DNA from: Halovenus rubra | GTDB taxonomy: Archaea > Halobacteriota > Halobacteria > Halobacteriales > Haloarculaceae | NCBI RefSeq assembly: GCF_026586665.1 | Contig: NZ_JAODIY010000009.1 | Coordinates: forward strand, 186,001 to 250,000 | DNA length: 64,000 nucleotides | Direction of reading: 5' to 3' | Part shown: positions 1 to 64,000 of the stretch, one piece after another | Position numbering within the stretch: position 1 is the first letter of the stretch | How the letters are laid out: each line of letters opens with the position of its first letter | Notes under the pieces: generated by a model | Told to the model about the DNA's origin: nothing | Databases searched by the model: none | What the model saw: the letters and a program-made list of their open reading frames with translations, nothing else | Program-made: the position numbers and the translations under genes

Positions 1-510
1 CGCAACGTCTGGCTCATGAAGTAGAGCCTGTACAAGGCCGACCTTCCGGCGCATCCCCTGTGAGTAGGTAGCGATGCGGTCTCCCGCTGCATCGAGCAGG
101 CCGATACGTTCCAGTAGCTGGTCAATTCGTTCGTCGGAGGTCGATACATCGAGGTTGCGGATATCGGCAGCGTATGCGAGCTGCTCGCGTGCGGTAAAGG
201 TTTCATAGACGGGCGGTTCGTGTGGCAGATAGCCAATGTGTTGTTTGACTCGTTCACGATTAGTAACCGGGACACCCATCACATGGGCTTTCCCAGCAGT
301 TGGCGAAAGTAGCGTCGTCAGCATTTCGATGGTCGTTGTTTTGCCAGCTCCATTCGGACCGAGAAATCCGTAGACGGTCCCCTGAGAAATAGCGATGTCG
401 AGGTCCGAGACAGCAACTGTATCGCCGTACTGTTTGGTCAACTCCTCTGTAGCGATTGCTGGTCTGGCAAGGTCGTATTCATCCCCATCATGTTCGTGGC
501 GCGGACTCAT
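1..510 (-). CDS. ABC transporter ATP-binding protein, 3' end cut by window
   Basis: This is the nucleotide-binding subunit of an ABC transporter, reading leftward; about 170 N-terminal residues are in the window and the C-terminus lies outside. Walker A (GPNGAGKTTT) is at residues 51-60, a Q-loop region near 90-100 contains GYLPHEPPVYE, and the signature motif is YSQGMRRK at 150-157. The variant signature and the LTK-YGDTVAV opening are typical of the DrrA/CcmA-like class that drives multidrug or ABC-2 type export. The Walker B motif and the permease partner are not visible. The start at 510 is the first ATG of the frame, and a TATA-like stretch at about 541-548 lies some 30-38 bp upstream of it. 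The substrate cannot be told from this fragment. Confidence 0.93.
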   Translation of the reverse strand, partial: MSPRHEHDGDEYDLARPAIATEELTKQYGDTVAVSDLDIAISQGTVYGFLGPNGAGKTTTIEMLTTLLSPTAGKAHVMGVPVTNRERVKQHIGYLPHEPPVYETFTAREQLAYAADIRNLDVSTSDERIDQLLERIGLLDAAGDRIATYSQGMRRKVGLVQALLHEPDVA

Positions 511-862
511 TATGTAGCTCTGATTACCCCTGTACGAAAAGTATTTATCACCGATTCCTGTCAAACAGGCCGAGTTACGCTCTGCATAGGGCATCACGTT
601 CGACAACGACTGTTATTGGTGCAGTTCGTCAACAGTTCTCTGGAACCATGTTGTCGAATACCTCGTGTGAGCGTTTCTCAGCGTTTTGATTCTTATACTG
701 AGATCGATATTAGAACAGTAACCAACAGAAATATTCATATTAGGGTTGTATACAGCCACATGTTTGCCAGAACAGCAAAGATTCCAACAAGTGTTTCAAA
801 ATCCTTGTTGCGGGTACTGCTTCGACACGTTTAACCGTATACCTCCTCTCCACACTATTGCA
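511..862. other. Intergenic region between divergent genes
   Basis: This 350 bp holds no convincing gene. It separates the ABC ATPase, which reads left, from the cold-shock gene, which reads right. Short open frames here look random in composition and lack the acidic bias of the neighbours. It is AT-rich at about 690-770, and promoter elements for both flanking genes lie at its ends. Confidence 0.6.
829..835 (+). promoter_or_regulatory. TATA-like box of the cold-shock gene
   Basis: The sequence CGTTTAAC ends about 28 bp before the ATG at 863. This is the usual spacing for a haloarchaeal leaderless transcript, so the start codon is probably at or next to the transcription start. Confidence 0.45.
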
Positions 863-1057
863 ATGGCAAACGGTAAGGTTGATTTCTTCAACGACACAGG
901 CGGTTACGGTTTCATCGAGACAGACGACGCAGACGAAGACGTTTTCTTCCACATGGAGGACGTTGGCGGTGAAGACCTAACTGAAGGCACCGAAATCGAA
1001 TTCGACATCGAGCAGGCCCCGAAAGGACCTCGCGCGAAGAACGTCGTTCGCCTCTAA
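863..1057 (+). CDS. Cold-shock domain protein (CspA family)
   Basis: This 64-residue single-domain OB-fold protein binds single-stranded RNA or DNA and acts as an RNA chaperone. RNP1 is visible as GGYGFIE (residues 13-19) and RNP2 as DVFFH (26-30). The opening MANGKVDFFNDTGGYGFI is the family hallmark. The ATG at 863 gives the standard CspA length; an in-frame extension further upstream shows no conserved sequence. The gene is monocistronic. Three inverted repeats follow it at 1087-1217. Confidence 0.96.
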   Translation: MANGKVDFFNDTGGYGFIETDDADEDVFFHMEDVGGEDLTEGTEIEFDIEQAPKGPRAKNVVRL

Positions 1058-1086
1058 ACGAGGATTCGAATCTCACTACGGTTAGC

Positions 1087-1230
1087 TACTGTCTTTGACA
1101 GTGGCTGACCGATTCTTCTACTTACAACAGTTCTGAGCGGCTGCTCTGTACAGAGCAGTGCTTGGACATCTCACAAAAAGTTGCTAACGGTCAGTACACT
1201 CAACAACGAGAGTTGTTAGTCGTCAGTACA
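1087..1230. repeat. Cluster of three inverted repeats downstream of csp
   Basis: The cluster contains ACTGTC-ttt-GACAGT at 1087-1101, a perfect 18-bp palindrome CTGCTCTGTACAGAGCAG at 1141-1158, and AACAAC-gaga-GTTGTT at 1202-1217. The last hairpin is flanked by direct repeats of GTCAGTACA at 1190-1198 and 1222-1230. The cluster lies between the convergent ends of csp and aIF1A, so terminators are possible, but no T-run follows the palindrome. Confidence 0.6.
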
Positions 1231-1253
1231 ACAGACACATCGGCGGGTGCCAG

Positions 1254-1538
1254 TTACTCGATATGGCCTTCTTCACGGAGCTGGTCGGCATCTTGATTAG
1301 TGTAACGCCATTCAATGTTGGCTTTCTCGTCTTGCCAGTCCCAAGGCTCAACCAGAACAACGTCACCCTCTTCAATCCAAGTCCGGTATTTCATTCGACC
1401 CGGAATCCGCCCCAAGCGGTCCTCACCGTCCTCACACTGTACGCGTACGTGGTTGCCGCCGTCGTGTCGGGTCACGACAGCGAACAACTCGTCGTCGTTG
1501 GGCATACGAAGATTACGTCGCCCAGAATCTTCAGTCAC
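1254..1538 (-). CDS. eif1a: Translation initiation factor aIF-1A
   Basis: This 94-residue archaeal homologue of eIF1A/IF1 is an S1-type OB fold that occupies the ribosomal A site and promotes initiator tRNA binding and scanning. The sequence [14 protein letters not shown] followed by [23 protein letters not shown] and [19 protein letters not shown] matches the family along its whole length. The C-terminal tail ([15 protein letters not shown]) is the usual short acidic extension. The gene reads leftward and diverges from the aminotransferase gene. Confidence 0.96.
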
Positions 1539-1739
1539 AGCAGTACTAATAGAGGCACACAGTAAAGTCCTGCGTGATTAATGTGAGCGACACACAGGAC
1601 CGGGCTGTCATAAACTGGGTTAAGTAGCGGTGTTAGGTCAAGGCCAACTGGCGGTCAGTTGACCAACGCACATTCCAGAGGATAGTTAGTGTCGGTACGC
1701 TTTAATCCACGTAACACTCATACTGTAGTACACTATCAT

Positions 1740-2954
1740 ATGTCAGATAAAAATTCATCTACATCGTTGGAACACCTACTTACGGATTCTGTCCGAGAGG
1801 CCATGGATCACTCTGCGTATGGGAGTTGGCGCAACATTGCAACCGACGACGCTGTTTCGTTGAGCTTTGGGTTTCCGGATCCGGACCTGTTCCCTGAAGA
1901 TAAATTACATACTTCTCTCAAGACAGTTCTCGCTGACGAGGGGGACGACGCTCTTCAGTACGGTGGCGGTGACTATCAGGAATCACTGACATCGTTCCTC
2001 AAAGAACAAGAGCGAGAGCGCGGAATCGATTTTGAGACACACGAGTTGCTTGTCACGAACGGAGCCACAGATGCTATCGATACCGTTTGTCGAGCGTTTT
2101 TAGAGCCCGGAGACACACTGATTGTGGAGAAACCGACATTTATGGGTGTCCTCGGTGTCTTCCGGAACTTTGGAGTCAATATTGTCGGTGTGCCAGTCGA
2201 CGACGATGGAATGGATGTCGAGGCCTTGGCCGACCTACTCGAAACCCGACAAACAGCCGGCCAAGAGTCGCCGAAACTCCTCTATACAATCCCAGATTTT
2301 CACAACCCAACCGGAACCACGCTCTCGCGGGAGCGTCGAGAGCGACTGCTAGAGCTGGCCACGGAGTATGAGTTCGGAATTCTCGAAGACGGCGCATACA
2401 GCGACCTGTGGCTTGATGAGCAAGCACCGCCACCAATAGCGACGCTCGATACCTCTGAGCGTGTCATCCGTGTTGGCTCGTTCGCGAAGACTGTCGCACC
2501 TGGTATCAGAATGGGGTGGCTCACTGCCCCTTCGAAGATTCGAACAGCGGCACGGTCAGTCGCCTCTGGCGGAACAAACACTCTTATTGAAGGTGTCCTC
2601 GGGAAATACTGCGAGGCTGGTTATTTCGATGACTTACTTCCCGAGATTCGGGAGACGTACAGGGCAAAGCGAGATCATATGCTCGCCGAACTCGACCGAC
2701 AGATGCCAGCAGATGTGACGTGGACTGACCCCACTGGTGGATTCTTTATTTGGGTCGAGTTGCCGGAAGGAATTGATTCTCAGTCGATGCTTGAACCAGC
2801 AGCTGAAACTGGTGTGACATATCTGCCAGGCCCGCTGTTCTATCCAGATGACGGCGGGAGCAATTCGTTACGATTGTCGTTTACGTACGTCAAACAAGAC
2901 GAAATTACTGCAGGTATCAAAGCACTCGCCGAGAGTATAGAGACAGCACGATAA
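1740..2954 (+). CDS. PLP-dependent aminotransferase, class I/II
   Basis: This 404-residue fold-type I aminotransferase is of the kind that includes 2-aminoadipate/LysN-like and MocR-related enzymes. The Schiff-base lysine is in VGSFAKT (about residue 250); the phosphate-binding serine/arginine context GIRMGW follows. DFHNPTG (substrate and cofactor contact) and EDGAYSDLW are also visible, and the C-terminal SLRLSFTYV contains the carboxylate-binding arginine. I chose the ATG at 1740 over a GTG 17 codons upstream because the family usually starts close to this point. Substrate specificity cannot be assigned. The stop codon abuts that of the convergent 2-hydroxyacid dehydrogenase, which could use the keto acid produced, but that link is inference. 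Confidence 0.92.
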   Translation: MSDKNSSTSLEHLLTDSVREAMDHSAYGSWRNIATDDAVSLSFGFPDPDLFPEDKLHTSLKTVLADEGDDALQYGGGDYQESLTSFLKEQERERGIDFETHELLVTNGATDAIDTVCRAFLEPGDTLIVEKPTFMGVLGVFRNFGVNIVGVPVDDDGMDVEALADLLETRQTAGQESPKLLYTIPDFHNPTGTTLSRERRERLLELATEYEFGILEDGAYSDLWLDEQAPPPIATLDTSERVIRVGSFAKTVAPGIRMGWLTAPSKIRTAARSVASGGTNTLIEGVLGKYCEAGYFDDLLPEIRETYRAKRDHMLAELDRQMPADVTWTDPTGGFFIWVELPEGIDSQSMLEPAAETGVTYLPGPLFYPDDGGSNSLRLSFTYVKQDEITAGIKALAESIETAR

Positions 2955-3905
2955 TCACAGAACGCGGTTGACAATAGAGTCCGTCTCTTTCGACGCGACA
3001 GCTCTGTAATTTTCTACGAGGAGGTCAGCCCAGCGCTGAGTCGTCTGGGGGCTTCGCCAGGCCATATGCGGTGTCACGATGACATTCGAAAGGTCCCATA
3101 GTGGGGACTCTGGGGGCAATGGCTCTTGCTCGAAGACATCAAGTGCTGCCCCTTGAATCATCCCAGACCGGAGCGCGCGAACAAGCGCGGTCTGGTCAAT
3201 GATTTCGCCACGTGCTACGTTGATAACTGTTGCGTCCCGGTTTAGCATCCGAAACTCATCGACCCCAAGAAGCCCTTCGGTTGTCTCGGTGAGCGGGCAA
3301 GATAGCACAAGGTAGTCCGATTGTTGGAGAACCGTCTGGTACTCTGAGGCGGGAAAGATAGTATCGATACTCGCCGGCGCACTCGATGTATCGCGCTTTG
3401 TTCCGACTGTTTCCATACCGAACGCAGTTGCCAGCTCTGAGACACGGGAGCCGATTTCTCCCACACCAATGATGCCAACCGTTTTGGTTCCTAACTCTCC
3501 TCCAGAGATATGTTCCCAGACACCGCGTCGACGGTTTTTCACAGCCTGCGTCAGTCCGCGCTCGAACTGGAGCATATAACCGAGGACGTGTTCGGCAATT
3601 GGTTTTGCATGAACTCCGGAGGCGTTTGCCATGGCGACGCCAGCTTCGTCAATACGGTCCAGAGGATACATATCAACACCAGCCCACAGAGACTGTACTA
3701 GAGTTAGCTCTTGTGCCTGCGCAAGCCATTCGTTTTGCAGACGACCGACGACGAGTATATCTGCCTCGACAACCTTCTCAGTCGTCTCTGCTGGTGTTGT
3801 TGCGTTCTCGATGAGTCCCTCTGGAAGCCGTGTCTTCAGTTCTGAGACGAGATCACGGGACCAATCCGGTGATATCGTATGGGCGAGCAACAGCGTCGTA
3901 TCCAT
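2955..3905 (-). CDS. D-2-hydroxyacid dehydrogenase family protein
   Basis: This 316-residue NAD(P)-dependent oxidoreductase interconverts D-2-hydroxy acids and 2-keto acids. The Rossmann motif GVGEIG is at about residues 147-152. The catalytic triad can be placed at Arg232 (NVARGEIID), Glu261 (DVFEQEP) and His280 (VTPHMAWRSP), with the spacing normal for the family. The ATG at 3905 (MDTTLLLAHTISPDW) is preferred over an in-frame start 11 codons upstream. The haloarchaeal ddh enzymes are close in layout. Substrate is unknown. The gene is convergent with the aminotransferase, with no base between the two stop codons. Confidence 0.93.
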   Translation of the reverse strand: MDTTLLLAHTISPDWSRDLVSELKTRLPEGLIENATTPAETTEKVVEADILVVGRLQNEWLAQAQELTLVQSLWAGVDMYPLDRIDEAGVAMANASGVHAKPIAEHVLGYMLQFERGLTQAVKNRRRGVWEHISGGELGTKTVGIIGVGEIGSRVSELATAFGMETVGTKRDTSSAPASIDTIFPASEYQTVLQQSDYLVLSCPLTETTEGLLGVDEFRMLNRDATVINVARGEIIDQTALVRALRSGMIQGAALDVFEQEPLPPESPLWDLSNVIVTPHMAWRSPQTTQRWADLLVENYRAVASKETDSIVNRVL

Positions 3906-4164
3906 ATCTCTGGGTTCTGGACCCTCTGATAAACCCATGACGAAGTTCCGCTGTCCGATGTCGCCGTCTCAATCGTGCCAACTCGAAAAACCGCCGGACT
4001 CCGCCAAAATTATCACGATATAAAACAAAATGTTCGTATATTACCGATACGAAAAGGTCAAATCAGAGTTGTTTTCAGGCATGATAATTTGGCAAGAGGG
4101 TTTTAATGACATGAATCCTAACCAGTAATTGGAGGCAAAGTCGGCCCGTTGGCCGAAAAAAATC

Positions 4165-4332
4165 ATGAGTACGAACACTACAGACGATACGAACGCACCG
4201 GCTGTCGACAACGAAGAAAACCGGTACGCCGAACTCAATATCGGCGACGAAGAGTACGTTATTTACGATCGGGAAAATCATCAAGCTTGGATTCAGTCGT
4301 CGGTAGCGTTCGAACTCGATGACCGCCGATAA
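4165..4332 (+). CDS. Small conserved-type haloarchaeal protein, unknown function
   Basis: This 55-residue acidic protein begins MSTNTTDDTNAPAVDNEEN and continues into a compact domain with NIGDEEYVIYDRENHQAWI. The second half reads like a small beta-rich domain and the first 20 residues look disordered. No known motif is present. The ATG at 4165 is chosen because the 12 upstream codons are basic and unlike the rest. Small proteins of this layout are common in haloarchaea; function is unknown. Confidence 0.72.
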   Translation: MSTNTTDDTNAPAVDNEENRYAELNIGDEEYVIYDRENHQAWIQSSVAFELDDRR

Positions 4333-4445
4333 CGGGCCGTCACACTGCCCAGCACCCACTCACAAACAACTAAGACGCCAGATTGCATCCAAAATCCCCC
4401 GTTTTTTACCAGCGTTGACCTAACGTGAGAGAGTAGAGCGATTTG

Positions 4446-4988
4446 ATGGAGTACACTATACTGGGATACCCGCCGGATGGCCCGACACTGAAACTGGATT
4501 ACCGCGAGTTTGCCTACGCTGGCAAGTTTGTGATGTCGAATACTGGCAAAAGTGTCGTTACCGAGGACGACAAAATACTCGGAGCTATCGCATTTAATGC
4601 CGATTACAATACCGCAACCACGGGTCATCTCCGGTACGTTACTGTCCGAGACAGCCACAAAGGACAGGGTATAGGGACCCAATTATTGCGGTTTACCGCT
4701 GCTGTTCTCGAAACCGACCGTTTTGAGACAATCCTCATCGCGGTAAACAACCCACTCGCATATAGAGCCTGTTATAAGGCTGGATTTCAGTTCACCGGCG
4801 AAGAAACGGGGATTGCAGAGCTGGTTCTCCGATACGACCCCTGTGGAGATCGGGATAAACGCACGTATCAAGATGGGCTTGCAGTGTTCGAAAGTCGTGA
4901 CATCCCACCTGACCAGCAGAGTGTGCTTGACCGGACAGATCTCCCCTCGATTGGTGACGTTCCTGCGTCAGAAACTTCCGAGACGTAG
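4446..4988 (+). CDS. GNAT-family N-acetyltransferase
   Basis: This 180-residue protein has a GNAT fold that transfers an acetyl group from acetyl-CoA. The core is visible as GHLRYVTVRDSHKGQGIGTQLLRF (beta-4 and the acetyl-CoA pyrophosphate loop R/Q-x-x-G-x-G), followed by VNNPLAYRACYKAGFQFTGEE, the usual 'N..A...Y...GF' C-terminal motif. A tail of about 45 residues after the domain is specific to this protein. Substrate is unknown. The stop codon is one base from the stop of the convergent membrane protein gene. Confidence 0.9.
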   Translation: MEYTILGYPPDGPTLKLDYREFAYAGKFVMSNTGKSVVTEDDKILGAIAFNADYNTATTGHLRYVTVRDSHKGQGIGTQLLRFTAAVLETDRFETILIAVNNPLAYRACYKAGFQFTGEETGIAELVLRYDPCGDRDKRTYQDGLAVFESRDIPPDQQSVLDRTDLPSIGDVPASETSET

Positions 4989-4989
4989 T

Positions 4990-5808
4990 TTAAACACGTG
5001 TTTCAAAGAGTCTGGCATCACAGTCCGGACAGGAAACAGCGGCGACCTCGTACTGTGAACAACAGGACTCACGAGAATCACTGGAAAACGACGGACTCCC
5101 TCCACAGGCTGGACAGTCCTTGATGAATAGCCGCAACCCGCTAAGCAGGTCACTCTTTGCCTCGACTGTCAGTGTTGCCCAGTTTCGGTGGAACTTTTCT
5201 AATGCTATTGCGCCCCCAGCATCTGCCAGATAGGCGGCTTCGGACTCCCACCTGCCGACCGGTGTCTCCTCAACGTAGGCCTGAAATGCGTCTCCGTGTT
5301 CTCTGAACTCGACACGTTTGTCAGCGACGTCTAACAGTTCGAGCAGCTGTTCCCTGCCTGCATCATTTTCACGTACCTTCCGTATCTCACGGTCCCAGTC
5401 GGTCCGAAACGATTCCGTAAGACAGAGGTCGTCGCTGTCGTCACACTCTTTGAGTGCTCCCGCACGCAGTAACTCCTCTTCAGGGTCGATAGATACAATT
5501 GGAGAGTCCTCCACAACTGGTTCTTTGCCGAACAGAGAAAGCGCCCACCGTGGCAGGTACTGCTTTGTCAACTCGGGAGTTTTCGGAACGAGATACCCTC
5601 GAAAATAAATGGCTAGCAGCGAGGCGATGAATACAGACCCACCAACGAGTGTCCCATAGAGTAGTGAAGCAGATATGGTCACTCCAGCACCGACAACGGC
5701 TGCTGCAAAGGCTCCAATCACGGTATTTACTGCTGTACACGGCAGACAGCGGTTTTCGCCGGTGTATTCGGCCTGTTTGAACCGCGATAGAGTGGTATTT
5801 TCTGTCAT
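4990..5808 (-). CDS. Membrane-anchored zinc-ribbon protein, unknown function
   Basis: This 272-residue protein has an N-terminal CxxC (NRCLPCTAVN, residues 19-28), two adjacent hydrophobic segments (about 29-75), a long acidic helical cytoplasmic part, and a C-terminal four-cysteine ribbon (CPACGG and CPDC, with an extra CC pair between). The last 60 residues therefore look like a treble-clef or rubredoxin-type zinc site. The architecture suggests a membrane-tethered nucleic-acid or protein-binding factor. The family is not recognised. It lies just downstream of the GTPBP1-like GTPase on the same strand, with a gap of about 55 bp, so co-transcription is possible. Confidence 0.85.
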   Translation of the reverse strand: MTENTTLSRFKQAEYTGENRCLPCTAVNTVIGAFAAAVVGAGVTISASLLYGTLVGGSVFIASLLAIYFRGYLVPKTPELTKQYLPRWALSLFGKEPVVEDSPIVSIDPEEELLRAGALKECDDSDDLCLTESFRTDWDREIRKVRENDAGREQLLELLDVADKRVEFREHGDAFQAYVEETPVGRWESEAAYLADAGGAIALEKFHRNWATLTVEAKSDLLSGLRLFIKDCPACGGSPSFSSDSRESCCSQYEVAAVSCPDCDARLFETRV

Positions 5809-5863
5809 GCAGTAATCAGTTCATCACCACTGCTGTTGAGTGTTTCCCATCAACGCAGGACAA

Positions 5864-7486
5864 TCACTTACCAAGGTCAAGCGACCTGACTGAGCCAACA
5901 CCCTTGCTGTGTCCCTCCCGGAAGATGAATTGTTGTCCCTCTTCGACAAGATACGGACTGAACTTGAACCGAATCGTTGCTGTGCCGGAGTCTCCGGGAA
6001 GCAACTGTCCATCTGTCGGGGTGATGACTGCTGCCTCACTGACCGTTTCGAGGTGGACAACCGGCTCGTACCCCTCATCGATGCGTGTCGGGTGGTTCAG
6101 AACCATCACATCCGCCTCGAATTCGCGGACAGGCTTGGGGTCAGCGTCCTTTGGAACAAGAGCCATCCCTCGCTCAATGTCAGCTTCGGCGACGTTTTTG
6201 AGTGCAATGCCGACAATACGTCCTGCGGAGGCTTCGTCGACTCGGTGGTAGTGCATCTCGATGCTGCGAACCTCGACGGAACGGAACTGTCCATTGGCCA
6301 TCGGCCCAAGCAATAGTTCATCGCCTGCTTCGACTGTCCCGGATTTGATGGTTCCCGAGGCGACTGGTCCAACACCAGTAACGTTGTACGTTCGGTCGAC
6401 GTACATCTGGAATTGCTCGTCGTCTTGGTCTGCACCAGTCTTTGGCAAGTGTTCGAAAAACTCATCAAGAACAGCAAGTCCCTCCTGTGTGACTGCACTC
6501 GTTGTTACAATCGGAACAACGGTCTCATCAATCTCATCGATAGCGGTCTGGACTCCGTGGCGTTTGACCTGTAATGGTGTCTTCCCCACATCGCGGAGCA
6601 GACTCTCAACGTCTCGGTTGACCTGTTCGAGCGTCGCCTCACTCACGAGATCAGATTTCGTTATCGCAACGACTGTCGGGAGCTCTGTTGCCAGAAGGAT
6701 ACCTAGGTGTTCACGAGCCGTCTCTGTCGGGCCATCGTCGGCTGCAACTGTGAGCAGCCCGTAATCCAGTTTCTGACCGACGAGACCTCTGATTGTCGTC
6801 CGAAGCCATGGCTCGTGTCCAACCGTATCGACAAAAGAGACGAGTCGATCTGCCTCTTCGACAATCCGTGCACGGTCACCTTTTCGGTGAGGGTTATCCA
6901 TCCGTAGTGCGCCATCGTCGTCAAATCCGTAGACGCCATAGGAGAGGTCCGCAGAGAGGCCACGTTCGACTTCGTGGGGCTGGACATCCAGGAAGCTCCG
7001 TGTACCACCTTCACCGTCATCTGGTTGCCCTGTCACGAGTGAGCCAACGAGCGTCGACTTGCCGTGGTCGACGTGCCCTGCTGTGCCAACGACGATATGC
7101 TCATCGTTGCTGTTCATCACTGGCCCCTCTCGGATTGATGCCAACCCGACGATTTGGTCTGGCTCCCCAGTTTCGTCTTCTCCCCACGTCTCCACGTCCT
7201 CTATGTGCGCGCCCGCCTCGTCAACGAGCAAGGAAAGCACATCCATCGACTCAGAGAACTCTTCAGGAGGAATACCGGTGATTCCGCCAGCATCAGTGAT
7301 ACCGACAACATACGTTGCCTCGCCGTCTCCCGACAGAATACGGTGACGGAGTTGTGCTACCAAACTCTCGCGTCTCCCATCCGCGAGATGGAGGTCTTTG
7401 GTGAGCCGTTCCTTGAACTCGACGCTGCCACCCTCATGTTCCCCCTGTTCAACTGCTCGCCTGAGGGCGGCCTTCTCAGGGCTCAT
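5864..7486 (-). CDS. GTPBP1-like translational GTPase
   Basis: This 540-residue GTPase belongs to the EF-Tu/eEF1A superfamily, closest in layout to the GTPBP1 group. An N-terminal domain of about 125 residues precedes the G domain: G1 GHVDHGKST at 137-145, G3 DTVGHEP at 220-226 and G4 TKSD at 276-279. Two beta-barrel domains follow (from about 360, with TGVGPVASGTIKSGTVEAGDELLLGP as the domain II landmark). In eukaryotes GTPBP1 links translation to mRNA turnover; the archaeal role is not established. The ATG at 7486 gives the typical N-terminus MSPEKAALRRAVEQGEHEGG. Confidence 0.93.
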   Translation of the reverse strand: MSPEKAALRRAVEQGEHEGGSVEFKERLTKDLHLADGRRESLVAQLRHRILSGDGEATYVVGITDAGGITGIPPEEFSESMDVLSLLVDEAGAHIEDVETWGEDETGEPDQIVGLASIREGPVMNSNDEHIVVGTAGHVDHGKSTLVGSLVTGQPDDGEGGTRSFLDVQPHEVERGLSADLSYGVYGFDDDGALRMDNPHRKGDRARIVEEADRLVSFVDTVGHEPWLRTTIRGLVGQKLDYGLLTVAADDGPTETAREHLGILLATELPTVVAITKSDLVSEATLEQVNRDVESLLRDVGKTPLQVKRHGVQTAIDEIDETVVPIVTTSAVTQEGLAVLDEFFEHLPKTGADQDDEQFQMYVDRTYNVTGVGPVASGTIKSGTVEAGDELLLGPMANGQFRSVEVRSIEMHYHRVDEASAGRIVGIALKNVAEADIERGMALVPKDADPKPVREFEADVMVLNHPTRIDEGYEPVVHLETVSEAAVITPTDGQLLPGDSGTATIRFKFSPYLVEEGQQFIFREGHSKGVGSVRSLDLGK

Positions 7487-7654
7487 ACGCGAGGGTTACA
7501 CTGCACTGGACAAAAGCTTTCCCCGGACCTGTGTTTCGTACAGACAGCACAACCGACCCACAAAGCAGTGTGCTGTGCAATTGCTAACTACTCTGTGCTG
7601 TTGACTCAGCTCGGATACTCACTGAGCCTGTTCCAACAGAGAAACAACCGAATA

Positions 7655-8383
7655 TCACTCATACTGCTTACAGAGCCATTTGACAGCTTCGAGGAATCCA
7701 CTGCCGTAGGACGCGTCTGTGACGTACTCGGCGCTTTGCTTGACCACCGCAGGTGAGTTAGCAACGGTCACAGAGCGACCGGCGACGTCGAAACCGGGTA
7801 TATCGTTCGGCGAGTCACCGATAAACGCAAACGTGCCGGGGTCATGCCCGAGATTCGTTGCCATCTGCCGGAGTCCGACTCCCTTATCAACGTCTGTGGC
7901 ATGAACATGATACGCGTAGCCGGTGTCGACAACTGTCAGTCCATGCTCGGCAGCGAGCTCTTCGAGCGGGTCCAGTGGCGAGTCAAGGCTGACTGCTAGT
8001 TCGGTCTCGCGCCATCTGTTTACAAGATTTGCCGCCCCCCAGCCGATATCGTACCCGCGCTTGCGGTACGCTGTCGCTACTGCTTGAGCGGCGTTTGGAT
8101 CTGCTGGATAGCTAATCTCTTCATCACGTCCAGAAATGACGACACCGCCGTTTTCAGCGATAACTCGCACTTCGAGGCCAAGAAACTCACACAGAGCGAC
8201 TGGATACGGCATCGCCTTGCCAGTGGCGATGACGACTGGTGCCGGCCAAGCCTGCAGGACTGGAAAGACACGTGGGTCAACTGCACGAGTGTCGTCGGTC
8301 AGCGTGCCGTCGATATCAACAGTTAGCGGCGGTAAACTCGACGGGAGAGAATCAGCGAGCTGCAGACTCTGCTCGTAGCTCAT
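7655..8383 (-). CDS. pgp: HAD-family phosphatase, archaeal phosphoglycolate phosphatase type
   Basis: This 242-residue HAD hydrolase is of the Cof/archaeal phosphoglycolate phosphatase group. Motif I is DIDGTLTDD (nucleophile Asp23), motif III is the lysine in DVDKGVGLRQM, and motif IV is FIGDSPNDIPGF. The C2-type cap lies between. Removal of 2-phosphoglycolate is the usual annotation, but many members act on other small phosphates. The ATG at 8383 (MSYEQSLQLADSLPSSLPPL) is chosen because the 25 upstream codons do not resemble the family. It diverges from the DUF302 gene. Confidence 0.9.
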   Translation of the reverse strand: MSYEQSLQLADSLPSSLPPLTVDIDGTLTDDTRAVDPRVFPVLQAWPAPVVIATGKAMPYPVALCEFLGLEVRVIAENGGVVISGRDEEISYPADPNAAQAVATAYRKRGYDIGWGAANLVNRWRETELAVSLDSPLDPLEELAAEHGLTVVDTGYAYHVHATDVDKGVGLRQMATNLGHDPGTFAFIGDSPNDIPGFDVAGRSVTVANSPAVVKQSAEYVTDASYGSGFLEAVKWLCKQYE

Positions 8384-8488
8384 ACCTACGTTCGGGACGC
8401 CGCTTTCTTCTACGTTTTGTTCCCTACAGTCAGGCAGACGGTGCCGCCGGCAGTACACTTATCACAAGTGGCTTCTGAGTGCACTCGT

Positions 8489-8950
8489 ATGAGCCAGGCC
8501 ACGACGCCGACAGCCGAAGAAGCTCTCCACACGACCCTCGATATGCCGTTCGAGGACGCCGTCCCGTTCGTTCAGTTGGAACACGAACTGGCGGATTTCG
8601 AGACAGTGAAAGTCACCCGCCTCGACCGGATGATTGAAGGGATGCTTGGCGAGGAGGTTTCGCGGACCGCACTGCTCGTCGTCTGCCATCCAAAAATCGC
8701 TCGTGATGCGCTGGAACTCGATCACAGGCTCGGCGGATTGTTACCGTGTACGACTGTCGTCTACGAGAAATCGGACGATGAGAAAGTGCACGTCCATCAC
8801 TTCTCCGCGACGAAAGCAATCCGTGACCTTGGCTGCTGTCCAGAAGAACAGGGCAAAGCGGTTGATGAACTCATTGAATACACCGGCGAGCGTATGACTG
8901 AAGTGTGGGATAATATCGAGGCGAACGCCAACGTTGCGACCGGACAGTAA
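8489..8950 (+). CDS. DUF302 domain protein
   Basis: This 153-residue protein carries the DUF302 fold, a small alpha-beta domain seen in sulfur-, redox- and defence-related proteins. Family landmarks are the N-terminal motif FEDAVPFVQLEHELADFETV and VCHPKIARDALELDHRLGGLLPCTTVVYEK, which includes the conserved cysteine region. The sequence VHHFSATKAIRDLGC follows. The start at 8489 (MSQATTPTAEEAL) is preferred over an upstream in-frame alternative. The biochemical role is unknown. Confidence 0.88.
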   Translation: MSQATTPTAEEALHTTLDMPFEDAVPFVQLEHELADFETVKVTRLDRMIEGMLGEEVSRTALLVVCHPKIARDALELDHRLGGLLPCTTVVYEKSDDEKVHVHHFSATKAIRDLGCCPEEQGKAVDELIEYTGERMTEVWDNIEANANVATGQ

Positions 8951-9015
8951 AGACGTCGTTCTCGTAGTCACTGTGTCCGACGGGCTTAATCAGATGAGAC
9001 ACGTACCCGGTTTCG

Positions 9016-11853
9016 ATGACAGACGAGGCCGTCACTGGCCCGGCCGCCTTCACCGCACTGGGTCGGGATGTTCGCGAGGCGCTCTCCGAACAAGGGTTTG
9101 ACTCCCCCACAGAACCCCAGCGGCGTGCTATTGGCCCGATTGCAAACGGCGAAAATGTCGTCGTCGTCGCCCCAACCGGCAGCGGTAAGACCGAGACAGC
9201 AATGTTGCCTGTCTTCGATGCACTGTCTGGTGAGAACCGGTTTGGGATTGGTGCGCTGTATATCACTCCGCTCCGCGCGCTCAACCGTGATATGCGTGAG
9301 CGGTTGGAATGGTGGGGCCAAACACTCGGCGTCGAAATCGACGTTCGCCACGGCGACACAACGGATTATCAACGCCAAAAGCAGGCAAACGACCCGCCCG
9401 ACGTTATGGTGACAACGCCGGAGACGTTACAGGCAATGCTGACCGGAAAGAAACTCCGCCGCGCACTCGAAGATGTCGACCATGTTGTCATCGACGAAAT
9501 CCACGAGCTCGCGGTTTCGAAACGCGGAGCGCAGCTCTCAATTGGTCTCGAACGGCTCCGCGAGCTGTCTGACTCTTTTCAGCGTATCGGCCTCTCGGCG
9601 ACTGTGCATGACCCAGACCAGATCGGTAAGTTGCTCACGGGCAACCGCCAGTGGCGTGTTATCGAGGTCGATGTTGGAAGCGCGCTCGATGTGTCTGTGC
9701 AGGCTCCCGAGGTACGTGCCGAAGACGAACAGCTTGCAAGCGAGTTGATGACAGACCCAACAGTCGCCAGCCACGTCAGAAAAATTGACGAACTTGTTGC
9801 CGAAAACGAGGCGACACTTGCCTTTGTGAATACGAGACAGACCGCAGAGGCGCTTGGCTCGCGTCTAAAGGAGTTGGGTACACGTATTGGTATCCACCAC
9901 GGCTCACTCGCGAAGGAGACTCGGATTGATGTCGAGTCGGCATTCAAGAACGGCGAAATTGATGGACTTCTCTGTACCTCTTCGATGGAACTCGGTATCG
10001 ACGTCGGACATGTTGACCACGTCATTCAGTACAACAGTCCGAGACAGGTGGCCCGACTACTCCAGCGAATCGGGCGGGCGGGCCACCGAGAGGGAGATAT
10101 CTCCTCGGGAACGATTATTACCAGCAACCCCGATGATGTGATGGAGTCTCTGGTCATCGCCCATCGGGCCAAAAACGGTGCTGTCGAGCCAGCCCCGATT
10201 CACCACGGAAGTCTCGACACAGTGGCCAATCAGATAGCGGGGTTAGCGATGGATTTTGGGGAACTATCCGCGCCACGAGCCTACGATATTGTCACACGAG
10301 CGTATCCGTTCACAGAACTCGCCGAGGAGCAGTTCAAAGCGGTTGTCCGTGAGTTGGCGAGCAATAATGTGGTCTGGCTCGAAGAAGACGCCGACAGGCT
10401 CGAAAAGCGCCGGGGGACATGGCAGTACTTCTACCAGAATCTCTCGATGATACCTGACGAGGCGACGTACGATGTCGAAGACGTCGCGAGCGGGTCTCAA
10501 GTTGGAACGCTCGATGAACGGTTCGTCGTCAATTTCGCGTCGCTCGGCGAGGTGTTCATCCAGCGCGGCGAGATGTGGCGAATCACTGAACTCGATGAAG
10601 AAGATGAAGTCGTAACGGTCTCACCAATCGAAGATCCTGCTGGCGAGGTTCCGTCTTGGACAGGCCAAGAAATCCCAGTCCCACAGGTTGTCGCACAGGA
10701 CTTGGGAGAGCTTCGAGGTGTCGCAGGGAGCCAGCTAGCGGCCGGTGGGGATACTACCTCGGTTGCTCGGTCTCTCAACAAGCGGTACGAGGTCGACACT
10801 GAAACGATTGCGACGGGACTGGAGACTCTTGCTGACCACAGTGACGAGGGATACCCAGTCACAACGGATGACCAACTTCTGGTCGAATCTGGTAATGGCA
10901 CAGTCGTTATTAACGCGTGTTTCGGGCACCAGACCAACGAGACGCTTGGACGACTCGTCTCTGCTCTCCTTGGTCAGCAGACCGGCTCCAGTGTCGGACT
11001 GGAAACTGATCCGTACCGTATCGAGTTGACGGTGCCACGTGGTGTTCGGGCAAACGATGTCGTCAGTATCATTCGGGACACCGACCCCGACCACGTCAGG
11101 AGTATTATCGAGCTGAGCCTGAAAAACGCCGACTCACTTAAATTCAAACTTGCACAGGTGGCGACAAGCTTCGGCGCGCTCAAGCGGTGGCGCGGAAGCG
11201 CAAACGCTCGCTTTGGGAAGAACCGACTTTTGCAGGCTCTCGAAGGAACCCCGGTGTACGACGAGGCTATCAGAGAGATCTTTCATGAGGAACTAGCAGT
11301 CGATGATGCCGGTACCATCCTCGAAGCAGTTCAGGCGGGTGATATCGAGATTGAGACGGTCTCAGGTCATACACCAGTTGGGTCTGGTGGCAGAGATTCC
11401 GGAACCGAACTGTTGACGCCCGAAAATGCGGATGCAAGCGTTATCGAGACGGTCAAAGAGCGTATTCAAAACGACCGGGTCATTCTCTTTTGTCTCCACT
11501 GTACCGACTGGAAACGAAAGACGTCGGTCAAGCGTGTGTCTGAACAACCGAATTGCCCCGAGTGTAACTCAACTAGAGTTACTGCTCTGAACCCATGGGA
11601 CGACGAGACCGTGAGTGCTGTTCGTGCCACGGACAAAAGCGATGAAGAACAAAAGCAGACAGAACGCGCCTACAAGGCAGCAAGTTTGGTTCAGAGTCAT
11701 GGAAAACAGGCTGTTATTGCGCTTGCAGCACGAGGCGTCGGCCCGCGCAACGCGGCCAGAATCATCAACAAACTTCGGGAAGATGAGGATGACTTCTACC
11801 GCGACATTCTCTCACGCGAGAGAGAGTACGCCAGAACGCGGTCGTTCTGGTAA
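9016..11853 (+). CDS. lhr: ATP-dependent DNA helicase, Lhr family
   Basis: This 945-residue superfamily 2 helicase translocates 3'-5' on single-stranded DNA and is implicated in DNA repair. Walker A is APTGSGKT (52-59), motif II DEIH (about 159-162) and motif III SAT (LSATVHD). Motif VI is QRIGRAGHR, followed by the Lhr winged helix and the long Lhr-specific C-terminal region. A cluster CLHC...CPEC (about 826-850) forms a putative zinc site typical of archaeal Lhr. The ATG at 9016 is the natural start. The MutS-like gene begins 50 bp downstream on the same strand, which suggests a repair operon. Confidence 0.95.
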   Translation: MTDEAVTGPAAFTALGRDVREALSEQGFDSPTEPQRRAIGPIANGENVVVVAPTGSGKTETAMLPVFDALSGENRFGIGALYITPLRALNRDMRERLEWWGQTLGVEIDVRHGDTTDYQRQKQANDPPDVMVTTPETLQAMLTGKKLRRALEDVDHVVIDEIHELAVSKRGAQLSIGLERLRELSDSFQRIGLSATVHDPDQIGKLLTGNRQWRVIEVDVGSALDVSVQAPEVRAEDEQLASELMTDPTVASHVRKIDELVAENEATLAFVNTRQTAEALGSRLKELGTRIGIHHGSLAKETRIDVESAFKNGEIDGLLCTSSMELGIDVGHVDHVIQYNSPRQVARLLQRIGRAGHREGDISSGTIITSNPDDVMESLVIAHRAKNGAVEPAPIHHGSLDTVANQIAGLAMDFGELSAPRAYDIVTRAYPFTELAEEQFKAVVRELASNNVVWLEEDADRLEKRRGTWQYFYQNLSMIPDEATYDVEDVASGSQVGTLDERFVVNFASLGEVFIQRGEMWRITELDEEDEVVTVSPIEDPAGEVPSWTGQEIPVPQVVAQDLGELRGVAGSQLAAGGDTTSVARSLNKRYEVDTETIATGLETLADHSDEGYPVTTDDQLLVESGNGTVVINACFGHQTNETLGRLVSALLGQQTGSSVGLETDPYRIELTVPRGVRANDVVSIIRDTDPDHVRSIIELSLKNADSLKFKLAQVATSFGALKRWRGSANARFGKNRLLQALEGTPVYDEAIREIFHEELAVDDAGTILEAVQAGDIEIETVSGHTPVGSGGRDSGTELLTPENADASVIETVKERIQNDRVILFCLHCTDWKRKTSVKRVSEQPNCPECNSTRVTALNPWDDETVSAVRATDKSDEEQKQTERAYKAASLVQSHGKQAVIALAARGVGPRNAARIINKLREDEDDFYRDILSREREYARTRSFW

Positions 11854-11903
11854 GCCATCACACGAAGAAACAGCTAAGGCCGTGGCCTGATACCGCATAC
11901 TCG

Positions 11904-13658
11904 ATGCGACTGGAGGATTACTGGGGAATCGGCCCGAAGACGCGCGAACAACTGGTCGAGAACCTTGGCGAAGCGGCCGCTATCGATGCCATCGAGTGTG
12001 GTGACGTTCGGGCATTGACCGACGCAGGGCTGTCTGGGGGCCGTGCGACTCGTATTCTCAGACACGCAAGTGGTGGTGATGCATTAGACGTCCTCGGGAC
12101 CCGTGATACGCGTAACGTCTACAAGGAGTTACTGGAGACAATTAGCAGATATGCTGTCACGGGAAACGCGGCAGATAAGATCCGCATCCTGACGCCGCTT
12201 GATACTGCCGACGAAATCGAGCACCGACTCGATGATGTGGACAAAGCGCGTGAGAGCTGGCAAGACCTCTCCAAGCAGGAGCGAGATGCCGTCCTCGACG
12301 TGTTCGACGCACTCGATGAGCAGACCGGAAAACGCGCAACCGTCGAGGCCGCACTGGAGCTTAGCGACTTGGGGCTTGAATCGGGTATCTTCGACGCAGT
12401 CGACGAATTGGACGATCCGCTTTTATCAGACGCAGCGAGTGCACTTGCCGGACTCGAAAGCGCAGATAGTGGTGTCAGCGACGGAGCAGACCAGCAACTC
12501 GATGACCAACGGCAACAACTGGGTGCTATCGAAGATCTCAGGGCGACGCCTGATTCGGTTCTAGAGTCGGTTCAGTCCGGCGCACGCGAGGCACATGAAC
12601 TCAGAGAAGAGCTCACCCGGTATCTTGCCGACGAAACCGGTCTAGAGCTGGCTCGTCTCAGGGAGGCCGTCCCCACGGAGGCGGCGGATGCACGAGGGTT
12701 TGTCACCGAAACGTTACGAACCGTTGCCGACGAACTACGGGAGGCTGTCGACGAGCGTGAGAAAGCGGTGCGAACAGAGTTTGAAGACACACTCGATTCG
12801 GCCGATGACGAAATTACAGCAGCAATCACTGCTGTCGAGTCTATTGCCTTTTCTGTCTCATTAGCACGATTTGGGCTAGCCTTTGACCTGACGAGACCGA
12901 CTTTTCACGGAGAAAAAGCCACCGGTGTTGTCAACGCACGGAATGTTTTTCTTGAGGATGCTGGCGAGAGTGTCCAACCAGTAACGTACGCGGTTGGTGA
13001 GCACAGTTTGAGTGTTGACGGCAGCAATGCCCCACCAACGGACCACCGGGTAACCGTCCTTACTGGCGCGAACAGCGGCGGAAAGACAACGCTGTTGGAG
13101 ACGCTCTGTCAGGTCCAACTTCTCGCACAGATGGGGTTGCCAGTCCCCGCTGATGAGGCAGAGTTATCGCTTGTCGATACGATTGTATTCCATCGACGAC
13201 ACGCGAGTTTCAACGCCGGCGTGTTGGAGTCGACGCTCCGGTCTGTCGTCCCTCCGTTGACCGAGTCAGGACGAACACTGATGCTCGTCGATGAGTTTGA
13301 GGCAATTACTGAACCCGGTAGCGCAGCGGATCTCTTGCACGGGTTGGTCCGCCTGACAGTCGAGCGCGATGCGATGGGAATTTTCGTGACACACCTCGCA
13401 GATGACCTCGAACCGTTGCCAAAAGAGGCTCGGACAGACGGCATCTTCGCGGAAGGGCTGACCCCCAGCCTCGAACTCGAAGTAGACTACCAGCCACGGT
13501 TCGAATCAGTCGGCCGGTCGACGCCCGAGTTTATTGTTTCACGGTTGGTGGCCAACGCAACTGAGACACAGGAGCGAACTGGGTACGAGACACTGGCAGA
13601 GGCTGTCGGTGAACACGCCGTACAGCGGACACTCGCCGATGCACGCTGGACAGATTGA
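11904..13658 (+). CDS. MutS-family ATPase with N-terminal helix-hairpin-helix
   Basis: This 584-residue protein has an N-terminal HhH-like region (MRLEDYWGIGPKTREQLVENLG), a long coiled-coil lever segment (about 200-310) and a C-terminal MutS domain V ATPase. Walker A is TGANSGGKTTLL (about 387-398), Walker B is LMLVDEFEAITEPG, and the following VTHL corresponds to the switch histidine. It lacks the mismatch-binding domain I, so it resembles the archaeal MutS5/MutS2-like groups rather than canonical MutS. It probably acts on recombination or repair intermediates together with the upstream Lhr helicase. Its TGA stop lies inside a sequence that resembles an IS200/IS605 end. Confidence 0.9.
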   Translation: MRLEDYWGIGPKTREQLVENLGEAAAIDAIECGDVRALTDAGLSGGRATRILRHASGGDALDVLGTRDTRNVYKELLETISRYAVTGNAADKIRILTPLDTADEIEHRLDDVDKARESWQDLSKQERDAVLDVFDALDEQTGKRATVEAALELSDLGLESGIFDAVDELDDPLLSDAASALAGLESADSGVSDGADQQLDDQRQQLGAIEDLRATPDSVLESVQSGAREAHELREELTRYLADETGLELARLREAVPTEAADARGFVTETLRTVADELREAVDEREKAVRTEFEDTLDSADDEITAAITAVESIAFSVSLARFGLAFDLTRPTFHGEKATGVVNARNVFLEDAGESVQPVTYAVGEHSLSVDGSNAPPTDHRVTVLTGANSGGKTTLLETLCQVQLLAQMGLPVPADEAELSLVDTIVFHRRHASFNAGVLESTLRSVVPPLTESGRTLMLVDEFEAITEPGSAADLLHGLVRLTVERDAMGIFVTHLADDLEPLPKEARTDGIFAEGLTPSLELEVDYQPRFESVGRSTPEFIVSRLVANATETQERTGYETLAEAVGEHAVQRTLADARWTD

Positions 13659-13692
13659 CATCCTCCCCGCCCTGAAGGGCGGGGTTTTAGCC
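13653..13692 (+). terminator. GC-rich hairpin with T-run; also IS200/IS605-end-like
   Basis: CCCCGCCC-TGAA-GGGCGGGG occupies 13665-13684 and is followed by TTTTA, so it can act as an intrinsic terminator between two convergent genes. The preceding TTGACATCCT and the hairpin together look very like the right end of haloarchaeal IS1341/IS605-type elements, with no transposase left nearby. Both readings are possible. Confidence 0.65.
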
Positions 13693-13736
13693 TCACAACT
13701 TCCAATAACAATCAACGTTGTTACAATACTGACTGG

Positions 13737-14135
13737 TTAGTCAGCGCCAGCCAGAATGGACTGCCCAGACTCTGTTGGGTTATCGTGCATGATAGAAAGC
13801 TGAATATCACCTTCGAGAGAGACGTGCACATCGTCGACTGACCGAACATATTCGCTGGTGTGCTTGCCATTCCGTGAAAGCCGAAGTTGCTCCTCAAGGA
13901 GTCCAGTCTCGGTCAGCAGTTCGAGCTTTCTGTACGCAGTCGACAACGCCAACTCACACGTCTCCGAGAGTTCGTTAGCGGTAAGTGACTCTCCGTCTGT
14001 GGCTTCCAGAATTGCACGACAGTCTTCATCTTCGAGCGCTCCAAGCAGCGCCTCGACCTCAGTTGGTTCGCTGATTATCGTCTCTGTATCTGCCCCGTGA
14101 GGTTGTTTCGGCCTCGCACGCGGTGTCTGGCTCAT
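13737..14135 (-). CDS. Helix-turn-helix transcriptional regulator (ArsR-like winged helix)
   Basis: This 132-residue protein has an N-terminal tail of about 25 residues and then a winged helix: VEALLGALEDEDCRAILEATDGESLTANELSETCELALSTAYRKLELLTETGLLEEQ. The recognition helix is probably ELALSTAYRKLELL. The C-terminal part (YVRSVDDVHVSLEGDIQLSI) forms the wing and an added beta segment typical of haloarchaeal one-domain regulators. The ATG at 14135 is chosen; another ATG lies five codons upstream, and a TATA-like TTTTTATACC at about 14190-14200 is consistent with some 5' leader. It diverges from pyruvate kinase. The target is unknown. Confidence 0.88.
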   Translation of the reverse strand: MSQTPRARPKQPHGADTETIISEPTEVEALLGALEDEDCRAILEATDGESLTANELSETCELALSTAYRKLELLTETGLLEEQLRLSRNGKHTSEYVRSVDDVHVSLEGDIQLSIMHDNPTESGQSILAGAD

Positions 14136-14336
14136 ACCTGTATGTCTCATCGCGTTACCAACCAGTGTATACCACAGATATCGTGGGTGCTTTTTATACC
14201 CTTCCTGCGGTATTACGGGACTCCTCTCTGGAAGGGGCACAATTTTGGGAGTGCCCCTGCAATCGGCTGATATGAAAGGTCCCGCCGTCATGTGTAGCAC
14301 AGGGCTCGAAGTTATCGTAACCGTGGAGGGTGTCCT

Positions 14337-16094
14337 GTGAACAACGCAGCAAAGATCGTCTGTACGCTGGGTCCAGCCTCCGATGATTCGGAGACTATCC
14401 GCGAACTGGCCGAAGCTGGCATGTCGGTCACGCGGCTCAACGCCAGCCATGGCAGTCCGGACAACAGACGCAAACTCATTGACCGCGTGCGTCGTGTCGA
14501 CGATGATGTGTCGTTCCCGATTGCAGTCATTCTTGACCTCCCCGGTCCGGAGGTCCGGACAGCCGCTATTGATAGCTCCGTCAAACTCGTGGATGGGTCG
14601 TCGGTTGATCTGTTCGAGGGTGAGACAGCAACGCCCGAGCAAGTCGGTCTCTCTACGAGTATTGAAGCTGTCGAGGACGGTGACGAGATACTCATCGACG
14701 ACGGCCGTCTTGAACTGCGCGTTAGGGCTGTTGATGGGAAAACCGTAACGGCAACTGTCAGATCCGGCGGCGAGTTGACAAGTCGGTGTGGAGTCAACGT
14801 TCCGGGCGTCACCCTTGGCCTCCCGACGATTACCGAGCGCGACAGGCGAGAACTCGACGTTGCCTCAGAGAAAGATGTCGACTTCGTCGCCGCAAGCTTC
14901 GTCAGAACTGCAGAGGATATCTACGAAATCGGTGCCGCACTCGAAGAACGTGGCGCTGATATCCCGATTATAGCCAAAATCGAACGGGCTGCTGCTGTTG
15001 AGAATATTGACGAGATTATCGACGCCGCCGACGGGGTCATGGTCGCACGAGGCGACCTCGGTGTCGAGTGCCCGCTCGAAGATGTCCCAATGATACAAAA
15101 GCGAATCATCCGGTCGTGTAACCGCGCAGGCAAGCCAGTTATCACTGCGACCGAGATGCTCGACTCTATGATACACGAGCGCCGGCCCACGCGTGCGGAG
15201 ACATCTGATGTGGCCAACGCTGTCCTCGATGGGACAGATGCGGTCATGCTCTCAGGTGAGACAGCAATCGGTGACCATCCAGTTCGCGTTGTCGAGACGA
15301 TGGCGCGGGTTATCCAAGATGTCGAAGAGAGCGATGAGTACAACGAACTCAGAGAGAATCGGGTTCCGCAGGCAGACGAGACACGAACTGACGCGCTCGC
15401 CCGCTCTGCACGATTTCTCGCCCGCGACATCGGGGCGAGTGCGGTTGTTGCCGCAAGTGAGTCAGGCTATACGGCAATGAAAGCCGCAAAATACCGGCCA
15501 AATATCCCCGTCGTCGCAGCGACGCCTGAAGACGAAGTGCGACGACAACTCGCTCTCACGTGGGGCATCATTCCGCGACAAGTTTCTTACAGAGGGGATA
15601 GCGCTGATTCAATCATCCAAAATGCTGTCCAGTCTGCTATCGACACCGGTGCTGTTGAGGGCGGTGACACCGTCGTGGTGCTTTCAGGTATGATGACCGA
15701 GTACGACGAACTTGACACCGCCAATATGCTGAAAGTTCACGTTGCCTCCGAAGCAGTCGTCTCCGGTCGGCCGGTCCTTTCGGGGTTCGTGACCGGCCCG
15801 TTGTTCCGTGCTGAAGACGGCGATCTGACCAAGTGCCCAGAAGGGGCGATTGTCGCACTCCCCGCTGGATTCGACGATGAGTTTATCGGAGAGATTTCGA
15901 AGCTGGGCGGCATTATCGACGCACACCAGGGGTCGACAAGCTATGCAGCAATCGTTGCCCGAGAGCTTGAGATTCCGATGATTAGCTACGCCACAGTTCC
16001 GGATGACATCGACACTGGGAGCGAAATTAGTCTCGATGCAGAACGTGGCGTGGTGTACAGTGAACCGATTCGGACAGAACCCTCGCGCGATTGA
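14337..16094 (+). CDS. pyk: Pyruvate kinase with C-terminal PEP-mobile-like domain
   Basis: This 585-residue glycolytic enzyme converts PEP and ADP to pyruvate and ATP. The GTG start gives MNNAAKIVCTLGPASDDSE, the classic N-terminus. Visible landmarks are RLNASHG, DLPGPEVR, the catalytic region IIAKIERAAAVENIDEI, GVMVARGDLGVE and ITATEMLDSMI. After the pyruvate kinase C-domain (to about 470) there is an extra domain of about 110 residues like the phospho-histidine domain of PEP-utilising enzymes. In its GSTSYAAIVARELEIP motif tyrosine replaces the usual histidine, so it should not carry phosphate. The gene is monocistronic, divergent from the ArsR-like regulator. Confidence 0.95.
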   Translation: MNNAAKIVCTLGPASDDSETIRELAEAGMSVTRLNASHGSPDNRRKLIDRVRRVDDDVSFPIAVILDLPGPEVRTAAIDSSVKLVDGSSVDLFEGETATPEQVGLSTSIEAVEDGDEILIDDGRLELRVRAVDGKTVTATVRSGGELTSRCGVNVPGVTLGLPTITERDRRELDVASEKDVDFVAASFVRTAEDIYEIGAALEERGADIPIIAKIERAAAVENIDEIIDAADGVMVARGDLGVECPLEDVPMIQKRIIRSCNRAGKPVITATEMLDSMIHERRPTRAETSDVANAVLDGTDAVMLSGETAIGDHPVRVVETMARVIQDVEESDEYNELRENRVPQADETRTDALARSARFLARDIGASAVVAASESGYTAMKAAKYRPNIPVVAATPEDEVRRQLALTWGIIPRQVSYRGDSADSIIQNAVQSAIDTGAVEGGDTVVVLSGMMTEYDELDTANMLKVHVASEAVVSGRPVLSGFVTGPLFRAEDGDLTKCPEGAIVALPAGFDDEFIGEISKLGGIIDAHQGSTSYAAIVARELEIPMISYATVPDDIDTGSEISLDAERGVVYSEPIRTEPSRD

Positions 16095-16138
16095 CCGCGG
16101 CCAGCAGTTTTTTGAGAACAGCCACCGAGGTGACGCGT

Positions 16139-16441
16139 ATGAGTGATTTCGATGGACTCGATCTCCAAGCTGTCGAAGACCAAATGGACGACGAAAGTGA
16201 TGATAACAGGAGTCATCGGGTTGTGCTCGGTGTCCTCGATGGGACGACCCAGCCATCAGAGTGGGTCGAGGTTGTCGCTGACGGTGGGGTTCTGGTGTTG
16301 AACATTGCAGGAGACTTGAACCAACTGGCTTCCGAGTTTGCCAGCGATATCAACGATGCCGGGGGAAATCTTGTCCACTTTCGGGACTTTCTCATCGTCT
16401 CGCCGCCAGACGTCGAGATTGATGCCGAGAGACTCGACTAA
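16139..16441 (+). CDS. Conserved haloarchaeal protein, probably DUF5779
   Basis: This 100-residue acidic protein contains HRVVLGVLDGTTQPSEWVEVVADGGVLVLNIAGDLNQLA and then HFRDFLIVSPPDVEID. It looks like a complete small alpha-beta domain. I believe it belongs to the haloarchaeal family DUF5779, from memory of its layout. Function is unknown. The start at 16139 (MSDFDGLDLQAVEDQ) is the natural ATG. The last 4 bases overlap the 3' end of the convergent VOC gene. Confidence 0.82.
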   Translation: MSDFDGLDLQAVEDQMDDESDDNRSHRVVLGVLDGTTQPSEWVEVVADGGVLVLNIAGDLNQLASEFASDINDAGGNLVHFRDFLIVSPPDVEIDAERLD

Positions 16442-17127
16442 CTGGTGTCGACTAACGTCACGTAGTGCCCGTCAACGTCGCGAATACGAATCCCGTCTTC
16501 CTGTTCATCAATAGTGAGGACATCAGTGCGAACCTTGTCGACAATCTTTGCTGGCTCTTCGACAGTCACGCCCATGTCGACGTGGACACCGCCTCTTGCA
16601 TCTGCAATCCCCAGCTGTGGTTCCCAGAGCTCTATTGCAAAGGAGTCTGCATTCATGCGAACCCGGCGGCGGTCATCTCCCCGGTCAACGACTTCGAATC
16701 CTAGCCGTTCGTAGAGGTCGACAGCCCGACCGAGCTGTTCGACCTCCATGACGACTTCGAACACCCCGTCGACTCCGGGTCCATCAACGTCTGCTTGGCC
16801 AAGTTCAACACAGTTGCCGTCCGGGTCATAGAAGTACAGCGACTGTGAGTCGCCAAAGCTGTGTTCAACCAACTCAAAGCGCTGTTTGAGTTGCTCGTAC
16901 CAGGCATCGTACTCCCCAGCCGGAATCGAGAGAGCATAGTGTGTGTGCACACCTCCCCGAGGGAGACGACCGGGTTCTCTGAGAACAAGGTCTGTTTCCC
17001 CCACAGTGAGGATTACCTCTCCTCCGCGTCGTGAGTGAGTTTCAAGATCCAGAAACGCCTCGTAAAACGCCTCTGCTCGGTCGAGATACTTTGTCTCGAG
17101 TGCGAGCCATTGAAGAGAGTTAACCAT
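16438..17127 (-). CDS. VOC (glyoxalase/dioxygenase) superfamily protein
   Basis: This protein of about 229 residues has two vicinal-oxygen-chelate modules. The first (WLALETKYLDRAEAFYEAFLDLE ... HYALSIPAGEYDAWYEQLKQ ... LYFYDPDGNCVELGQ) contains the metal-ligand histidine HTHYAL and the PDGNxxEL glutamate. The second module (VFEVVMEVEQLGRAVDLYERLGFEVV ... HVDMGVTVEEPAKIV ... GIRIRDVDGHYVTLVDTS) is more divergent. The layout is that of catechol-2,3-dioxygenase-like proteins; the substrate is unknown. The ATG at 17127 (MVNSLQWLALET) is preferred to a TTG two codons upstream. Confidence 0.9.
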   Translation of the reverse strand: MVNSLQWLALETKYLDRAEAFYEAFLDLETHSRRGGEVILTVGETDLVLREPGRLPRGGVHTHYALSIPAGEYDAWYEQLKQRFELVEHSFGDSQSLYFYDPDGNCVELGQADVDGPGVDGVFEVVMEVEQLGRAVDLYERLGFEVVDRGDDRRRVRMNADSFAIELWEPQLGIADARGGVHVDMGVTVEEPAKIVDKVRTDVLTIDEQEDGIRIRDVDGHYVTLVDTS

Positions 17128-17173
17128 ATTCAATTATTCATTGGCGTGGATTAAAACAGTACCTGATACCGCA

Positions 17174-17767
17174 TTAAACTGAGAATACAAGCCGCTCGCG
17201 TCCCTCAAATCCGGACGGCGGCTGGAGGGAATGAGTTACCTCAACGATATCGACGCGTGGTGGTAGCTCCTCAACCAATGTGACGATTCGGGCTCGCTGG
17301 CCCGGAGGCAGCTCCACCTGTCGGGTGTGACAGCCGGGTCCAAGCTGTGCCGGGTCAAGTGTCAACCGTGCTGGCTTGTACGTATACTCGTCGTCGCCGA
17401 TGAACTTTGTTCGTGTAGACTGCCACTTCAGCGGGCTGTCGGTGGTGTTTTTGACATCGAATAGCGCGACCACGTATTCCCCGCTTCCGTCTGTCTGGTG
17501 GCTGTAGACAAACTCCTCGATATCAACAGTTGGGAGACCAACAAGAGTCGCCTGAACCGAATCTGAGTAGACGGTGACTGCATCAGTTCGCGATAACCGA
17601 CCGGACACTGCATCCGTGAGAGTTTCGGCGTCTGTGCTATCTCTCCGCTGTGGGTTGTTTTTTTTCCTATTACCGGTCGAAAGCTTGTTTTCGCGCTTGG
17701 AAGTCGAGTCAGGACGCTCGCGGCTGTACCGTTCAATATCTCCGTCGCCGCGTTCCTCGTCACTCAT
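17174..17767 (-). CDS. Hypothetical haloarchaeal protein with beta-rich C-terminal domain
   Basis: This 197-residue protein has a strongly charged, probably disordered first third (repeated Arg, Asp and Ser; includes KKNNPQRRDSTDAE). An all-beta domain follows from about residue 65 (VYSDSVQATLVGLPTVDIEEFVYSHQTDGSGEYVVALFDV...). The segment DVKNTTDSPLKWQSTRTKFIGDDEYTY resembles the immunoglobulin-like DUF4352 type of fold, in which polar groups ring a hydrophobic core. There is no signal peptide, so a cytoplasmic location is likely. It diverges from the downstream MBL-like gene. Function is unknown. Confidence 0.75.
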   Translation of the reverse strand: MSDEERGDGDIERYSRERPDSTSKRENKLSTGNRKKNNPQRRDSTDAETLTDAVSGRLSRTDAVTVYSDSVQATLVGLPTVDIEEFVYSHQTDGSGEYVVALFDVKNTTDSPLKWQSTRTKFIGDDEYTYKPARLTLDPAQLGPGCHTRQVELPPGQRARIVTLVEELPPRVDIVEVTHSLQPPSGFEGRERLVFSV

Positions 17768-17872
17768 TGTCGCATCTTACACGGGAGTGCTATGAATAGC
17801 CTTCGGTGGATTCTGAGCGTACCTTCGCAGTTAGGAGTTCCCTTTTTACCCTCGACGCTCAACGATGCGTAT

Positions 17873-18547
17873 ATGAAAGCATCTGATTCAGCGACTGACT
17901 GGAAAAAAATCGACCGGTTCGACGACGGCATTGGATGGATTGCTTATCCAGACGAGACGATGCAACGGGCGAGTCACGCAATAACAGACGGCGACGATGT
18001 ATGGCTCGTTGATCCTGTTGACGCCGATGGTATCGACGACCTGTTAGCTGAGTATGGGGAGGTAGCAGGTGTCATCATCCTCCTCGACCGTCACAAGCGC
18101 GACACTGCAGCATTGGCCCGCAGACACGATGTCTCGGTCTGGATTCCAACGTTCATGGAGTCTGTCGCCCAAGAGATCGACGCACCCGTCGAACGGTTCC
18201 GTCATGACCTCGCAGATACACGGTTTGCTGTTCACGAGCTAATTAACAACCGTTTTTGGACCGAAGCAGTTCTTCACGACCCTGACAGTGGCTCCTTGGT
18301 CGTCCCCGAAGCTGTCGGAACGACCTCGTATTTCCGGACACATACCGAAGATCTGGGGGTACATCCGATGCTTAGAATGACGCCGCCCCGAAAGCTCACC
18401 CGACTAGAAGCAAATAGTATCCGCGTCGGGCACGGATCTGGCATCAACAAAGCAACGACAGAGCAACTCCATAGCGCGGTCGACGGTGCCCGACGGCGCG
18501 CACCGCACCTCGTATACAAGAATGTGAAAAACATGGTCTTCAGCTGA
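17873..18547 (+). CDS. Degenerate metallo-beta-lactamase-fold-like protein
   Basis: This 224-residue protein has the alternation of an MBL-fold hydrolase (GDDVWLVDPVDADGIDDLLAEYGEVAGVIILLDRHKRDTAALARRHDVSVWIP...). It lacks the HxHxDH metal motif; only DRHKRD is found at that place. A C-terminal LEANSIRVGHGSGI resembles the last histidine loop of the fold. It is therefore probably a non-canonical or catalytically altered member; this is inference from pattern only. The ATG at 17873 is chosen because TTTTTA at 17843-17848 lies about 28 bp upstream, fitting a leaderless start. An in-frame ATG at 17792 lies upstream of that TATA box. Confidence 0.78.
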   Translation: MKASDSATDWKKIDRFDDGIGWIAYPDETMQRASHAITDGDDVWLVDPVDADGIDDLLAEYGEVAGVIILLDRHKRDTAALARRHDVSVWIPTFMESVAQEIDAPVERFRHDLADTRFAVHELINNRFWTEAVLHDPDSGSLVVPEAVGTTSYFRTHTEDLGVHPMLRMTPPRKLTRLEANSIRVGHGSGINKATTEQLHSAVDGARRRAPHLVYKNVKNMVFS

Positions 18548-18634
18548 GGGCTACTGGCATCACGTTGGCTTGCTTCGAATTGCGGTTTCTGTTCCTGCGA
18601 GTTCTATAAGTTGTTCCCGCCCAAATTGGCTGTT

Positions 18635-19054
18635 GTGATACACATTACGCGTGGACTCGTCGATACCCTATTGCGTCTCGCCGAGGAATCTGACCCCGAC
18701 AAGCGGACAATTCCGCTGGCAGTAACCCGGGCAGAGAAACTGCCACAGACGAGTCTTTCGGACGAGACGCCGGTGTTTACGCACTTCTATATGTCGAGCA
18801 AGGGTGATGCGCTCAACGCAATTTTTGGAGTTGATATGAAGACACCAGCAGCACAAACGCCTGGCATCTTTGTCTCCCACCCAATCAGTGAACTGGAGGT
18901 CACAAAGAAAGATGACCTCCGAGAGATTGTCTTTATTGCCGTCCCCCCGTGGTCGACGGACTCTTTCAAAGTATTTGATAGGAAAGGAAACGAACAGGAC
19001 CTGACGCTGTTGGACATCGAACCACCACAAGAAACGCACCTGGCCGACAACTAA
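18635..19054 (+). CDS. Conserved haloarchaeal protein, unknown function
   Basis: This protein of about 139 residues begins at a GTG (MIHITRGLVDTLLRLAEESDPD). A TATAAG at about 18605-18610 is 27-29 bp upstream, which fits leaderless transcription and argues for the GTG over a TTG further upstream. The middle reads VFTHFYMSSKGDALNAIFGVDMKTPAAQTPGIFVSHP and the end has FIAVPPWSTDSFKVFDRKGNEQ. The alternation and the G-x-F-V-S-H-P segment loosely recall JAB/MPN-like folds, but no JAMM motif is present. It is cytoplasmic and its function is unknown. Confidence 0.75.
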   Translation: MIHITRGLVDTLLRLAEESDPDKRTIPLAVTRAEKLPQTSLSDETPVFTHFYMSSKGDALNAIFGVDMKTPAAQTPGIFVSHPISELEVTKKDDLREIVFIAVPPWSTDSFKVFDRKGNEQDLTLLDIEPPQETHLADN

Positions 19055-19081
19055 CAAGCAGGAAACCGCTCTGATCGGTGC

Positions 19082-20266
19082 TTACTCCCCGATAATGAAC
19101 TGCTCCTCATAGTCGACGAGATTCTCGTATCCGTCTTCAGTCACAACCACGAAATCTTCAATCCTGACACCGCCGATATCAGGGTCGTAGAGGCCCGGTT
19201 CGACAGTGATGACGTGCCCAGGGTGGAGTTCGCCTCCCTTTGGTGAAACGCTTGGCTGCTCGTGAACGTCAAGCCCGAGGCCGTGGCCTGTGCTGTGAAT
19301 AAACCCAGTTTCGGTTGTCGGTTCGGAGCGGAGTGTCGGGTAGCCAGCCTGCTCGTAGATATCACAGACGGCAGCGTGTACCGCTTCGCCGGTTACACCC
19401 GGTTCGATTGCATCGAATGCGGCCTCTTTGGCCGTCTGGGTGAGCTCGTACCACTCCCGGAGCGTGTCGTCTTCTGGCTCGCCATGGCAGAATGTACGAG
19501 TCATGTCTGCGTGATACTTTGTCTGCTTGTTTTGTGGGAAGATATCGATGATGATGCTCTCCCCGGCCCGGAGGGGACCACTCCCGCGGTCGTGTGGGTC
19601 TGCAGCGTCGCTTCCACAGGCAACGATAGTTTCGTCTAGGCCACAGCCATGACGGAGCAGAGTCAGCTCGATTTCTTTGGTGACCTGTTCACTTGTCAGA
19701 ACGCTTTCATCGTGGACGAGCCGTCCTTTATTATCGACAGCCGCGGTATCGATGAGTTCCTCGGCGCGAGCCATTGCGGCCTCGTTTGCGCGTTGTGCCT
19801 CGCAGATATGGTCGACTTCCTCTTCTTTTTTTGTTGCGCGAATCTCTGTGATAACTTCGCGGTCGTCGGCAGTAACCTCGATATCGTGGTTTCGCAATAA
19901 GTCGGCTGTTTCCAGCGGAAATCGCGGTGGTGTGGCGATCGATTCGACCCCGTGTTCATCAAGGAACGCTTTGAGAACGCGCCCGCGAGCCTCGTCGGTA
20001 TCGTACTCTTTGAGCAGTGATTCGAAATTGTAGTCTGAACCGCGCTTGACGGTGTCCGCTTGGGCCTCTTTCTTTGCACGCCCATATTCGAGACTGCGGA
20101 AGAAAAAGAGGTGGATATCCCCGTTATAGAGCGCAACAAACGGGTCCGGAGCTTCGAATCCCGAGAGGTAATAGAGGTCTGAGTTATCGGAATCAGCGTC
20201 AATGAGGTAGCCGTCGGTGTCTGTTTCGGCGAGATACGAGTCGAGGGCTGTAAAATCGGGCTCCAT
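19082..20266 (-). CDS. Xaa-Pro aminopeptidase family (M24) metallopeptidase
   Basis: This 394-residue peptidase belongs to the pita-bread family. It has an N-terminal creatinase-like domain (to about 150) and a catalytic domain with the five metal ligands in their usual order: D in IIDIFPQ, D in YHADMTRTF, H in HSTGHGLGLDVHE, E in VEPGLYDPDIGG and E in VRIEDF. It is expected to cleave the residue N-terminal to proline from peptides in the cytoplasm. The ATG at 20266 (MEPDFTALDSYLAETDTDG) is standard for haloarchaeal copies. The gene lies downstream of cdc48 on the same strand with a gap of about 115 bp. Confidence 0.94.
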   Translation of the reverse strand: MEPDFTALDSYLAETDTDGYLIDADSDNSDLYYLSGFEAPDPFVALYNGDIHLFFFRSLEYGRAKKEAQADTVKRGSDYNFESLLKEYDTDEARGRVLKAFLDEHGVESIATPPRFPLETADLLRNHDIEVTADDREVITEIRATKKEEEVDHICEAQRANEAAMARAEELIDTAAVDNKGRLVHDESVLTSEQVTKEIELTLLRHGCGLDETIVACGSDAADPHDRGSGPLRAGESIIIDIFPQNKQTKYHADMTRTFCHGEPEDDTLREWYELTQTAKEAAFDAIEPGVTGEAVHAAVCDIYEQAGYPTLRSEPTTETGFIHSTGHGLGLDVHEQPSVSPKGGELHPGHVITVEPGLYDPDIGGVRIEDFVVVTEDGYENLVDYEEQFIIGE

Positions 20267-20381
20267 ATTTGGGGATCGGCCGGTGGGTACTTAGAGATTA
20301 AGACAACTGGACACCATCACCAGAGAGGCGCAAACGGACACCACCTTCTGAGGCAGACAATACTATGGCCGTCTTTGGGAA

Positions 20382-22643
20382 TTAGTGGAACGTCCGGCCA
20401 ACGTCGTTATTTTTCGTGTCGGGTTCCTCTGTGTCGAACTGCTCTTCGATTTCCTCGTAGCGCTCTCGCGTGTCTTCTGTGACGCTTGGGCTAACCTCGT
20501 CGAGAGCTTCCTCAAAGTGCTCCATTGTTACGCGGACGTTTCCAACGCTGTCAGTAACTTCTTCAGGAGAGACGCTGTTGATGAACTCCCGCGACGCTGC
20601 CATAGATGCCTCACGACAGACTGCCTCGATATCTGCGCCGACGTACCCGTTAGTTCGCTCAGCGAGCGTTTCGAGGTCGATATCATCAGCAAGGGGTTTT
20701 TCTCCGGTGTGAACGTCGAATATTTTCTGTCGAGCATCCTCGTCGGGCACTGGGACGTGGACGTGGCGGTCTAGGCGTCCCGGTCGCAACAGTGCTGTAT
20801 CGATGAGGTCTGGACGATTTGTCGTTGCGATGACGACGACATCTTCGAGTTCTTCGAGACCGTCTAGCTCGGTCAGGAGCTGAGAGACAACGCGTTCACC
20901 GACACCAGATTCACTCATACTGTGTCCACGCTCGGTGGCAATCGAGTCGATTTCGTCGAAAAACACTACTGTCGGCGCGTTTGATCGGGCCTTCTCGAAT
21001 ATCTCTCTGACGCCTTTTTCGCTTTCTCCGACGTACTTGTCGAGGAGCTCAGGGCCTTTGATTGAGATGAAGTTGCTCTGTGCCTCGTTAGCTATTGCTT
21101 TTGCCAGCAACGTCTTGCCTGTCCCGGGAGGCCCGTACATGAGAACACCTTTTGCCGCCTGCATATCCATCTCTTCAAACACCTCAGGATACTCTAGGGG
21201 CCATTGGATTGTCTCACGGAGGCGCTCTTTGGTGTCTTCGAGACCCCCAACTTGCTTCCATGTGACATCGGGAACCTCGACAAACACTTCTCGCAGGGCG
21301 GAGGGCTCGATACCTTTCATCGCCTGCTTGAAGTCTGTTGCTGTGATGCGAAGTTGTTCGAGCGTTTCGGCGTCGATTTCGTCTTCTTCGAGGTCGAGAT
21401 GGGGACGAACTCGGCGGAGTGCGTTCATTGCCGCTTCCTTGGCGAGTTGCTCGATGTCCGCGCCGACGAACCCGTGCGTGCTCTCGGCGTACATCTCTAG
21501 GTTAATCTCATCGACAAGTGGCATGCCGCGAGTGTGTACCTGAAGAATCTCCTTGCGACCATCCTTGTCGGGGACACCGACCTCAATCTCTCGGTCGAAC
21601 CGGCCGCCACGGCGCAGTGCCGGGTCAAGTGCGTCGACGCGATTAGTTGCACCGATGACGATAACCTGTCCCCGGTCTTCGAGTCCGTCCATCAGGGAGA
21701 GTAACTGAGCGACGACGCGGCGCTCAACATCACCGGACGTCTCCCCGCGTTTTGGCGCAATAGAGTCCAATTCATCGATAAAAATGACTGCAGGGTCGTT
21801 CTCGGCCGCTTCTTCAAAGACTTCACGGAGTTTCTCTTCACTTTCACCGTAGTATTTCGACATAATCTCCGGACCAGAGATATCCGTGAAGTATGCATCA
21901 ATCTCGTTTGCGACGGCCTGTGCCATCAGTGTCTTGCCTGTCCCGGGTGGACCGTGCAAGAGGACACCTTTGGGCGGTTCAATGCCAAGTTGCTGGAACA
22001 GTTCAGGGTGGCGCATCGGCAACTCAATCATTTCCCGGACCTGCTCTAACTCGTCGTCGAGCCCACCAATATCCTCGTAGCTAACGTTGGGAGCGACCGC
22101 TTTTTTACTCTCTTCGCCAGCAATCTGCTCGGCAGGTTGTTCGCTGATAGTGATATCTGTCGAATCAGCTACAACCACCGTTCCGTCTGGTTCTGTATCG
22201 GCAATCCGAAGCGGTATTTTCTGGCCCGACATCGACGAGAGCGGGCCAAGTCCGAACGAAATCTGGACAGTCTGACCCTGAGTCACCGCTTGGCCACTCA
22301 GGTTTTGTTGTATCATCGGCGCGACGTTCCCTCGGACCTTGAGGTTTTGTGGGAGTGCAACCGTGAGGCTCTTTGCGGGCTGAACATCTGCTTTCTCGAC
22401 GTTTACGCCATCGTCGATTCCGGTTCCGGTTTCTTGACGGAGACGACCATCAATTCGGACTACCCCCCGACCGCCGTCTTCGGGATAGCCGGGCCAGACA
22501 CGGGCGACGGTTCGCCCGCCCTCGCCTTCGATGAGAATGTAGTCTCCGTTCTCAAGGTTCATCTCGTCCATTGCTTGTCTGTCTACCGCAGCCAGTCCAC
22601 GGCCAGCATCCTTTTGTTTGAGCGGCTTGACGGTAAGTTTCAT
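20382..22643 (-). CDS. cdc48: AAA+ ATPase of the Cdc48/p97/VAT family
   Basis: This 753-residue unfoldase has an N-terminal substrate-binding domain (double-psi barrel; [25 protein letters not shown]) and two AAA modules. Module 1 has [13 protein letters not shown] and [12 protein letters not shown]; module 2 has [13 protein letters not shown] and [13 protein letters not shown]. Both have an SRH of the form ATNR...LRxGRxDR. It acts as a hexamer to unfold proteins, often for the proteasome, and PAN is also encoded nearby at 25401. The start ATG overlaps the stop of the small upstream gene as ATGA, so the two are translationally coupled. Confidence 0.96.
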
Positions 22644-22870
22644 TCTTCTACCTCGATAGTAAGAACGTTATTATTCATAAACACTTGTGCGTCGTGGGGA
22701 ATTTCAATTTCGTACTGCTCTTTGTCGCCAACAATAATGGCTGTGTTGTCGACGACGTCGACAGTGCCGTTGGCACTAGGGCCGAGATCAACAACGTACT
22801 CTGTCTCGTCGTCGTACTCAAACCGACGACTCTCAAACTGTTTTTCTCTCAGCGTTTGCCTCAGACTCAT
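22640..22870 (-). CDS. Small protein coupled to cdc48 (DUF7127-like)
   Basis: This 76-residue, strongly acidic protein reads [20 protein letters not shown] followed by a beta-rich half ([51 protein letters not shown]). The end resembles the last strands of an Hsp20/alpha-crystallin or similar sandwich. It overlaps the cdc48 start by 4 bases, so it is probably a partner or adaptor of the Cdc48 ATPase; this is inferred from the operon only. I believe haloarchaea call this family DUF7127, but am not certain. Confidence 0.85.
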
Positions 22871-22905
22871 ACTAACTGCAGGTTAGTGGTTGAATAATAT
22901 AAATC
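22871..22905 (-). promoter_or_regulatory. Promoter of the cdc48 operon with inverted repeat at the start site
   Basis: On the minus strand a TATA-like TTTATATTA is centred about 28 bp before the ATG at 22870. Between it and the start codon is ACTAAC-TGCAG-GTTAGT (22871-22887), directly next to the ATG. A dyad at the transcription start of a leaderless gene is a natural repressor site. Confidence 0.55.
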
Positions 22906-23091
22906 TTTTCCTTAGTTTTTAAGTATATTGCCTATATTCGCAGAAGTGCTTGATTGTAGTTCAGAAATCGTTTCGAGGAGACAGCAAGGATACTGGCACC
23001 ACACATTACGATGAGGAGAAGTACGAGTAACGAAGACGAGCTGGTGGATTAGACCCATCATCCAGGACCAACAAACCACTTATACTGCCTA

Positions 23092-23382
23092 TCAGTCCTC
23101 AAATAACTGCCAGAGTACCTGGTCATCGTCGGTAAGCTCGTCTAATCGCCCGGCAAACAGGAAGCCGCCGAGGATGAACGAAACACCACTTAGAACACTG
23201 AGGAGTACGACGATCGGTAGGTTCTGTGTTGAAAGAAACACAGTTGTCGCAGCTAGCGCCCCAAGAAACCCCGCGGTGACTGCAAGTGTAAACAGAATGC
23301 TGCGACGGCGCTCGGTCGTGTTTGATTCAAACAGCTGTGCCCGGTTCCTGACGGCTGCCAGTCGTTTGTCAATTGAGCTCAT
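23092..23382 (-). CDS. Small two-span membrane protein
   Basis: This 96-residue protein has a short basic/acidic head (MSSIDKRLAAVRNRAQLFESNTTERRR) and two hydrophobic helices (ILFTLAVTAGFLGALAATTVFL and IVVLLSVLSGVSFILGGFLFA). The tail is strongly acidic (LDELTDDDQVLWQLFED). It is probably an inner-membrane protein with both ends in the cytoplasm. No known family was recognised. The ATG at 23382 is chosen over one 11 codons upstream, because the head then looks like a normal cytoplasmic start. Confidence 0.78.
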   Translation of the reverse strand: MSSIDKRLAAVRNRAQLFESNTTERRRSILFTLAVTAGFLGALAATTVFLSTQNLPIVVLLSVLSGVSFILGGFLFAGRLDELTDDDQVLWQLFED

Positions 23383-23515
23383 TTCACATACTCCGTATGT
23401 ACTATATATGCTCATTGTACTTTAGCCTTCGTCAGACGTGAGTTCTCTCGTATTTTGTTGTCCTCTCCCAAAGACAGGGGAACACTTACATTGGGAAGGT
23501 CCAAATCCTCGGTGG

Positions 23516-25306
23516 ATGAGTTCAGTCCCCAACCGAAGTGAGATTGACGAGCAGTACCGATGGGAGTTGAGTTCCCTCTTTGACAGTGACGAAGCTTGGG
23601 AAGAAGCGTTCGAGACCGTCTCAGAAGAGATATCAACCCTTCGTGAATTTGAAGGCAGTTTAACAGAGGATGCAACGCGACTCGCCAATTTCTTCGAGCA
23701 TCACGAGGAAATTATGCGGCAAGTTGAGGATGTTACAACATACGCGCGCCTGCGTAGCCATGAAGACACCCGCGAGAGCGAGACACAGGCGATGGCCTCC
23801 CGGGCGATGTCACTGTACACTGATGCAAGTGCGGCGACAAGCTTTTTCGAGCCCGAAATACAGGAACTCGACGAAGCGGCTATTACAGAACTTGTTGAAG
23901 ACGAACCAGAACTCGAAACCTACGAACACTACATCGACGACGTGTTGCGACAGAAGCCACATACACGCTCGGAAGAAATAGAGGAACTACTCGCCGATCT
24001 TGGCGAGGTCACCGGTGCGCCGGGCGAGATATACAACAAACTCGCAAACGCTGATATGACGTTCCCGACTGTTGAGGGACCAGATGGCGACGAAAAAGAA
24101 ATTACGCTCAGCAACTTTACGACATTCCTCAAAAATCCGGACCGCGAGTTCCGCCAGCGAGTGTACGAAGCGTACTTTGACGAGTGGGGGACAGTGCGCA
24201 ACGCTGTCGGGACGGCCTACCGGAACAGCGTAAAGAAAAACGAAAAAATCGCCGCCGCACGGCAGTATGAAAGTGCCCGTCAAGGGGCATTGGACGACCC
24301 TAACGTCCCCACTGAAGTGTACGATACACTTGTCGATACGGTACGGGATAATCTCGGGACCCTTCACAGACACGCAGAACTCAAACAGCAAGTACTGGAT
24401 GTCGATGACCTCCAGATGTGGGACCTCTACGTGCCGATGGTCGATGATGAAGGGCCAGATATCCCCTACAGCGAAGCGGCCGAACACGTTATCGACGCTG
24501 TTGAGCCGCTGGGCGATGCTTACCAGTCCCGTCTTGCGGAGGGCCTTGACTCTCGTTGGGTCGACGTCTACGAGACAGAAGGGAAACGGTCCGGGGCTTA
24601 CAGCAGCGGTACCTACGACTCACAGCCCTATATCCTGATGAACTATCAGGACGATGTTTCGTCGATGTTTACGCTGGCACATGAACTCGGCCACTCGATG
24701 CATTCCGAACTGGCCAGCGAGAGCCAACCGTACGTTTATGCCGACTACACGCTGTTTATCGCCGAAATCGCGTCTACGGTCAATGAGACGCTGCTAACCC
24801 ATCACCTGCTCGAAACTGTCGAAGACGAACACTTCCGTCGTCACGTTCTCAATGAGTATCTAGAACGGTTCCGGTCAACGCTGTTCCGGCAGACGATGTT
24901 CGCCGAGTTCGAACACCGTGCACACCAACTCTCACAAGAAGGGAAACCCCTCACCTCTGACGCACTTGATGACCTCTTCGCAGAAATCAAGGGCGACTAC
25001 TACGAGCCAGCAGAGTTGGACGACCGTATTGCCCGCGAGTGGATGCGGATTCCGCATTTCTACCGGGCCTTCTATGTGTTCCAATACTCGACAGGTATTT
25101 CGGCGGCGGTGTCACTAGTCGAGTCGATTCGTGAAGAGGGAGAGCCAGCGGCCAAACAGTATCGAGAGCTGCTCCGAAGCGGTTCGAACGGGTACCCACT
25201 TGAAATTCTCAAGCAGGCTGGCGTTGACCTGACCGAGCCGACACCAATCGAACAGACCATTGCTGTCTACGAGGAGACGCTCGACGAACTCGAAACACTC
25301 CTCTGA
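23516..25306 (+). CDS. pepF: Oligoendopeptidase F (M3B metallopeptidase)
   Basis: This 596-residue zinc peptidase degrades cytoplasmic oligopeptides. The HExxH motif is HELGHSMHSEL, and the third ligand is the glutamate in FIAEIASTVNETLL, 25-30 residues later. The N-terminal half is the helical oligopeptidase lid (from MSSVPNRSEIDEQYRWELSSLF), and the C-terminal FYVFQYSTGISAAVSLVE is a strong family landmark. The ATG at 23516 matches the usual PepF start; 26 upstream codons are cysteine-rich and unlike the family. PAN follows about 95 bp later on the same strand. Confidence 0.95.
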   Translation: MSSVPNRSEIDEQYRWELSSLFDSDEAWEEAFETVSEEISTLREFEGSLTEDATRLANFFEHHEEIMRQVEDVTTYARLRSHEDTRESETQAMASRAMSLYTDASAATSFFEPEIQELDEAAITELVEDEPELETYEHYIDDVLRQKPHTRSEEIEELLADLGEVTGAPGEIYNKLANADMTFPTVEGPDGDEKEITLSNFTTFLKNPDREFRQRVYEAYFDEWGTVRNAVGTAYRNSVKKNEKIAAARQYESARQGALDDPNVPTEVYDTLVDTVRDNLGTLHRHAELKQQVLDVDDLQMWDLYVPMVDDEGPDIPYSEAAEHVIDAVEPLGDAYQSRLAEGLDSRWVDVYETEGKRSGAYSSGTYDSQPYILMNYQDDVSSMFTLAHELGHSMHSELASESQPYVYADYTLFIAEIASTVNETLLTHHLLETVEDEHFRRHVLNEYLERFRSTLFRQTMFAEFEHRAHQLSQEGKPLTSDALDDLFAEIKGDYYEPAELDDRIAREWMRIPHFYRAFYVFQYSTGISAAVSLVESIREEGEPAAKQYRELLRSGSNGYPLEILKQAGVDLTEPTPIEQTIAVYEETLDELETLL

Positions 25307-25400
25307 AAACGGCGGTCAGCCGAACGGACACAAGAACTGGTAAGTAGCAAACGACTCCCGAAAACCTTTATTCCGCGCCATCTAAATAGTCTGTATCCAA

Positions 25401-26621
25401 ATGTCTCGAAGTCCATCACTTCCGGAGCGCCCACGCTTAGATTTGGACCCGGATATGTCTCCAGACGAGCGTCTTGAAGCGCTCAGAGAACATTTCGAGG
25501 AAGTTATTCAGGTAAACGCAAAACTCGAAGAGCAACTGGATACCGCACAGAAGCGCCGTGAAGCGCTGACGGGTGAAGTTGACTCTCTCGAACGCGAAAA
25601 CCGGACGCTGAAATCTTCGTCACTGTACGTTGCAACAGCAGAAGAGGTCCTCGACGATGGAATCGTTATCAAACAACATGGTAATAATCAGGAGGTGCTG
25701 ACTGAAAACGCCGCTGGAATCGACGAAGAGCTAGAAGCTGGTGACAGGGTGGCTATCGATGACTCATTCGGTATTCAAGCTATCCTTGACCCCGAAACAG
25801 ACGCCCGTGCACAGGCGATGCAGATAGACCAAAGCCCCAAAGTGACGTATGAGGATATCGGCGGACTCGAAGAACAGGTACAAGAAGTCGTCGAGACTGT
25901 CGAAGACCCACTGAGCGACCCTGCACAGTTCAAAACGGTCGGGATAGAACCGCCGTCGGGTGTTCTCCTCCATGGTCCCCCGGGTACGGGTAAGACGATG
26001 CTCGCCAAGGCTGTCGCCAACGAGACGGATGCTACGTTTATCAAGATGGCTGGTTCGGAACTCGTCCAGAAGTTCATCGGCGAAGGAGCAAAGCTTGTTC
26101 GTGACCTGTTCGAGCTTGCAAGCGAACACGAACCTGCCGTTATCTTTATCGACGAGATAGACGCTATCGCGTCCAAGCGAACCGAGTCAAAGACATCAGG
26201 CGACGCAGAGGTCCAGCGGACGATGATGCAACTCCTCTCGGAGATGGATGGTTTCGAGGAGCGTGGTAACATCCGTATTATCGCCGCGACAAACCGGTTC
26301 GACATGCTTGACCGTGCCATTCTTCGGCCCGGTCGGTTCGACCGGCTCATCGAAGTCCCCGAACCGGACTGGAACGGCCGCGAAGCTATCCTACAGATTC
26401 ATACCGAAGATATGAATCTCGGAGACGATGTGGAGTTGGGGACAATTGCCAACAAAACAGAGGGCTTTACCGGTGCCGAACTCTCCTCGCTTGCTACTGA
26501 GGCAGGCATGTTCGCCATCCGCGCTGAACGGACTGAGATTACGATGTCTGACTTCGACGATGCTCTCCAGAAAGTGAGCGAAGAGGACAACACCAACGGG
26601 ACGCCAATCGCGTTCGCCTAA
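25401..26621 (+). CDS. pan: Proteasome-activating nucleotidase (PAN)
   Basis: This 406-residue AAA ATPase forms the hexameric cap of the 20S proteasome. It has an N-terminal coiled coil (about 25-75, heptads in LREHFEEVIQVNAKLEEQLDTAQKRREAL), an OB domain (VATAEEVLDDGIVIKQHGNNQEV) and one AAA module. Walker A is [13 protein letters not shown], Walker B is FIDEIDAIASKR, and the SRH is ATNRFDMLDRAILRPGRFDR. The C-terminus is TPIAFA: the penultimate residue, where the gate-opening HbYX motif has tyrosine, is phenylalanine. A TATA-like run CTTTATTCC lies about 30 bp upstream of the ATG. Confidence 0.95.
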   Translation: MSRSPSLPERPRLDLDPDMSPDERLEALREHFEEVIQVNAKLEEQLDTAQKRREALTGEVDSLERENRTLKSSSLYVATAEEVLDDGIVIKQHGNNQEVLTENAAGIDEELEAGDRVAIDDSFGIQAILDPETDARAQAMQIDQSPKVTYEDIGGLEEQVQEVVETVEDPLSDPAQFKTVGIEPPSGVLLHGPPGTGKTMLAKAVANETDATFIKMAGSELVQKFIGEGAKLVRDLFELASEHEPAVIFIDEIDAIASKRTESKTSGDAEVQRTMMQLLSEMDGFEERGNIRIIAATNRFDMLDRAILRPGRFDRLIEVPEPDWNGREAILQIHTEDMNLGDDVELGTIANKTEGFTGAELSSLATEAGMFAIRAERTEITMSDFDDALQKVSEEDNTNGTPIAFA

Positions 26622-26655
26622 TTGCTGACCGTTTCGGTCTCGTACACAGTGCCGA

Positions 26656-26877
26656 CTAGCCTCGCTTGTCAACTGCCTCGGGGTCAAGCCCCGTGGCATC
26701 CGCCTTGATTTCTTCTGTGAATGTCTGGTGTCGGTCGGCAAAGACAGGCTTTGGGCCCTCAGTATGACTGTAACAAATAACACAGCGGCGGGACAACCAG
26801 TGCCGAGAGCGCCTCTGGGAAAAGCCCGCAAACTCGCCGATGGTCTCGATAGCTGTCGGGCTCTTCGAGGCTGTCAC
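26656..26877 (-). CDS. Small conserved-type protein, unknown function
   Basis: This 73-residue protein starts with GTG. It reads MTASKSPTAIETIGEFAGFSQ, then the basic stretch RRSRHWLSRRCVICYSH with a CxxC, and ends EIKADATGLDPEAVDKRG. The cysteine pair and histidine could form part of a small metal site, but only two cysteines are present. Small acidic proteins ending in 'TGxDPEAVD' are familiar in haloarchaea. It converges with pan across about 34 bp. Function is unknown. Confidence 0.66.
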   Translation of the reverse strand: MTASKSPTAIETIGEFAGFSQRRSRHWLSRRCVICYSHTEGPKPVFADRHQTFTEEIKADATGLDPEAVDKRG

Positions 26878-26894
26878 ACTGTGATCAGATCGCC

Positions 26895-28283
26895 CTACTC
26901 TGGAACATCACCGTCAACTGGGCGTGCACGGGTGGTCTCATCCACGAAACAGACAGCATCGAACGCCTCAGTATAGACGTACTCAGTGAGATACTCTCCA
27001 GGAGACCCCGAGTTATACATCGCGCCGACCGAGAAGTGGGGCTGTGGCTCGTTGAGATATGATTCGAGACGGTTATCGTCTTGTGCACTCTCGATATCGA
27101 CCAATGTTGTGTCGATGTCAAGCTGATTGAGAGCGGCATCAACCGTCCCAGAAACGGGAGACTGAACTGTCTGTCCCCTGAGTTCGTAGGTTGATTCGTC
27201 GTCACGTTCGTTGGCCTGGCTGATTGCCTGGAACGAGCCACGGCCAAACGAAAATCCAACCGAGACGTATTCGTCGCCATAGCGGTCCGCGAGTATCTTC
27301 CCCATCGGAACTCCTTCTGCATCAGTCCCCCGGACAACGTGTTTCTGGCGGTTGATGTGTGCATCGTGGGCCCAGAGTACGATCTTATCTGCGTCCTCGA
27401 ACTCAAGGAGCCAGTCGACGTTGTCCGCCATCGCCTGGTCTCGGACGCGAAGTAACTCTTCCATTGCGGTCGTCTGCTCGGCAGTCAATCCGTCTTCTGG
27501 ATTCCCATCGTACTGTTTTCGTGCACGCCTGTACTCGGCGGCTTGCTTGAGAATCGTCAACTGGTGGCGGGCCAACTCGAAGGCTCGTTCTCCTTCTTTT
27601 TCGATGTAGTCGGCTCGGTGGGTATCAAGATGGTTCCGTAGCTCCGGAATGAGACGGTTTGTGACCGAGATTCTCCTCTCAGTCTGTTCGTCCTTATCCG
27701 GGTTCGTACCATCGTCATCGAGCGTTGCGAGAGCACTGTAAGTGTCCTCGGGAAGCGATGCCTCGACAGTATCGAAGTAGGATTCAAGATGGGCGACTGC
27801 TCCAGTCGTGTACTGAGCGTCGAACCCATAGAATCGGACTCTGTCAGCAAGCGGCCTCCCCTGATTGAATTCTCGGAGCCAGTTAACCATCGTGAGAACA
27901 GAGTCGACGTTCCAGGTCCAGAAGTAGATGCCGTTCAGTGCATCTTTGGGGTCGCCCCTGCCGTGGACGACGTACTCGTTTATTGCAAGCGTTTCCGGCG
28001 CGTTTGCCTCCATCGCAAACACACGAACGTCATGGTTACAGACCAGATGTCGCAGGAAGCGGTGTTTGAGTTGGAAGAACTCTCGTGTTCCATGTGTTGC
28101 CTCACCGAGTGCAATGACCTGCGCGTCGGCAAACAGACTGGAGATAGCGGAGGCCTGCTCAAACTCCGCTGTCGGATTTGTCCCCCCCAGATCGATTGTG
28201 TGTTTTTCCAGAGCGGCCAGCTCGTCATCAGAGAGTGTGCTTGGTACGATTCGACTATTGTCCTGTGGTGCGTTGTCTGTCAT
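26895..28283 (-). CDS. Erythromycin esterase family protein
   Basis: This 462-residue protein belongs to the EreA/EreB/succinoglycan-type esterase superfamily. The active-site histidine region is ALGEATHGTREFFQLKHR (about 58-75), with the conserved glutamate in FAMEANAPE. The second histidine motif is VLWAHDAHINR (about 305), followed by the distal SVGFSFGRGSFQA. Archaeal members are not known to act on macrolides, so antibiotic hydrolysis should not be assumed; a small-molecule ester substrate is likely. The start is ATG at 28283, and a perfect 8-bp inverted repeat lies 45 bp upstream (28328-28346). Confidence 0.92.
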   Translation of the reverse strand: MTDNAPQDNSRIVPSTLSDDELAALEKHTIDLGGTNPTAEFEQASAISSLFADAQVIALGEATHGTREFFQLKHRFLRHLVCNHDVRVFAMEANAPETLAINEYVVHGRGDPKDALNGIYFWTWNVDSVLTMVNWLREFNQGRPLADRVRFYGFDAQYTTGAVAHLESYFDTVEASLPEDTYSALATLDDDGTNPDKDEQTERRISVTNRLIPELRNHLDTHRADYIEKEGERAFELARHQLTILKQAAEYRRARKQYDGNPEDGLTAEQTTAMEELLRVRDQAMADNVDWLLEFEDADKIVLWAHDAHINRQKHVVRGTDAEGVPMGKILADRYGDEYVSVGFSFGRGSFQAISQANERDDESTYELRGQTVQSPVSGTVDAALNQLDIDTTLVDIESAQDDNRLESYLNEPQPHFSVGAMYNSGSPGEYLTEYVYTEAFDAVCFVDETTRARPVDGDVPE

Positions 28284-28848
28284 AGCTGCTAGTGGTAGTT
28301 ACTGGATGAATCAGTACGACGGACGCATTTGCAGACTTTCTGCAAAGAACCACCTCAGGACCGAATCTGCTTCATTACTATACTTTTCCCTGTTGAAAAG
28401 AAAAAATCTACTGGTTTTGAAAAGAGCGTTCAAAGAAGCTGGTTCCATGCGAAGGGAACTGATTTGGGCCAGTCGTCGGCTGTGTCTGTGTTTGTAATAC
28501 TAACACAGTCTGAAAGGCTAGTAGCTCGATATTTTCGTTCTGAAAAACACAGCCATCGCTATTCCAATTTCCACGGCGTTGGGATTTCGAATCGAAGCCG
28601 TGGCGAGATCGGTTTGGAAGGTTTCGATAGAAGTCTCGTCGACTTCCTCGACGACCATATCGTCGGTCCGGGCCGTCACCTCACTCGTCAAGGCCGTCCG
28701 TATATCGTTGTTGGAATTGTTCTTCAGCGTCATCTGGCCGGTCGAACGATCCAGATTACAGGGAGATATAACGTACCCCTCTATCTTGACGGTAATAAGA
28801 TATATCTCCAGTCTATTGGAGAGAAAAACCAAAACACATGAACGCATT
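28284..28848. other. Intergenic region with inverted repeats
   Basis: This is 565 bp without a confident gene. Features seen are TTTGCAGA-ctt-TCTGCAAA at 28328-28346, upstream of the esterase gene, and TCTCCA-gtctat-TGGAGA at 28805-28822. A 71-codon reading frame on the minus strand (28518-28733, starting MTLKNNSNNDIRTALTSEV) has a TATA-like box about 33 bp upstream, but no recognisable homology. Confidence 0.5.
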
Positions 28849-28917
28849 TTAGGCTATCCTAAAAATATGGCAAATGAAGAGAAAGCAAAACATATAAGCG
28901 TTTTTAGGCTGACCTAA
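28849..28917 (+). promoter_or_regulatory. Two DtxR/IdeR-like iron boxes with TATA element
   Basis: TTAGGCTATCCTAA at 28849-28862 and TTAGGCTGACCTAA at 28904-28917 are near-identical dyads 55 bp apart, resembling the DtxR/IdeR/SirR operator consensus. A TATA element (CATATAAG, 28891-28898) lies about 28 bp before the ATG at 28923, so the second box overlaps the expected transcription start. Iron repression of the downstream binding protein is inferred. Confidence 0.75.
28867..28917 (+). CDS. Possible 16-codon leader peptide between the iron boxes
   Basis: ATG at 28867 opens MANEEKAKHISVFRLT and stops with a TAA formed by the second iron box (28915-28917), five bases before the next ATG. Its first codons mirror the start of the downstream gene (MADEEN), so it is a tandem duplicate of the promoter and start region. 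It may be only a by-product of the duplication. If transcription starts at the downstream TATA, it is not translated. Confidence 0.3.
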   Translation: MANEEKAKHISVFRLT

Positions 28918-28922
28918 AAAAC

Positions 28923-30125
28923 ATGGCAGATGAAGAGAACTTCGTCTTGGAAGGCTGTAAGCGTCGCAGAGATATACTGAAAACTGGCTGTAGCATCGTA
29001 GGTAGTGGGTTAATTGCCGGCTGTATCAGCGACAGCAATACCTCATCGTCGGATGAGACTCCTACGACAACACCATCAGACGAGCAGCCAACGGCAAAAA
29101 GCGACGACCCAACACCGTACGAGGTAACAGTCAAACCAGCCGGAACACATACATTCGAGTCGGTCCCCGAAACTTATGCGAGTTTTATTGGGGTTTGGAT
29201 GGATATCGCGATGGCATTTGGCATCAAGCCATCGGCGATGATGTCTCTTGAGGAAAACCAATTGAAATACTACAAACAGCTTCCTGACGTTACTGTTGAC
29301 CTGGACTCTGTACGGACACTGATGGACTCCGCCGACTCAGAGTTCGACAAGGAAGTTTTCTACGATGTTGATGCTGATGTACACTTGATGGACCCCCGGC
29401 TTATCAGGTATTACTCGGGATGGGAAGACAAGGAAATTAAAGAGATAAATCGCAGTGTCGGGCCGATATTGGGATCGACAATCCGTTTCCCGATGGGGAG
29501 TGACTCATACTACACACTGTACGAAGCCTTCGAGAAGGGAGCTAAAATCTTCCAGCGACAAGAGCAGTACGACGCATGGGTAACTCTCAAAGACGAGGTA
29601 TTTTCGGAGGTACAGTCGCGTCTTCCGGACGACAAACCGACTGTCGGTGCTTTCATCATCCGCTTCGATACTGAAGGAAAAAACCTGATGGCGGCAGAGA
29701 TCGATGCATTCCGAAACGATACAAGAACATTGCGTAAACTTGGCGTTAATAGTGCGTTCAAGGGGGATACCTACGTCCGGTACAAGAAAATCGGTCCTGA
29801 GAAACTCCTTGAAGTCGATCCAGAATATATCGGCCTCGTCGGTAATCTGACGACATCAGATCATGAGTCCTTTCAGCAAACCCTCGAAGCAGCGAAAAAC
29901 GACGAAACGATGAGTGCGTTGACTGCGGTACAAAACGAGAACTTCGTCCGAACAGCTGGAGCAAATATGGGGCCCATTAGCGACCTCTTTTCCGTAGAGG
30001 CGGCCGCGATGCAGCTGTACCCCGACGAGTTTGGCGAGTGGCCTGGCTCTATTGGAGATATTCCCACGGAAAATCAGTTATTCGACCGACAGCGGGTTTC
30101 TGACATCATCAACCAACGAATGTAA
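28923..30125 (+). CDS. ABC-type iron/siderophore substrate-binding lipoprotein (Tat)
   Basis: This 400-residue exported protein carries a twin-arginine signal (KRRRDILKTGCSIVGSG) and a lipobox LIAGC (cysteine about residue 37). A Ser/Thr/Asp-rich linker follows, then a type III periplasmic-binding fold (VTVKPAGTHTFESVPETYASFIGVW...). It should be lipid-anchored outside the membrane and bind a ferric chelate. The two DtxR-like boxes upstream support an iron role. No permease or ATPase genes lie beside it, so it is an orphan binding protein that must work with a transporter encoded elsewhere. It starts 28 bp after a TATA box, so it is probably leaderless. Confidence 0.9.
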   Translation: MADEENFVLEGCKRRRDILKTGCSIVGSGLIAGCISDSNTSSSDETPTTTPSDEQPTAKSDDPTPYEVTVKPAGTHTFESVPETYASFIGVWMDIAMAFGIKPSAMMSLEENQLKYYKQLPDVTVDLDSVRTLMDSADSEFDKEVFYDVDADVHLMDPRLIRYYSGWEDKEIKEINRSVGPILGSTIRFPMGSDSYYTLYEAFEKGAKIFQRQEQYDAWVTLKDEVFSEVQSRLPDDKPTVGAFIIRFDTEGKNLMAAEIDAFRNDTRTLRKLGVNSAFKGDTYVRYKKIGPEKLLEVDPEYIGLVGNLTTSDHESFQQTLEAAKNDETMSALTAVQNENFVRTAGANMGPISDLFSVEAAAMQLYPDEFGEWPGSIGDIPTENQLFDRQRVSDIINQRM

Positions 30126-30897
30126 GTTTCCCGTCAGAGTGTGGTTTGTGTCGCCAAGAGGTGTATCACTCTTTTCGAATACGTCAACTAGAGAAATGGA
30201 AACCGACTGGCACCAATCGCAGTCCCACCCCCACAACGCAGTCGATCTCGCTAGCTTCGCTGCCGATAACGGTTACTAATAAAACCCAGCAAAATTTCAG
30301 CCAAGAGAGTGGCACAGCCATCGGTACACCTGCTTGACCGCGAGATCGGGGCGTTCACAACGAGCGAATAGATGGTGTCGTAGACCAGCAAATATCACAA
30401 CCTGCGGTACGGGAAGCCTCGCCGTTTGCCGTGAGGGGGATGTCACATACGGTAAATTCCGCGAAATTATCCTACTGTGTACCGTTTACAACAACAGGCA
30501 GTCGCTGAAATTACGAAAGCAAGCTACGTCTAACAATTCAGCAGGTCTGGTGAGTGTTGATACCTTCTAGGCAATAATCTCCACATCATTCGAGGGCATC
30601 ACGAATCCCGACAAGAGCACTATCTGACACACGACATCGATATCACCGAATAGTATTGTGTTATGTTTACTTCACCAAGCACGTTAGTATTTAAAGACCG
30701 AAATAATTAAGTATGACAAACGTTAACATGTATATGAGGCTCCGGTACGCGGAGCTTCCGACGGGAACCACCGTCGCTGGGAACTGGGTATTGGTACCGA
30801 AGTTCAGGCAACGCGCTACGATAACGCTGGCCAGCACCCTCGTGGCACCCTCATGGGGAACAGGGAAATTTAGAAGGGCTGGTTACGAATACTGGGC
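30126..30897. other. Intergenic region with IS200/IS605-end-like hairpin
   Basis: These 770 bp hold no convincing intact gene. At 30407-30446 the sequence GGAAGCCTCGCC...GAGGGGGATGTCAC matches, in reverse, the hairpin-plus-GATGTCA end of IS1341/IS605-type elements. A strong TATA-like GTATTTAAAG at about 30687-30696 lies upstream of an ATG at 30713, but the frame that follows looks non-conserved. This may be a decayed insertion next to the polymerase gene. Confidence 0.5.
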
Positions 30898-32118
30898 ATG
30901 GGCCGTCTGTCTCGCCTTCCGGGGACGGAGGGCGGCGAAGACCTCATCTGTCATGTCGACATGGACTGCTTTTATGCAGCGTGTGAACGGTTACGAGAGC
31001 CTGCGCTCCGTGGTCAACCTGTTGTTGTCGGGATGGGGTATGAACCGGGAAACGATATTGGCGCAGTCGCGACGGCTAGCTACGAGGCCCGTGAGTACGG
31101 TGTCGAAAGCGCTCAGGCTATTTCTGAGGCACTGAAACAGCTCCCACGAAAACGAGAGGCAGCAAAAGATGCAGAGCTGTCAGTCTCAGAGGCAGGGTTC
31201 TACCGACCAGTTGATATGCCGTTTTATGAGTCGGTTGCAACCGAAGTCAAAGAGATTCTCGAGACAAAAGCAGCTGTTGTTCGGGAAGTGAGTATCGACG
31301 AAGCTTACCTCGATATCACCGACAGAACCGGGTGGGAAGAGGTTGAAGAGTTTTGTCGCGCGCTTAAAGACGAGATAGCGACTGCTGTTGGGGTGACAGC
31401 TAGCATCGGCGTTGCTCCAACGATGAGTGCCTCAAAGGTGGCAAGCGACCACGACAAGCCAGATGGACTTGTCATCGTCCGTCCTGGGAACGTTGCTGAG
31501 TTTTTTGCACCACTTGATGTCGAAGCGGTCCACGGTATCGGACCCGTGACGGCCGAGCAGTTACGGCAAGAAGGAATCGAGACTGCGGGGGACGTAGCAC
31601 AGGCAGACCCAGTAACTCTGGAATCGTGGTTTGGGGAACGTGGCCGGCGAATCTACCGTTTTTCCCGGGGAGAAGACGACCGCTCGGTCGAACCCCGGGG
31701 AAAACCAAAGAGCTTCTCTCGGGAATCTGCCTTCGCACAGGCAACTGCTGATATTAACAAACAACAGGAGCGGATACAGACACTGGCAACGGCCGTCGCC
31801 GGACGAGCGAGTGGACGTGACGTGCTCTACCAGACAATTAGCGTCAAGGTCGTTACCCCTCCGTTCAACGTACAGACTCGCGCTCAAAGCCTTCCAGGTC
31901 CGGTCGCTGACGCGGAACTCGTCGAACGCGTCGCAAAGGACCTGTTTGAGGAGTTCGAGGGAGAACGCGTTCGAAAGCTTGGAGTCAGAGTTGCGAACCT
32001 CTCGTTTACTGAGGAGACACAGTCACAACTAGGGGAATGGGAAGAAAAGACAGACAGTGACTCCTCACCCGACCCAAACCGGCGTTCTGGCCAGCACTCA
32101 CTCACGGAGTACGAGTGA
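30898..32118 (+). CDS. dinB: Y-family DNA polymerase IV
   Basis: This 406-residue translesion polymerase has the palm motif CHVDMDCFYAACE (catalytic Asp, about 18-30), SIDEAYLDIT (second catalytic Asp and Glu, about 130-140), an HhH region (VHGIGPVTAEQLRQEGIETAGDVA) and the little-finger domain after about 240. The C-terminus GQHSLTEYE resembles a PCNA-interacting peptide (Q-x-x-L-x-x-Y) as found at the end of many haloarchaeal repair proteins. The ATG at 30898 gives a slightly long N-terminus (MGRLSRLPGTEGGEDLIC), common in haloarchaeal DinB. Some 55 bp separate it from the next gene. Confidence 0.95.
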   Translation: MGRLSRLPGTEGGEDLICHVDMDCFYAACERLREPALRGQPVVVGMGYEPGNDIGAVATASYEAREYGVESAQAISEALKQLPRKREAAKDAELSVSEAGFYRPVDMPFYESVATEVKEILETKAAVVREVSIDEAYLDITDRTGWEEVEEFCRALKDEIATAVGVTASIGVAPTMSASKVASDHDKPDGLVIVRPGNVAEFFAPLDVEAVHGIGPVTAEQLRQEGIETAGDVAQADPVTLESWFGERGRRIYRFSRGEDDRSVEPRGKPKSFSRESAFAQATADINKQQERIQTLATAVAGRASGRDVLYQTISVKVVTPPFNVQTRAQSLPGPVADAELVERVAKDLFEEFEGERVRKLGVRVANLSFTEETQSQLGEWEEKTDSDSSPDPNRRSGQHSLTEYE

Positions 32119-32173
32119 AAACCAGCCAAGGGTTTAAATTGGGCAATCGCTTGTGTCCTTCTAGAAACAACGT

Positions 32174-32809
32174 ATGTCTACCGATGATACAGAAAACGGA
32201 GAAGGAGACGAGCATGATTTAGATGATAACGAAAAGGAAAACGACAGAGAACAGACACAGACAAGTGAAGACGACGAGGTAATTGGGCCAGACGTACGGG
32301 AACGTTTAGGCGAAGGCGCAGACAAAGCCATCGAACAGTTTGATGAGGGCCTGATTGACCTTCTGGCCTGGATGCTTGAAACGGAAACGCGTGCACGCAT
32401 CTATATCAGCCTCCGTAACGAGCCCGACCAGACGAGCGATGAAATCGCGGAACGGACCGGACTCTATCCCAGTACTGTCAGAGAAGCGCTTGCATCGCTC
32501 CATGACGATGATATTGTGACTCGGAGCAAGCGCCAAAACGCTGGGGCAGGGAACAACCCCTACGAGTACAGCGCGATGCCCCCGAGCGACCTTGTTGGCG
32601 ATGTAGTCGATGATATCCAGCACCACTTGAACTCGGTGTTCAACCTCGACAAGTATATGGACCACAGTTCAGAGTCCGACAACACAAGCGAACCGGTAAC
32701 AATCACTGTCACCGAAGAATCTGACGGAGCCAACCACGACGAAGCAAACACAGACGACGACTCCACACGAAAGGATATTGATGACAGTGAGAAAGACAAC
32801 GAGGAGTGA
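32174..32809 (+). CDS. Winged-helix transcriptional regulator with charged tails
   Basis: This 211-residue protein has an acidic, low-complexity N-terminus (about 1-40), a winged helix (LIDLLAWMLETETRARIYISLRNEP ... TSDEIAERTGLYPSTVREALASLHDDDIVTRSKR), a short dimerisation-like helix, and an acidic tail rich in Asp and Asn (from about 165). Recognition helix: YPSTVREALASL. It sits 60 bp upstream of coaD on the same strand, an arrangement I believe is common in haloarchaea. Targets are unknown. Confidence 0.9.
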   Translation: MSTDDTENGEGDEHDLDDNEKENDREQTQTSEDDEVIGPDVRERLGEGADKAIEQFDEGLIDLLAWMLETETRARIYISLRNEPDQTSDEIAERTGLYPSTVREALASLHDDDIVTRSKRQNAGAGNNPYEYSAMPPSDLVGDVVDDIQHHLNSVFNLDKYMDHSSESDNTSEPVTITVTEESDGANHDEANTDDDSTRKDIDDSEKDNEE

Positions 32810-32870
32810 ACCGCCAGCCGGGTGAGTCTGGTTCGCAGAAGCTAAACGTCCCGGCCCTCTGAAGATAGAC

Positions 32871-33365
32871 ATGAAAGTCGCCCTGGGTGGAACGTTCGAC
32901 CCGGTTCATGATGGGCATCGAGCGTTGTTCGACCGTGCGTTCGAACTCGGTCCTGTAACACTCGGATTGACAAGTGATATCCTAGCTCCGAAAACCAGAA
33001 GCGAGGACCGGCCAGTTCGCGATTATCACAGTCGACGTGAGACGCTTGAGACAGAGTTGCAGGAGGTTGCAACTGAGTATGACCACGAGTATGATATCAA
33101 GAAGTTAGGAGAGCCGACTGGGATTGCGACCGACCCGGAATTCGACGTACTTGTTGTCTCACCGGAGACAAAAACTGGCGGGAAGCGTATCAACGAAATC
33201 CGGCGACAGAACGGACTAGACCCACTCACACTAGAGGTCGTCGACTTCGTTTATGCAGACGATGGCGAGAAAATCACATCGACACGAATCCTTCGTGGAG
33301 TTATTGACGAACACGGGAACCTGACACCTGACCGTGATGGCCAGATGAGTGCAGGCACAGACTGA
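32871..33365 (+). CDS. coaD: Phosphopantetheine adenylyltransferase, archaeal type
   Basis: This 164-residue nucleotidyltransferase makes dephospho-CoA from 4'-phosphopantetheine and ATP. The HxGH-like signature is GGTFDPVHDGH (6-16), and the C-terminal half contains VVSPETKTGGKRINEIR and ITSTRIL, equivalent to the ISSTxIR motif. Its length is typical of the archaeal family. Its stop codon abuts that of the convergent TFIIB-like gene with no base between. Confidence 0.94.
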   Translation: MKVALGGTFDPVHDGHRALFDRAFELGPVTLGLTSDILAPKTRSEDRPVRDYHSRRETLETELQEVATEYDHEYDIKKLGEPTGIATDPEFDVLVVSPETKTGGKRINEIRRQNGLDPLTLEVVDFVYADDGEKITSTRILRGVIDEHGNLTPDRDGQMSAGTD

Positions 33366-33674
33366 CTACCAATCTGGAGCTTCGAGTCCCGTCGCTTCGA
33401 GTTGTTCTTTCCAGTGTTTTTGCACAGAGAGTCGCGAGACGCCGACAGCATCAGCCACGGCCTGCTGGGAGGTTCCGTCACCAGCAACGAGTGCCCCGAC
33501 ATAAATCGACGCTGCGAGTTTGGTCTGTTTGGAGCGCTCTTCTTCAGGAACCGTTGAGAGGAATACGTCACGCGCACGAGAGCGAGCAGCAGTACCGAGG
33601 TCAAGACGGTCGGCTGCGACTTCAAGTTGGGCAAGCCAGTCGGCGTTATCTCGTTCGTCACTTGCTCGATACAC
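33366..33674 (-). CDS. Single-repeat TFIIB/cyclin-like transcription factor
   Basis: This 102-residue protein starts with a GTG: MYRASDERDNADWLAQLEVAADRLDLGTAARSRARDVFLSTVPEEERSKQTKLAASIYVGALVAG, then VADAVGVSRLSVQKHWKEQLEATGLEAPDW. It corresponds to one cyclin fold of TFIIB, including the C-terminal HTH, without the zinc ribbon or second repeat. A TATA-like TTTATTA lies about 28 bp upstream of the GTG on the minus strand, which is why that start is chosen over longer frames. It may modulate initiation; no direct evidence. Confidence 0.85.
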   Translation of the reverse strand: MYRASDERDNADWLAQLEVAADRLDLGTAARSRARDVFLSTVPEEERSKQTKLAASIYVGALVAGDGTSQQAVADAVGVSRLSVQKHWKEQLEATGLEAPDW

Positions 33675-33756
33675 GCCCAGAGGTAGTGCGTCGGTGGTAA
33701 TAAATACTGGCCGAGAGCGAAGCGTTCTTATTTGTGGTGAAAGTACTGGAAAATGA

Positions 33757-33841
33757 GCGCGGGTAACCAAGCTAGGCCAAAGGTGCAGCGCTTAGGACGC
33801 TGTCCCGTAGGGGTCCGCCGGTTCAAATCCGGTCCCGCGCA
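33757..33841 (+). tRNA. tRNA-Leu (anticodon TAG)
   Basis: The acceptor stem GCGCGGG pairs with CCCGCGC (33834-33840), with discriminator A at 33841. The anticodon stem CAGCG/CGCTG encloses the loop CTTAGGA, giving anticodon TAG (reads CUN leucine codons). A long type II variable arm (TCCCGTAGGGG) and a T-loop GGTTCAAATCC are present. CCA is not encoded. The integrase gene starts 46 bp downstream, so the 3' half of this tRNA is the likely attachment site of the integrated element. Confidence 0.96.
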
Positions 33842-33870
33842 CTACCATCCTCATGCAGTCCCGTGGTTTT

Positions 33871-33886
33871 GCTTGTGCACACAAGC
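33871..33886 (+). promoter_or_regulatory. Inverted repeat abutting the integrase start codon
   Basis: GCTTGTG-CA-CACAAGC is a perfect 7-bp dyad that ends one base before the ATG at 33887. It can be an operator for integrase expression or a hairpin masking the start. No TATA box is clear at the usual distance, because that position falls inside the tRNA. Confidence 0.45.
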
Positions 33887-34906
33887 ATGACACCCAATCA
33901 TAACGAACGCTGTGCCATTCAAATCGAGCCCTCACGCTCGATTCAAATCGTTCCCGAACCGAACGAAAAACACCTGAACGAACAGCAACACGCAGACTAC
34001 CGTGAGTACCGCTGGAAGTTCATCCAGTGGATGAGGAACGAGGGGAAGAACCCCGAGAAAGCCGAAGGCTACAGCGATTACACCGCGTACGAAAGCGCTT
34101 ACCGAACCGCAAGGTTCGACCGATGGACGTGGTCGAAAACAGAACGTTACTCGGTCCCGCCCGAGCCTGCGCTCGCAACTGAGTACATCGAAGAAGACGT
34201 CATTTACCGCGACGTGAGCAACGCCACGAAAGGCAAAACTGAGGAGGCTCTCGCCCGGTACTACCGGTATCTCGCGGACAATCACCCGGGGTGCGAGTGG
34301 GAACACGACCAACGATTCAGCTCATCAGGCGACGACTCTCCCCGCGACTATCTGACCCGGCGTGAACGCAGACGGGTCAGGGAAGCCGCGCTCGCAACGG
34401 AGAGTTGGCGTGAAGCCACGATCGTACTGACGAGCCTTGACGCCGCGCTCAGACCCGTAGAAGTCGCACGCGCCAAGGCTGGGTGGGTCGATACCGATAA
34501 CATGCTACTCCGTATCCCGCGTGAAGATTCGAGCAAGAACACGGATAACTGGCGAACAAGCTTAACGAGTAGAACGGCGGAAGCGTTGGAGCACTGGTTG
34601 GAAGACCGCGCAGAGGACCCGATGTACGACGAACGAGAGGCACTGTGGTTAACGAGGGAAGGCACCCAGTATTCGAGCCGGTCACTCGCCCGACTACTCA
34701 GACGGTTATGCGACAAAGCGGACATCGACACGGGCGGACGGAAAATGACGTGGTATAGCGTGAGACACAGCACTGGGACGTATGTCGCAGCAGAGCGGGA
34801 CTTGAAGGCCGCTAAGGATCAGTTGAGACACCAAACCCCGGTGACGACGATGAAATATGATCAGGTGCCGGCGGAACAACGTAGAAGCGCGTTAGAGCAA
34901 ATCTGA
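33887..34906 (+). CDS. Tyrosine recombinase / integrase
   Basis: This 339-residue site-specific recombinase is transcribed away from tRNA-Leu. It has an N-terminal SAM-like DNA-binding region (about 20-130) and a catalytic domain with Arg189 (DAALRPVEVARA), a lysine-containing beta-hairpin (about 217), Arg293 in WYSVRHSTGTYV, His315 in QLRHQT and nucleophile Tyr324 in TTMKYDQV. The position normally held by the first histidine of HxxR is tyrosine, which does occur in this family. The ATG at 33887 is preferred to a GTG eight codons upstream because the dyad at 33871-33886 lies between them. Two copies of ATTCAAATCG inside its first codons may be arm-type binding sites. Confidence 0.93.
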   Translation: MTPNHNERCAIQIEPSRSIQIVPEPNEKHLNEQQHADYREYRWKFIQWMRNEGKNPEKAEGYSDYTAYESAYRTARFDRWTWSKTERYSVPPEPALATEYIEEDVIYRDVSNATKGKTEEALARYYRYLADNHPGCEWEHDQRFSSSGDDSPRDYLTRRERRRVREAALATESWREATIVLTSLDAALRPVEVARAKAGWVDTDNMLLRIPREDSSKNTDNWRTSLTSRTAEALEHWLEDRAEDPMYDEREALWLTREGTQYSSRSLARLLRRLCDKADIDTGGRKMTWYSVRHSTGTYVAAERDLKAAKDQLRHQTPVTTMKYDQVPAEQRRSALEQI

Positions 34907-34948
34907 GAACACCGCGGGTGAGAGGCAGGCACCCCAAACCCGCCCACG

Positions 34949-35731
34949 TCACTCCTCAGTATCCTCTCCTTCGAGCCCGTACCGCTCGCAGTTATCGACC
35001 GCCCGCCCAATCGTCCGTGGAGACACTCCTAACCGGTCAGCAGCCTCCCGCTTGTTGATGTCCTCATTGAGTCGCATCGAGATCACCGCGCGGACGTCCT
35101 CGATGTTTGGACCCGGAACCAGTTCACCATCGACCTTCTCATACCCGAGTGGCGGCCGTCCAGCTTGCGCGGTCTCAGGCAACCACCGCTGGACGTCCCG
35201 GACGTCCGCCCGCCGCTGCAACTCCAACCCGGCAGCATCGAGCCCATCCAACACCCCAAGTACATGCTCGCAATTCTCGCGGTTGATGTCGAATCCTTGT
35301 GAGACGACGTGCACCTCAACATCACCTTCGACCAGTTCACGGATACGATCGGCAATCACCCCATGAGTCCGACCGAACGACACGAAGCTGTCAACGAAGA
35401 AGTGAGGGATGCCACGAGCCACAGCGTAGTTGATCGCACCGTCAATACCCACATCACCAGGTGACCGGCCAAACCCGACACGACCTGTTCCCCCGTCCCC
35501 AACAGCGGTATTAACACCCATCTCCTCAGCATCGGCAACACCCCGGACGAACTTATCCCGCTCCGCCGCCCCGAGCCCAGAATCTGCGAGGACGTTAGTG
35601 ACTGCGAGGACCTGCCGTAGCGGGTCTGCCACCGCGGACACCGTCTCCGCAGTCACGACAGCGACGAACGCCTCACCCGCAGTGTCACCGTCGTCGTCAG
35701 TACTGAACTCTGCGATATCCATCTGTGCCAT
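34949..35731 (-). CDS. Serine-recombinase-like protein with HTH, apparently lacking catalytic Ser
   Basis: This 260-residue protein has a Rossmann-like half that aligns by pattern with the resolvase fold (VDSFVSFGRTHGVIADRIRELVEGDVEVHVVSQGFDIN corresponds to the 'R...R....gv.l.. ..D' segment). It then has a linker GRPPLGYEKVDGELVPG and a C-terminal HTH (NKREAADRLGVSPRTIGRAVDN). At the place of the usual Y-x-R-x-S active-site strand it reads FVAVVTAETVSAV, with no Tyr-x-Arg and no serine. It is therefore probably a DNA-binding regulator derived from a recombinase. Upstream DNA carries a dozen CAGAANC repeats, which it may bind. Confidence 0.72.
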   Translation of the reverse strand: MAQMDIAEFSTDDDGDTAGEAFVAVVTAETVSAVADPLRQVLAVTNVLADSGLGAAERDKFVRGVADAEEMGVNTAVGDGGTGRVGFGRSPGDVGIDGAINYAVARGIPHFFVDSFVSFGRTHGVIADRIRELVEGDVEVHVVSQGFDINRENCEHVLGVLDGLDAAGLELQRRADVRDVQRWLPETAQAGRPPLGYEKVDGELVPGPNIEDVRAVISMRLNEDINKREAADRLGVSPRTIGRAVDNCERYGLEGEDTEE

Positions 35732-36251
35732 GATTCTGTACGTAGAGGTTCTGCGTCGCTAGGTATAAGCTTTCGCGGGGTATTCTGTCGAAGGGTTCTG
35801 AAACCACTCGCAGAATACCCCGACAGAAGGTGAAACACCGCTGCAGAACCCCACGCGAAACGGAATCCCGGGTTGCAGAACCACCCGCGGAACGAAAATA
35901 ACCGCCGCAGAAACCCACGCAGAACCCCCATCTCAGATAGTTGAGGGTTAAAAACACCGCGCGGTATCTAAGACGGCAAGAGGGGCTATAAAGAAACCTA
36001 AGCGCGTGGAACGACATTTGTCAGGGTTCAATATCGCCTCTCACGCCCGGATATGTGTGTTGATGTAGAGGGGGTGGAGGATTTACCTCCCAAGAGTCTG
36101 AGACGTTCCGGTGTCACTACGACGGCACTCATGCGCCGCTAGGCTTCGAAGTGTAATGCAACCCGCGGTCAGGATCCGTGTAACCCCCGCTGAAAACCAC
36201 ACGAAGAACCCCACGGCAAGGAGACATTATACCAGAACCAGAAAATAACAT
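35732..36251. promoter_or_regulatory. CAGAANC repeat cluster between divergent genes
   Basis: These 520 bp separate the recombinase-like gene (left) from the winged-helix/nuclease-like gene (right). At least ten copies of CAGAAYC or its complement occur, for example near 35748, 35781, 35794, 35811, 35844, 35876, 35908, 35920, 36204 and 36233. A perfect 12-bp dyad is formed by CGGGGTATTCTG (35776-35787) and CAGAATACCCCG (35811-35822). TATA-like boxes serve both genes (about 35763-35769 and 36224-36232). It looks like an operator or iteron array. Confidence 0.65.
36126..36190 (+). repeat. Left copy of an imperfect direct repeat of about 65 bp
   Basis: CTCATGCGCCGCTAGGCTTC and the following AACCCGCGGTCAGGATCCGTGT recur at 37163-37233 with a few changes. 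The two copies bracket the gene at 36252-37127. Confidence 0.8.
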
Positions 36252-37127
36252 ATGCGCGAGCACCCTCCAGATCCACGCGACCCGCACGACCCGAGACGAC
36301 AATCCAGTAACAACGCGCCTGCCCCGCTCACCCGAGTTGATACCGGCGGGTTCACCAATCGGCACTTAGAGAAATACGGAATCACGAGCGATGAAGCCGT
36401 TTTCCTGAAGGCTGTCGTGAAAGCGATGAACAGTAACTTAGAAGGGTACAACCTCACAGAGTCGATGTCATCCACAATCAAAACACTGTACGACATTGAC
36501 GACGACAAACTCCAAGATCTGGGTTATCTGAAACTCCATACAGGAGTTGCGCGAAGACGCTATTACACCGTCACATCGGAAGGACAGAGAGCGTGCCGGA
36601 TGACGAAGGAGCACGGGTTCGACATCGGCGATCCCGGTGATGACACCCCGCACAGAGTCGGTGTTGAGCTCACCAGGCAGTACTACTTAGCGCGCGACGA
36701 CGTCAGACGAGTGGAAGTCTCACCGCGCGAGGGCGGGAGTAGAACTGACTTAGTAGTAGTTGACACTGACCCGAAACGCATCGCTACAATCGAGGTGGAA
36801 GGAGGGCGCGTCAGCGCTGACCCGGGGGTGCCTGACGACGTGAGCAGCGGGATTAACGACTATTCGAGCCTGCGACACGATTACCGCGTTCTGGCGGATG
36901 CTGATGGGGAGTCTGTGTGGGTCGTTCGGAATCACGAAGTGGCTGCGAATATGCTCAGGGCGTTGACTGCTGGCGAGACGATTCCCGTGAACCTCGATCG
37001 GGAGACTATCAGAGGGATTGAGAGCGGGAGGGTGAAGATTGGTGAGTTCAACGACGAACTCGATGCGTTCGATGCACCAGGGATTGATAGGGTGCTGACG
37101 TTCCAGCAGCTCCGGAACCGACTCTGA
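36252..37127 (+). CDS. Winged-helix protein with PD-(D/E)xK-like half, unknown
   Basis: This 291-residue protein has a proline-rich, disordered start (about 1-30). A winged helix follows (FTNRHLEKYGITSDEAVFLKAVVKAMNSN ... LQDLGYLKLHTGVARRRYYTVTSEGQRA). The C-terminal half (RQYYLARDDVRRVEVSPREGGSRTDLVVVDTDPKRIATIEVEGGRVSA) has the D...E-x-G layout of a degenerate restriction-nuclease fold. It lies between two long direct repeats and next to the CAGAA cluster, so a replication-initiation or partner role is conceivable. No family recognised. A TATA box about 25 bp upstream supports the ATG at 36252. Confidence 0.78.
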   Translation: MREHPPDPRDPHDPRRQSSNNAPAPLTRVDTGGFTNRHLEKYGITSDEAVFLKAVVKAMNSNLEGYNLTESMSSTIKTLYDIDDDKLQDLGYLKLHTGVARRRYYTVTSEGQRACRMTKEHGFDIGDPGDDTPHRVGVELTRQYYLARDDVRRVEVSPREGGSRTDLVVVDTDPKRIATIEVEGGRVSADPGVPDDVSSGINDYSSLRHDYRVLADADGESVWVVRNHEVAANMLRALTAGETIPVNLDRETIRGIESGRVKIGEFNDELDAFDAPGIDRVLTFQQLRNRL

Positions 37128-37162
37128 TTTTCGCGGGAGAAGTTGTTTCCGACGTTTGACGC

Positions 37163-37233
37163 TCATGCGCCGCTGGGCTTCGAAGAGTGTCACGCGAACC
37201 CGCGGTCACGATCAGTGTCACGCAACCCGCCCG
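37163..37233 (+). repeat. Right copy of the imperfect direct repeat
   Basis: CTCATGCGCCGCTGGGCTTC followed by AACCCGCGGTCACGATCAGTGT matches 36126-36190. It begins about 35 bp after the end of the bracketed gene. Confidence 0.8.
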
Positions 37234-37503
37234 GGGTGCAGGGACGACGACGACAGTCACGATCGACACGAACCTGTCAACGCTCACACGCCGCCAGTGC
37301 TCACCCCACAACAACCGCTCACACGCCGCGTAACACTATCCCAGTCAAAGAGACACTAATCCCCGAACAACTCGAAACACCTCGCTGGCGCGTACGCACG
37401 CGACAGCAAGAAGGACACGACCATCGATCCAGACGCAACGTCGAGGGGAACACAATTGAGCGCGGCACCCGCCGCGCCCTCACCATCGATTCCCACCTAA
37501 CAC

Positions 37504-37785
37504 GGGTTTTACAGCAGTTGACATCGTGGGTGTAAACCGAAAACCGCAACACTGCGACGGGGCCAACCCCGGTTTTACGCAATTGACGCAGTTTACGGAA
37601 TCTCTCTAGGGGTTGTGAACACTAACAGGGACAGGGGCAGTCGAGACAGCGGACACATCACCTTGAGAGATACTGTAAAATCTGTAAAATGCGTAAAACC
37701 GAAGCCGATCTCTCCTTCTCAAAGCCTCTACCACCAGTTATCGTTTTACACCGCGATGTAAAACCGGTGTAAATTGGTGTAAACT
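37504..37785. repeat. GTAAAACCG iteron array
   Basis: Copies occur in both orientations: GGGTTTTACAGCAGTTGACA (37504), GGTGTAAACCG (about 37530), CGGTTTTACGCAATTGACGC (37570) and CAGTTTACGG (about 37588). A tandem set CTGTAAAA-TCTGTAAAA-TGCGTAAAACCG lies at 37673-37701, followed by CGTTTTACACCGCG (about 37742) and ATGTAAAACCGGTGTAAATTGGTGTAAAC. Such arrays are typical of plasmid and viral origins. Confidence 0.65.
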
Positions 37786-37899
37786 ACCAGTGGAGGTGTA
37801 ATCCTCGCTTCTGTCGAAGAGGCGTCCAACTCTTCGGGGCTTTAAGGGGAACAGCAGGCTGTAATTCTGTGCCAGCAATCGGTGCAGTCTCAATCAGAC

Positions 37900-38175
37900 T
37901 CAGCGAACATGGTTCCAGAACGCATCTCGATCATCGTTGTACAGATCGAGGTTCGCAGCTGCGCGTTTGCCACACTCGGTGAGTTCGTAGATTCCGCGCC
38001 CGGGTCGTTGTGCGAGTCCGTTGTCGCGGAGGTGTTTGAGGCGATCTTGGACGTATTGTTTCGAGTCTGTGGACTGTGCTTGGTCGAAGAGCATGCTCGG
38101 TGTTTGGCGACTCTCCTTGTTGAGGAGGGTGAGGAGTTCGCGGTCGGTGTCAAGCAGCGATGGGTGCTGGGCCAT
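37900..38175 (-). CDS. PhiH1-repressor-like winged-helix regulator
   Basis: This 91-residue protein (MAQHPSLLDTDRELLTLLNKESRQTP ... QYVQDRLKHLRDNGLAQRPGRGIYELTECGKRAAANLDLY) has the one-domain winged helix of the halovirus PhiH1 repressor group; QYVQDRLKHLRDNGL is the recognition helix. A TATA-like GTATAAGTG at about 38205-38212 lies some 30 bp upstream, fitting a leaderless ATG at 38175 or 38178. It diverges from the replication operon and probably represses it or itself. Confidence 0.88.
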   Translation of the reverse strand: MAQHPSLLDTDRELLTLLNKESRQTPSMLFDQAQSTDSKQYVQDRLKHLRDNGLAQRPGRGIYELTECGKRAAANLDLYNDDRDAFWNHVR

Positions 38176-38261
38176 CATTTCTATTTATATACTTGCACCC
38201 CAAGCACTTATACTCCCGGGGTTGTTACTATTGGGTAGACGCAGTGGACACGCGGCCTGGA

Positions 38262-38320
38262 CGATTACCTAACCAGTAATCGGATGAAAGGACGGGCGGG
38301 AGGGAACCACCCTCCCGCCC
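38262..38320. repeat. Two strong inverted repeats in the divergent promoter region
   Basis: CGATTAC-CTAACCA-GTAATCG occupies 38262-38282, and GGGCGGGAGGG-AACCA-CCCTCCCGCCC occupies 38294-38320 (11-bp perfect stem). They lie between the PhiH1-repressor-like gene and the replication operon. No T-run follows the second stem. Confidence 0.75.
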
Positions 38321-38405
38321 TGGTACCGCGGGTTCACCTGACGATGATGTGCGGATGCGAGTCGGATCGACTCTCCAAATCAATCGATGCAGTCCGCGAG
38401 TACCA

Positions 38406-38669
38406 ATGCAACATACGCAACGAAAGCTTAAAAATCGTCCTACATCGGACGTACGAGACGACGCAAAGCCCGTCGTTATCCACCTTGTTAACGACGACAC
38501 TATCCACGCAGCAGACCACGAGACCCGCAACGGGTGGGTCATCGTTTACCGGTTCACGACGACCGGGATCGACAAGAAGGTCCCGCGAGAGTCAGTCCTG
38601 TTCATCGACCGGGTCAACGACGACGGCGACGACGAACCGAGCCGGAACGGGGGTGAAGACAGTTGGTAG
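38406..38669 (+). CDS. Small beta-barrel-like protein upstream of the primase-helicase
   Basis: This 87-residue protein (MQHTQRKLKNRPTSDVRDDAKPVVIHLVNDDTIHAADHETRNGWVIVYRF ... ESVLFIDRVNDD) has a core of alternating strands that could form an SH3- or Sm-like barrel, and an acidic tail. It overlaps the start of the primase-helicase by 7 bases, so the two are translationally linked. An accessory role in replication is inferred from that position only. The ATG at 38406 is the most likely start; an in-frame ATG 19 codons upstream also exists. Confidence 0.72.
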   Translation: MQHTQRKLKNRPTSDVRDDAKPVVIHLVNDDTIHAADHETRNGWVIVYRFTTTGIDKKVPRESVLFIDRVNDDGDDEPSRNGGEDSW

Positions 38670-41600
38670 ACGACGACCAACAGGACACCGGTGACGACGG
38701 TGTTGTTAACGTGCACGCGGAGAACATCCCACAGATCCTGAAAGACCACGACCACTGGTTACTGTGGGACTCATCGAACGACACGCCACGCCGCCCGCAC
38801 TGGAAGGGAGACTTCAGTATCTCCTACAACGACCCGGATGCGTGGCACACGTTCGAGGAAGCCATTGAAGCAGCGGAGTCGAATCCCAGCTGGGGAGTCG
38901 GGTTCGTGACCACGGACACCCCGGTGTCAGTTATCGATCTTGACGGCTGCCGGCGGACTGACGGCGAGTTCTTCGCGGAGAACTTCCGCTGGGAATGGTG
39001 GGTTCCGGGATCGTTCGACAAGGAGATTGCGGAGTACTACAAGGAACTCAGTCCATCCAAGACCGGGGTGCACCTCCCAACGATCGGGTTCGACGTGCCG
39101 GAGTGGTGGACAGACAAGTCGTTCGAAGACGAAGACCATGAAGGCGTTGACGTGTTGGATAACAAGTTCTGTACGGTGACAGGGGCGTGCGACGGTGACC
39201 TCCCGGTCGTTGACGTGTCCGACGGCGACGACCAGTGGCTGCGGACCGCCCTCGCAGACTTACACGAGACGATTACGGGCGAGAACCCGCGGACCGGTCC
39301 CGAAGGTCCGTCGGACGGCGAGTACACGCCTGGTGACGAGTGGCTGCAGCCTGCAGACGTTCAGGGAGCGCTCAGTCACATAAATTCAGACGTCGGGTAC
39401 CCGGAGTGGCGGAATATTGGGTTCGCTGTTGCGGAGTACTTCCGGCGCGTGGACGACAACCTGGAGGACGACGGGTTCGACGTCGCGTTGGAGACGTTCG
39501 AAGATTGGTCGCAGACCGGTGAAAAGTGGGATCGGGAGGCTGAGCAGAACGCGTTCAACATCATCAAATCCGGGTTCGAATCTGACGCCGAGAACGATTC
39601 GCACGTCACGATCGGGACGCTCCTCCACGTAGCGGACCGGAACGGCTGGGAGATGCCCGACAAGGACGCGCGGTTGGCAGAGCAGTGCGTGGACGACTTC
39701 ACTGATCGTTTCCTCCCGGTCGCTACCCGTGATCCCGAGGAGGACGAAACGCCGACCGAAGAGGAAGTGAACGCGCTGACCGATGCGATCGCGGACTTAG
39801 ACGAGGAGACGTACGAGGACCGCGTTGAGGAAATTGTCAAGCGTGTCGGTCGTAGCCGTGAACGCGTGGACGGTCACCGTGAACTCGCAACGGAATACGA
39901 CTACGGCGACCTTGTCAATGAGGACGGCCAGTTGATGCGTGTGACGTGTACGACGTTCGGGTGGACGTTCACGAAGCCAGTGTTGTCGTTCGAGTTCGAC
40001 GTGGACTCGATCCTTGACCTGCCTGATCAGCAGGGTCGTTCGAGCATCGTGAAGATTAACCCGCCAGCTGAGTCCGAACCGGAGTTCGAGTTGGACGTTC
40101 CCCCGAAGGTGTTCAACGACGTCCGCCGGTTCAAAGACGAGATCCTGTCGCGCGTGTACTCAACGACGATTGAGGACGACCGGTCGCACAGCGAGGTGCT
40201 GGACTCCATTCGGCACTGGATTGCCGAGCAGGACGTCCCAACACGGTCAGCGCAGTACGAGATGGGCCTCAACGACGACGGAACCGAGTTCGTAACGCCC
40301 GCCGGGTCAATCACCCCGGGAGGGTGGACTGACGACCCGGACGCGGTACACATCGAGCGCGGGAGCAAGTCGAACGCGACCGTACGATCGTTCGAAGCGG
40401 ACCCGGGTGAACACGACGACATCGACACGGACGCTGTCGCGGAGATGATCGAGCTCATCGCCCAGTCCCGGCTCCAGAATCGCCTCACACCGATCCTTGG
40501 GTGGTTCTACGCCGCCCCACACCGCCAGCGAATCTTCGACGTCAGCGCGACGTTCAACCCGCTCGCAGTCGTCGGTCGCAGCGGTGCCGGAAAGACGGCG
40601 ACGTTGGCAACCCTCAATCAAATGTGGGGGATGGGAACAGAACCACAGTCGGTTGATTCGACGAAACACGCAGTTCTCACCGGATTCGCCGCCTCACGTG
40701 GGGTGCCAGTGTGGTTCGACGAATACCGCCCGGAGAAGAGCGCAGACTACGCCATCGACCGGTTCCACGGATACTACAAGAAGGCCGCGACGGGTGGCGT
40801 CGTTCCGAAGGGGAACCATTCGATGGGGACTGACGACTGGCACCTCCGCTCGCCCGTTGTCGTGTCTGGGGAGTCGGAAATCCGGTCGAACGCCGAACGT
40901 CGGCGAACTGTCAACGTCACAGTCACGGACACGCCGACCGAAGACGCCGAGATGCAGCGGGCGTTCAAGTCCCTCGTTGGTGACGTGACGAAGGATGATG
41001 ACGGGACTCTGCAGTTCCCGGACCGTGACGACTTGTACGATCTACAGAAGCACGCTGTTGCGTACTACAGTTGGGTTGCAGACATAGGCGAGGACGAGTT
41101 CCGCGAGGCGTGGTTCGATGCCCGCAAGCGCGTGGCGGAGTTCCTCGATAAGCACGAGGACTTAGACCCCGGTGACACGGAGATCCAGGCGCTGCAGACT
41201 GTCGTGTTCGGACACGAGCAGATGATCGCGTTCGCCAACGCGATGGGCGCAGACCTGTCGGTCCTTCCCGGTGAGGACGCGCTTGAGGATGCGCTCGCGC
41301 ACGTCGCTGACATTGAAGGTGACGGTCGGCAGCCGCACGAGCACGAGTTCTTCTCGCTCGCGTCGCGCGCCGCTGCAGCAGGCTACCTGGAGGAAGACAC
41401 GGATTACCGTGTTGTTCACCAGGGTGAGCCGAACGAGGAACTCCGGGTGAACATCACCCGAGCGTTCGACAAGGTCAGCAAGTTCGCCCGTGACCACGAC
41501 TTGAACGTGGACTTGCTGCAGTCCGCGCAGGACTACAAGACGCGGTTCCGTGACATGGAGGATGATGATACATGGGTCGTGACGACGTCGCAGAACACGC

Positions 41601-42406
41601 CACCCATCAGTCGCTGCACGGGCATCGACATGGGGCGCGCGGTAGAGGACATCGCTGGGTTCGCGCGGGGGTCCTTCGTTGGTGTTGGTGACGTGGACGA
41701 TGACGGTGAATCTGTTAACGATGACAGCGACAGTGACGGTGATGGGCCGACCCCGCTCGGTGCGATCGGGCAGGTAGACCACAACTACACGTCGGTCACG
41801 GTCAAAGTCGTTGACTGGGAAGATACCCCTGTTGAAGTGTCTGAAGCGGGCGGCCCGGTCACAGCGGGCTCAGTCGTTGATTCGCTCGGTCGGTGTGACG
41901 TCGTCAGGTTCGACGGGGGCCCGGACGCGGAGCCGAGCGGGTACAAACATATGGAACCCGGTGAGACGGTCCGCATTGAGAATGTGAAGGTTGACGAGTA
42001 CGACGGCGCGACGCAGCTGGTGCTCGATGCTGGGACAACCATCACTCCGATCCAGCAGGGTGTTGGATGGACTGAAGGTGAGGAACCTGCCGACGGACAG
42101 GCGACGATAGATGATGCGTCAGAAGGTGGTGAGGGCGCGCGTGGGCGCGCTCGCGCTGACGGTGGTGCCAATGAGAGTGATGGCCTGTCCATCGATACAG
42201 ACGTGCAGCGTGACCGCATAATGGGCCTCAAGGACATCATCGAGACGGTCGAAGACGAGCATGATGCCGGCGCGCCGATCGCGGAAGTCCGCGAGCAGGC
42301 TGTTGAAGCAGGGTTGGGCGAGGACAAGTTCGGCCACGAACTGTTGAAGTTGAAGAAGCAAGGCAAGGTCTACGAGCCGTCAGAAGACCGGTTGCGGGCG
42401 GTCTAA
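38663..42406 (+). CDS. Primase-polymerase/helicase fusion with MCM-type C-terminal winged helix
   Basis: This 1247-residue replication protein begins with a prim-pol-like domain (HWLLWDSSNDTPRRP ... GVGFVTTDTPVSVIDLDGC, with the D-x-D-like pair, and later LSPSKTGVHLPTIGF, about 20-180). A PriCT-like segment follows (WRNIGFAVAEYFRRVDDN ... GEKWDREAEQNAFNIIKSG, about 245-300). Then comes a P-loop helicase with Walker A GRSGAGKTA (about 636-644) and Walker B VPVWFDEYRP (about 683-692). An OB-like domain lies at about 1035-1130. The last 70 residues (RIMGLKDIIETVEDEHDAGAPIAEV ... KQGKVYEPSEDRL) strongly resemble the C-terminal winged helix of archaeal MCM. The TTG start at 38663 is supported by GGGGGTGA six bases upstream. 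Confidence 0.85.
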   Translation: MVDDDQQDTGDDGVVNVHAENIPQILKDHDHWLLWDSSNDTPRRPHWKGDFSISYNDPDAWHTFEEAIEAAESNPSWGVGFVTTDTPVSVIDLDGCRRTDGEFFAENFRWEWWVPGSFDKEIAEYYKELSPSKTGVHLPTIGFDVPEWWTDKSFEDEDHEGVDVLDNKFCTVTGACDGDLPVVDVSDGDDQWLRTALADLHETITGENPRTGPEGPSDGEYTPGDEWLQPADVQGALSHINSDVGYPEWRNIGFAVAEYFRRVDDNLEDDGFDVALETFEDWSQTGEKWDREAEQNAFNIIKSGFESDAENDSHVTIGTLLHVADRNGWEMPDKDARLAEQCVDDFTDRFLPVATRDPEEDETPTEEEVNALTDAIADLDEETYEDRVEEIVKRVGRSRERVDGHRELATEYDYGDLVNEDGQLMRVTCTTFGWTFTKPVLSFEFDVDSILDLPDQQGRSSIVKINPPAESEPEFELDVPPKVFNDVRRFKDEILSRVYSTTIEDDRSHSEVLDSIRHWIAEQDVPTRSAQYEMGLNDDGTEFVTPAGSITPGGWTDDPDAVHIERGSKSNATVRSFEADPGEHDDIDTDAVAEMIELIAQSRLQNRLTPILGWFYAAPHRQRIFDVSATFNPLAVVGRSGAGKTATLATLNQMWGMGTEPQSVDSTKHAVLTGFAASRGVPVWFDEYRPEKSADYAIDRFHGYYKKAATGGVVPKGNHSMGTDDWHLRSPVVVSGESEIRSNAERRRTVNVTVTDTPTEDAEMQRAFKSLVGDVTKDDDGTLQFPDRDDLYDLQKHAVAYYSWVADIGEDEFREAWFDARKRVAEFLDKHEDLDPGDTEIQALQTVVFGHEQMIAFANAMGADLSVLPGEDALEDALAHVADIEGDGRQPHEHEFFSLASRAAAAGYLEEDTDYRVVHQGEPNEELRVNITRAFDKVSKFARDHDLNVDLLQSAQDYKTRFRDMEDDDTWVVTTSQNTPPISRCTGIDMGRAVEDIAGFARGSFVGVGDVDDDGESVNDDSDSDGDGPTPLGAIGQVDHNYTSVTVKVVDWEDTPVEVSEAGGPVTAGSVVDSLGRCDVVRFDGGPDAEPSGYKHMEPGETVRIENVKVDEYDGATQLVLDAGTTITPIQQGVGWTEGEEPADGQATIDDASEGGEGARGRARADGGANESDGLSIDTDVQRDRIMGLKDIIETVEDEHDAGAPIAEVREQAVEAGLGEDKFGHELLKLKKQGKVYEPSEDRLRAV

Positions 42407-42420
42407 ACGGGTGAACTGAG

Positions 42421-43029
42421 TTGTCAACAACATTGAACGAGACATGGCAGTCGAACCGCGCCAGTGACCTCTCACGGTCAGAGGCTGCGCTCATCTCCGC
42501 GCACTGGAGCGAGGTGACAGCGCACCTCGTTCCCCCTGGAATCGCGTGGCAGTGGGGTGAATGCGCGATCTCACACAAGGTTAAGTGTAACTGGGAGGAC
42601 GATAGACTCATCCGGCGCGCGCCGGACGGCAGGCGGTGGGTGACGACGGAGGCGCTGTGGTGTCACGTCATCGATCGCGCCGCGGACGACGAAGTCGTCG
42701 GCGTGGACGCGCGCGGACAGCAAGTCCTCGATGCACCGTCACAGTCGGAGAGTTCGCGTGTCCTCGCTCCCAAGAACCGGTCACTGGGACGGGCAGTGCA
42801 GGCGACGCTCACGGGTGACACTACCGATCCCCCCGCAGGGTTGGACTGGGATGGGGTCCGCGAAAACCAAATGAAAGACCCGACGCGGAAGTCTGACCGA
42901 GAGTTGGCTGCAGAACACCCGGCGCAGTCGCGGTTGCAGACGTTCGCTCACTACGCCCGTGACGCGTGGGACGTGAACGTTCCGTGGTTCCGCGACCCGG
43001 TCCGCGTTCCGACCGGGAACGTGTACTAA
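42421..43029 (+). CDS. Hypothetical protein of the replication operon
   Basis: This 202-residue protein starts with a TTG preceded by GGTGA at about 42411-42415. It contains WSEVTAHLVPPGIAWQWGECAISHKVKCNWEDDRLIRRAPDGRRWVTTEALWCHVIDRA, which reads like a compact alpha-beta or winged domain. The C-terminal half includes LDWDGVRENQMKDPTRKSDRELAAEHP. No catalytic motif is evident. It follows the primase-helicase by 14 bp and is probably co-transcribed. Unknown function. Confidence 0.75.
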   Translation: MSTTLNETWQSNRASDLSRSEAALISAHWSEVTAHLVPPGIAWQWGECAISHKVKCNWEDDRLIRRAPDGRRWVTTEALWCHVIDRAADDEVVGVDARGQQVLDAPSQSESSRVLAPKNRSLGRAVQATLTGDTTDPPAGLDWDGVRENQMKDPTRKSDRELAAEHPAQSRLQTFAHYARDAWDVNVPWFRDPVRVPTGNVY

Positions 43030-43536
43030 CCCCGTTACACTCCCTCTGACCGCGCCGGTTCTTCTGCAAAGGTCGGCGATTTAGGTGTTACGGGGCCTGA
43101 AAGTCGTTTTTCCGTTTTTCACACTTTCTTCAGTACTGCTTTACAGTGCCTTCACGGCCGTGTTTCACCCCCGTAACACTCCGAATCACTGCAAAAGCAG
43201 TCCTTGCAAAGAGTTTCACAGTCGGGATTCCGGTCGTGGTGGGCCGGGGCTCATTCGGACCGCCGGCGGTACGGCGGTCCATACGTCTGGACGGACAAAC
43301 AGACGCACACCCGTCCGTACACGAAAACGGACGTAAGTACGTACACGAGCCCGTACACTGCGGTGTACACGACTACGAACACAGACACTCAATGACGGAC
43401 GTGTCTACGTACAGGCGGGACGATGGGTGTGCTACCACCCGTACACGTTTTCACCGCCACGTATGCCGGTTTTTCATTTGGTATCCGCGCGGAACGGTGT
43501 TACCTCTCTTATCGGTGTAATCCCCTACCTGAGAGT
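43030..43536. other. Intergenic region rich in GTAC-containing inverted repeats
   Basis: These 507 bp have no convincing gene. Dyads seen include CGTCTG...CAGACG (43284-43305), CGTCCGT-acacgaaa-ACGGACG (43312-43333), GTACAC-TGCG-GTGTAC (43353-43368) and GGGTG-tgctac-CACCC (about 43426-43440). GTGTTAC/GTAACAC motifs occur at 43086, 43173 and 43497. It may be a second origin, an operator array or structured RNA. Confidence 0.55.
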
Positions 43537-43689
43537 ATGCAACCAGGGTTCATCGGGGGAATCCCCGGGGGAATGGAGGTAGGAGTGGTGTTGATTCTTA
43601 CAGTGTTACTGTTCGGTGCAGATCGGATTCCGCGGCTCGCACAGTCAGTCGGGGAGTCAATGGGCGCGACGGGAACGGGAGACGATTGA
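43537..43689 (+). CDS. TatA/Hcf106-like small membrane protein
   Basis: This 50-residue protein reads MQPGFIGGIPGGMEVGVVLI, then LTVLLFGADRIPRLAQSVGE. It has the one-helix plus FGxxxIPxLAxxxGxxxG amphipathic-helix signature of TatA, the pore-forming component of the twin-arginine translocase. The C-terminal acidic tail is very short (GATGTGDD). It is preceded by a leader (GTGTTACCTCTC at 43497) that recurs at 44076. Presence on a mobile element is unusual; it could also be a phage-type membrane peptide that mimics TatA. Confidence 0.78.
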   Translation: MQPGFIGGIPGGMEVGVVLILTVLLFGADRIPRLAQSVGESMGATGTGDD

Positions 43690-43706
43690 GGATGAACTGC
43701 AGGACG

Positions 43707-43886
43707 ATGACGAAGACTGAGGCACTGGTACTGTTGTATCTGGAGAACACTGATGGAAGAGCGACGACTGACGATATCGTTGATGACCTCTCCATCAACA
43801 AGATCACACTACACTCGATCCTCCTGCGCATGATCGGACAAGGACGCATCGAACGTGAGGGAGAACGCGTAACACTGACCGCGTAA
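43707..43886 (+). CDS. Small winged-helix/MarR-like regulator
   Basis: This 59-residue protein (MTKTEALVLLYLENTDGRATTDDIVDDLSINKITLHSILLRMIGQGRIEREGERVTLTA) is a minimal winged helix: three helices and a two-strand wing. An ATG five codons upstream (43692) is also possible, with GAGG directly before it. The gene follows the TatA-like gene by 17 bp. The motif IVDDLSINKITLHSILLRMI recurs in degenerate form at 44305-44380. Confidence 0.78.
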   Translation: MTKTEALVLLYLENTDGRATTDDIVDDLSINKITLHSILLRMIGQGRIEREGERVTLTA

Positions 43887-43896
43887 CACTACCAAC

Positions 43897-44037
43897 ATGG
43901 ATAGCGAACGACCGCACGGAATCCCCGACCTCACCCCTGCAGAGCGACGCGAATTCATCGAACAACTCAAAGAGTTCGAAATTCCTGAGGGAATGGAAGC
44001 CGCGATCGAACGTCACCGAGAACACCTGGCGGAGTAG
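43897..44037 (+). CDS. Very small acidic protein, unknown
   Basis: This 46-codon frame begins MDSERPHGIPDLTPAERREF and ends with a helix rich in Glu and Arg (AIERHREHLAE). Its acidic composition and its position 10 bp after the winged-helix gene support it as real. Two direct repeats of GCGTAACACT (43867-43876, 43881-43890) precede it. No known family. Confidence 0.55.
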   Translation: MDSERPHGIPDLTPAERREFIEQLKEFEIPEGMEAAIERHREHLAE

Positions 44038-44738
44038 CAGTCAGAGTTCCGGACACCCCCCGTCCCTCCGGGGTAGTGTTACCTCTCCTATCCGGGTCAT
44101 CGACCTACACACAAGTATATCAACAGCGTTTATCGCCGGTATCCTGGGAAGATCCGAATACTCGTAGCGCCGCAGACAGAATCCTGGAATTCGTATGGTT
44201 AACGGGTGGGGCAATCGGAGTGTTCTGACAGGCTAGCAACTCAGATCCCGATGACGACGACTCAAGTCTGGATCCACTTCTACGTGGAGACGAAGAGTCC
44301 ATGATCGTGGATAACATATCACGAGATCGGCCCGTCAACAAGCTTACTCTGGCCCATTTCTCTCTAATATGGCCGATGACGTGCCCGTCCGCCAGTCAGC
44401 CCGACATCCATGGCTGACACACGTACCTAAGGACGCGTGTACGTGATTGCGTACGTACCCGAGTACGTACGTCGATCCGCCCGGTCAAACCTACCTGTCT
44501 CGGTATTTACGAGCACAAAAGAATGCAACTGAATATGCTACCTTTGAAGACAATAGGAGCGCGTCGACAAACTGCCGCCCATAGGGGCGGCGTTCCCCGG
44601 AAAGAGAGAGTGAACGGGTCACGGCCCGTGGTGGGGCCGTGACCCACTCCCGGCACAGTGGCGTGCAGCCTGCTACTTGTCACTGGTTCGGCGGTGCATC
44701 TCTTTTGTAACCGTGTCTGCGCTCTTCCGTAGGACCTA
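44038..44738. other. Gene-poor stretch with decayed sequence and hairpins
   Basis: These 700 bp contain the decayed duplicate (44076-44414), a GTAC-rich stretch at 44415-44475, and GCCGCCC-ATAG-GGGCGGC (44574-44591), which resembles an IS605-type end. They also hold a perfect 12-bp stem GGGTCACGGCCC (44616-44627) with GGGCCGTGACCC (44634-44645). A minus-strand remnant reading EMHRRTSDK ends near 44679. This looks like the scar of past insertions at the edge of the element. Confidence 0.55.
44076..44414 (+). pseudogene. Decayed second copy of the TatA-like/winged-helix module
   Basis: The stretch starts with GTGTTACCTCTCCTATC, matching the leader before the TatA-like gene. The aligned start codon is ATA instead of ATG (44118), then STAFIAGILG is followed by stops. 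Further on, in another frame, ESMIVDNISRDRPVNKLTLAHFSLIW parallels IVDDLSINKITLHSILLRMI of the intact winged helix. The alignment is by eye, with frame changes and stops, so this is a probable but unproven duplicate. Confidence 0.45.
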
Positions 44739-44996
44739 CTATCTACTTTCAACCGGTACTAAATCGTGATGACGAAACGAGAGGGGAAGTTCTTCGCCTG
44801 TTTCTGCGTTACACAGCGTATAGGAGTATGCGTCCGTATTTCGGCCGGTTTCCTTCCCGAGATTATCCTCATAAATTTCGACGATCTTACAGACAACGCC
44901 ATGGTACTGGTTATCGAGATCGTCAGAGGCAATATAAATCTGGACGTGATCGCCGACTGAGTACGGATCATTCGACGGTTGCGGAATATCTTCCAT
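44739..44996 (-). CDS. Small KOW/SH3-like haloarchaeal protein
   Basis: This 85-residue protein (MEDIPQPSNDPYSVGDHVQI followed by YIASDDLDNQYHGVVCKIVE and ending LPLSFRHHDLVPVESR) has the 'VGDxVxVY...YHGxVCxVxE' pattern of a small barrel involved in RNA or ribosome binding. I recall a haloarchaeal family of this layout (possibly DUF8139). It diverges from the defence operon. Function is unknown. Confidence 0.78.
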   Translation of the reverse strand: MEDIPQPSNDPYSVGDHVQIYIASDDLDNQYHGVVCKIVEIYEDNLGKETGRNTDAYSYTLCNAETGEELPLSFRHHDLVPVESR

Positions 44997-45130
44997 TGTC
45001 GGTTTTTGAACCGACCATCCGTATCAGTTCATCGCTCTTAGCAGACCAATTTGGCTGTCGGGTCACCACGTATGAAGTGACCGGACTATCCACCAAGCAT
45101 CCATCTGAGACGTAACCTGTGATGCGAGAC

Positions 45131-45166
45131 AGTCTAAGTAAAGACTATATTGTTGCGCTGAACAAT
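45131..45166 (+). promoter_or_regulatory. Promoter/operator of the defence operon
   Basis: Two dyads flank a TATA-like CTATAT (45145-45150): AGTCT...AGACT (45131-45146) and ATTGTT-GCGCTG-AACAAT (45149-45166). The ATG of the first gene is at 45181, about 33 bp after the TATA element. The AbrB-like product of that gene is the obvious candidate to bind here. Confidence 0.55.
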
Positions 45167-45180
45167 CCTTGGTATCACTA

Positions 45181-45372
45181 ATGACCCGGAAGCAGATCGG
45201 TCGTAACACTGGAAATTCAGGCCGAGTCAACGTCTCCGGGTCTGAATTGGAAGAACTTGGCATCGAAATCGGCGATGAAGTTGACGTGGATGTCGCTGAT
45301 ACCAAAGAGATCGCGCACGCCATCATCGATAGCAAAGATTCCGACGAATTCCTCATCGTTACCCCTGCCTAA
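45181..45372 (+). CDS. AbrB/SpoVT-fold DNA-binding protein
   Basis: This 63-residue protein (MTRKQIGRNTGNSGRVNVSG, then SELEELGIEIGDEVDVDVAD) has the swapped-hairpin beta-barrel layout of AbrB-type regulators, often antitoxins or autorepressors. It is the first gene of the operon, and only three bases separate it from the methylase gene, so autoregulation of the restriction system is a reasonable inference. The ATG at 45181 is the natural start. Confidence 0.85.
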   Translation: MTRKQIGRNTGNSGRVNVSGSELEELGIEIGDEVDVDVADTKEIAHAIIDSKDSDEFLIVTPA

Positions 45373-45375
45373 CGA

Positions 45376-48300
45376 ATGCAAACAGCACTCACCTACCGTA
45401 CGAACCGTGACCTGTTCTCGAACTACTACCTAGACGAACACCTCCCCGAGACCGAAGAATGGGACGATGTCAGCGACGAAGAGCTCCAGGAGGCCTATGA
45501 TGACGTTATGGACCTCTGGGAGCGTGAGAAGGACACCGCGCCGAAGCGGAATGAGTCCCAGCTCGAAGAGAAGTTCATCCGGCCGATGTTCCGGAAACTG
45601 GGGATCCCATTCGAGGTGGAGGAGAGCACTGACCGAACTCAGCGCCGACCGGACTACGGGTTCTTTGAGACCGATGATGCTGCACGAGATGCCTTCGAAC
45701 GCCGCGATGAGGGCGGGGACTTCTACAAGAATTCCGTCGCTGTTGCGGACGCGAAACGATGGGGTCGTCCCCTCGACACTCGTGGGAGCGGTGAACACGA
45801 ACGTGACTTCGAGAACCCCAGTTACCAGATCCACGTCTACCTGCAGGAAGTGGATGCCGCACAGTGGGCTGTCCTAACCGACGGGAAGAAATGGCGGCTG
45901 TACTACGGCCCGACCAGCCACCGCCTCGACTCCTACTACGAAGTGGATCTGCCGACGATTCTGGAGAAGGGCGATCTTGAGGATTTCAAATACTTCTACC
46001 TCTTCTTCCGCCACGAGGCATTCCTCGAAGACACCAGCGGTGACTGTTTCCTGGACGACGTCTACGGCGAGTCGAACGTCTTCGCCCAAGAGTTGGGGGA
46101 AGACCTGCAGGACAACATCTACGAGGCGATCAAGATCCTCTCTGAGGGATACCTCCAGTACCCCGAGAACGATCTTGACGAAGACGATCTTGATCTGATC
46201 CACGACAGCTCGCTCATCTACCTCTACCGGCTCATCTTCGTTCTGTACGCTGAAGCGGAGGGCCGCGAACTGCTGGACACGAGCAACGAAATTTACGAGC
46301 AGTCCTACAGTCTCAACTCTCTCAAACAGGAGGTCGCCGAAGAACTCGATAGTGGCGACCCGAAATACCGTGACTGGCAAGACAATCTTCAGGCCCGTCT
46401 GGACGAACTGTTCACCCTCATCGACAAGGGCAGCAAGTCACGCGGCATCCCTGAGGAAGACCTCTACATTCCGGCGTACAACGGTGGGCTGTTCCGGACG
46501 GACCCAGACGCCGACGACAGTAAGGAGGCGAAGTTCCTCGCCGATCACGACGTCGGCGACGCCTACCTAGCCAAGGTTGTTGAACTCCTCACGCGGAGCA
46601 AGAACAGCAACGGCGGTGGAAAGATCTTCGTCGATTACTCCTCGCTTGATGTTCGCCACCTCGGGAGTATCTACGAAGGGCTGCTGGAGTACCAGCTCAA
46701 CGTCGCCGATGAACCGCTGGCACTGGATGATGGCGAGTACGTGAGCGCCGGCGATGGCGACGACGTCGTCGTGCAGGAAGGTGAGGTACACCTGACGACA
46801 GGCAGTGGTGAGCGAAAGGCCACTGGTTCGTACTACACCCCCGAATACGTCGTTGAGTACATCGTCGAAGACACGCTCGAACCGCTCGTTGACGACATCC
46901 GGATGGATCTTGCTGGCCGGAGTGCCCGAGGAGAAGACCGTGGTTTCGCAGAGGAATTCGCGGAACGCATATTCGACCTGAAGATCCTTGATCCGGCGAT
47001 GGGGAGTGGTCACTTCCTCACGAGCGCCATTGACTACCTGGCCCGCGAAATCATCGATGCCCAGGAGAAGCAGGCCGCACAGGAGGGAATTGAAACCGTT
47101 GACGAAGAGCACGACATCAACTGGGCTCGTCGGCAGGTCGCTCAGCGCTGTATCTACGGGGTTGATCTGAATCCACTGGCTGTTGAACTCGCCAAAGTCT
47201 CGCTCTGGCTCCGAACGCTCGCGGCCGAACAACCGCTTGCGTTCTTGGACCACCATCTTAAAACCGGGAACTCGCTAGTCGGGAGTGATATTGAGACAGT
47301 GTTGGATAACAGCGAATCTAACACCGACGAGGGGCAGCTCACTCTACAACAGTCATTCGATAGAACTCGGCGGCAGGCCCTTGAGCACGTTACAGACCAG
47401 TTTGAAGAACTACTTGCTATCGATAACGAGACATTAGACGATGTCAAGGAAATGGAATCTGTGTATGAGGGGGTTCGTGGTGATCCGCTATACCAGCACC
47501 TTATTTCTATGGCGAATGTCCATACTGCTGAGAAATTTGGGCTTGATGTCCCTGAGGACGCGTATAAACGTATGGCAACGGCGCTCAGGAACAACTCATG
47601 GGACGAAGTTGAGGAACAAGATTGGTACCGTTCGGCTCAACAGATAGCCGAGGATGAGCATTTCTTTCACTGGGAACTGGAGTTTCCGATCGCGTTCTAC
47701 GAACAAGACGGGTCCAGAAAAAGTGATGATGGGTTCGATGCTGTAATTGGAAACCCACCGTATATTAAAATCCAGAACCTTCGCCAGACGGCCCCTGAAT
47801 TCGCAGATTATGCGACCCGTGAATATGAGGTCGCTTCGGGCCGGTTCGATATTTATTCCCTGTTTGTTGAGCGTGGTGTCTCACTCACGAATGATAGGAG
47901 ACTATCATATATCCTACCTAACAAATTCTTCGAGTCCGGTGCTGGTCAATCGCTCAGACAATTCTTGGTATCAAACGGTCTTCTTAGTGAAATCGCAGAC
48001 TTTGGACAACATCAAGTCTTTGAGGGTGTAACGACGTACACATGCATTCTATCGCTAAATTCGGGGGGGCAAACGTTCGGATATGCAGAAATAAAAGAAG
48101 CTAGTAAGAGTAATCTGCAAACTGCACCCAGAGTAGATATTGAAATTGATGAGCTTAGCGATGAAAAGTGGGCACTCACGGGCCCAGAAGAGAGAAAAGT
48201 TCTAGATAAATTAAACCAATCTGGGAGATCTATCGGGGATCGGTCACGACATATTTCAGAGGGTATTGTATCAGGAGATAATGATATTCTATTTGTGGAA

Positions 48301-49641
48301 ATCCTCTCACAGGATGGTGATACGGTTGAGATTGAATGCCCTGAAAACAACAACCAATATACACTTGAATCAGGATTGGTAAAACCGTTACTTCGGGGTG
48401 ATTTTATTGAACGGTTTAGAAAACCTGAACCTAATGAAGGAGTCATTTACCCATATGAAATCAAGGGCGGTGAATCGGAACTTATCCCTGAAGACAGACT
48501 TAGCTCCGAATTCCCAAAGACCTACAGCTATCTATCCGAGTTTGAGTCGCGGCTGCGTAACCGGGGATCGGAGAATATGGAATACCCCGCATGGTATGCA
48601 CTTTGGTGCCCCCGAGAAAAACAATTATTCGAGGCTCAGAAGCTCCTAGTGCCCGATGTTTGTCAGCGTAGCGAGTTCACTCTAGACCGTGATGGGGGTA
48701 TTTATCTCCCCAACTCCGCTTACGGAATCGTTCCGAAAAGAAAGAATCAACGTCACCTAGAATACCTGTTGGCTGTTCTTAATAGCACTCCCACCTGGTT
48801 CTTTATTTATCACACAAGTACGGTTCTACGTGGGGATTTCCGGCGGTTTATGACCTCATATCTTTCCCCATTACCTATTCCTGATGCTTCACCAGAAACG
48901 GAGCGGGAGACTGAGCCAGAATTTGAAAGAACAATTAAGGAAGACGATGTGCCTCCCGGAGAGAGACTTTCTGATCTGTCACATATCACCTTAGATCTCC
49001 ACGAACAGCATGAATCTCTTAATCTACATCTCCTTGATTATCTTGGCATCCCAAGCGATGAGCTCCCCGATTCAATTGAGGGTGACAAGCTTGAAGATTT
49101 GCAGATGCCAGTTGCTGGCGTCGCAGATACGCCACTCACTAAGACAGCTGAAGACTTTGATGGCCTCCGTGTGGAGGGAGTTTCATTTGAGGATGATGGG
49201 GGGCGACTGGTGATGAATGTCGATATTAGCTATAAGGTTGATGAAGATGACCAGCGCGAAACAGACGCATGGGACCGGCTTGTTGAAGAGGAGTTCGAAA
49301 CCTACGAAGCGATGGCATTTGTTGGTCTCTCAGAGGCGGAAGAAACGCTCATTCGCAACTTCATTCCAGTTGTCGTTAACAAGGCAGATGGGTTTGCTAG
49401 CTTCCGGCAGAATGCCACAAAGACCAACTCATCGTTAGACCGGATGAAGGATTTAGTGCTCCCTGATATTGGGAAGGTCCGTGATGGGCTGGATCAGTAT
49501 ATTGAGGTGAGGGCCAAAGCTGACGAACTTGAAAAGAAGATCAAAAGGACCGATCAGCTCATCGACGAAATCGTATACGACCTTTACGGACTAACCGACG
49601 AGGAAATCGAGATTGTCGAATCGGCAGTGCAGGATGACTGA
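45376..49641 (+). CDS. PglX/Eco57I-like restriction-modification protein (nuclease + N6-adenine methylase)
   Basis: This 1421-residue single-chain enzyme has a PD-(D/E)xK-type nuclease domain near the N-terminus (RRPDYGFF with Asp93; VADAKRW with Asp125 and Lys127) and a helical connector. A gamma-class N6-adenine methylase follows (motif I DPAMGSGHF at about 538; motif IV GNPPYI at about 792). The C-terminal 500 residues hold the specificity and coiled-coil region. The layout is that of type IIG/type I-SP enzymes and of PglX/DrmMI in BREX and DISARM. Composition changes along the gene: about 47.3-49.2 kb, roughly the specificity half, is clearly AT-richer. A run of seven G lies at 48063-48069. 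The helicase start overlaps its last codons. Confidence 0.92.
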   Translation: MQTALTYRTNRDLFSNYYLDEHLPETEEWDDVSDEELQEAYDDVMDLWEREKDTAPKRNESQLEEKFIRPMFRKLGIPFEVEESTDRTQRRPDYGFFETDDAARDAFERRDEGGDFYKNSVAVADAKRWGRPLDTRGSGEHERDFENPSYQIHVYLQEVDAAQWAVLTDGKKWRLYYGPTSHRLDSYYEVDLPTILEKGDLEDFKYFYLFFRHEAFLEDTSGDCFLDDVYGESNVFAQELGEDLQDNIYEAIKILSEGYLQYPENDLDEDDLDLIHDSSLIYLYRLIFVLYAEAEGRELLDTSNEIYEQSYSLNSLKQEVAEELDSGDPKYRDWQDNLQARLDELFTLIDKGSKSRGIPEEDLYIPAYNGGLFRTDPDADDSKEAKFLADHDVGDAYLAKVVELLTRSKNSNGGGKIFVDYSSLDVRHLGSIYEGLLEYQLNVADEPLALDDGEYVSAGDGDDVVVQEGEVHLTTGSGERKATGSYYTPEYVVEYIVEDTLEPLVDDIRMDLAGRSARGEDRGFAEEFAERIFDLKILDPAMGSGHFLTSAIDYLAREIIDAQEKQAAQEGIETVDEEHDINWARRQVAQRCIYGVDLNPLAVELAKVSLWLRTLAAEQPLAFLDHHLKTGNSLVGSDIETVLDNSESNTDEGQLTLQQSFDRTRRQALEHVTDQFEELLAIDNETLDDVKEMESVYEGVRGDPLYQHLISMANVHTAEKFGLDVPEDAYKRMATALRNNSWDEVEEQDWYRSAQQIAEDEHFFHWELEFPIAFYEQDGSRKSDDGFDAVIGNPPYIKIQNLRQTAPEFADYATREYEVASGRFDIYSLFVERGVSLTNDRRLSYILPNKFFESGAGQSLRQFLVSNGLLSEIADFGQHQVFEGVTTYTCILSLNSGGQTFGYAEIKEASKSNLQTAPRVDIEIDELSDEKWALTGPEERKVLDKLNQSGRSIGDRSRHISEGIVSGDNDILFVEILSQDGDTVEIECPENNNQYTLESGLVKPLLRGDFIERFRKPEPNEGVIYPYEIKGGESELIPEDRLSSEFPKTYSYLSEFESRLRNRGSENMEYPAWYALWCPREKQLFEAQKLLVPDVCQRSEFTLDRDGGIYLPNSAYGIVPKRKNQRHLEYLLAVLNSTPTWFFIYHTSTVLRGDFRRFMTSYLSPLPIPDASPETERETEPEFERTIKEDDVPPGERLSDLSHITLDLHEQHESLNLHLLDYLGIPSDELPDSIEGDKLEDLQMPVAGVADTPLTKTAEDFDGLRVEGVSFEDDGGRLVMNVDISYKVDEDDQRETDAWDRLVEEEFETYEAMAFVGLSEAEETLIRNFIPVVVNKADGFASFRQNATKTNSSLDRMKDLVLPDIGKVRDGLDQYIEVRAKADELEKKIKRTDQLIDEIVYDLYGLTDEEIEIVESAVQDD

Positions 49642-52600
49642 CTTCGAGGTTGGCGACCACGTCAAGTTCGCTGGCGGCCAGGGCGAAATCACGAAGATCG
49701 AAGAGCGCCCGAACGGAGGCCAACTCCTCCACGTCTACACCACGGAGGGGGAACTCCGGAAGCTCCCAAGTGGCCTGCCCCACATTGAGCGGAGCGACTC
49801 TATCGCTGACCGGCTCGCAGCCCGACAGATCGATTCGCCCATCCACCACGACCTTCGGGAGCGTACGACCCGCCTCGACCTCGCCTATCGATACGACCGG
49901 TTCCTGTCGCTGACGAACAACCGTATCGAGATCGAACCGTACCAGGTTCAGGCCGCTTACGAAATCCTGAACTCGTACGACCACCGCTACCTCATCGGCG
50001 ACGAAGTCGGCCTCGGGAAGACCATCGAAGCCGGCATCGTTATTGAGGAACTCATCGCGCGCGGGCGTGCCCAGCGGGTACTCATTGTCGCACCAGCACC
50101 ACTCACGGTGCAGTGGCAAGAAGAAATGCGCGAGAAGTTCGACCGAAACTTCGTCATTTACGACCGTGAAACCGTAGAAACCCACCGGCAGTCCCACCCA
50201 AACCAGAACGTCTGGGAGCAAGAGGACCTCATCATCACCTCGATCGATTTCGCTAAGCAAACGAACGACGACCCTGAGTCGGACAGAGTCTCGGTCCGTG
50301 ATGCCCTGGATAACCTCAACGCATCTTGGGACGTCGCCGTCTTTGACGAAGCGCACCACTTGACCGCTCGCCGGGGAAGCGACGACTCCATTGAACGGAC
50401 CCAGCGTTACACTGTCGGTGAAGCCGTCGCCGAAAACTCCGACGCGCTCCTGTTGATGACCGGAACGCCTCACAAAGGGAAGTCCGACCAGTTCTACTTC
50501 CTCGTGAGTTTGCTTGATCCATATCGCTTTAGCCACGAGTCACAGATCAATCCCGACGCACTGGATGATCTGATGATTCGCCGGCTGAAGGACGACATGC
50601 ACGACACCGACGGGACGCGAATGTTCCCCGAGAAGAACATCGAAGCGCTGGGTGTGGATATGTCCCGGGCTGAGCGGAAGCTCTACGACGACGTCACTGA
50701 GTACATCCGCGAGTACTACAACCTCGCTCAACAGGAGGAGAACCAGGCCGCGGGGTTCACGATGGTCATTTACCAGAAGCGGCTGGTTTCCAGCATCTAC
50801 GCGATTCAGAAGTCTCTGGAGAACCGAATGCGCGCCATCCAGAACGACGCTGTTGCCGAAGATCTTCCCGACGACGTTCAGGAGCTGATTCCCCGGTATA
50901 GCACCGAACCTGAGACACTGACCGACACCGAGCGTGAGCGCGTCGAAGAGGCGCTGGAAACGGTCACAGTCACGCTGAACCAATCACAGATACAGGAAGA
51001 GCTTGACCGGGTGAAGCAACTCTGGCAGCAGGCCAAGAGCATTGAGACCGATTCGAAGGCCCAGATGCTCAAGCAGTTTGTCGGTCGGATCCTGTCCAAC
51101 GACCCTGAGGAGAAAATACTCATCTTCACCGAGTACACGGACACGCTCGAATACCTCCGAGACAAGGTGTTCGACGACCACGATATTGCCCAAGTCTATG
51201 GAGACTTAGACCAAGATCGACGGCGGGAGGAAATGGAGAAGTTCGAGAATGAAGCCAACCTGATGCTCGCCACCGACGCGGCACAAGAAGGTCTCAACCT
51301 CCAGTTCGCCCACATTATGGTCAACTATGACCTCCCGTGGAACCCGATCCGCATCGACCAACGAATGGGTCGTCTTCACCGCTACGGGCAGGAACGGACC
51401 GTAGAGATCCGGAACCTGTTCTTCAAGAACACCCGGGAGAGCGAAATTCTGAATCTGCTGGTTGAGAAGACGAACCAAATCGAATCCGACCTCGGAATGC
51501 GTTCCGACGTACTCGGCCGCGTTCTGGAAGACGTTGATCTCGATGACACCATTATGGCCGCCATCGCGGAGAACCGGCCGACCGACGAAATCGTGGGAGA
51601 TATCGAGAAGACAATCGAAGAGCGAAAGGAGGCACTTCAAACGGTTGAGAACGAGTTTCTGATCCGCGATCGATTTGATCTCTCTGACGAAGACGAAGAG
51701 ATATTGGAGGTCATCGAACGCAGTCAACACGGCGACGTCAGCGAAGACGACATTGAGGTGCTAGTCCGGGAGTTCTTCGACGAATTCGGCGGTAATATCC
51801 GCGGTGTCCGTCCCGGCCCTGCTCGGTCAGGCGGTGACGTCTTCCAACTTGGCGTGCCAGATGTACTCTCTGGTGATCAGGTCAGTAGTCAGTATGACCG
51901 AGCAACGTTTACCCGCGAGGTGGCGATGGAACAGGACGATGTCGATTTCATCGCTCTTGACCACCCGCTCGTTCAATCACTCATCGAATTCTGCCTTGAC
52001 TCGACCCGTATTCAGGGACAGGTCGCTGTCAAAGTCGCAGAAGATGGTGAGCCAGGACCCGGTGTTCTCTTCAACTACCGTCTTGGGTACGTGTCTGGTG
52101 CCGGTGAAGCGGTAACCGAGAAGCTGGTCCCATTGTATGTTACTTTAGGTGGGGGTGTTTCGACGACGAAGCCCGAGATCGTTGATACTCTCCCCCAAGA
52201 AGAGGTCTCCACCGATGAAACGCTGGATCAGTTGGCGTCACAGGTATCGGACTTACACGAGATTGCCGAGATGGAGGCGTGGGAACAGGTCGAGTCGTTT
52301 GCTGAGGAAGCGAGAGAAGAACGGGAACGCGAAATGGAGATTAAGCGCCAGCATGCTGAACGTCACTTCGAAGAGGAGATCAGCGAGTGGGAAGAGCGAT
52401 TAGAGACGTACGAACAGCAGGATGAGCGAGGAAAGGATATGTCGGCACCCATCGGAAACGCGAAACGCCAGTTGGAGTCTCTTCGACGAGAGCGTGACGA
52501 AGAATTAGCTCGATTAGAGGAGGAGAAGCACGTCACCCCAGAAGAACCGCAGTTGGTGACTGCATCCTTCGTCCTCGGCAGTCCTCCGGGTGAGCGATGA
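49634..52600 (+). CDS. RapA/SNF2-type helicase of the defence operon (DrmD-like)
   Basis: This 988-residue superfamily 2 ATPase opens with a small Tudor/KOW-like domain (MTDFEVGDHVKFAGGQGEITKIEE). Motif I is GDEVGLGKTIEAG (about 121-133), motif II FDEAHH, and motif III LLMTGTPHKG. The C-terminal lobe has ATDAAQEGLNLQFAHI and RIDQRMGRLHRYGQ. The last 150 residues form a highly charged coiled coil. RapA-type enzymes translocate on double-stranded DNA; beside a PglX-like methylase this matches DrmD of class 1 DISARM. The ATG at 49634 overlaps the methylase stop by 8 bases. Confidence 0.92.
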   Translation: MTDFEVGDHVKFAGGQGEITKIEERPNGGQLLHVYTTEGELRKLPSGLPHIERSDSIADRLAARQIDSPIHHDLRERTTRLDLAYRYDRFLSLTNNRIEIEPYQVQAAYEILNSYDHRYLIGDEVGLGKTIEAGIVIEELIARGRAQRVLIVAPAPLTVQWQEEMREKFDRNFVIYDRETVETHRQSHPNQNVWEQEDLIITSIDFAKQTNDDPESDRVSVRDALDNLNASWDVAVFDEAHHLTARRGSDDSIERTQRYTVGEAVAENSDALLLMTGTPHKGKSDQFYFLVSLLDPYRFSHESQINPDALDDLMIRRLKDDMHDTDGTRMFPEKNIEALGVDMSRAERKLYDDVTEYIREYYNLAQQEENQAAGFTMVIYQKRLVSSIYAIQKSLENRMRAIQNDAVAEDLPDDVQELIPRYSTEPETLTDTERERVEEALETVTVTLNQSQIQEELDRVKQLWQQAKSIETDSKAQMLKQFVGRILSNDPEEKILIFTEYTDTLEYLRDKVFDDHDIAQVYGDLDQDRRREEMEKFENEANLMLATDAAQEGLNLQFAHIMVNYDLPWNPIRIDQRMGRLHRYGQERTVEIRNLFFKNTRESEILNLLVEKTNQIESDLGMRSDVLGRVLEDVDLDDTIMAAIAENRPTDEIVGDIEKTIEERKEALQTVENEFLIRDRFDLSDEDEEILEVIERSQHGDVSEDDIEVLVREFFDEFGGNIRGVRPGPARSGGDVFQLGVPDVLSGDQVSSQYDRATFTREVAMEQDDVDFIALDHPLVQSLIEFCLDSTRIQGQVAVKVAEDGEPGPGVLFNYRLGYVSGAGEAVTEKLVPLYVTLGGGVSTTKPEIVDTLPQEEVSTDETLDQLASQVSDLHEIAEMEAWEQVESFAEEAREEREREMEIKRQHAERHFEEEISEWEERLETYEQQDERGKDMSAPIGNAKRQLESLRRERDEELARLEEEKHVTPEEPQLVTASFVLGSPPGER

Positions 52601-53142
52601 CGGTCGAAATAGCGAACATCGTCGGATCCGGCGATCTTGGGGTGGAGCTGGATCTCGAAGCCCTGGAAGATGATCTCTCTACACCGTACCTGGAGTACGA
52701 CCCGTCGAATTACCACGGTCTTTACGTTCGTCTCGAAGAAGGTGGGCCGCTCATCACGGTGTATCGGAGCGGGAAGTACATCATCAGCGGCTGTCCCAGT
52801 GAGGAGACACTACGCGAGACGAACGATGGATTCCTGAGAGCCCTCGCAGAGTTGGGCATTGTAGACGAAGCTCAACAGACAGGATTCACTGTCCAGAACG
52901 TGGTCTGTACTGCGATGCTCGATGAGATGGTTTCTCTGGATGCTCTCTCAATCGGGTTGGGATTGGAAGTAACGGAGTATGAGCCGGAGCAGTTCCCGGG
53001 TCTGGTTTATCGGCCCGAGGGCATCGGTGCTGTACTGCTGGTGTTCGCTAACGGGAAGCTGGTGATTACAGGTGCGAAGGATGTCGAGACCGCCGAAGTA
53101 GCGTACAATCACCTCCAGTCGAAGGTACAGGAACTAGTGTAG
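52597..53142 (+). CDS. Divergent TATA-box-binding protein (TBP) paralogue
   Basis: This 181-residue protein shows both repeats of the TBP saddle. Repeat 1 runs from IANIVGSGDLGVELDLEALEDDL to YRSGKYIISGCPS; repeat 2 contains VQNVVCTAMLDE, LSIGLGLEVTEYEPEQFPGL and LVFANGKLVITGAK. Repeat 2 is close to normal archaeal TBP. In repeat 1 the phenylalanines expected at the DNA-kinking positions read as tyrosine (NYHGLYVR, TVYRSGK). The ATG overlaps the helicase stop (ATGA), so it is part of the operon. It could be a dedicated initiation factor or a DNA-bending subunit; both are inference. Confidence 0.9.
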   Translation: MTVEIANIVGSGDLGVELDLEALEDDLSTPYLEYDPSNYHGLYVRLEEGGPLITVYRSGKYIISGCPSEETLRETNDGFLRALAELGIVDEAQQTGFTVQNVVCTAMLDEMVSLDALSIGLGLEVTEYEPEQFPGLVYRPEGIGAVLLVFANGKLVITGAKDVETAEVAYNHLQSKVQELV

Positions 53143-53161
53143 CGTTCTTAGAGGGAGGTGT

Positions 53162-54961
53162 TCAGCTGAAGGTGCTGATGATGTGGTCTCGAAGCATCTC
53201 CTCGCGTCGCTCGATGAATTCGGGGAAGTTCTCTAGTTCGTACAGACGCTCGTCAGTCGGGATGTGATGGCGGTCGTAGTATTGGTCACTCCGCGTTGAA
53301 ATCCACTCATCGAACGCTTGGGTCCCCTTGGACTGGTTCTCCTCGATTAACTGGAGGTTGGCAACGTGATCGCGCAGGGAGGCGTACCGCTCGGCCTTGC
53401 TGGGGTCGAATCCGTAGTTCTCGATGAGATTGTCTTTTTCCAGGAGACTCCGCGGGAAGATGTGGTCGATTTCGTATGAATCGTCGTGGGCAGGGTCAGG
53501 GTAGTAGAGGACCGACAAGAGCAGGTAGATCTTCGTGCTGTTGTAGTCCGTTTCCTCGAACAGGTCTTCTACGATTTCCTGGCTGAAGCCAACGGCTTTC
53601 CCACGCGTCCTGATTTCACGCTGAATCCGTTCTAGTGGGAACTGACTATCGTCCGCCTCTTTGATGGCATCACGTGCGTCCTCGATGATCTGGTCTGGCC
53701 GGGAGTTGAAGTTGCTGTTGAGGAGCGCAGAGCAGAGCCATTCGAGGATTCGGGGTCGAACCTGCACGCCGAGTTGAGAGTCCGTCGTCAGGGAGGGATT
53801 CTCGTTGTGGTAGAAGTAGAAGACTAACGGGATGAGCGCATTCCGGCTCGTCAGGCTTCGGCCGGTGATACCGAAGTCGCTGATCAGATCTACGGTGGAC
53901 TCAATCGCATCTTGAACAACTCCGTTCGCCCAGATCTCTTTCATCAACGCCAGGTTCTCGTGTGTGAACGTGCGGATCTGGTACTCGGCGGAGAGGTCAG
54001 CGACAACGAGGAGGGATTTCAGGACGAAGTCGCTACCGAAGTCGTAGCCCTCGTCCACATACGCCTGATTAAGGTTCCCGACGAAGTTGTTGATCTCTTC
54101 CTTTGCGTCAATGGGGTTCTCTTCATCTGAGCCCCAGTACGACGTGGCAATAGAGAGGAGGATTTCAGACTTGCTGAGTTGCGTACCACCTTCGTTCGCC
54201 CGGACGAAGATGTCCAGAATTCGCTCGTTATCCTGGTTTCCTTCCTCGTAGTAGTTCACGATGTCTCGGGCGTGAACAGCGTTGTAGAGGGTGGTGAGGT
54301 TCTTGAGGATGTAGTGTTCCTGTGCATCGGAGACCTCCTCTAACTCGGACGCGATTTCGTTCGCCCGGGTCATCGCCTTCTCTAGCGTGTCGATCTCCAG
54401 AATGTCGCCGACACGGAACCAGTATTCCTCACGAGACTGTGTCGGATCGGGCTCCTTGAATCTGAAGTCGTATCGGAGCTTCAGATGGTCCTCCGTCTGG
54501 TTGTTGGGGTTCGAGAGCAAGTTGAGATACAGCTGCTTACGCGTCCAGGCGTCGGGATTCTTCCGTTGCCGGTACTTCTGCTTCTCAACGTATGTTCCTT
54601 GGAGCCCGATGTAGAAGGAGGAGAGGCGCTGTTGGCCGTCAACGACGAGTGAAACGGAGTCCGGGATTTGCTCGTATTCGGGAACCTTTGGATTTCGATG
54701 GTGAACATTGTCGAAATCGTCTGGGTAGATGCTATCCTCGATGTGATTTCGGACGAAGTAGTACTTGATTTGGTTGTCTGCGAACTCTCCGTTGAGGTTC
54801 CAGAAAATGAACGACCCGATAGGGTACTCGCGGAGAACGGAATCGAAGAGCTGAATGATCTGTTCGGTATCCCAGACGAACTCCCGCTGGATTGCCGGCA
54901 GAAAGATGGACTCGTTTATGTCCGGTAGAACTTGCTTGATTGTCCGAGACTGGTAACCCAT
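53162..54961 (-). CDS. DUF262-DUF1524 (GmrSD-like) nuclease
   Basis: This 599-residue protein has an N-terminal DUF262 domain (LPAIQREFVWDTEQIIQLFDS, then VVDGQQRLSSFY, the DGQQR nucleotide-binding motif at 108-112). It has a C-terminal DUF1524 HNH-type domain (YEIDHIFPRSLL at about 492-503, HVANLQLIEENQSKG). The fusion is that of type IV restriction enzymes such as GmrSD, which cut modified DNA, and of the SspE nuclease. It converges with the TBP-like gene across a 19-bp gap and is transcribed from its own promoter. It may complement the modification system or be a separate defence module. Confidence 0.9.
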   Translation of the reverse strand: MGYQSRTIKQVLPDINESIFLPAIQREFVWDTEQIIQLFDSVLREYPIGSFIFWNLNGEFADNQIKYYFVRNHIEDSIYPDDFDNVHHRNPKVPEYEQIPDSVSLVVDGQQRLSSFYIGLQGTYVEKQKYRQRKNPDAWTRKQLYLNLLSNPNNQTEDHLKLRYDFRFKEPDPTQSREEYWFRVGDILEIDTLEKAMTRANEIASELEEVSDAQEHYILKNLTTLYNAVHARDIVNYYEEGNQDNERILDIFVRANEGGTQLSKSEILLSIATSYWGSDEENPIDAKEEINNFVGNLNQAYVDEGYDFGSDFVLKSLLVVADLSAEYQIRTFTHENLALMKEIWANGVVQDAIESTVDLISDFGITGRSLTSRNALIPLVFYFYHNENPSLTTDSQLGVQVRPRILEWLCSALLNSNFNSRPDQIIEDARDAIKEADDSQFPLERIQREIRTRGKAVGFSQEIVEDLFEETDYNSTKIYLLLSVLYYPDPAHDDSYEIDHIFPRSLLEKDNLIENYGFDPSKAERYASLRDHVANLQLIEENQSKGTQAFDEWISTRSDQYYDRHHIPTDERLYELENFPEFIERREEMLRDHIISTFS

Positions 54962-55329
54962 GAATGACGGTTACTCTATGTCGCGCATTAGTCGTTTATG
55001 TTGATAGGTGACTTCAGATAACGACCATCTGTGTGCCCTCTCTTGATTCATCATCCCTCGTCAGAATCTATTAACTGCTGATGATTTCAACAGAGCCACT
55101 AGTCTAGGCGTGAGGGGTATCCAAAGGATTCTAACAGACATTCCATTTCATCATTCCTTCGCCTAGCGATTCCAGAAATTTCATTACAGACTCGGCTGTC
55201 GAAATCCATCCTTGCGCCGAATAATTCTGGCGTGTGGGTGTGGAATTTGCAGGTATAGGGGGCTCACTGGGGGTCGTCTCCCACTGAGGGCTAACCATTT
55301 TTAAAGGGTGTCTCATATGCCAGTTTGCG
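54962..55329. other. Intergenic region between divergent genes
   Basis: These 368 bp hold the promoters of the DUF262 gene and of the small gene at 55330. A minus-strand frame of 55 codons (55131-55298) ending VMKFLESLGEGMMKW is present, but nothing supports it beyond the open frame. TTTTTAAAG at 55300-55308 is a good TATA box for the rightward gene. Confidence 0.5.
55299..55308 (+). promoter_or_regulatory. TATA-like box
   Basis: ATTTTTAAAG lies about 26 bp before the ATG at 55330, fitting a leaderless transcript. Confidence 0.5.
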
Positions 55330-55641
55330 ATGCGACAAATAATCGACCGAAAGCTGTACGATACAGACGTAGCAGAAGAGATTGCAGAACACGCCCCCAA
55401 CACAGACCGGAGTGATCTCTACTACCTGGTAGAGGCGCTTTACAAAACTGATGACGGCGAGTACTTCCTGCATGGTGCTGGCGGCGCAGCAACGAAGTAC
55501 GCGACGTCACACAGTAACGGCAAATCAGGCGGCGAAGAACTCACGGTGTTGTCGGAAGATGACGCCGTTGATTGGTGTGAGGATCACTCGATTGATGCCG
55601 GGATTATGCTTGAAGAATTCGGCCATCTAATCGAGTCATAA
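55330..55641 (+). CDS. Small accessory-region protein, unknown
   Basis: This 103-residue protein (MRQIIDRKLYDTDVAEEIAE ... LYYLVEALYKTDDGEYFLHGAGGAATKYA ... LSEDDAVDWCEDHSIDAGIMLEEF) has a pattern also found in bacterial accessory regions: 'YDTxxAxxIA', 'ExLYxTxxGxYFLxGxGG' and a terminal 'A..W'. It is likely a small alpha-beta domain. Function is unknown. The promoter at 55299-55308 supports the ATG. Confidence 0.82.
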   Translation: MRQIIDRKLYDTDVAEEIAEHAPNTDRSDLYYLVEALYKTDDGEYFLHGAGGAATKYATSHSNGKSGGEELTVLSEDDAVDWCEDHSIDAGIMLEEFGHLIES

Positions 55642-55752
55642 CGGAGAACTCAGTTAGCTTTTCACGACCCAGCAATCGCTTGCCGATTACGTCAGTGGAC
55701 GAAACATCCTGACGGAAAGCGAATGCAACTATATTGAGTCCGACTCACAAGA

Positions 55753-55929
55753 ATGAATTACAAAACCGACACCACAGAAGACGAACCGCCAGAAAACCAG
55801 ATTGAGACGGTTAGCGTCAGCGCTGACGCCATCGTTTCAGCAATCCTGCGAAACGCCCGAGATATGGAGACGCGTGAAGATCAGCAGAGCAAGCTCGGAT
55901 TCGCCGCCAGTACCAACATTGACCAATGA
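55753..55929 (+). CDS. Small protein upstream of and coupled to the next gene
   Basis: This 58-residue acidic protein (MNYKTDTTEDEPPENQIETV, with VSADAIVSAILRNARDMETR in the middle) stops with a TGA that overlaps the ATG of the next gene as ATGA. That arrangement and its composition indicate a real gene. No family recognised. Confidence 0.62.
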   Translation: MNYKTDTTEDEPPENQIETVSVSADAIVSAILRNARDMETREDQQSKLGFAASTNIDQ

Positions 55930-56624
55930 CCAAGAGCATCGACTCGATAACTCACACCCCGAACAAGTACGTCAAAATCACCATCAACTGTACAGACGGC
56001 GACGAATATGTCAAGGCCACCGTCAACACGGCGCGAGCGACCGTCACGGCTCAGTACAAGTACACCCCTAATGAAGCGCTCATGGCGACCGAACGCGTCA
56101 GTGCAGACGACGACCGCAGCGAAGCGCACACGACGATCCGCGACGCGCTCGCAGGACTCGATGTTGACGATGACATCTACCGGACGATCGACCGACTAGA
56201 ACGAGTTGGGTATTGGATGGATGATCAAGATCCCGTGTTGCCTGACGACATCCGGATGGACGTGTATGGCGACTACAAACCACTCCGTAGCGGGCAGGAC
56301 ATGCTCCTCGTTGATGATGATGATACGTATCACGGGCAAAAACCGTTCGTGAAGGTTGGAGACGACCTCCCGCCCGTAGAGGACCTTCGTGATGACCTTG
56401 ATCAAAAAGTTGAGCGACGGGTGAAACGTGGGATGTCTGGGCAGCAACGCACGCACTACGAGCAAGAGTTTGACGGCCGGGTTCGGGCGGACATCATGGA
56501 AGTAGACTCTCTGGAAGAAGCTGAGAATATTGTTCGTGGTGACCAAGGCGAGAACAACGACCATGGCAGTGACCAGGAATGCAGCGGTAGTGATGGAGTG
56601 CAGGCAACGCTCGCAGGGTACTGA
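55926..56624 (+). CDS. Hypothetical protein, alpha-beta with charged C-terminus
   Basis: This 232-residue protein contains YVKITINCTDGDEYVKATVNTARATVTAQYKYTPNEALMA, an all-beta start. It then has a helical acidic middle (DALAGLDVDDDIYRTIDRLERVGYWMDD) and a polar tail rich in Asp, Gly and Ser. No catalytic motif is visible. It overlaps the preceding small gene by 4 bases and is translationally coupled to it. Unknown accessory gene. Confidence 0.72.
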   Translation: MTKSIDSITHTPNKYVKITINCTDGDEYVKATVNTARATVTAQYKYTPNEALMATERVSADDDRSEAHTTIRDALAGLDVDDDIYRTIDRLERVGYWMDDQDPVLPDDIRMDVYGDYKPLRSGQDMLLVDDDDTYHGQKPFVKVGDDLPPVEDLRDDLDQKVERRVKRGMSGQQRTHYEQEFDGRVRADIMEVDSLEEAENIVRGDQGENNDHGSDQECSGSDGVQATLAGY

Positions 56625-57048
56625 CGACTTCCACGATCCAATCCGTTGTTACCGACTCCGTCTGTGTGTCTCACTTTCGTAGGGCGGGATGACTACTATC
56701 GTGGTGCGGATTTCGACATCGCTACTCTTTCGCTGCACGATTTGAATAACTATCCAACTTTATACGGTGGTCCAAGAGCAACGGCCTGTATGCGGAACGC
56801 ATGGAAACTCAGGCCTGTTGAACCGGGTCTTCGAGACCGACCCCACGGGGTTGCGTGCGAATGTCATCAGCATCCTCGATGTATGCACAGTAGTGTACTC
56901 GCTCACCCAGTCAGTGTGCATAGATCCGGACCTCCTGTCGCACCGATAACGGAGGGGACGGTGGCCGGGAAAGACACCACTCTTAAACAGACCCCGGTTC
57001 AGCAACTGCAGAATCACGCCGAATCGACCCCTGTATGCACATCCACTT
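56625..57048. other. Intergenic stretch, no convincing gene
   Basis: Overlapping short frames are present in these 424 bp, but none has haloarchaeal composition (they are Cys-, Arg- and Pro-rich). Possible decayed DNA; no repeats or hairpins stood out. Confidence 0.5.
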
Positions 57049-57309
57049 ATGACTGACCGTACCACTTTGCGACTCAGCGACGAGAGGAAGCGGTTGCTTG
57101 AACAGGCAGAAGAGATCGTGGCGGCTGACCCGTCTGATGATCCACCAATGAGCGATGTCATTGATGCCGCGCTGACACACCTCATTGAGTCTCAAGAGAA
57201 CCTTGAAGATGTCCGTGATCGCTACCCGCCCGTAGAGGTTAAGGACTGCTGCAATACGTCCGTTCTTCGACTTCGCTACCGGACAAGTATCGATTCAACG
57301 TGGCGGTGA
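57049..57309 (+). CDS. Ribbon-helix-helix-type small protein (DUF7386-like)
   Basis: This 86-residue protein (MTDRTTLRLSDERKRLLEQAEEIVAADPSDDPPMSDVIDAALTHLIESQENLEDV ... NTSVLRLRYRTSIDSTWR) begins with the strand 'TTLRLS' followed by two helices, the layout of Arc/MetJ RHH regulators. I recall a haloarchaeal family with this C-terminal 'NTSVLxLxYRTSIxSxWR' motif, probably DUF7386. It may regulate the following genes. Confidence 0.82.
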   Translation: MTDRTTLRLSDERKRLLEQAEEIVAADPSDDPPMSDVIDAALTHLIESQENLEDVRDRYPPVEVKDCCNTSVLRLRYRTSIDSTWR

Positions 57310-57382
57310 CTGCTACTTCACTCGTCAATTCCCTTCTTTCGAACACGAAAAGGACATTACGGTGGGTCAACCGTCGAACAGT

Positions 57383-59080
57383 ATGCCTACTGTCAAGGAG
57401 TACAGGAATGAGAAAGGGTACTACATTAGATCCAACATCGATGGTCGCTACGTTACTCTTCAACTGAGCCCCGAAGCCGAAGGTTTATTCTCCGATCTCG
57501 GATTCCGCGGGGATGATCAGGTTTCATGGCAGTTTCTCAAGCCGCTCTGTGATAGCGGCCACGCCTACACTAACAACTCGGGGACAGCAGTAGAAACAAA
57601 GGACATCAATACGGAGGTCTCATTCTCGTCCGGAAAGCTATCTCTCGAAAAGAAGCGCCGACTGGAGGAGTTCCTTGATCAACATACGCCCGACGAGTCG
57701 GCATCTGAAACGGGCCAGCCGTCAACGAATGGTGATGAGAGGACTTCCAGCTTAGATAGGATTGATGCGTCGAAGCGGGGATTCATCGAAAGGTGGAGCC
57801 CGTCTGATGACGAGTATGAGGCAACGCTAAACCGGATTGCTAGGGCGGACGATATCGATGGCATCCTGAAATCTATTGCCCATCATTCTACAGAGCATCC
57901 GATTTTGGTAAATCGATTCCGGGTGAGCTCTCAAGAGGTTCCCACATATTCGTTCGATACCGATGGAATAGCATGGACAGTGCATGATTTCCGAACAGTT
58001 GAAAAGGTGGGCACCGATGCAGAACTGTTTATTGACATTCGGCCCGGAACGAGTCACTCTCAGTCGATTACGATAGAACCTGAGACTACTGAATGGCATA
58101 CTACGGGAGAACAGTTCAAGAGAGAGCAGATTAACGAGTTCCTGACGGTTGCTCCTGATTTGTTGTACTATCTTCACCACCTGGTGAGCAGTCCGAGTGT
58201 CAGTCCACGCGATCTCATCTCAAACCCAACTGCTGACATCACCTCAGAGGATGCGTCACGTCTTGAATCATTAGAGGATTTAGGAGCAGTAGACCCAAAC
58301 GAATACAGCCGCGCTTTGGGCACTATCCTCTCGTTAGGGAATAAGGGATACGGTAGGATACGGGGACACACCGGCCACACCTTCACGTTCTCAGAAGAGG
58401 AATCTAAGGATGACAACATTGAGGCGGGTGATGTTGTAACGTTCGAAGTAAAGCCCCACAGAGGGTCCATTTATGCTAAGAACATCGGTAAAGAGGAGAC
58501 CGGAATACCGAGTTCGGGAATAGTACGAAACTGGCCTGAGTGGCGCGACCGATCCCTCTCTTGGCTCCGGAATAATTGGACAAAGAGGCGAGCGAAACGA
58601 GACACGAACGAGAAATCTATTTCCATCAGTAGTTCTGATGAGGAAGCCGATTACCAGTGTATTGAGGTGCAAATCGACTCTCTCACTTTCTACCTCGCTA
58701 GTTCGGTCAACGAAACGAGTGATGTTCTAGACGAAGCTGTCCGAACGCTACTCAAGCAAACAATCGATGGTGGAAGAACTCCTCCCAGTGCCCCTGTTGC
58801 CACTGATGAGGTCGAAATCTCACTACCGGTGAATCTACTATCGATGATCGACTCTGTAGTGGGAACTTCGTCAGTTTATGAGACCCGGGACCAATTCTTC
58901 AGTGCTGCCATACAGAATCACTTCAATGAAGGAGATCAGGTTGAATTGACGGTGCGCGTCCCTCGTAGTTATCATCACGCCACGCAACAACTGGCAGAGG
59001 AATACGGGATATCCACTCCAGAGTTCATGCGAGAGGCGCTTGAAGATGCCCTAGGAACCGAACTTCGTCGTACACAGTAG
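57383..59080 (+). CDS. Large protein with cold-shock-like domain and three C-terminal RHH-like units
   Basis: In this 565-residue protein the N-terminal 60 residues form a small beta-rich domain (MPTVKEYRNEKGYYIRSNID GRYVTLQLSPEAEGLFSDLG). The middle is uncharacterised. At about 310-365 is LGNKGYGRIRGHTGHTFTFS followed by IEAGDVVTFEVKPHRGSIYA, which has the G-Y-G-x-I and 'GDxVxFE' pattern of a cold-shock OB fold. The last 130 residues contain three successive strand-helix-helix units beginning IEVQIDS, VEISLPV and VELTVRV. It lies 125 bp upstream of an MrfA-type helicase. It is likely a nucleic-acid-binding component; no known family. The ATG at 57383 is chosen over a GTG seven codons upstream. 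Confidence 0.75.
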   Translation: MPTVKEYRNEKGYYIRSNIDGRYVTLQLSPEAEGLFSDLGFRGDDQVSWQFLKPLCDSGHAYTNNSGTAVETKDINTEVSFSSGKLSLEKKRRLEEFLDQHTPDESASETGQPSTNGDERTSSLDRIDASKRGFIERWSPSDDEYEATLNRIARADDIDGILKSIAHHSTEHPILVNRFRVSSQEVPTYSFDTDGIAWTVHDFRTVEKVGTDAELFIDIRPGTSHSQSITIEPETTEWHTTGEQFKREQINEFLTVAPDLLYYLHHLVSSPSVSPRDLISNPTADITSEDASRLESLEDLGAVDPNEYSRALGTILSLGNKGYGRIRGHTGHTFTFSEEESKDDNIEAGDVVTFEVKPHRGSIYAKNIGKEETGIPSSGIVRNWPEWRDRSLSWLRNNWTKRRAKRDTNEKSISISSSDEEADYQCIEVQIDSLTFYLASSVNETSDVLDEAVRTLLKQTIDGGRTPPSAPVATDEVEISLPVNLLSMIDSVVGTSSVYETRDQFFSAAIQNHFNEGDQVELTVRVPRSYHHATQQLAEEYGISTPEFMREALEDALGTELRRTQ

Positions 59081-59205
59081 CTTCGTGCCGGCCGGAGATT
59101 CATCTAAGCTTTGTTCTTTTCATTGTTTGGAAGTGTATGTCAAGGGGAGCCAACGTACCCTTGAATCGCAAAAATTCACAAGTATCAATCACCAAGAACC
59201 GGCAG

Positions 59206-61746
59206 ATGAAGGATCGACCTGGAATCAGGGATACCGTAGAGTGGTTGCGTGGTCGAGGTTATTACGAAGGTCAAATCGCTCATAAGCAGGTCGTGAGAGG
59301 TCAATCTGCGGAGACAGCCGATCTCGCTGTTTCTGCCCCTCTGTCGTCTGCACTACAACAGCAGGGAATCACGAGTTTGTATTCACATCAGGCGAACGCT
59401 ATTGAGGCGGTTCAGTCCGAGTCGAACGTTGTTGTGGCCACACCGACAGCATCCGGCAAAACACTCACGTACGTCGTACCCGGCATTGAGCGAGCGATCG
59501 AAAACGCAGGGAAAACACTCTATATCGCACCGTATCGTGCGCTCATCAATGATCAAGCCGATACTTTCGAGGCGTTTGATGATGAGTTGGGATTCGGTGC
59601 CTCGGTTGATATTGGCGTACAAACTGGGAAAACATCAAGGAGCGCTCGTAGGGAGATTAGACAGACACAGCCCGATATTCTTCTTACAACCATCGACCAG
59701 CTCCATCTTAGTCTCCTCCCGTATGCTCATGGGAAAAATCACTGGCGGTGGTTGTTCCAGCAATTGGATACCGTAGTTATCGATGAGGTCCATATGTACC
59801 GTGGGGTCTTTGGAAGCCATGCGTCGCTGATCTTCCGACGGCTCAATCGGTTGTGTGATTACTATGATTCGTCGCCGCAGTACATCTGCTGTTCAGCGAC
59901 GATCGGAAATCCTGTAGAGCATGCTGCAACCGTCACGGGACGGCAGGAATCCACGTTCGAACTCGTGGATGATGACGGCAGTGCGTCGGGGGATCGACAC
60001 TGGCTGTTTTGGAATCCGCCACTCAAGCAGGACACTGACGAGGATCAGTCAATTCCGGATCCAGCTGTCAGTTCCGTCGGAACTGTTCGTGCTGGCCACG
60101 ACGAACATCCACCCGAGAAGATTGCAGGGGCCATCGATACCGAACCGAGTTCGACGACTGCGACACAATCTGAAACAAGCGAATCCTCGGATTCCCCTGA
60201 TGAGATTGCGCTTCCCTCTCATCAGGAAGTAGTCGGTGGAGAACGACGCTCACACCACGTTGAATCGGTGCGTTTGTTCTGTGATCTCGTAACCAGAGGA
60301 TATCAGACGCTGGTCTTCACCGCTGCCAGACAGGGAACAGAGCAATATGTGGATTGGGCAGACAGAATGCTCCGTGACAGGGGACAACATGATCTCGCAG
60401 ACAGCACTCACGCATATCATGCCGCGCTGAATACGGATCGTCGCCTCGAACTTGAAGAGGAACTTCGTAGCGGGGATGCTCGTGGTGTCTGGAGTACGAA
60501 TGCGCTTGAACTCGGGATCGATCTCGGGACACTCGATGTTGTTTTGCTTGATGGGTACCCCGGAACATCAATGAGTACGTTCCAACGGGCAGGCCGAGCT
60601 GGGCGTGGCGAAGACTCTTGTCTCGTTGTTCTTGTTGGAGCTGATGATCCACTTGATCAGTATACGATTCGGGATCCAGACGAACTGTTTGAGGGAGGTG
60701 CTGAACAGGCTGCAGTCAACCCTTCTAATGATTCAATTCGTCCTGATCACGTCGTCTGTGCAGCAAGTGATCACTTCTTATCGCCACGTGACGAGGTCTA
60801 TTTCGGTGCCGACCTACCGGATATCGTCACAGAAGCAGAAGTGAACGATCGCCTTCGCCGTGTAGAGAGTGGTGATCGGATTCAGTGGCGCGCCACGAAC
60901 TCGGACGTGCAATGGAATACGAATATTCGGGCGATCGATGACCGCGAAATCGATCTTATCGACCGAAACCGTGACGAGAAGCTCGCATCCCTTGAATTTG
61001 GTGCTGCGGTACGGGATGCACATCCGGATGCAATCTATCGTCACCAGAAACAGACGTACCAAGTAGTCGAATTAGACCTCGAATCTGACCGAGCACTGCT
61101 TGAATCGACATCGACAGCAGCGTACACCCGAGCACTCCGAGAAAAGTCCATTACTATCGAAGACACGTATGAGAGTTCGTCCGCTGAAACGCATGAGATG
61201 ACCGTACAAGCTACACTAGGAGAATTTACAGTGGAGGATACGGTTACAGGGTACTTGCGGTACAGCGACCCCAGCGATGACACCCCTCAGGAGTGTGAGT
61301 TTGAGGAGCCGCTGGAGTCACAATCGATCAAGACAACAGGCCTGTTCATCACCGTCCCAGATGATGTTGAAGCTATGATTGTTGATCAGGCGGAGTCACA
61401 AGAGGAATATCTGAGTGCTCTCCACGCTATCGAACATGCATTGATATCGCTGTTCCCTATGGAGGTTTTGTGCGACCGAGGCGACATTGGTGGTCTTTCG
61501 ACGCCAAGCCATGGCCAGACGTCTGGCGGGACGGTTTTCATTCACGATGGTCATCCTGGAGGTGCTGGACTTACACGTCAGGCTTTCGAGCAACTCGATG
61601 ATCTTCTTGAGAAGACGCTCACGTTGCTTCAGGACTGTGGCTGTCAAGATGGGTGCCCGTCCTGTATTCACTCGCCCCACTGTGGGAATGCGAACCGAAG
61701 CCTCAACAAGCAGTTAGCAATACAGCTATTGGAAGAGCTACAATAG
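59206..61746 (+). CDS. MrfA/Hrq1-type DEAD/DEAH helicase with DUF1998-like C-terminus
   Basis: This superfamily 2 helicase of about 846 residues has motif I TPTASGKT (79-86), motif II DEVH (about 191), motif III CSAT, motif V STNALELGIDLGTLD and motif VI QRAGRAGRGED. After the RecA lobes comes a winged/beta domain. A C-terminal module ends HDGHPGGAGLTRQAF, then a four-cysteine cluster CGCQDGCPSC ... HCGN (about 811-828), diagnostic of the MrfA/Hrq1 group that repairs cross-linked DNA. It is not a DrmA or DrmB, though DUF1998 relates them. The ATG at 59206 is preferred because family members start near RDTVEWLRGRGYYEGQI; an ATG at 59137 is also possible. Confidence 0.9.
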   Translation: MKDRPGIRDTVEWLRGRGYYEGQIAHKQVVRGQSAETADLAVSAPLSSALQQQGITSLYSHQANAIEAVQSESNVVVATPTASGKTLTYVVPGIERAIENAGKTLYIAPYRALINDQADTFEAFDDELGFGASVDIGVQTGKTSRSARREIRQTQPDILLTTIDQLHLSLLPYAHGKNHWRWLFQQLDTVVIDEVHMYRGVFGSHASLIFRRLNRLCDYYDSSPQYICCSATIGNPVEHAATVTGRQESTFELVDDDGSASGDRHWLFWNPPLKQDTDEDQSIPDPAVSSVGTVRAGHDEHPPEKIAGAIDTEPSSTTATQSETSESSDSPDEIALPSHQEVVGGERRSHHVESVRLFCDLVTRGYQTLVFTAARQGTEQYVDWADRMLRDRGQHDLADSTHAYHAALNTDRRLELEEELRSGDARGVWSTNALELGIDLGTLDVVLLDGYPGTSMSTFQRAGRAGRGEDSCLVVLVGADDPLDQYTIRDPDELFEGGAEQAAVNPSNDSIRPDHVVCAASDHFLSPRDEVYFGADLPDIVTEAEVNDRLRRVESGDRIQWRATNSDVQWNTNIRAIDDREIDLIDRNRDEKLASLEFGAAVRDAHPDAIYRHQKQTYQVVELDLESDRALLESTSTAAYTRALREKSITIEDTYESSSAETHEMTVQATLGEFTVEDTVTGYLRYSDPSDDTPQECEFEEPLESQSIKTTGLFITVPDDVEAMIVDQAESQEEYLSALHAIEHALISLFPMEVLCDRGDIGGLSTPSHGQTSGGTVFIHDGHPGGAGLTRQAFEQLDDLLEKTLTLLQDCGCQDGCPSCIHSPHCGNANRSLNKQLAIQLLEELQ

Positions 61747-61893
61747 AAATTCGATTCTGGTCTGCTTGTATCGCAGATCTGTCTGATGATGTCTCTGGTT
61801 TTCAGTCAGCTAGCCATTCGTATTGCCAACAACATTCAAATAGCCAAAATTGGGAATTAAACAGAGATGGATGGCAACTATTGGCTTAGTAAG

Positions 61894-62706
61894 TTAGTTG
61901 GTGTTTGGACTGGATTCGGTGGTTGTATCCGTATTTCTATTCGTCTCCATGCGACTGTCTTCTTTCTCAGCAGCATCTGCGTTTGCTTGAATCACGCCTT
62001 GATTCCATAGAACAGCTAACGCCCCACCAAGGTACGTCGTGTTGAGAAACACGAGGGATCCAGCAATCACAGCTAATTCCGATCCCAGCAACTCTGGAAG
62101 GGGCAAGACAATGTTCAGAGAGACATTGAAGGCACTGGTGATGAGACCAGCTGACATCGGTGAAAGAAGTGCGATGACATAGAATGGACCACGTGGCGAA
62201 TGTAGTAATAACTTGAAACTTCGATATGGGAAGTGAAACAGTTCATAGGCACCGTACAGCAACAGAAGTGCTACAACTAGCCCAATTACCATCTCGATCA
62301 GACCATTCGGTTCTGGGAAGGCATCATAAGCACCAGTTAGGAACATGATATTAACTGAAGACACAGCCCAGAACGCGTATGGGCCAAATGAGAGGTTGTC
62401 TTCAGTTCCGTTAAGGAAGGCGTCTGTCTTCTCAGTAGAATATGGGCTGAGCCAGGTAAACGGCCATCCTAAAAGTGCAACTGCCAGTGGGATGGTAACT
62501 GGGGGAAACACCATCAGGATCGGTCGAACGATACCGTAGATAAGGTTCCACACAAAGGAGAAGACTGAGAAAATAGCCCAGATAACACCGATAATTCCGA
62601 CTATAACAGCGAATATAAGTACGAAGCCAGAGCCGCCACTACCTCCGCCACCACCGCGACCACCGGTCACCCATCGAAACGCTGCGTATTTGCCAAGAAA
62701 TCCCAT
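61894..62706 (-). CDS. Multi-span membrane protein with Gly-rich loop
   Basis: This 270-residue protein begins MGFLGKYAAFRWVTGGRGGGGGSGGSG and continues into about six to seven hydrophobic helices (FVLIFAVIVGIIGVIWAIFSVFSFVW and so on). It ends with a Glu-, Asn- and Thr-rich cytoplasmic tail (ADAAEKEDSRMETNRNTDTT). The glycine run lies before the first helix. No transporter motif is recognised. It follows the hydrolase gene on the same strand with a 48-bp gap, so the two may be co-transcribed. Confidence 0.82.
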   Translation of the reverse strand: MGFLGKYAAFRWVTGGRGGGGGSGGSGFVLIFAVIVGIIGVIWAIFSVFSFVWNLIYGIVRPILMVFPPVTIPLAVALLGWPFTWLSPYSTEKTDAFLNGTEDNLSFGPYAFWAVSSVNIMFLTGAYDAFPEPNGLIEMVIGLVVALLLLYGAYELFHFPYRSFKLLLHSPRGPFYVIALLSPMSAGLITSAFNVSLNIVLPLPELLGSELAVIAGSLVFLNTTYLGGALAVLWNQGVIQANADAAEKEDSRMETNRNTDTTTESSPNTN

Positions 62707-62754
62707 GTGTCTATTGTGTTTTTAAATTAGTTTGAAAACACTACGTGAGCTGGA

Positions 62755-64000
62755 TTAGTCTTGTAACCGGTTTTTGAGTGAGTAGAGGCCTCCAGCAGCA
62801 CTTGTCACAGCCACACCGACTCCAACGCCGGGTAACGTAATTCGTAGATCAGTGATGGTTTGTTGGTCAGCTTGTTTTCCCACAGTAAGTGTTGTCTCTG
62901 TTGTAGCTGTCCGTCCGTTATTATCGACTACACTGAGATTGACGCTGTGTTGACCTGGTTCTTCAAACCGGTGTGTTACCGTTTTACCCGCCGAAGTTTC
63001 GCCATTTGGGAACTCCCACGTGTACGCGAGGATTTGTCCACGACTGACTTCTGTAGAACTCGCATCAAACTCAATTGGCTCTCCAACCTCAGGTTGCTCA
63101 GTCGTATATCCAATTGTTGGTTCAATGCCAAGATCTTGGTTGAAGCTACTCACGTCCTCTCCATTGAGACTCCGCTGATGAAACTCCACGATATCCTCTA
63201 CTGCTGGGCGAGGACTATGGGCAACCCCTTCGTATATTTTGAACTGTGCGTCAACACCGGCTTGCTCGTATGCAGACTGACAGTATGGGAATCGCTCCGC
63301 AACCATCTTTTCTCCATAGACCTCAAGAGCGATTTCCCGCATCTCTTCACTCCATGCATCATCGTACGGGATCGTATCGTTTGAATCCTCACCGCCCATA
63401 AAGAGGAACTGATTGACTTCACTGAGCGCATCTAAGTCAACCGGCTCTCCAGTAAGTTCCTCAACGTCTGCGATTCCGATATGGAAATTCAGCGTATGGC
63501 CCTTTACTTCCTCAAGCGGAAGCATCGCCATCCCGTTCAATCCGCCAGCAGTGACAGATCGAACACGATCTGGATGAAGAACAGCAAAGCGATCAACAAA
63601 GTTTCCTGCAGCAGAAAATCCGTTCAGTAGAATCTGATCGTCAACGGTGTAGGACTGATCGGATAGCATCTCCTGTGCGTGATCCACCATCCGTAAGAGT
63701 TGAAGATCAACTCGTTCGAGAGGGCCATCCGAAATTTGCATCGTCTGGCGATCTAACGCATGGACGTAGTGTCGCCAGTCCACCGGATCTGTTTGCGGTC
63801 GGGGGAACACAGGAATAAGTAACGGCACAGATAGCCGTTCACTGACCGTTCGTGAGATTCCGTTTTCAATCCGGTTTCGTGCAGACTGCTTATGAGTATC
63901 GAAGTTATCAGTTGTTTGACCGCTGTTATTGGGTTGAACGAGGATTGAACCGGGACTGCTATCGGTTGGTCGTGATGGTGCGTAGAGGAAGTATGGATAA
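62755..64000 (-). CDS. Alpha/beta-hydrolase with PKD domain, 5' end beyond window
   Basis: The frame is open to the right edge (YPYFLYAPSRPT...), so the real start lies outside; an internal GTG at 63828 is not the start. The hydrolase part has the nucleophile elbow GFSAAGN, a distal histidine in EGVAHSPRP, and a PDRVRSVTAGGLNGM strand. A PKD-like immunoglobulin domain follows (PEVGEPIEFDASSTE to TTETTLTVG). The end is a hydrophobic stretch (PGVGVGVAVTSAAGGLYSL) and a short positive tail, consistent with a cell-surface protein anchored by its C-terminus. Substrate is unknown, possibly an extracellular ester or peptide. Confidence 0.87.
   Translation of the reverse strand, partial: YPYFLYAPSRPTDSSPGSILVQPNNSGQTTDNFDTHKQSARNRIENGISRTVSERLSVPLLIPVFPRPQTDPVDWRHYVHALDRQTMQISDGPLERVDLQLLRMVDHAQEMLSDQSYTVDDQILLNGFSAAGNFVDRFAVLHPDRVRSVTAGGLNGMAMLPLEEVKGHTLNFHIGIADVEELTGEPVDLDALSEVNQFLFMGGEDSNDTIPYDDAWSEEMREIALEVYGEKMVAERFPYCQSAYEQAGVDAQFKIYEGVAHSPRPAVEDIVEFHQRSLNGEDVSSFNQDLGIEPTIGYTTEQPEVGEPIEFDASSTEVSRGQILAYTWEFPNGETSAGKTVTHRFEEPGQHSVNLSVVDNNGRTATTETTLTVGKQADQQTITDLRITLPGVGVGVAVTSAAGGLYSLKNRLQD

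What the first reader, a model, noticed from the sequence alone, without database searches (positions are those of the whole stretch)
45181..53142. TBP paralogue as fourth gene of an AbrB / PglX-like methylase-nuclease / SNF2-helicase operon
Seen: four genes on one strand separated by 3 bp, overlapped by 8 bp and overlapped by 4 bp. The last encodes a complete two-repeat TBP fold with altered residues in repeat 1. Known: PglX/DrmMI-like methylases pair with DrmD-type helicases in class 1 DISARM, whose drmA, drmB and drmC are absent here. A general transcription factor as a translationally coupled member of a restriction operon is not an arrangement I know. Inference: the TBP-like protein may bend DNA for the helicase, act as a dedicated initiation factor, or sense TBP or promoter capture by a virus.
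Basis: partly seen in the sequence, partly recalled or inferred. Interest (0 to 1): 0.85.

Follow-up and report, generated by a model that had tools for sequence, protein, structure and literature searches.

The report
TBP subfamily tied to archaeal restriction systems
In salt-loving archaea a distinct family of TATA-binding proteins (normally a general gene-switching factor) sits beside many unrelated restriction and antiviral gene sets, which suggests that these systems carry their own private promoter-reading factor.

Summary
Window 45181-53142 holds four tightly coupled genes: a 63-aa AbrB-like protein, an Eco57I/PglX-like methylase with a probable nuclease, a BrxHII/RapA-type SNF2 helicase, and a complete two-repeat TBP overlapping the helicase by 4 bp. 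In 391 haloarchaeal genomes the same TBP lies directly 3' of this helicase (gap -8 to 0 bp) in 21 loci. It belongs to a TBP clade whose members sit beside R-M genes in 59 of 64 cases (type I hsd, type IIG, BREX, helicase type). Outlying members sit beside MjaI- and NotI-type endonucleases. None of 34 ordinary TBPs does. The clade has a split signature. The TFB-contact and DNA-contact residues of repeat 2 are invariant, whereas repeat 1 has fixed changes at DNA contacts (yeast F99Y 64/64, L114T 63/64, F116Y 61/64). Purifying selection is strong (dN/dS 0.05-0.13). Best explanation: a dedicated initiation factor or regulator that recruits ordinary TFB/RNAP to altered TATA sites and controls R-M genes, analogous to bacterial C proteins. 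This mechanism is inferred; I found no shared promoter element. No description turned up in the searched literature. Nearest precedents are TBP in TOTE/TALON conflict systems and, for the enzymes, ARMADA/DISARM.

The parts
45131..45148 (+). palindromic operator AGTCT-N6-AGACT running into a TATA-like ACTATAT, promoter of the operon
   Evidence: near-identical in AbrB+ operons with and without TBP, apart from diverged L096; the only copy of the pattern in the 3.57-Mb genome
45181..45372 (+). 63-aa AbrB/SpoVT-like small protein, first gene
   Evidence: ORF; conserved relatives a few bp upstream of the methylase in many loci; no Pfam hit
45376..49641 (+). 1421-aa Eco57I/PglX/DrmMI-like N6-adenine methylase with an N-terminal PD-(D/E)xK-like stretch and TaqI_C specificity domain
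   Evidence: the nuclease-like stretch is read from the sequence only; nucleotide homology to relatives breaks from 47295 to about 49600, consistent with a swapped specificity part
49634..52600 (+). 988-aa SNF2 helicase, BrxHII/RapA/DrmD/HmaA-like
52597..53142 (+). 181-aa R-M-associated TBP; repeat 1 with Y39/T54/Y56, repeat 2 canonical
53162..54961 (-). GmrSD/HEC-05-like restriction protein, convergent neighbour that travels with the cassette in some relatives
   Evidence: also downstream in L069, L070, L071, L207

Best explanation
The gene encodes a member of a haloarchaeal TBP subfamily that travels with restriction-modification and BREX systems. It most likely works as a dedicated transcription-initiation factor. 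Its unchanged second repeat binds the upstream TATA half and docks the host's ordinary TFB and RNA polymerase. Its altered first repeat reads a changed downstream half-site, so only certain promoters, probably those of the R-M cassette itself, are served or controlled. Functionally this would be an archaeal counterpart of bacterial C (controller) proteins: it would tune or delay restriction genes and make a mobile R-M cassette partly independent of the host's TBP repertoire. Shown here: operon structure, clade, recurrence beside many R-M types, fixed residue pattern, purifying selection, TBP fold. Inferred: TFB recruitment, altered site preference, which promoters are targets, and the controller role.
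For: Recurrence: 21 loci with the TBP 3' of this helicase family at -8 to 0 bp. Clade: 59/64 of the inner clade lie within 1.5 kb of R-M genes, 40/64 at 60 bp or less, versus 0/34 ordinary TBPs (Fisher 2e-21). At least 17 of about 152 HsdM loci have such a TBP within 10 kb, against about 0.2 expected. Neighbours verified as HsdM/S/R, BrxB/BrxC/PglZ, MjaI and NotI endonucleases. Arrangement typical of regulators: 40 co-directional downstream, 12 divergent, and before the REase in L166/L180/L163. Split signature with invariant N159, V161, E186, E188, F190, L205, F207 equivalents and F99Y/L114T/F116Y changes. Pattern seen again in named GTDB genomes: YTY-type 10/13 beside R-M, FLF-type 0/72 (partly the same species as the first set). 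Module exchange: the helicase loci L076/L077/L115 carry a TBP that nests among type-I-linked TBPs. dN/dS 0.05-0.13.
Against: No promoter element common to TBP-bearing R-M loci was found; the best 7-mer AACTTAT/ATAAGTT (7/44 vs 3/406) barely survives correction. The operon promoter with its AbrB-type palindrome is the same in TBP-lacking relatives. As last gene of the operon it is not in the usual first position of a C gene. TFB binding and site preference rest on residue equivalence, not on assay. The TBP is lost, truncated or pseudogenised in some relatives.
Confidence: 0.55

Rival explanations
1. The TBP is a working subunit of the restriction machinery: it bends or marks DNA so that methylase, nuclease or SNF2 motor can load, with the helicase perhaps acting on it as Mot1 acts on TBP.
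For: Translational coupling to the helicase in 21 loci; two TBPs flanking the helicase in five loci; TBP occurs in TOTE/TALON conflict systems (PMC12458937); Mot1 precedent for a SNF2 motor working on TBP (established knowledge; Mot1-TBP structures appear).
Against: The same clade accompanies enzymes with no common partner (type I, IIG alone, BREX; outlying members with MjaI/NotI type II); 11 of 34 related methylase-helicase loci have no TBP or remnant; invariance of the TFB-contact residues would be unexplained.
Confidence: 0.17
2. The TBP acts against viruses at the transcription level: it competes for TFB or occupies viral promoters (dominant-negative), or replaces host TBP when a virus disables it.
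For: TFB face kept, DNA half changed; tight link to many defence systems.
Against: No direct evidence; a function independent of the neighbouring enzymes does not explain operon coupling or divergent promoters with R-M genes.
Confidence: 0.12
3. Hitch-hiking: TBP paralogues simply accumulate in mobile islands where R-M genes are common.
For: Cassettes are mobile: 96-98% identical TBPs in genomes of other families; some TBPs are pseudogenes.
Against: 0/34 other TBPs lie beside R-M genes, overlapping reading frames, clade-wide fixed residues, dN/dS 0.05-0.13.
Confidence: 0.05

Closest known systems
Haloarchaeal TBP paralogues (tbpA-F type expansions, PMC3404096)
   Same: complete two-repeat TBP; many haloarchaea have several
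   Different: known expansions are lineage duplications read as environmental regulons; this clade has a fixed repeat-1 signature, sits beside R-M genes and moves between families
Bacterial C (controller) proteins of R-M systems (reviewed in PMC12707154)
   Same: small DNA-binding accessory gene beside the R-M genes, co-directional or divergent, across several R-M types
   Different: C proteins are HTH dimers; this is a TBP, a basal initiation factor; regulation not shown
TOTE and TALON conflict systems (TPR-OB-TBP-effector; cited in PMC12458937)
   Same: TBP gene inside a conflict or defence operon
   Different: TALON is reported from Bacillati, with TPR-CSD and NERD nuclease or YprA; here no such partners, and partners are classical R-M/BREX enzymes
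ARMADA and class 1 DISARM
   Same: PglX-like methylase paired with BrxHII/DrmD-like SNF2 helicase
   Different: no YprA-like helicase in related loci; drmA/B/C not seen; has AbrB-like protein and TBP
Mot1 (SNF2 ATPase that removes TBP from DNA)
   Same: SNF2 motor and TBP as partners
   Different: no evidence here for physical interaction; Mot1 binds TBP through a HEAT domain (from memory), and none was seen in this helicase's Pfam matches

Membership tests
TBP family (PF00352) | two direct TBP repeats above the curated cut-off | tested here: met
   144.9 bits, two stretches; model pLDDT 90.9, TM 0.80-0.89 to TBPs
TBP family (PF00352) | DNA-contact Phe pairs and TFB-contact glutamates | tested here: inconclusive
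   repeat 2 all kept; repeat 1 has Y, T, Y at F99, L114, F116
Ordinary haloarchaeal TBP duplicates | groups with housekeeping and generic paralogue clade | tested here: not met
   separate clades; housekeeping clade support 0.994, R-M clade 0.907, helicase-linked clade 1.0
DISARM class 1 | drmMI methylase and drmD helicase | tested here: met
   PADLOC DrmMI 4.7e-99, DrmD 7.4e-121, but BrxHII scores better
DISARM class 1 | drmA, drmB, drmC present | tested here: not met
   the genes scanned around the operon gave no plausible DrmA/B/C; only a helicase of another type at 59137 matched DrmA weakly
ARMADA | YprA-like helicase in the operon | tested here: not met
   a MrfA/Hrq1-like helicase lies 6 kb away in the window only; no relative of it in the related loci fetched
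BREX | PglZ and BrxC next to PglX | tested here: not met
   not found in window genes scanned; present beside TBPs in other loci
C protein (works like) | HTH fold | tested here: not met
   TBP fold; claim is analogy of role only
C protein (works like) | controls transcription of R-M genes | not testable with these tools
   no expression data; promoter motif search inconclusive
TOTE/TALON | TPR-CSD or OB gene and effector beside TBP | tested here: not met
   no such Pfam domains in the operon or GmrSD neighbour; other loci only partly checked

The most novel reading that the evidence does not exclude
Haloarchaeal restriction and BREX systems of several unrelated types share a private basal transcription factor: a split-specificity TBP that recruits ordinary TFB to dedicated promoters, a controller layer for R-M built from the general initiation machinery rather than from an HTH regulator.
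Probability: 0.45. Interest if true: 0.88.

Novelty: new variant of a known kind. Interest (0 to 1): 0.8.

Why it matters
Why haloarchaea carry so many TBPs has been open since they were found; the usual reading is environmental regulons. This gives one large group of paralogues a concrete context: restriction and antiviral systems. It also predicts that archaeal R-M control uses dedicated initiation factors where bacteria use C proteins, and it provides a three-residue signature (Tyr, Thr, Tyr in repeat 1) by which such TBPs, and possibly unrecognised restriction systems beside them, can be found. Natural TBPs with one canonical and one retuned half would also be good material for studying how TBP reads TATA boxes.

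Tried and rejected
Shared promoter element for TBP-bearing R-M loci: 6-8-mer enrichment found none that is convincing. The conserved AGTCTAA..AAGACTATAT palindrome first looked like a TBP-specific promoter, but it occurs equally before TBP-lacking operons, so it goes with the AbrB-like gene. Considered and rejected: accidental neighbourhood, ordinary TBP duplicate, class 1 DISARM, ARMADA, and a helicase-specific role. Literature searches found no earlier report of R-M-linked archaeal TBPs, but only open-licence papers are held and the original TOTE paper and the Makarova defence-island papers were not readable. Altered-specificity TBP mutants (L205 region) could not be sourced.

Full report
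OBSERVATION. Pfam and PADLOC place them as an Eco57I/PglX/DrmMI-like methylase with TaqI_C specificity domain, a BrxHII/RapA/HmaA/DrmD-like SNF2 helicase, and a complete TBP. The first 63-aa gene has no Pfam hit; 'AbrB-like' is a fair guess only. The genome has two other TBP genes.

RECURRENCE OF THE OPERON. I searched 391 class-level genomes with the TBP and with the helicase, fetched 140 neighbourhoods and annotated them with local profiles. In the helicase's own subfamily, 21 of 34 loci (two of them helicase fragments) have the TBP directly 3' at -8 to 0 bp. Two more hold a remnant: G128 keeps only about the first 98 bp, and G337 has a TGA inside. Five loci have a second, more diverged TBP between methylase and helicase, so that the helicase is flanked by two TBPs. 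The helicase tree shows patchy gain and loss. The cassette moves between families: 96-98% identical TBPs in G213 and G065, which belong to other families than the window's genome, the GmrSD neighbour included.

THE LINK IS WIDER THAN THIS OPERON. The nearest TBP relatives without this helicase are beside other restriction systems: type I (HsdM, HsdS, HsdR), BREX (BrxB, BrxC, PglZ, PglX), type IIG/PglX methylases alone. Members that my profiles first labelled 'none' turned out to lie beside an MjaI-type endonuclease plus methylase, a NotI-type endonuclease, a DUF1156/DUF499 pair, or a UvrD-PD(D/E)xK protein. In a tree of 130 TBPs the inner R-M clade (64) has 59 members within 1.5 kb of R-M genes, 40 of them within 60 bp; the ordinary clade (34, including the genome's own two other TBPs) has none (Fisher 2e-21). 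Forty are co-directional and downstream of the R-M gene, twelve divergent. At least 17 of about 152 HsdM loci have one of these TBPs within 10 kb, where about 0.2 are expected. Caveat: loci were chosen by similarity to the query; the 34 controls were the next rows of the same ranking, taken without knowledge of neighbours. In named GTDB genomes (partly the same species), signature-bearing TBPs lie beside R-M genes in 10 of 13 cases, ordinary ones in 0 of 72. Examples are Halorubrum laminariae R60 (methylase-helicase-TBP-GmrSD), Halobellus clavatus (methylase-TBP-helicase-TBP, and TBP-hsdMSR-TBP), a Halorarius halobius plasmid (BREX-TBP) and Natrinema hispanicum (methylase-TBP).

WHAT KIND OF TBP. 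The model has high confidence and matches TBPs of archaea and eukaryotes. Compared with 34 ordinary haloarchaeal TBPs, the 64 R-M TBPs share less identity in repeat 1 (33%) than in repeat 2 (52%), in 64 of 64 sequences. Repeat 1 carries fixed changes at positions that in yeast TBP touch DNA: F99 to Tyr (64/64), L114 to Thr (63/64), F116 to Tyr (61/64), V122 to Ile (58/64). In repeat 2 the equivalents of N159, V161, F190, L205, F207 and of the TFIIB-contact residues E186 and E188 are unchanged. That these residues contact DNA or TFIIB is established TBP knowledge (from memory); the homologous position in repeat 2 (L205) is one changed in a known yeast altered-specificity mutant (from memory; not sourced). 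TBP pairs show dN/dS 0.05-0.13, so the protein is kept for a function.

MECHANISM. The only thing the many host systems share is that they are restriction or modification systems; they share no helicase, methylase or nuclease partner. A role in expression therefore fits better than a role inside one enzyme complex. An unchanged TFB-docking half with a retuned DNA half is what a dedicated initiation factor would look like. TBP placement resembles that of controller genes (divergent, or in the operon, or directly before the endonuclease in L166 and L180). TBP exchange between system types (L076, L077, L115) also suits a portable regulator. Against this, I could not find a promoter element peculiar to TBP-bearing loci. 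The operon promoter, whose palindrome AGTCTAAGTAAAGACT overlaps a TATA-like ACTATAT, is the same in relatives without TBP and is probably the site of the AbrB-like protein. I put the regulator explanation at 0.55, a subunit role at 0.17 and an antiviral transcription role at 0.12.

KNOWN SYSTEMS. The enzyme pair resembles ARMADA (PglX-like plus BrxHII-like plus YprA; PMC12458937) and class 1 DISARM, but YprA and drmA/B/C are missing from related loci or from the window, so it is not filed there. TBPs in conflict systems are known from TOTE and TALON, with other partners. Surveys of archaeal and haloarchaeal R-M systems (PMC10609329, PMC6471742) do not mention TBP. An analysis of haloarchaeal TBP expansions reads them as niche regulons (PMC3404096). 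I found no report of an R-M-linked TBP clade, within the limits of an open-licence library.

VERDICT. I rate it a new variant of a known kind (a TBP subfamily acting as an R-M accessory), interest 0.8.

Noticed in passing
window 45131-45148: Palindrome AGTCT-N6-AGACT overlapping a TATA-like ACTATAT before the operon, conserved before AbrB+ relatives with and without TBP; single copy in the genome. Probable autoregulatory site of the AbrB-like protein.
   Followed up: partly
window 47295-49600: Nucleotide homology of the methylase gene to L067, L068 and L070 breaks between these points while both ends stay 82-94% alike: specificity-domain exchange.
   Followed up: partly
L080, L084, L085, L087, L089 (also L223): A second, more diverged TBP lies between methylase and helicase, so the helicase is flanked by two TBPs; one type I locus (L217) also has TBPs at both ends.
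   Followed up: partly
L287, L288 (IMG/VR contigs): Two related virus-like or provirus-like haloarchaeal contigs carry TBPs: L287 a methylase plus Y/T/Y-type TBP, L288 a TBP with Gly/Ile/Ala at the same positions. L289-L297 are other viral contigs with TBP genes.
   Followed up: partly
window 33366-33770 (-): 134-aa ORF with a weak single TFIIB cyclin-fold match (24.7 bits in the genome search), next to an integrase at 33863-34906: a possible one-repeat TFB.
   Followed up: no
window 57362-61746: A 572-aa protein without Pfam match followed by an MrfA/Hrq1-like helicase with MZB domain; not conserved near the operon elsewhere.
   Followed up: partly
L134 8377-9201; L175 10921-11754: TBPs with extra sequence beside the TBP domain (274 and 277 aa) and strongly diverged repeats.
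   Followed up: no
window 33863-42406: Integrase and a PriCT_2 primase-like protein upstream of the operon suggest that it lies in or beside an integrated element.
   Followed up: no
divergent or upstream regions of R-M TBP loci (L118, L126, L136, L142 and others): ATAAGTT/AACTTAT is over-represented (7/44 vs 3/406 intergenic regions; marginal after correction), a possible lead for the TBP's site.
   Followed up: partly
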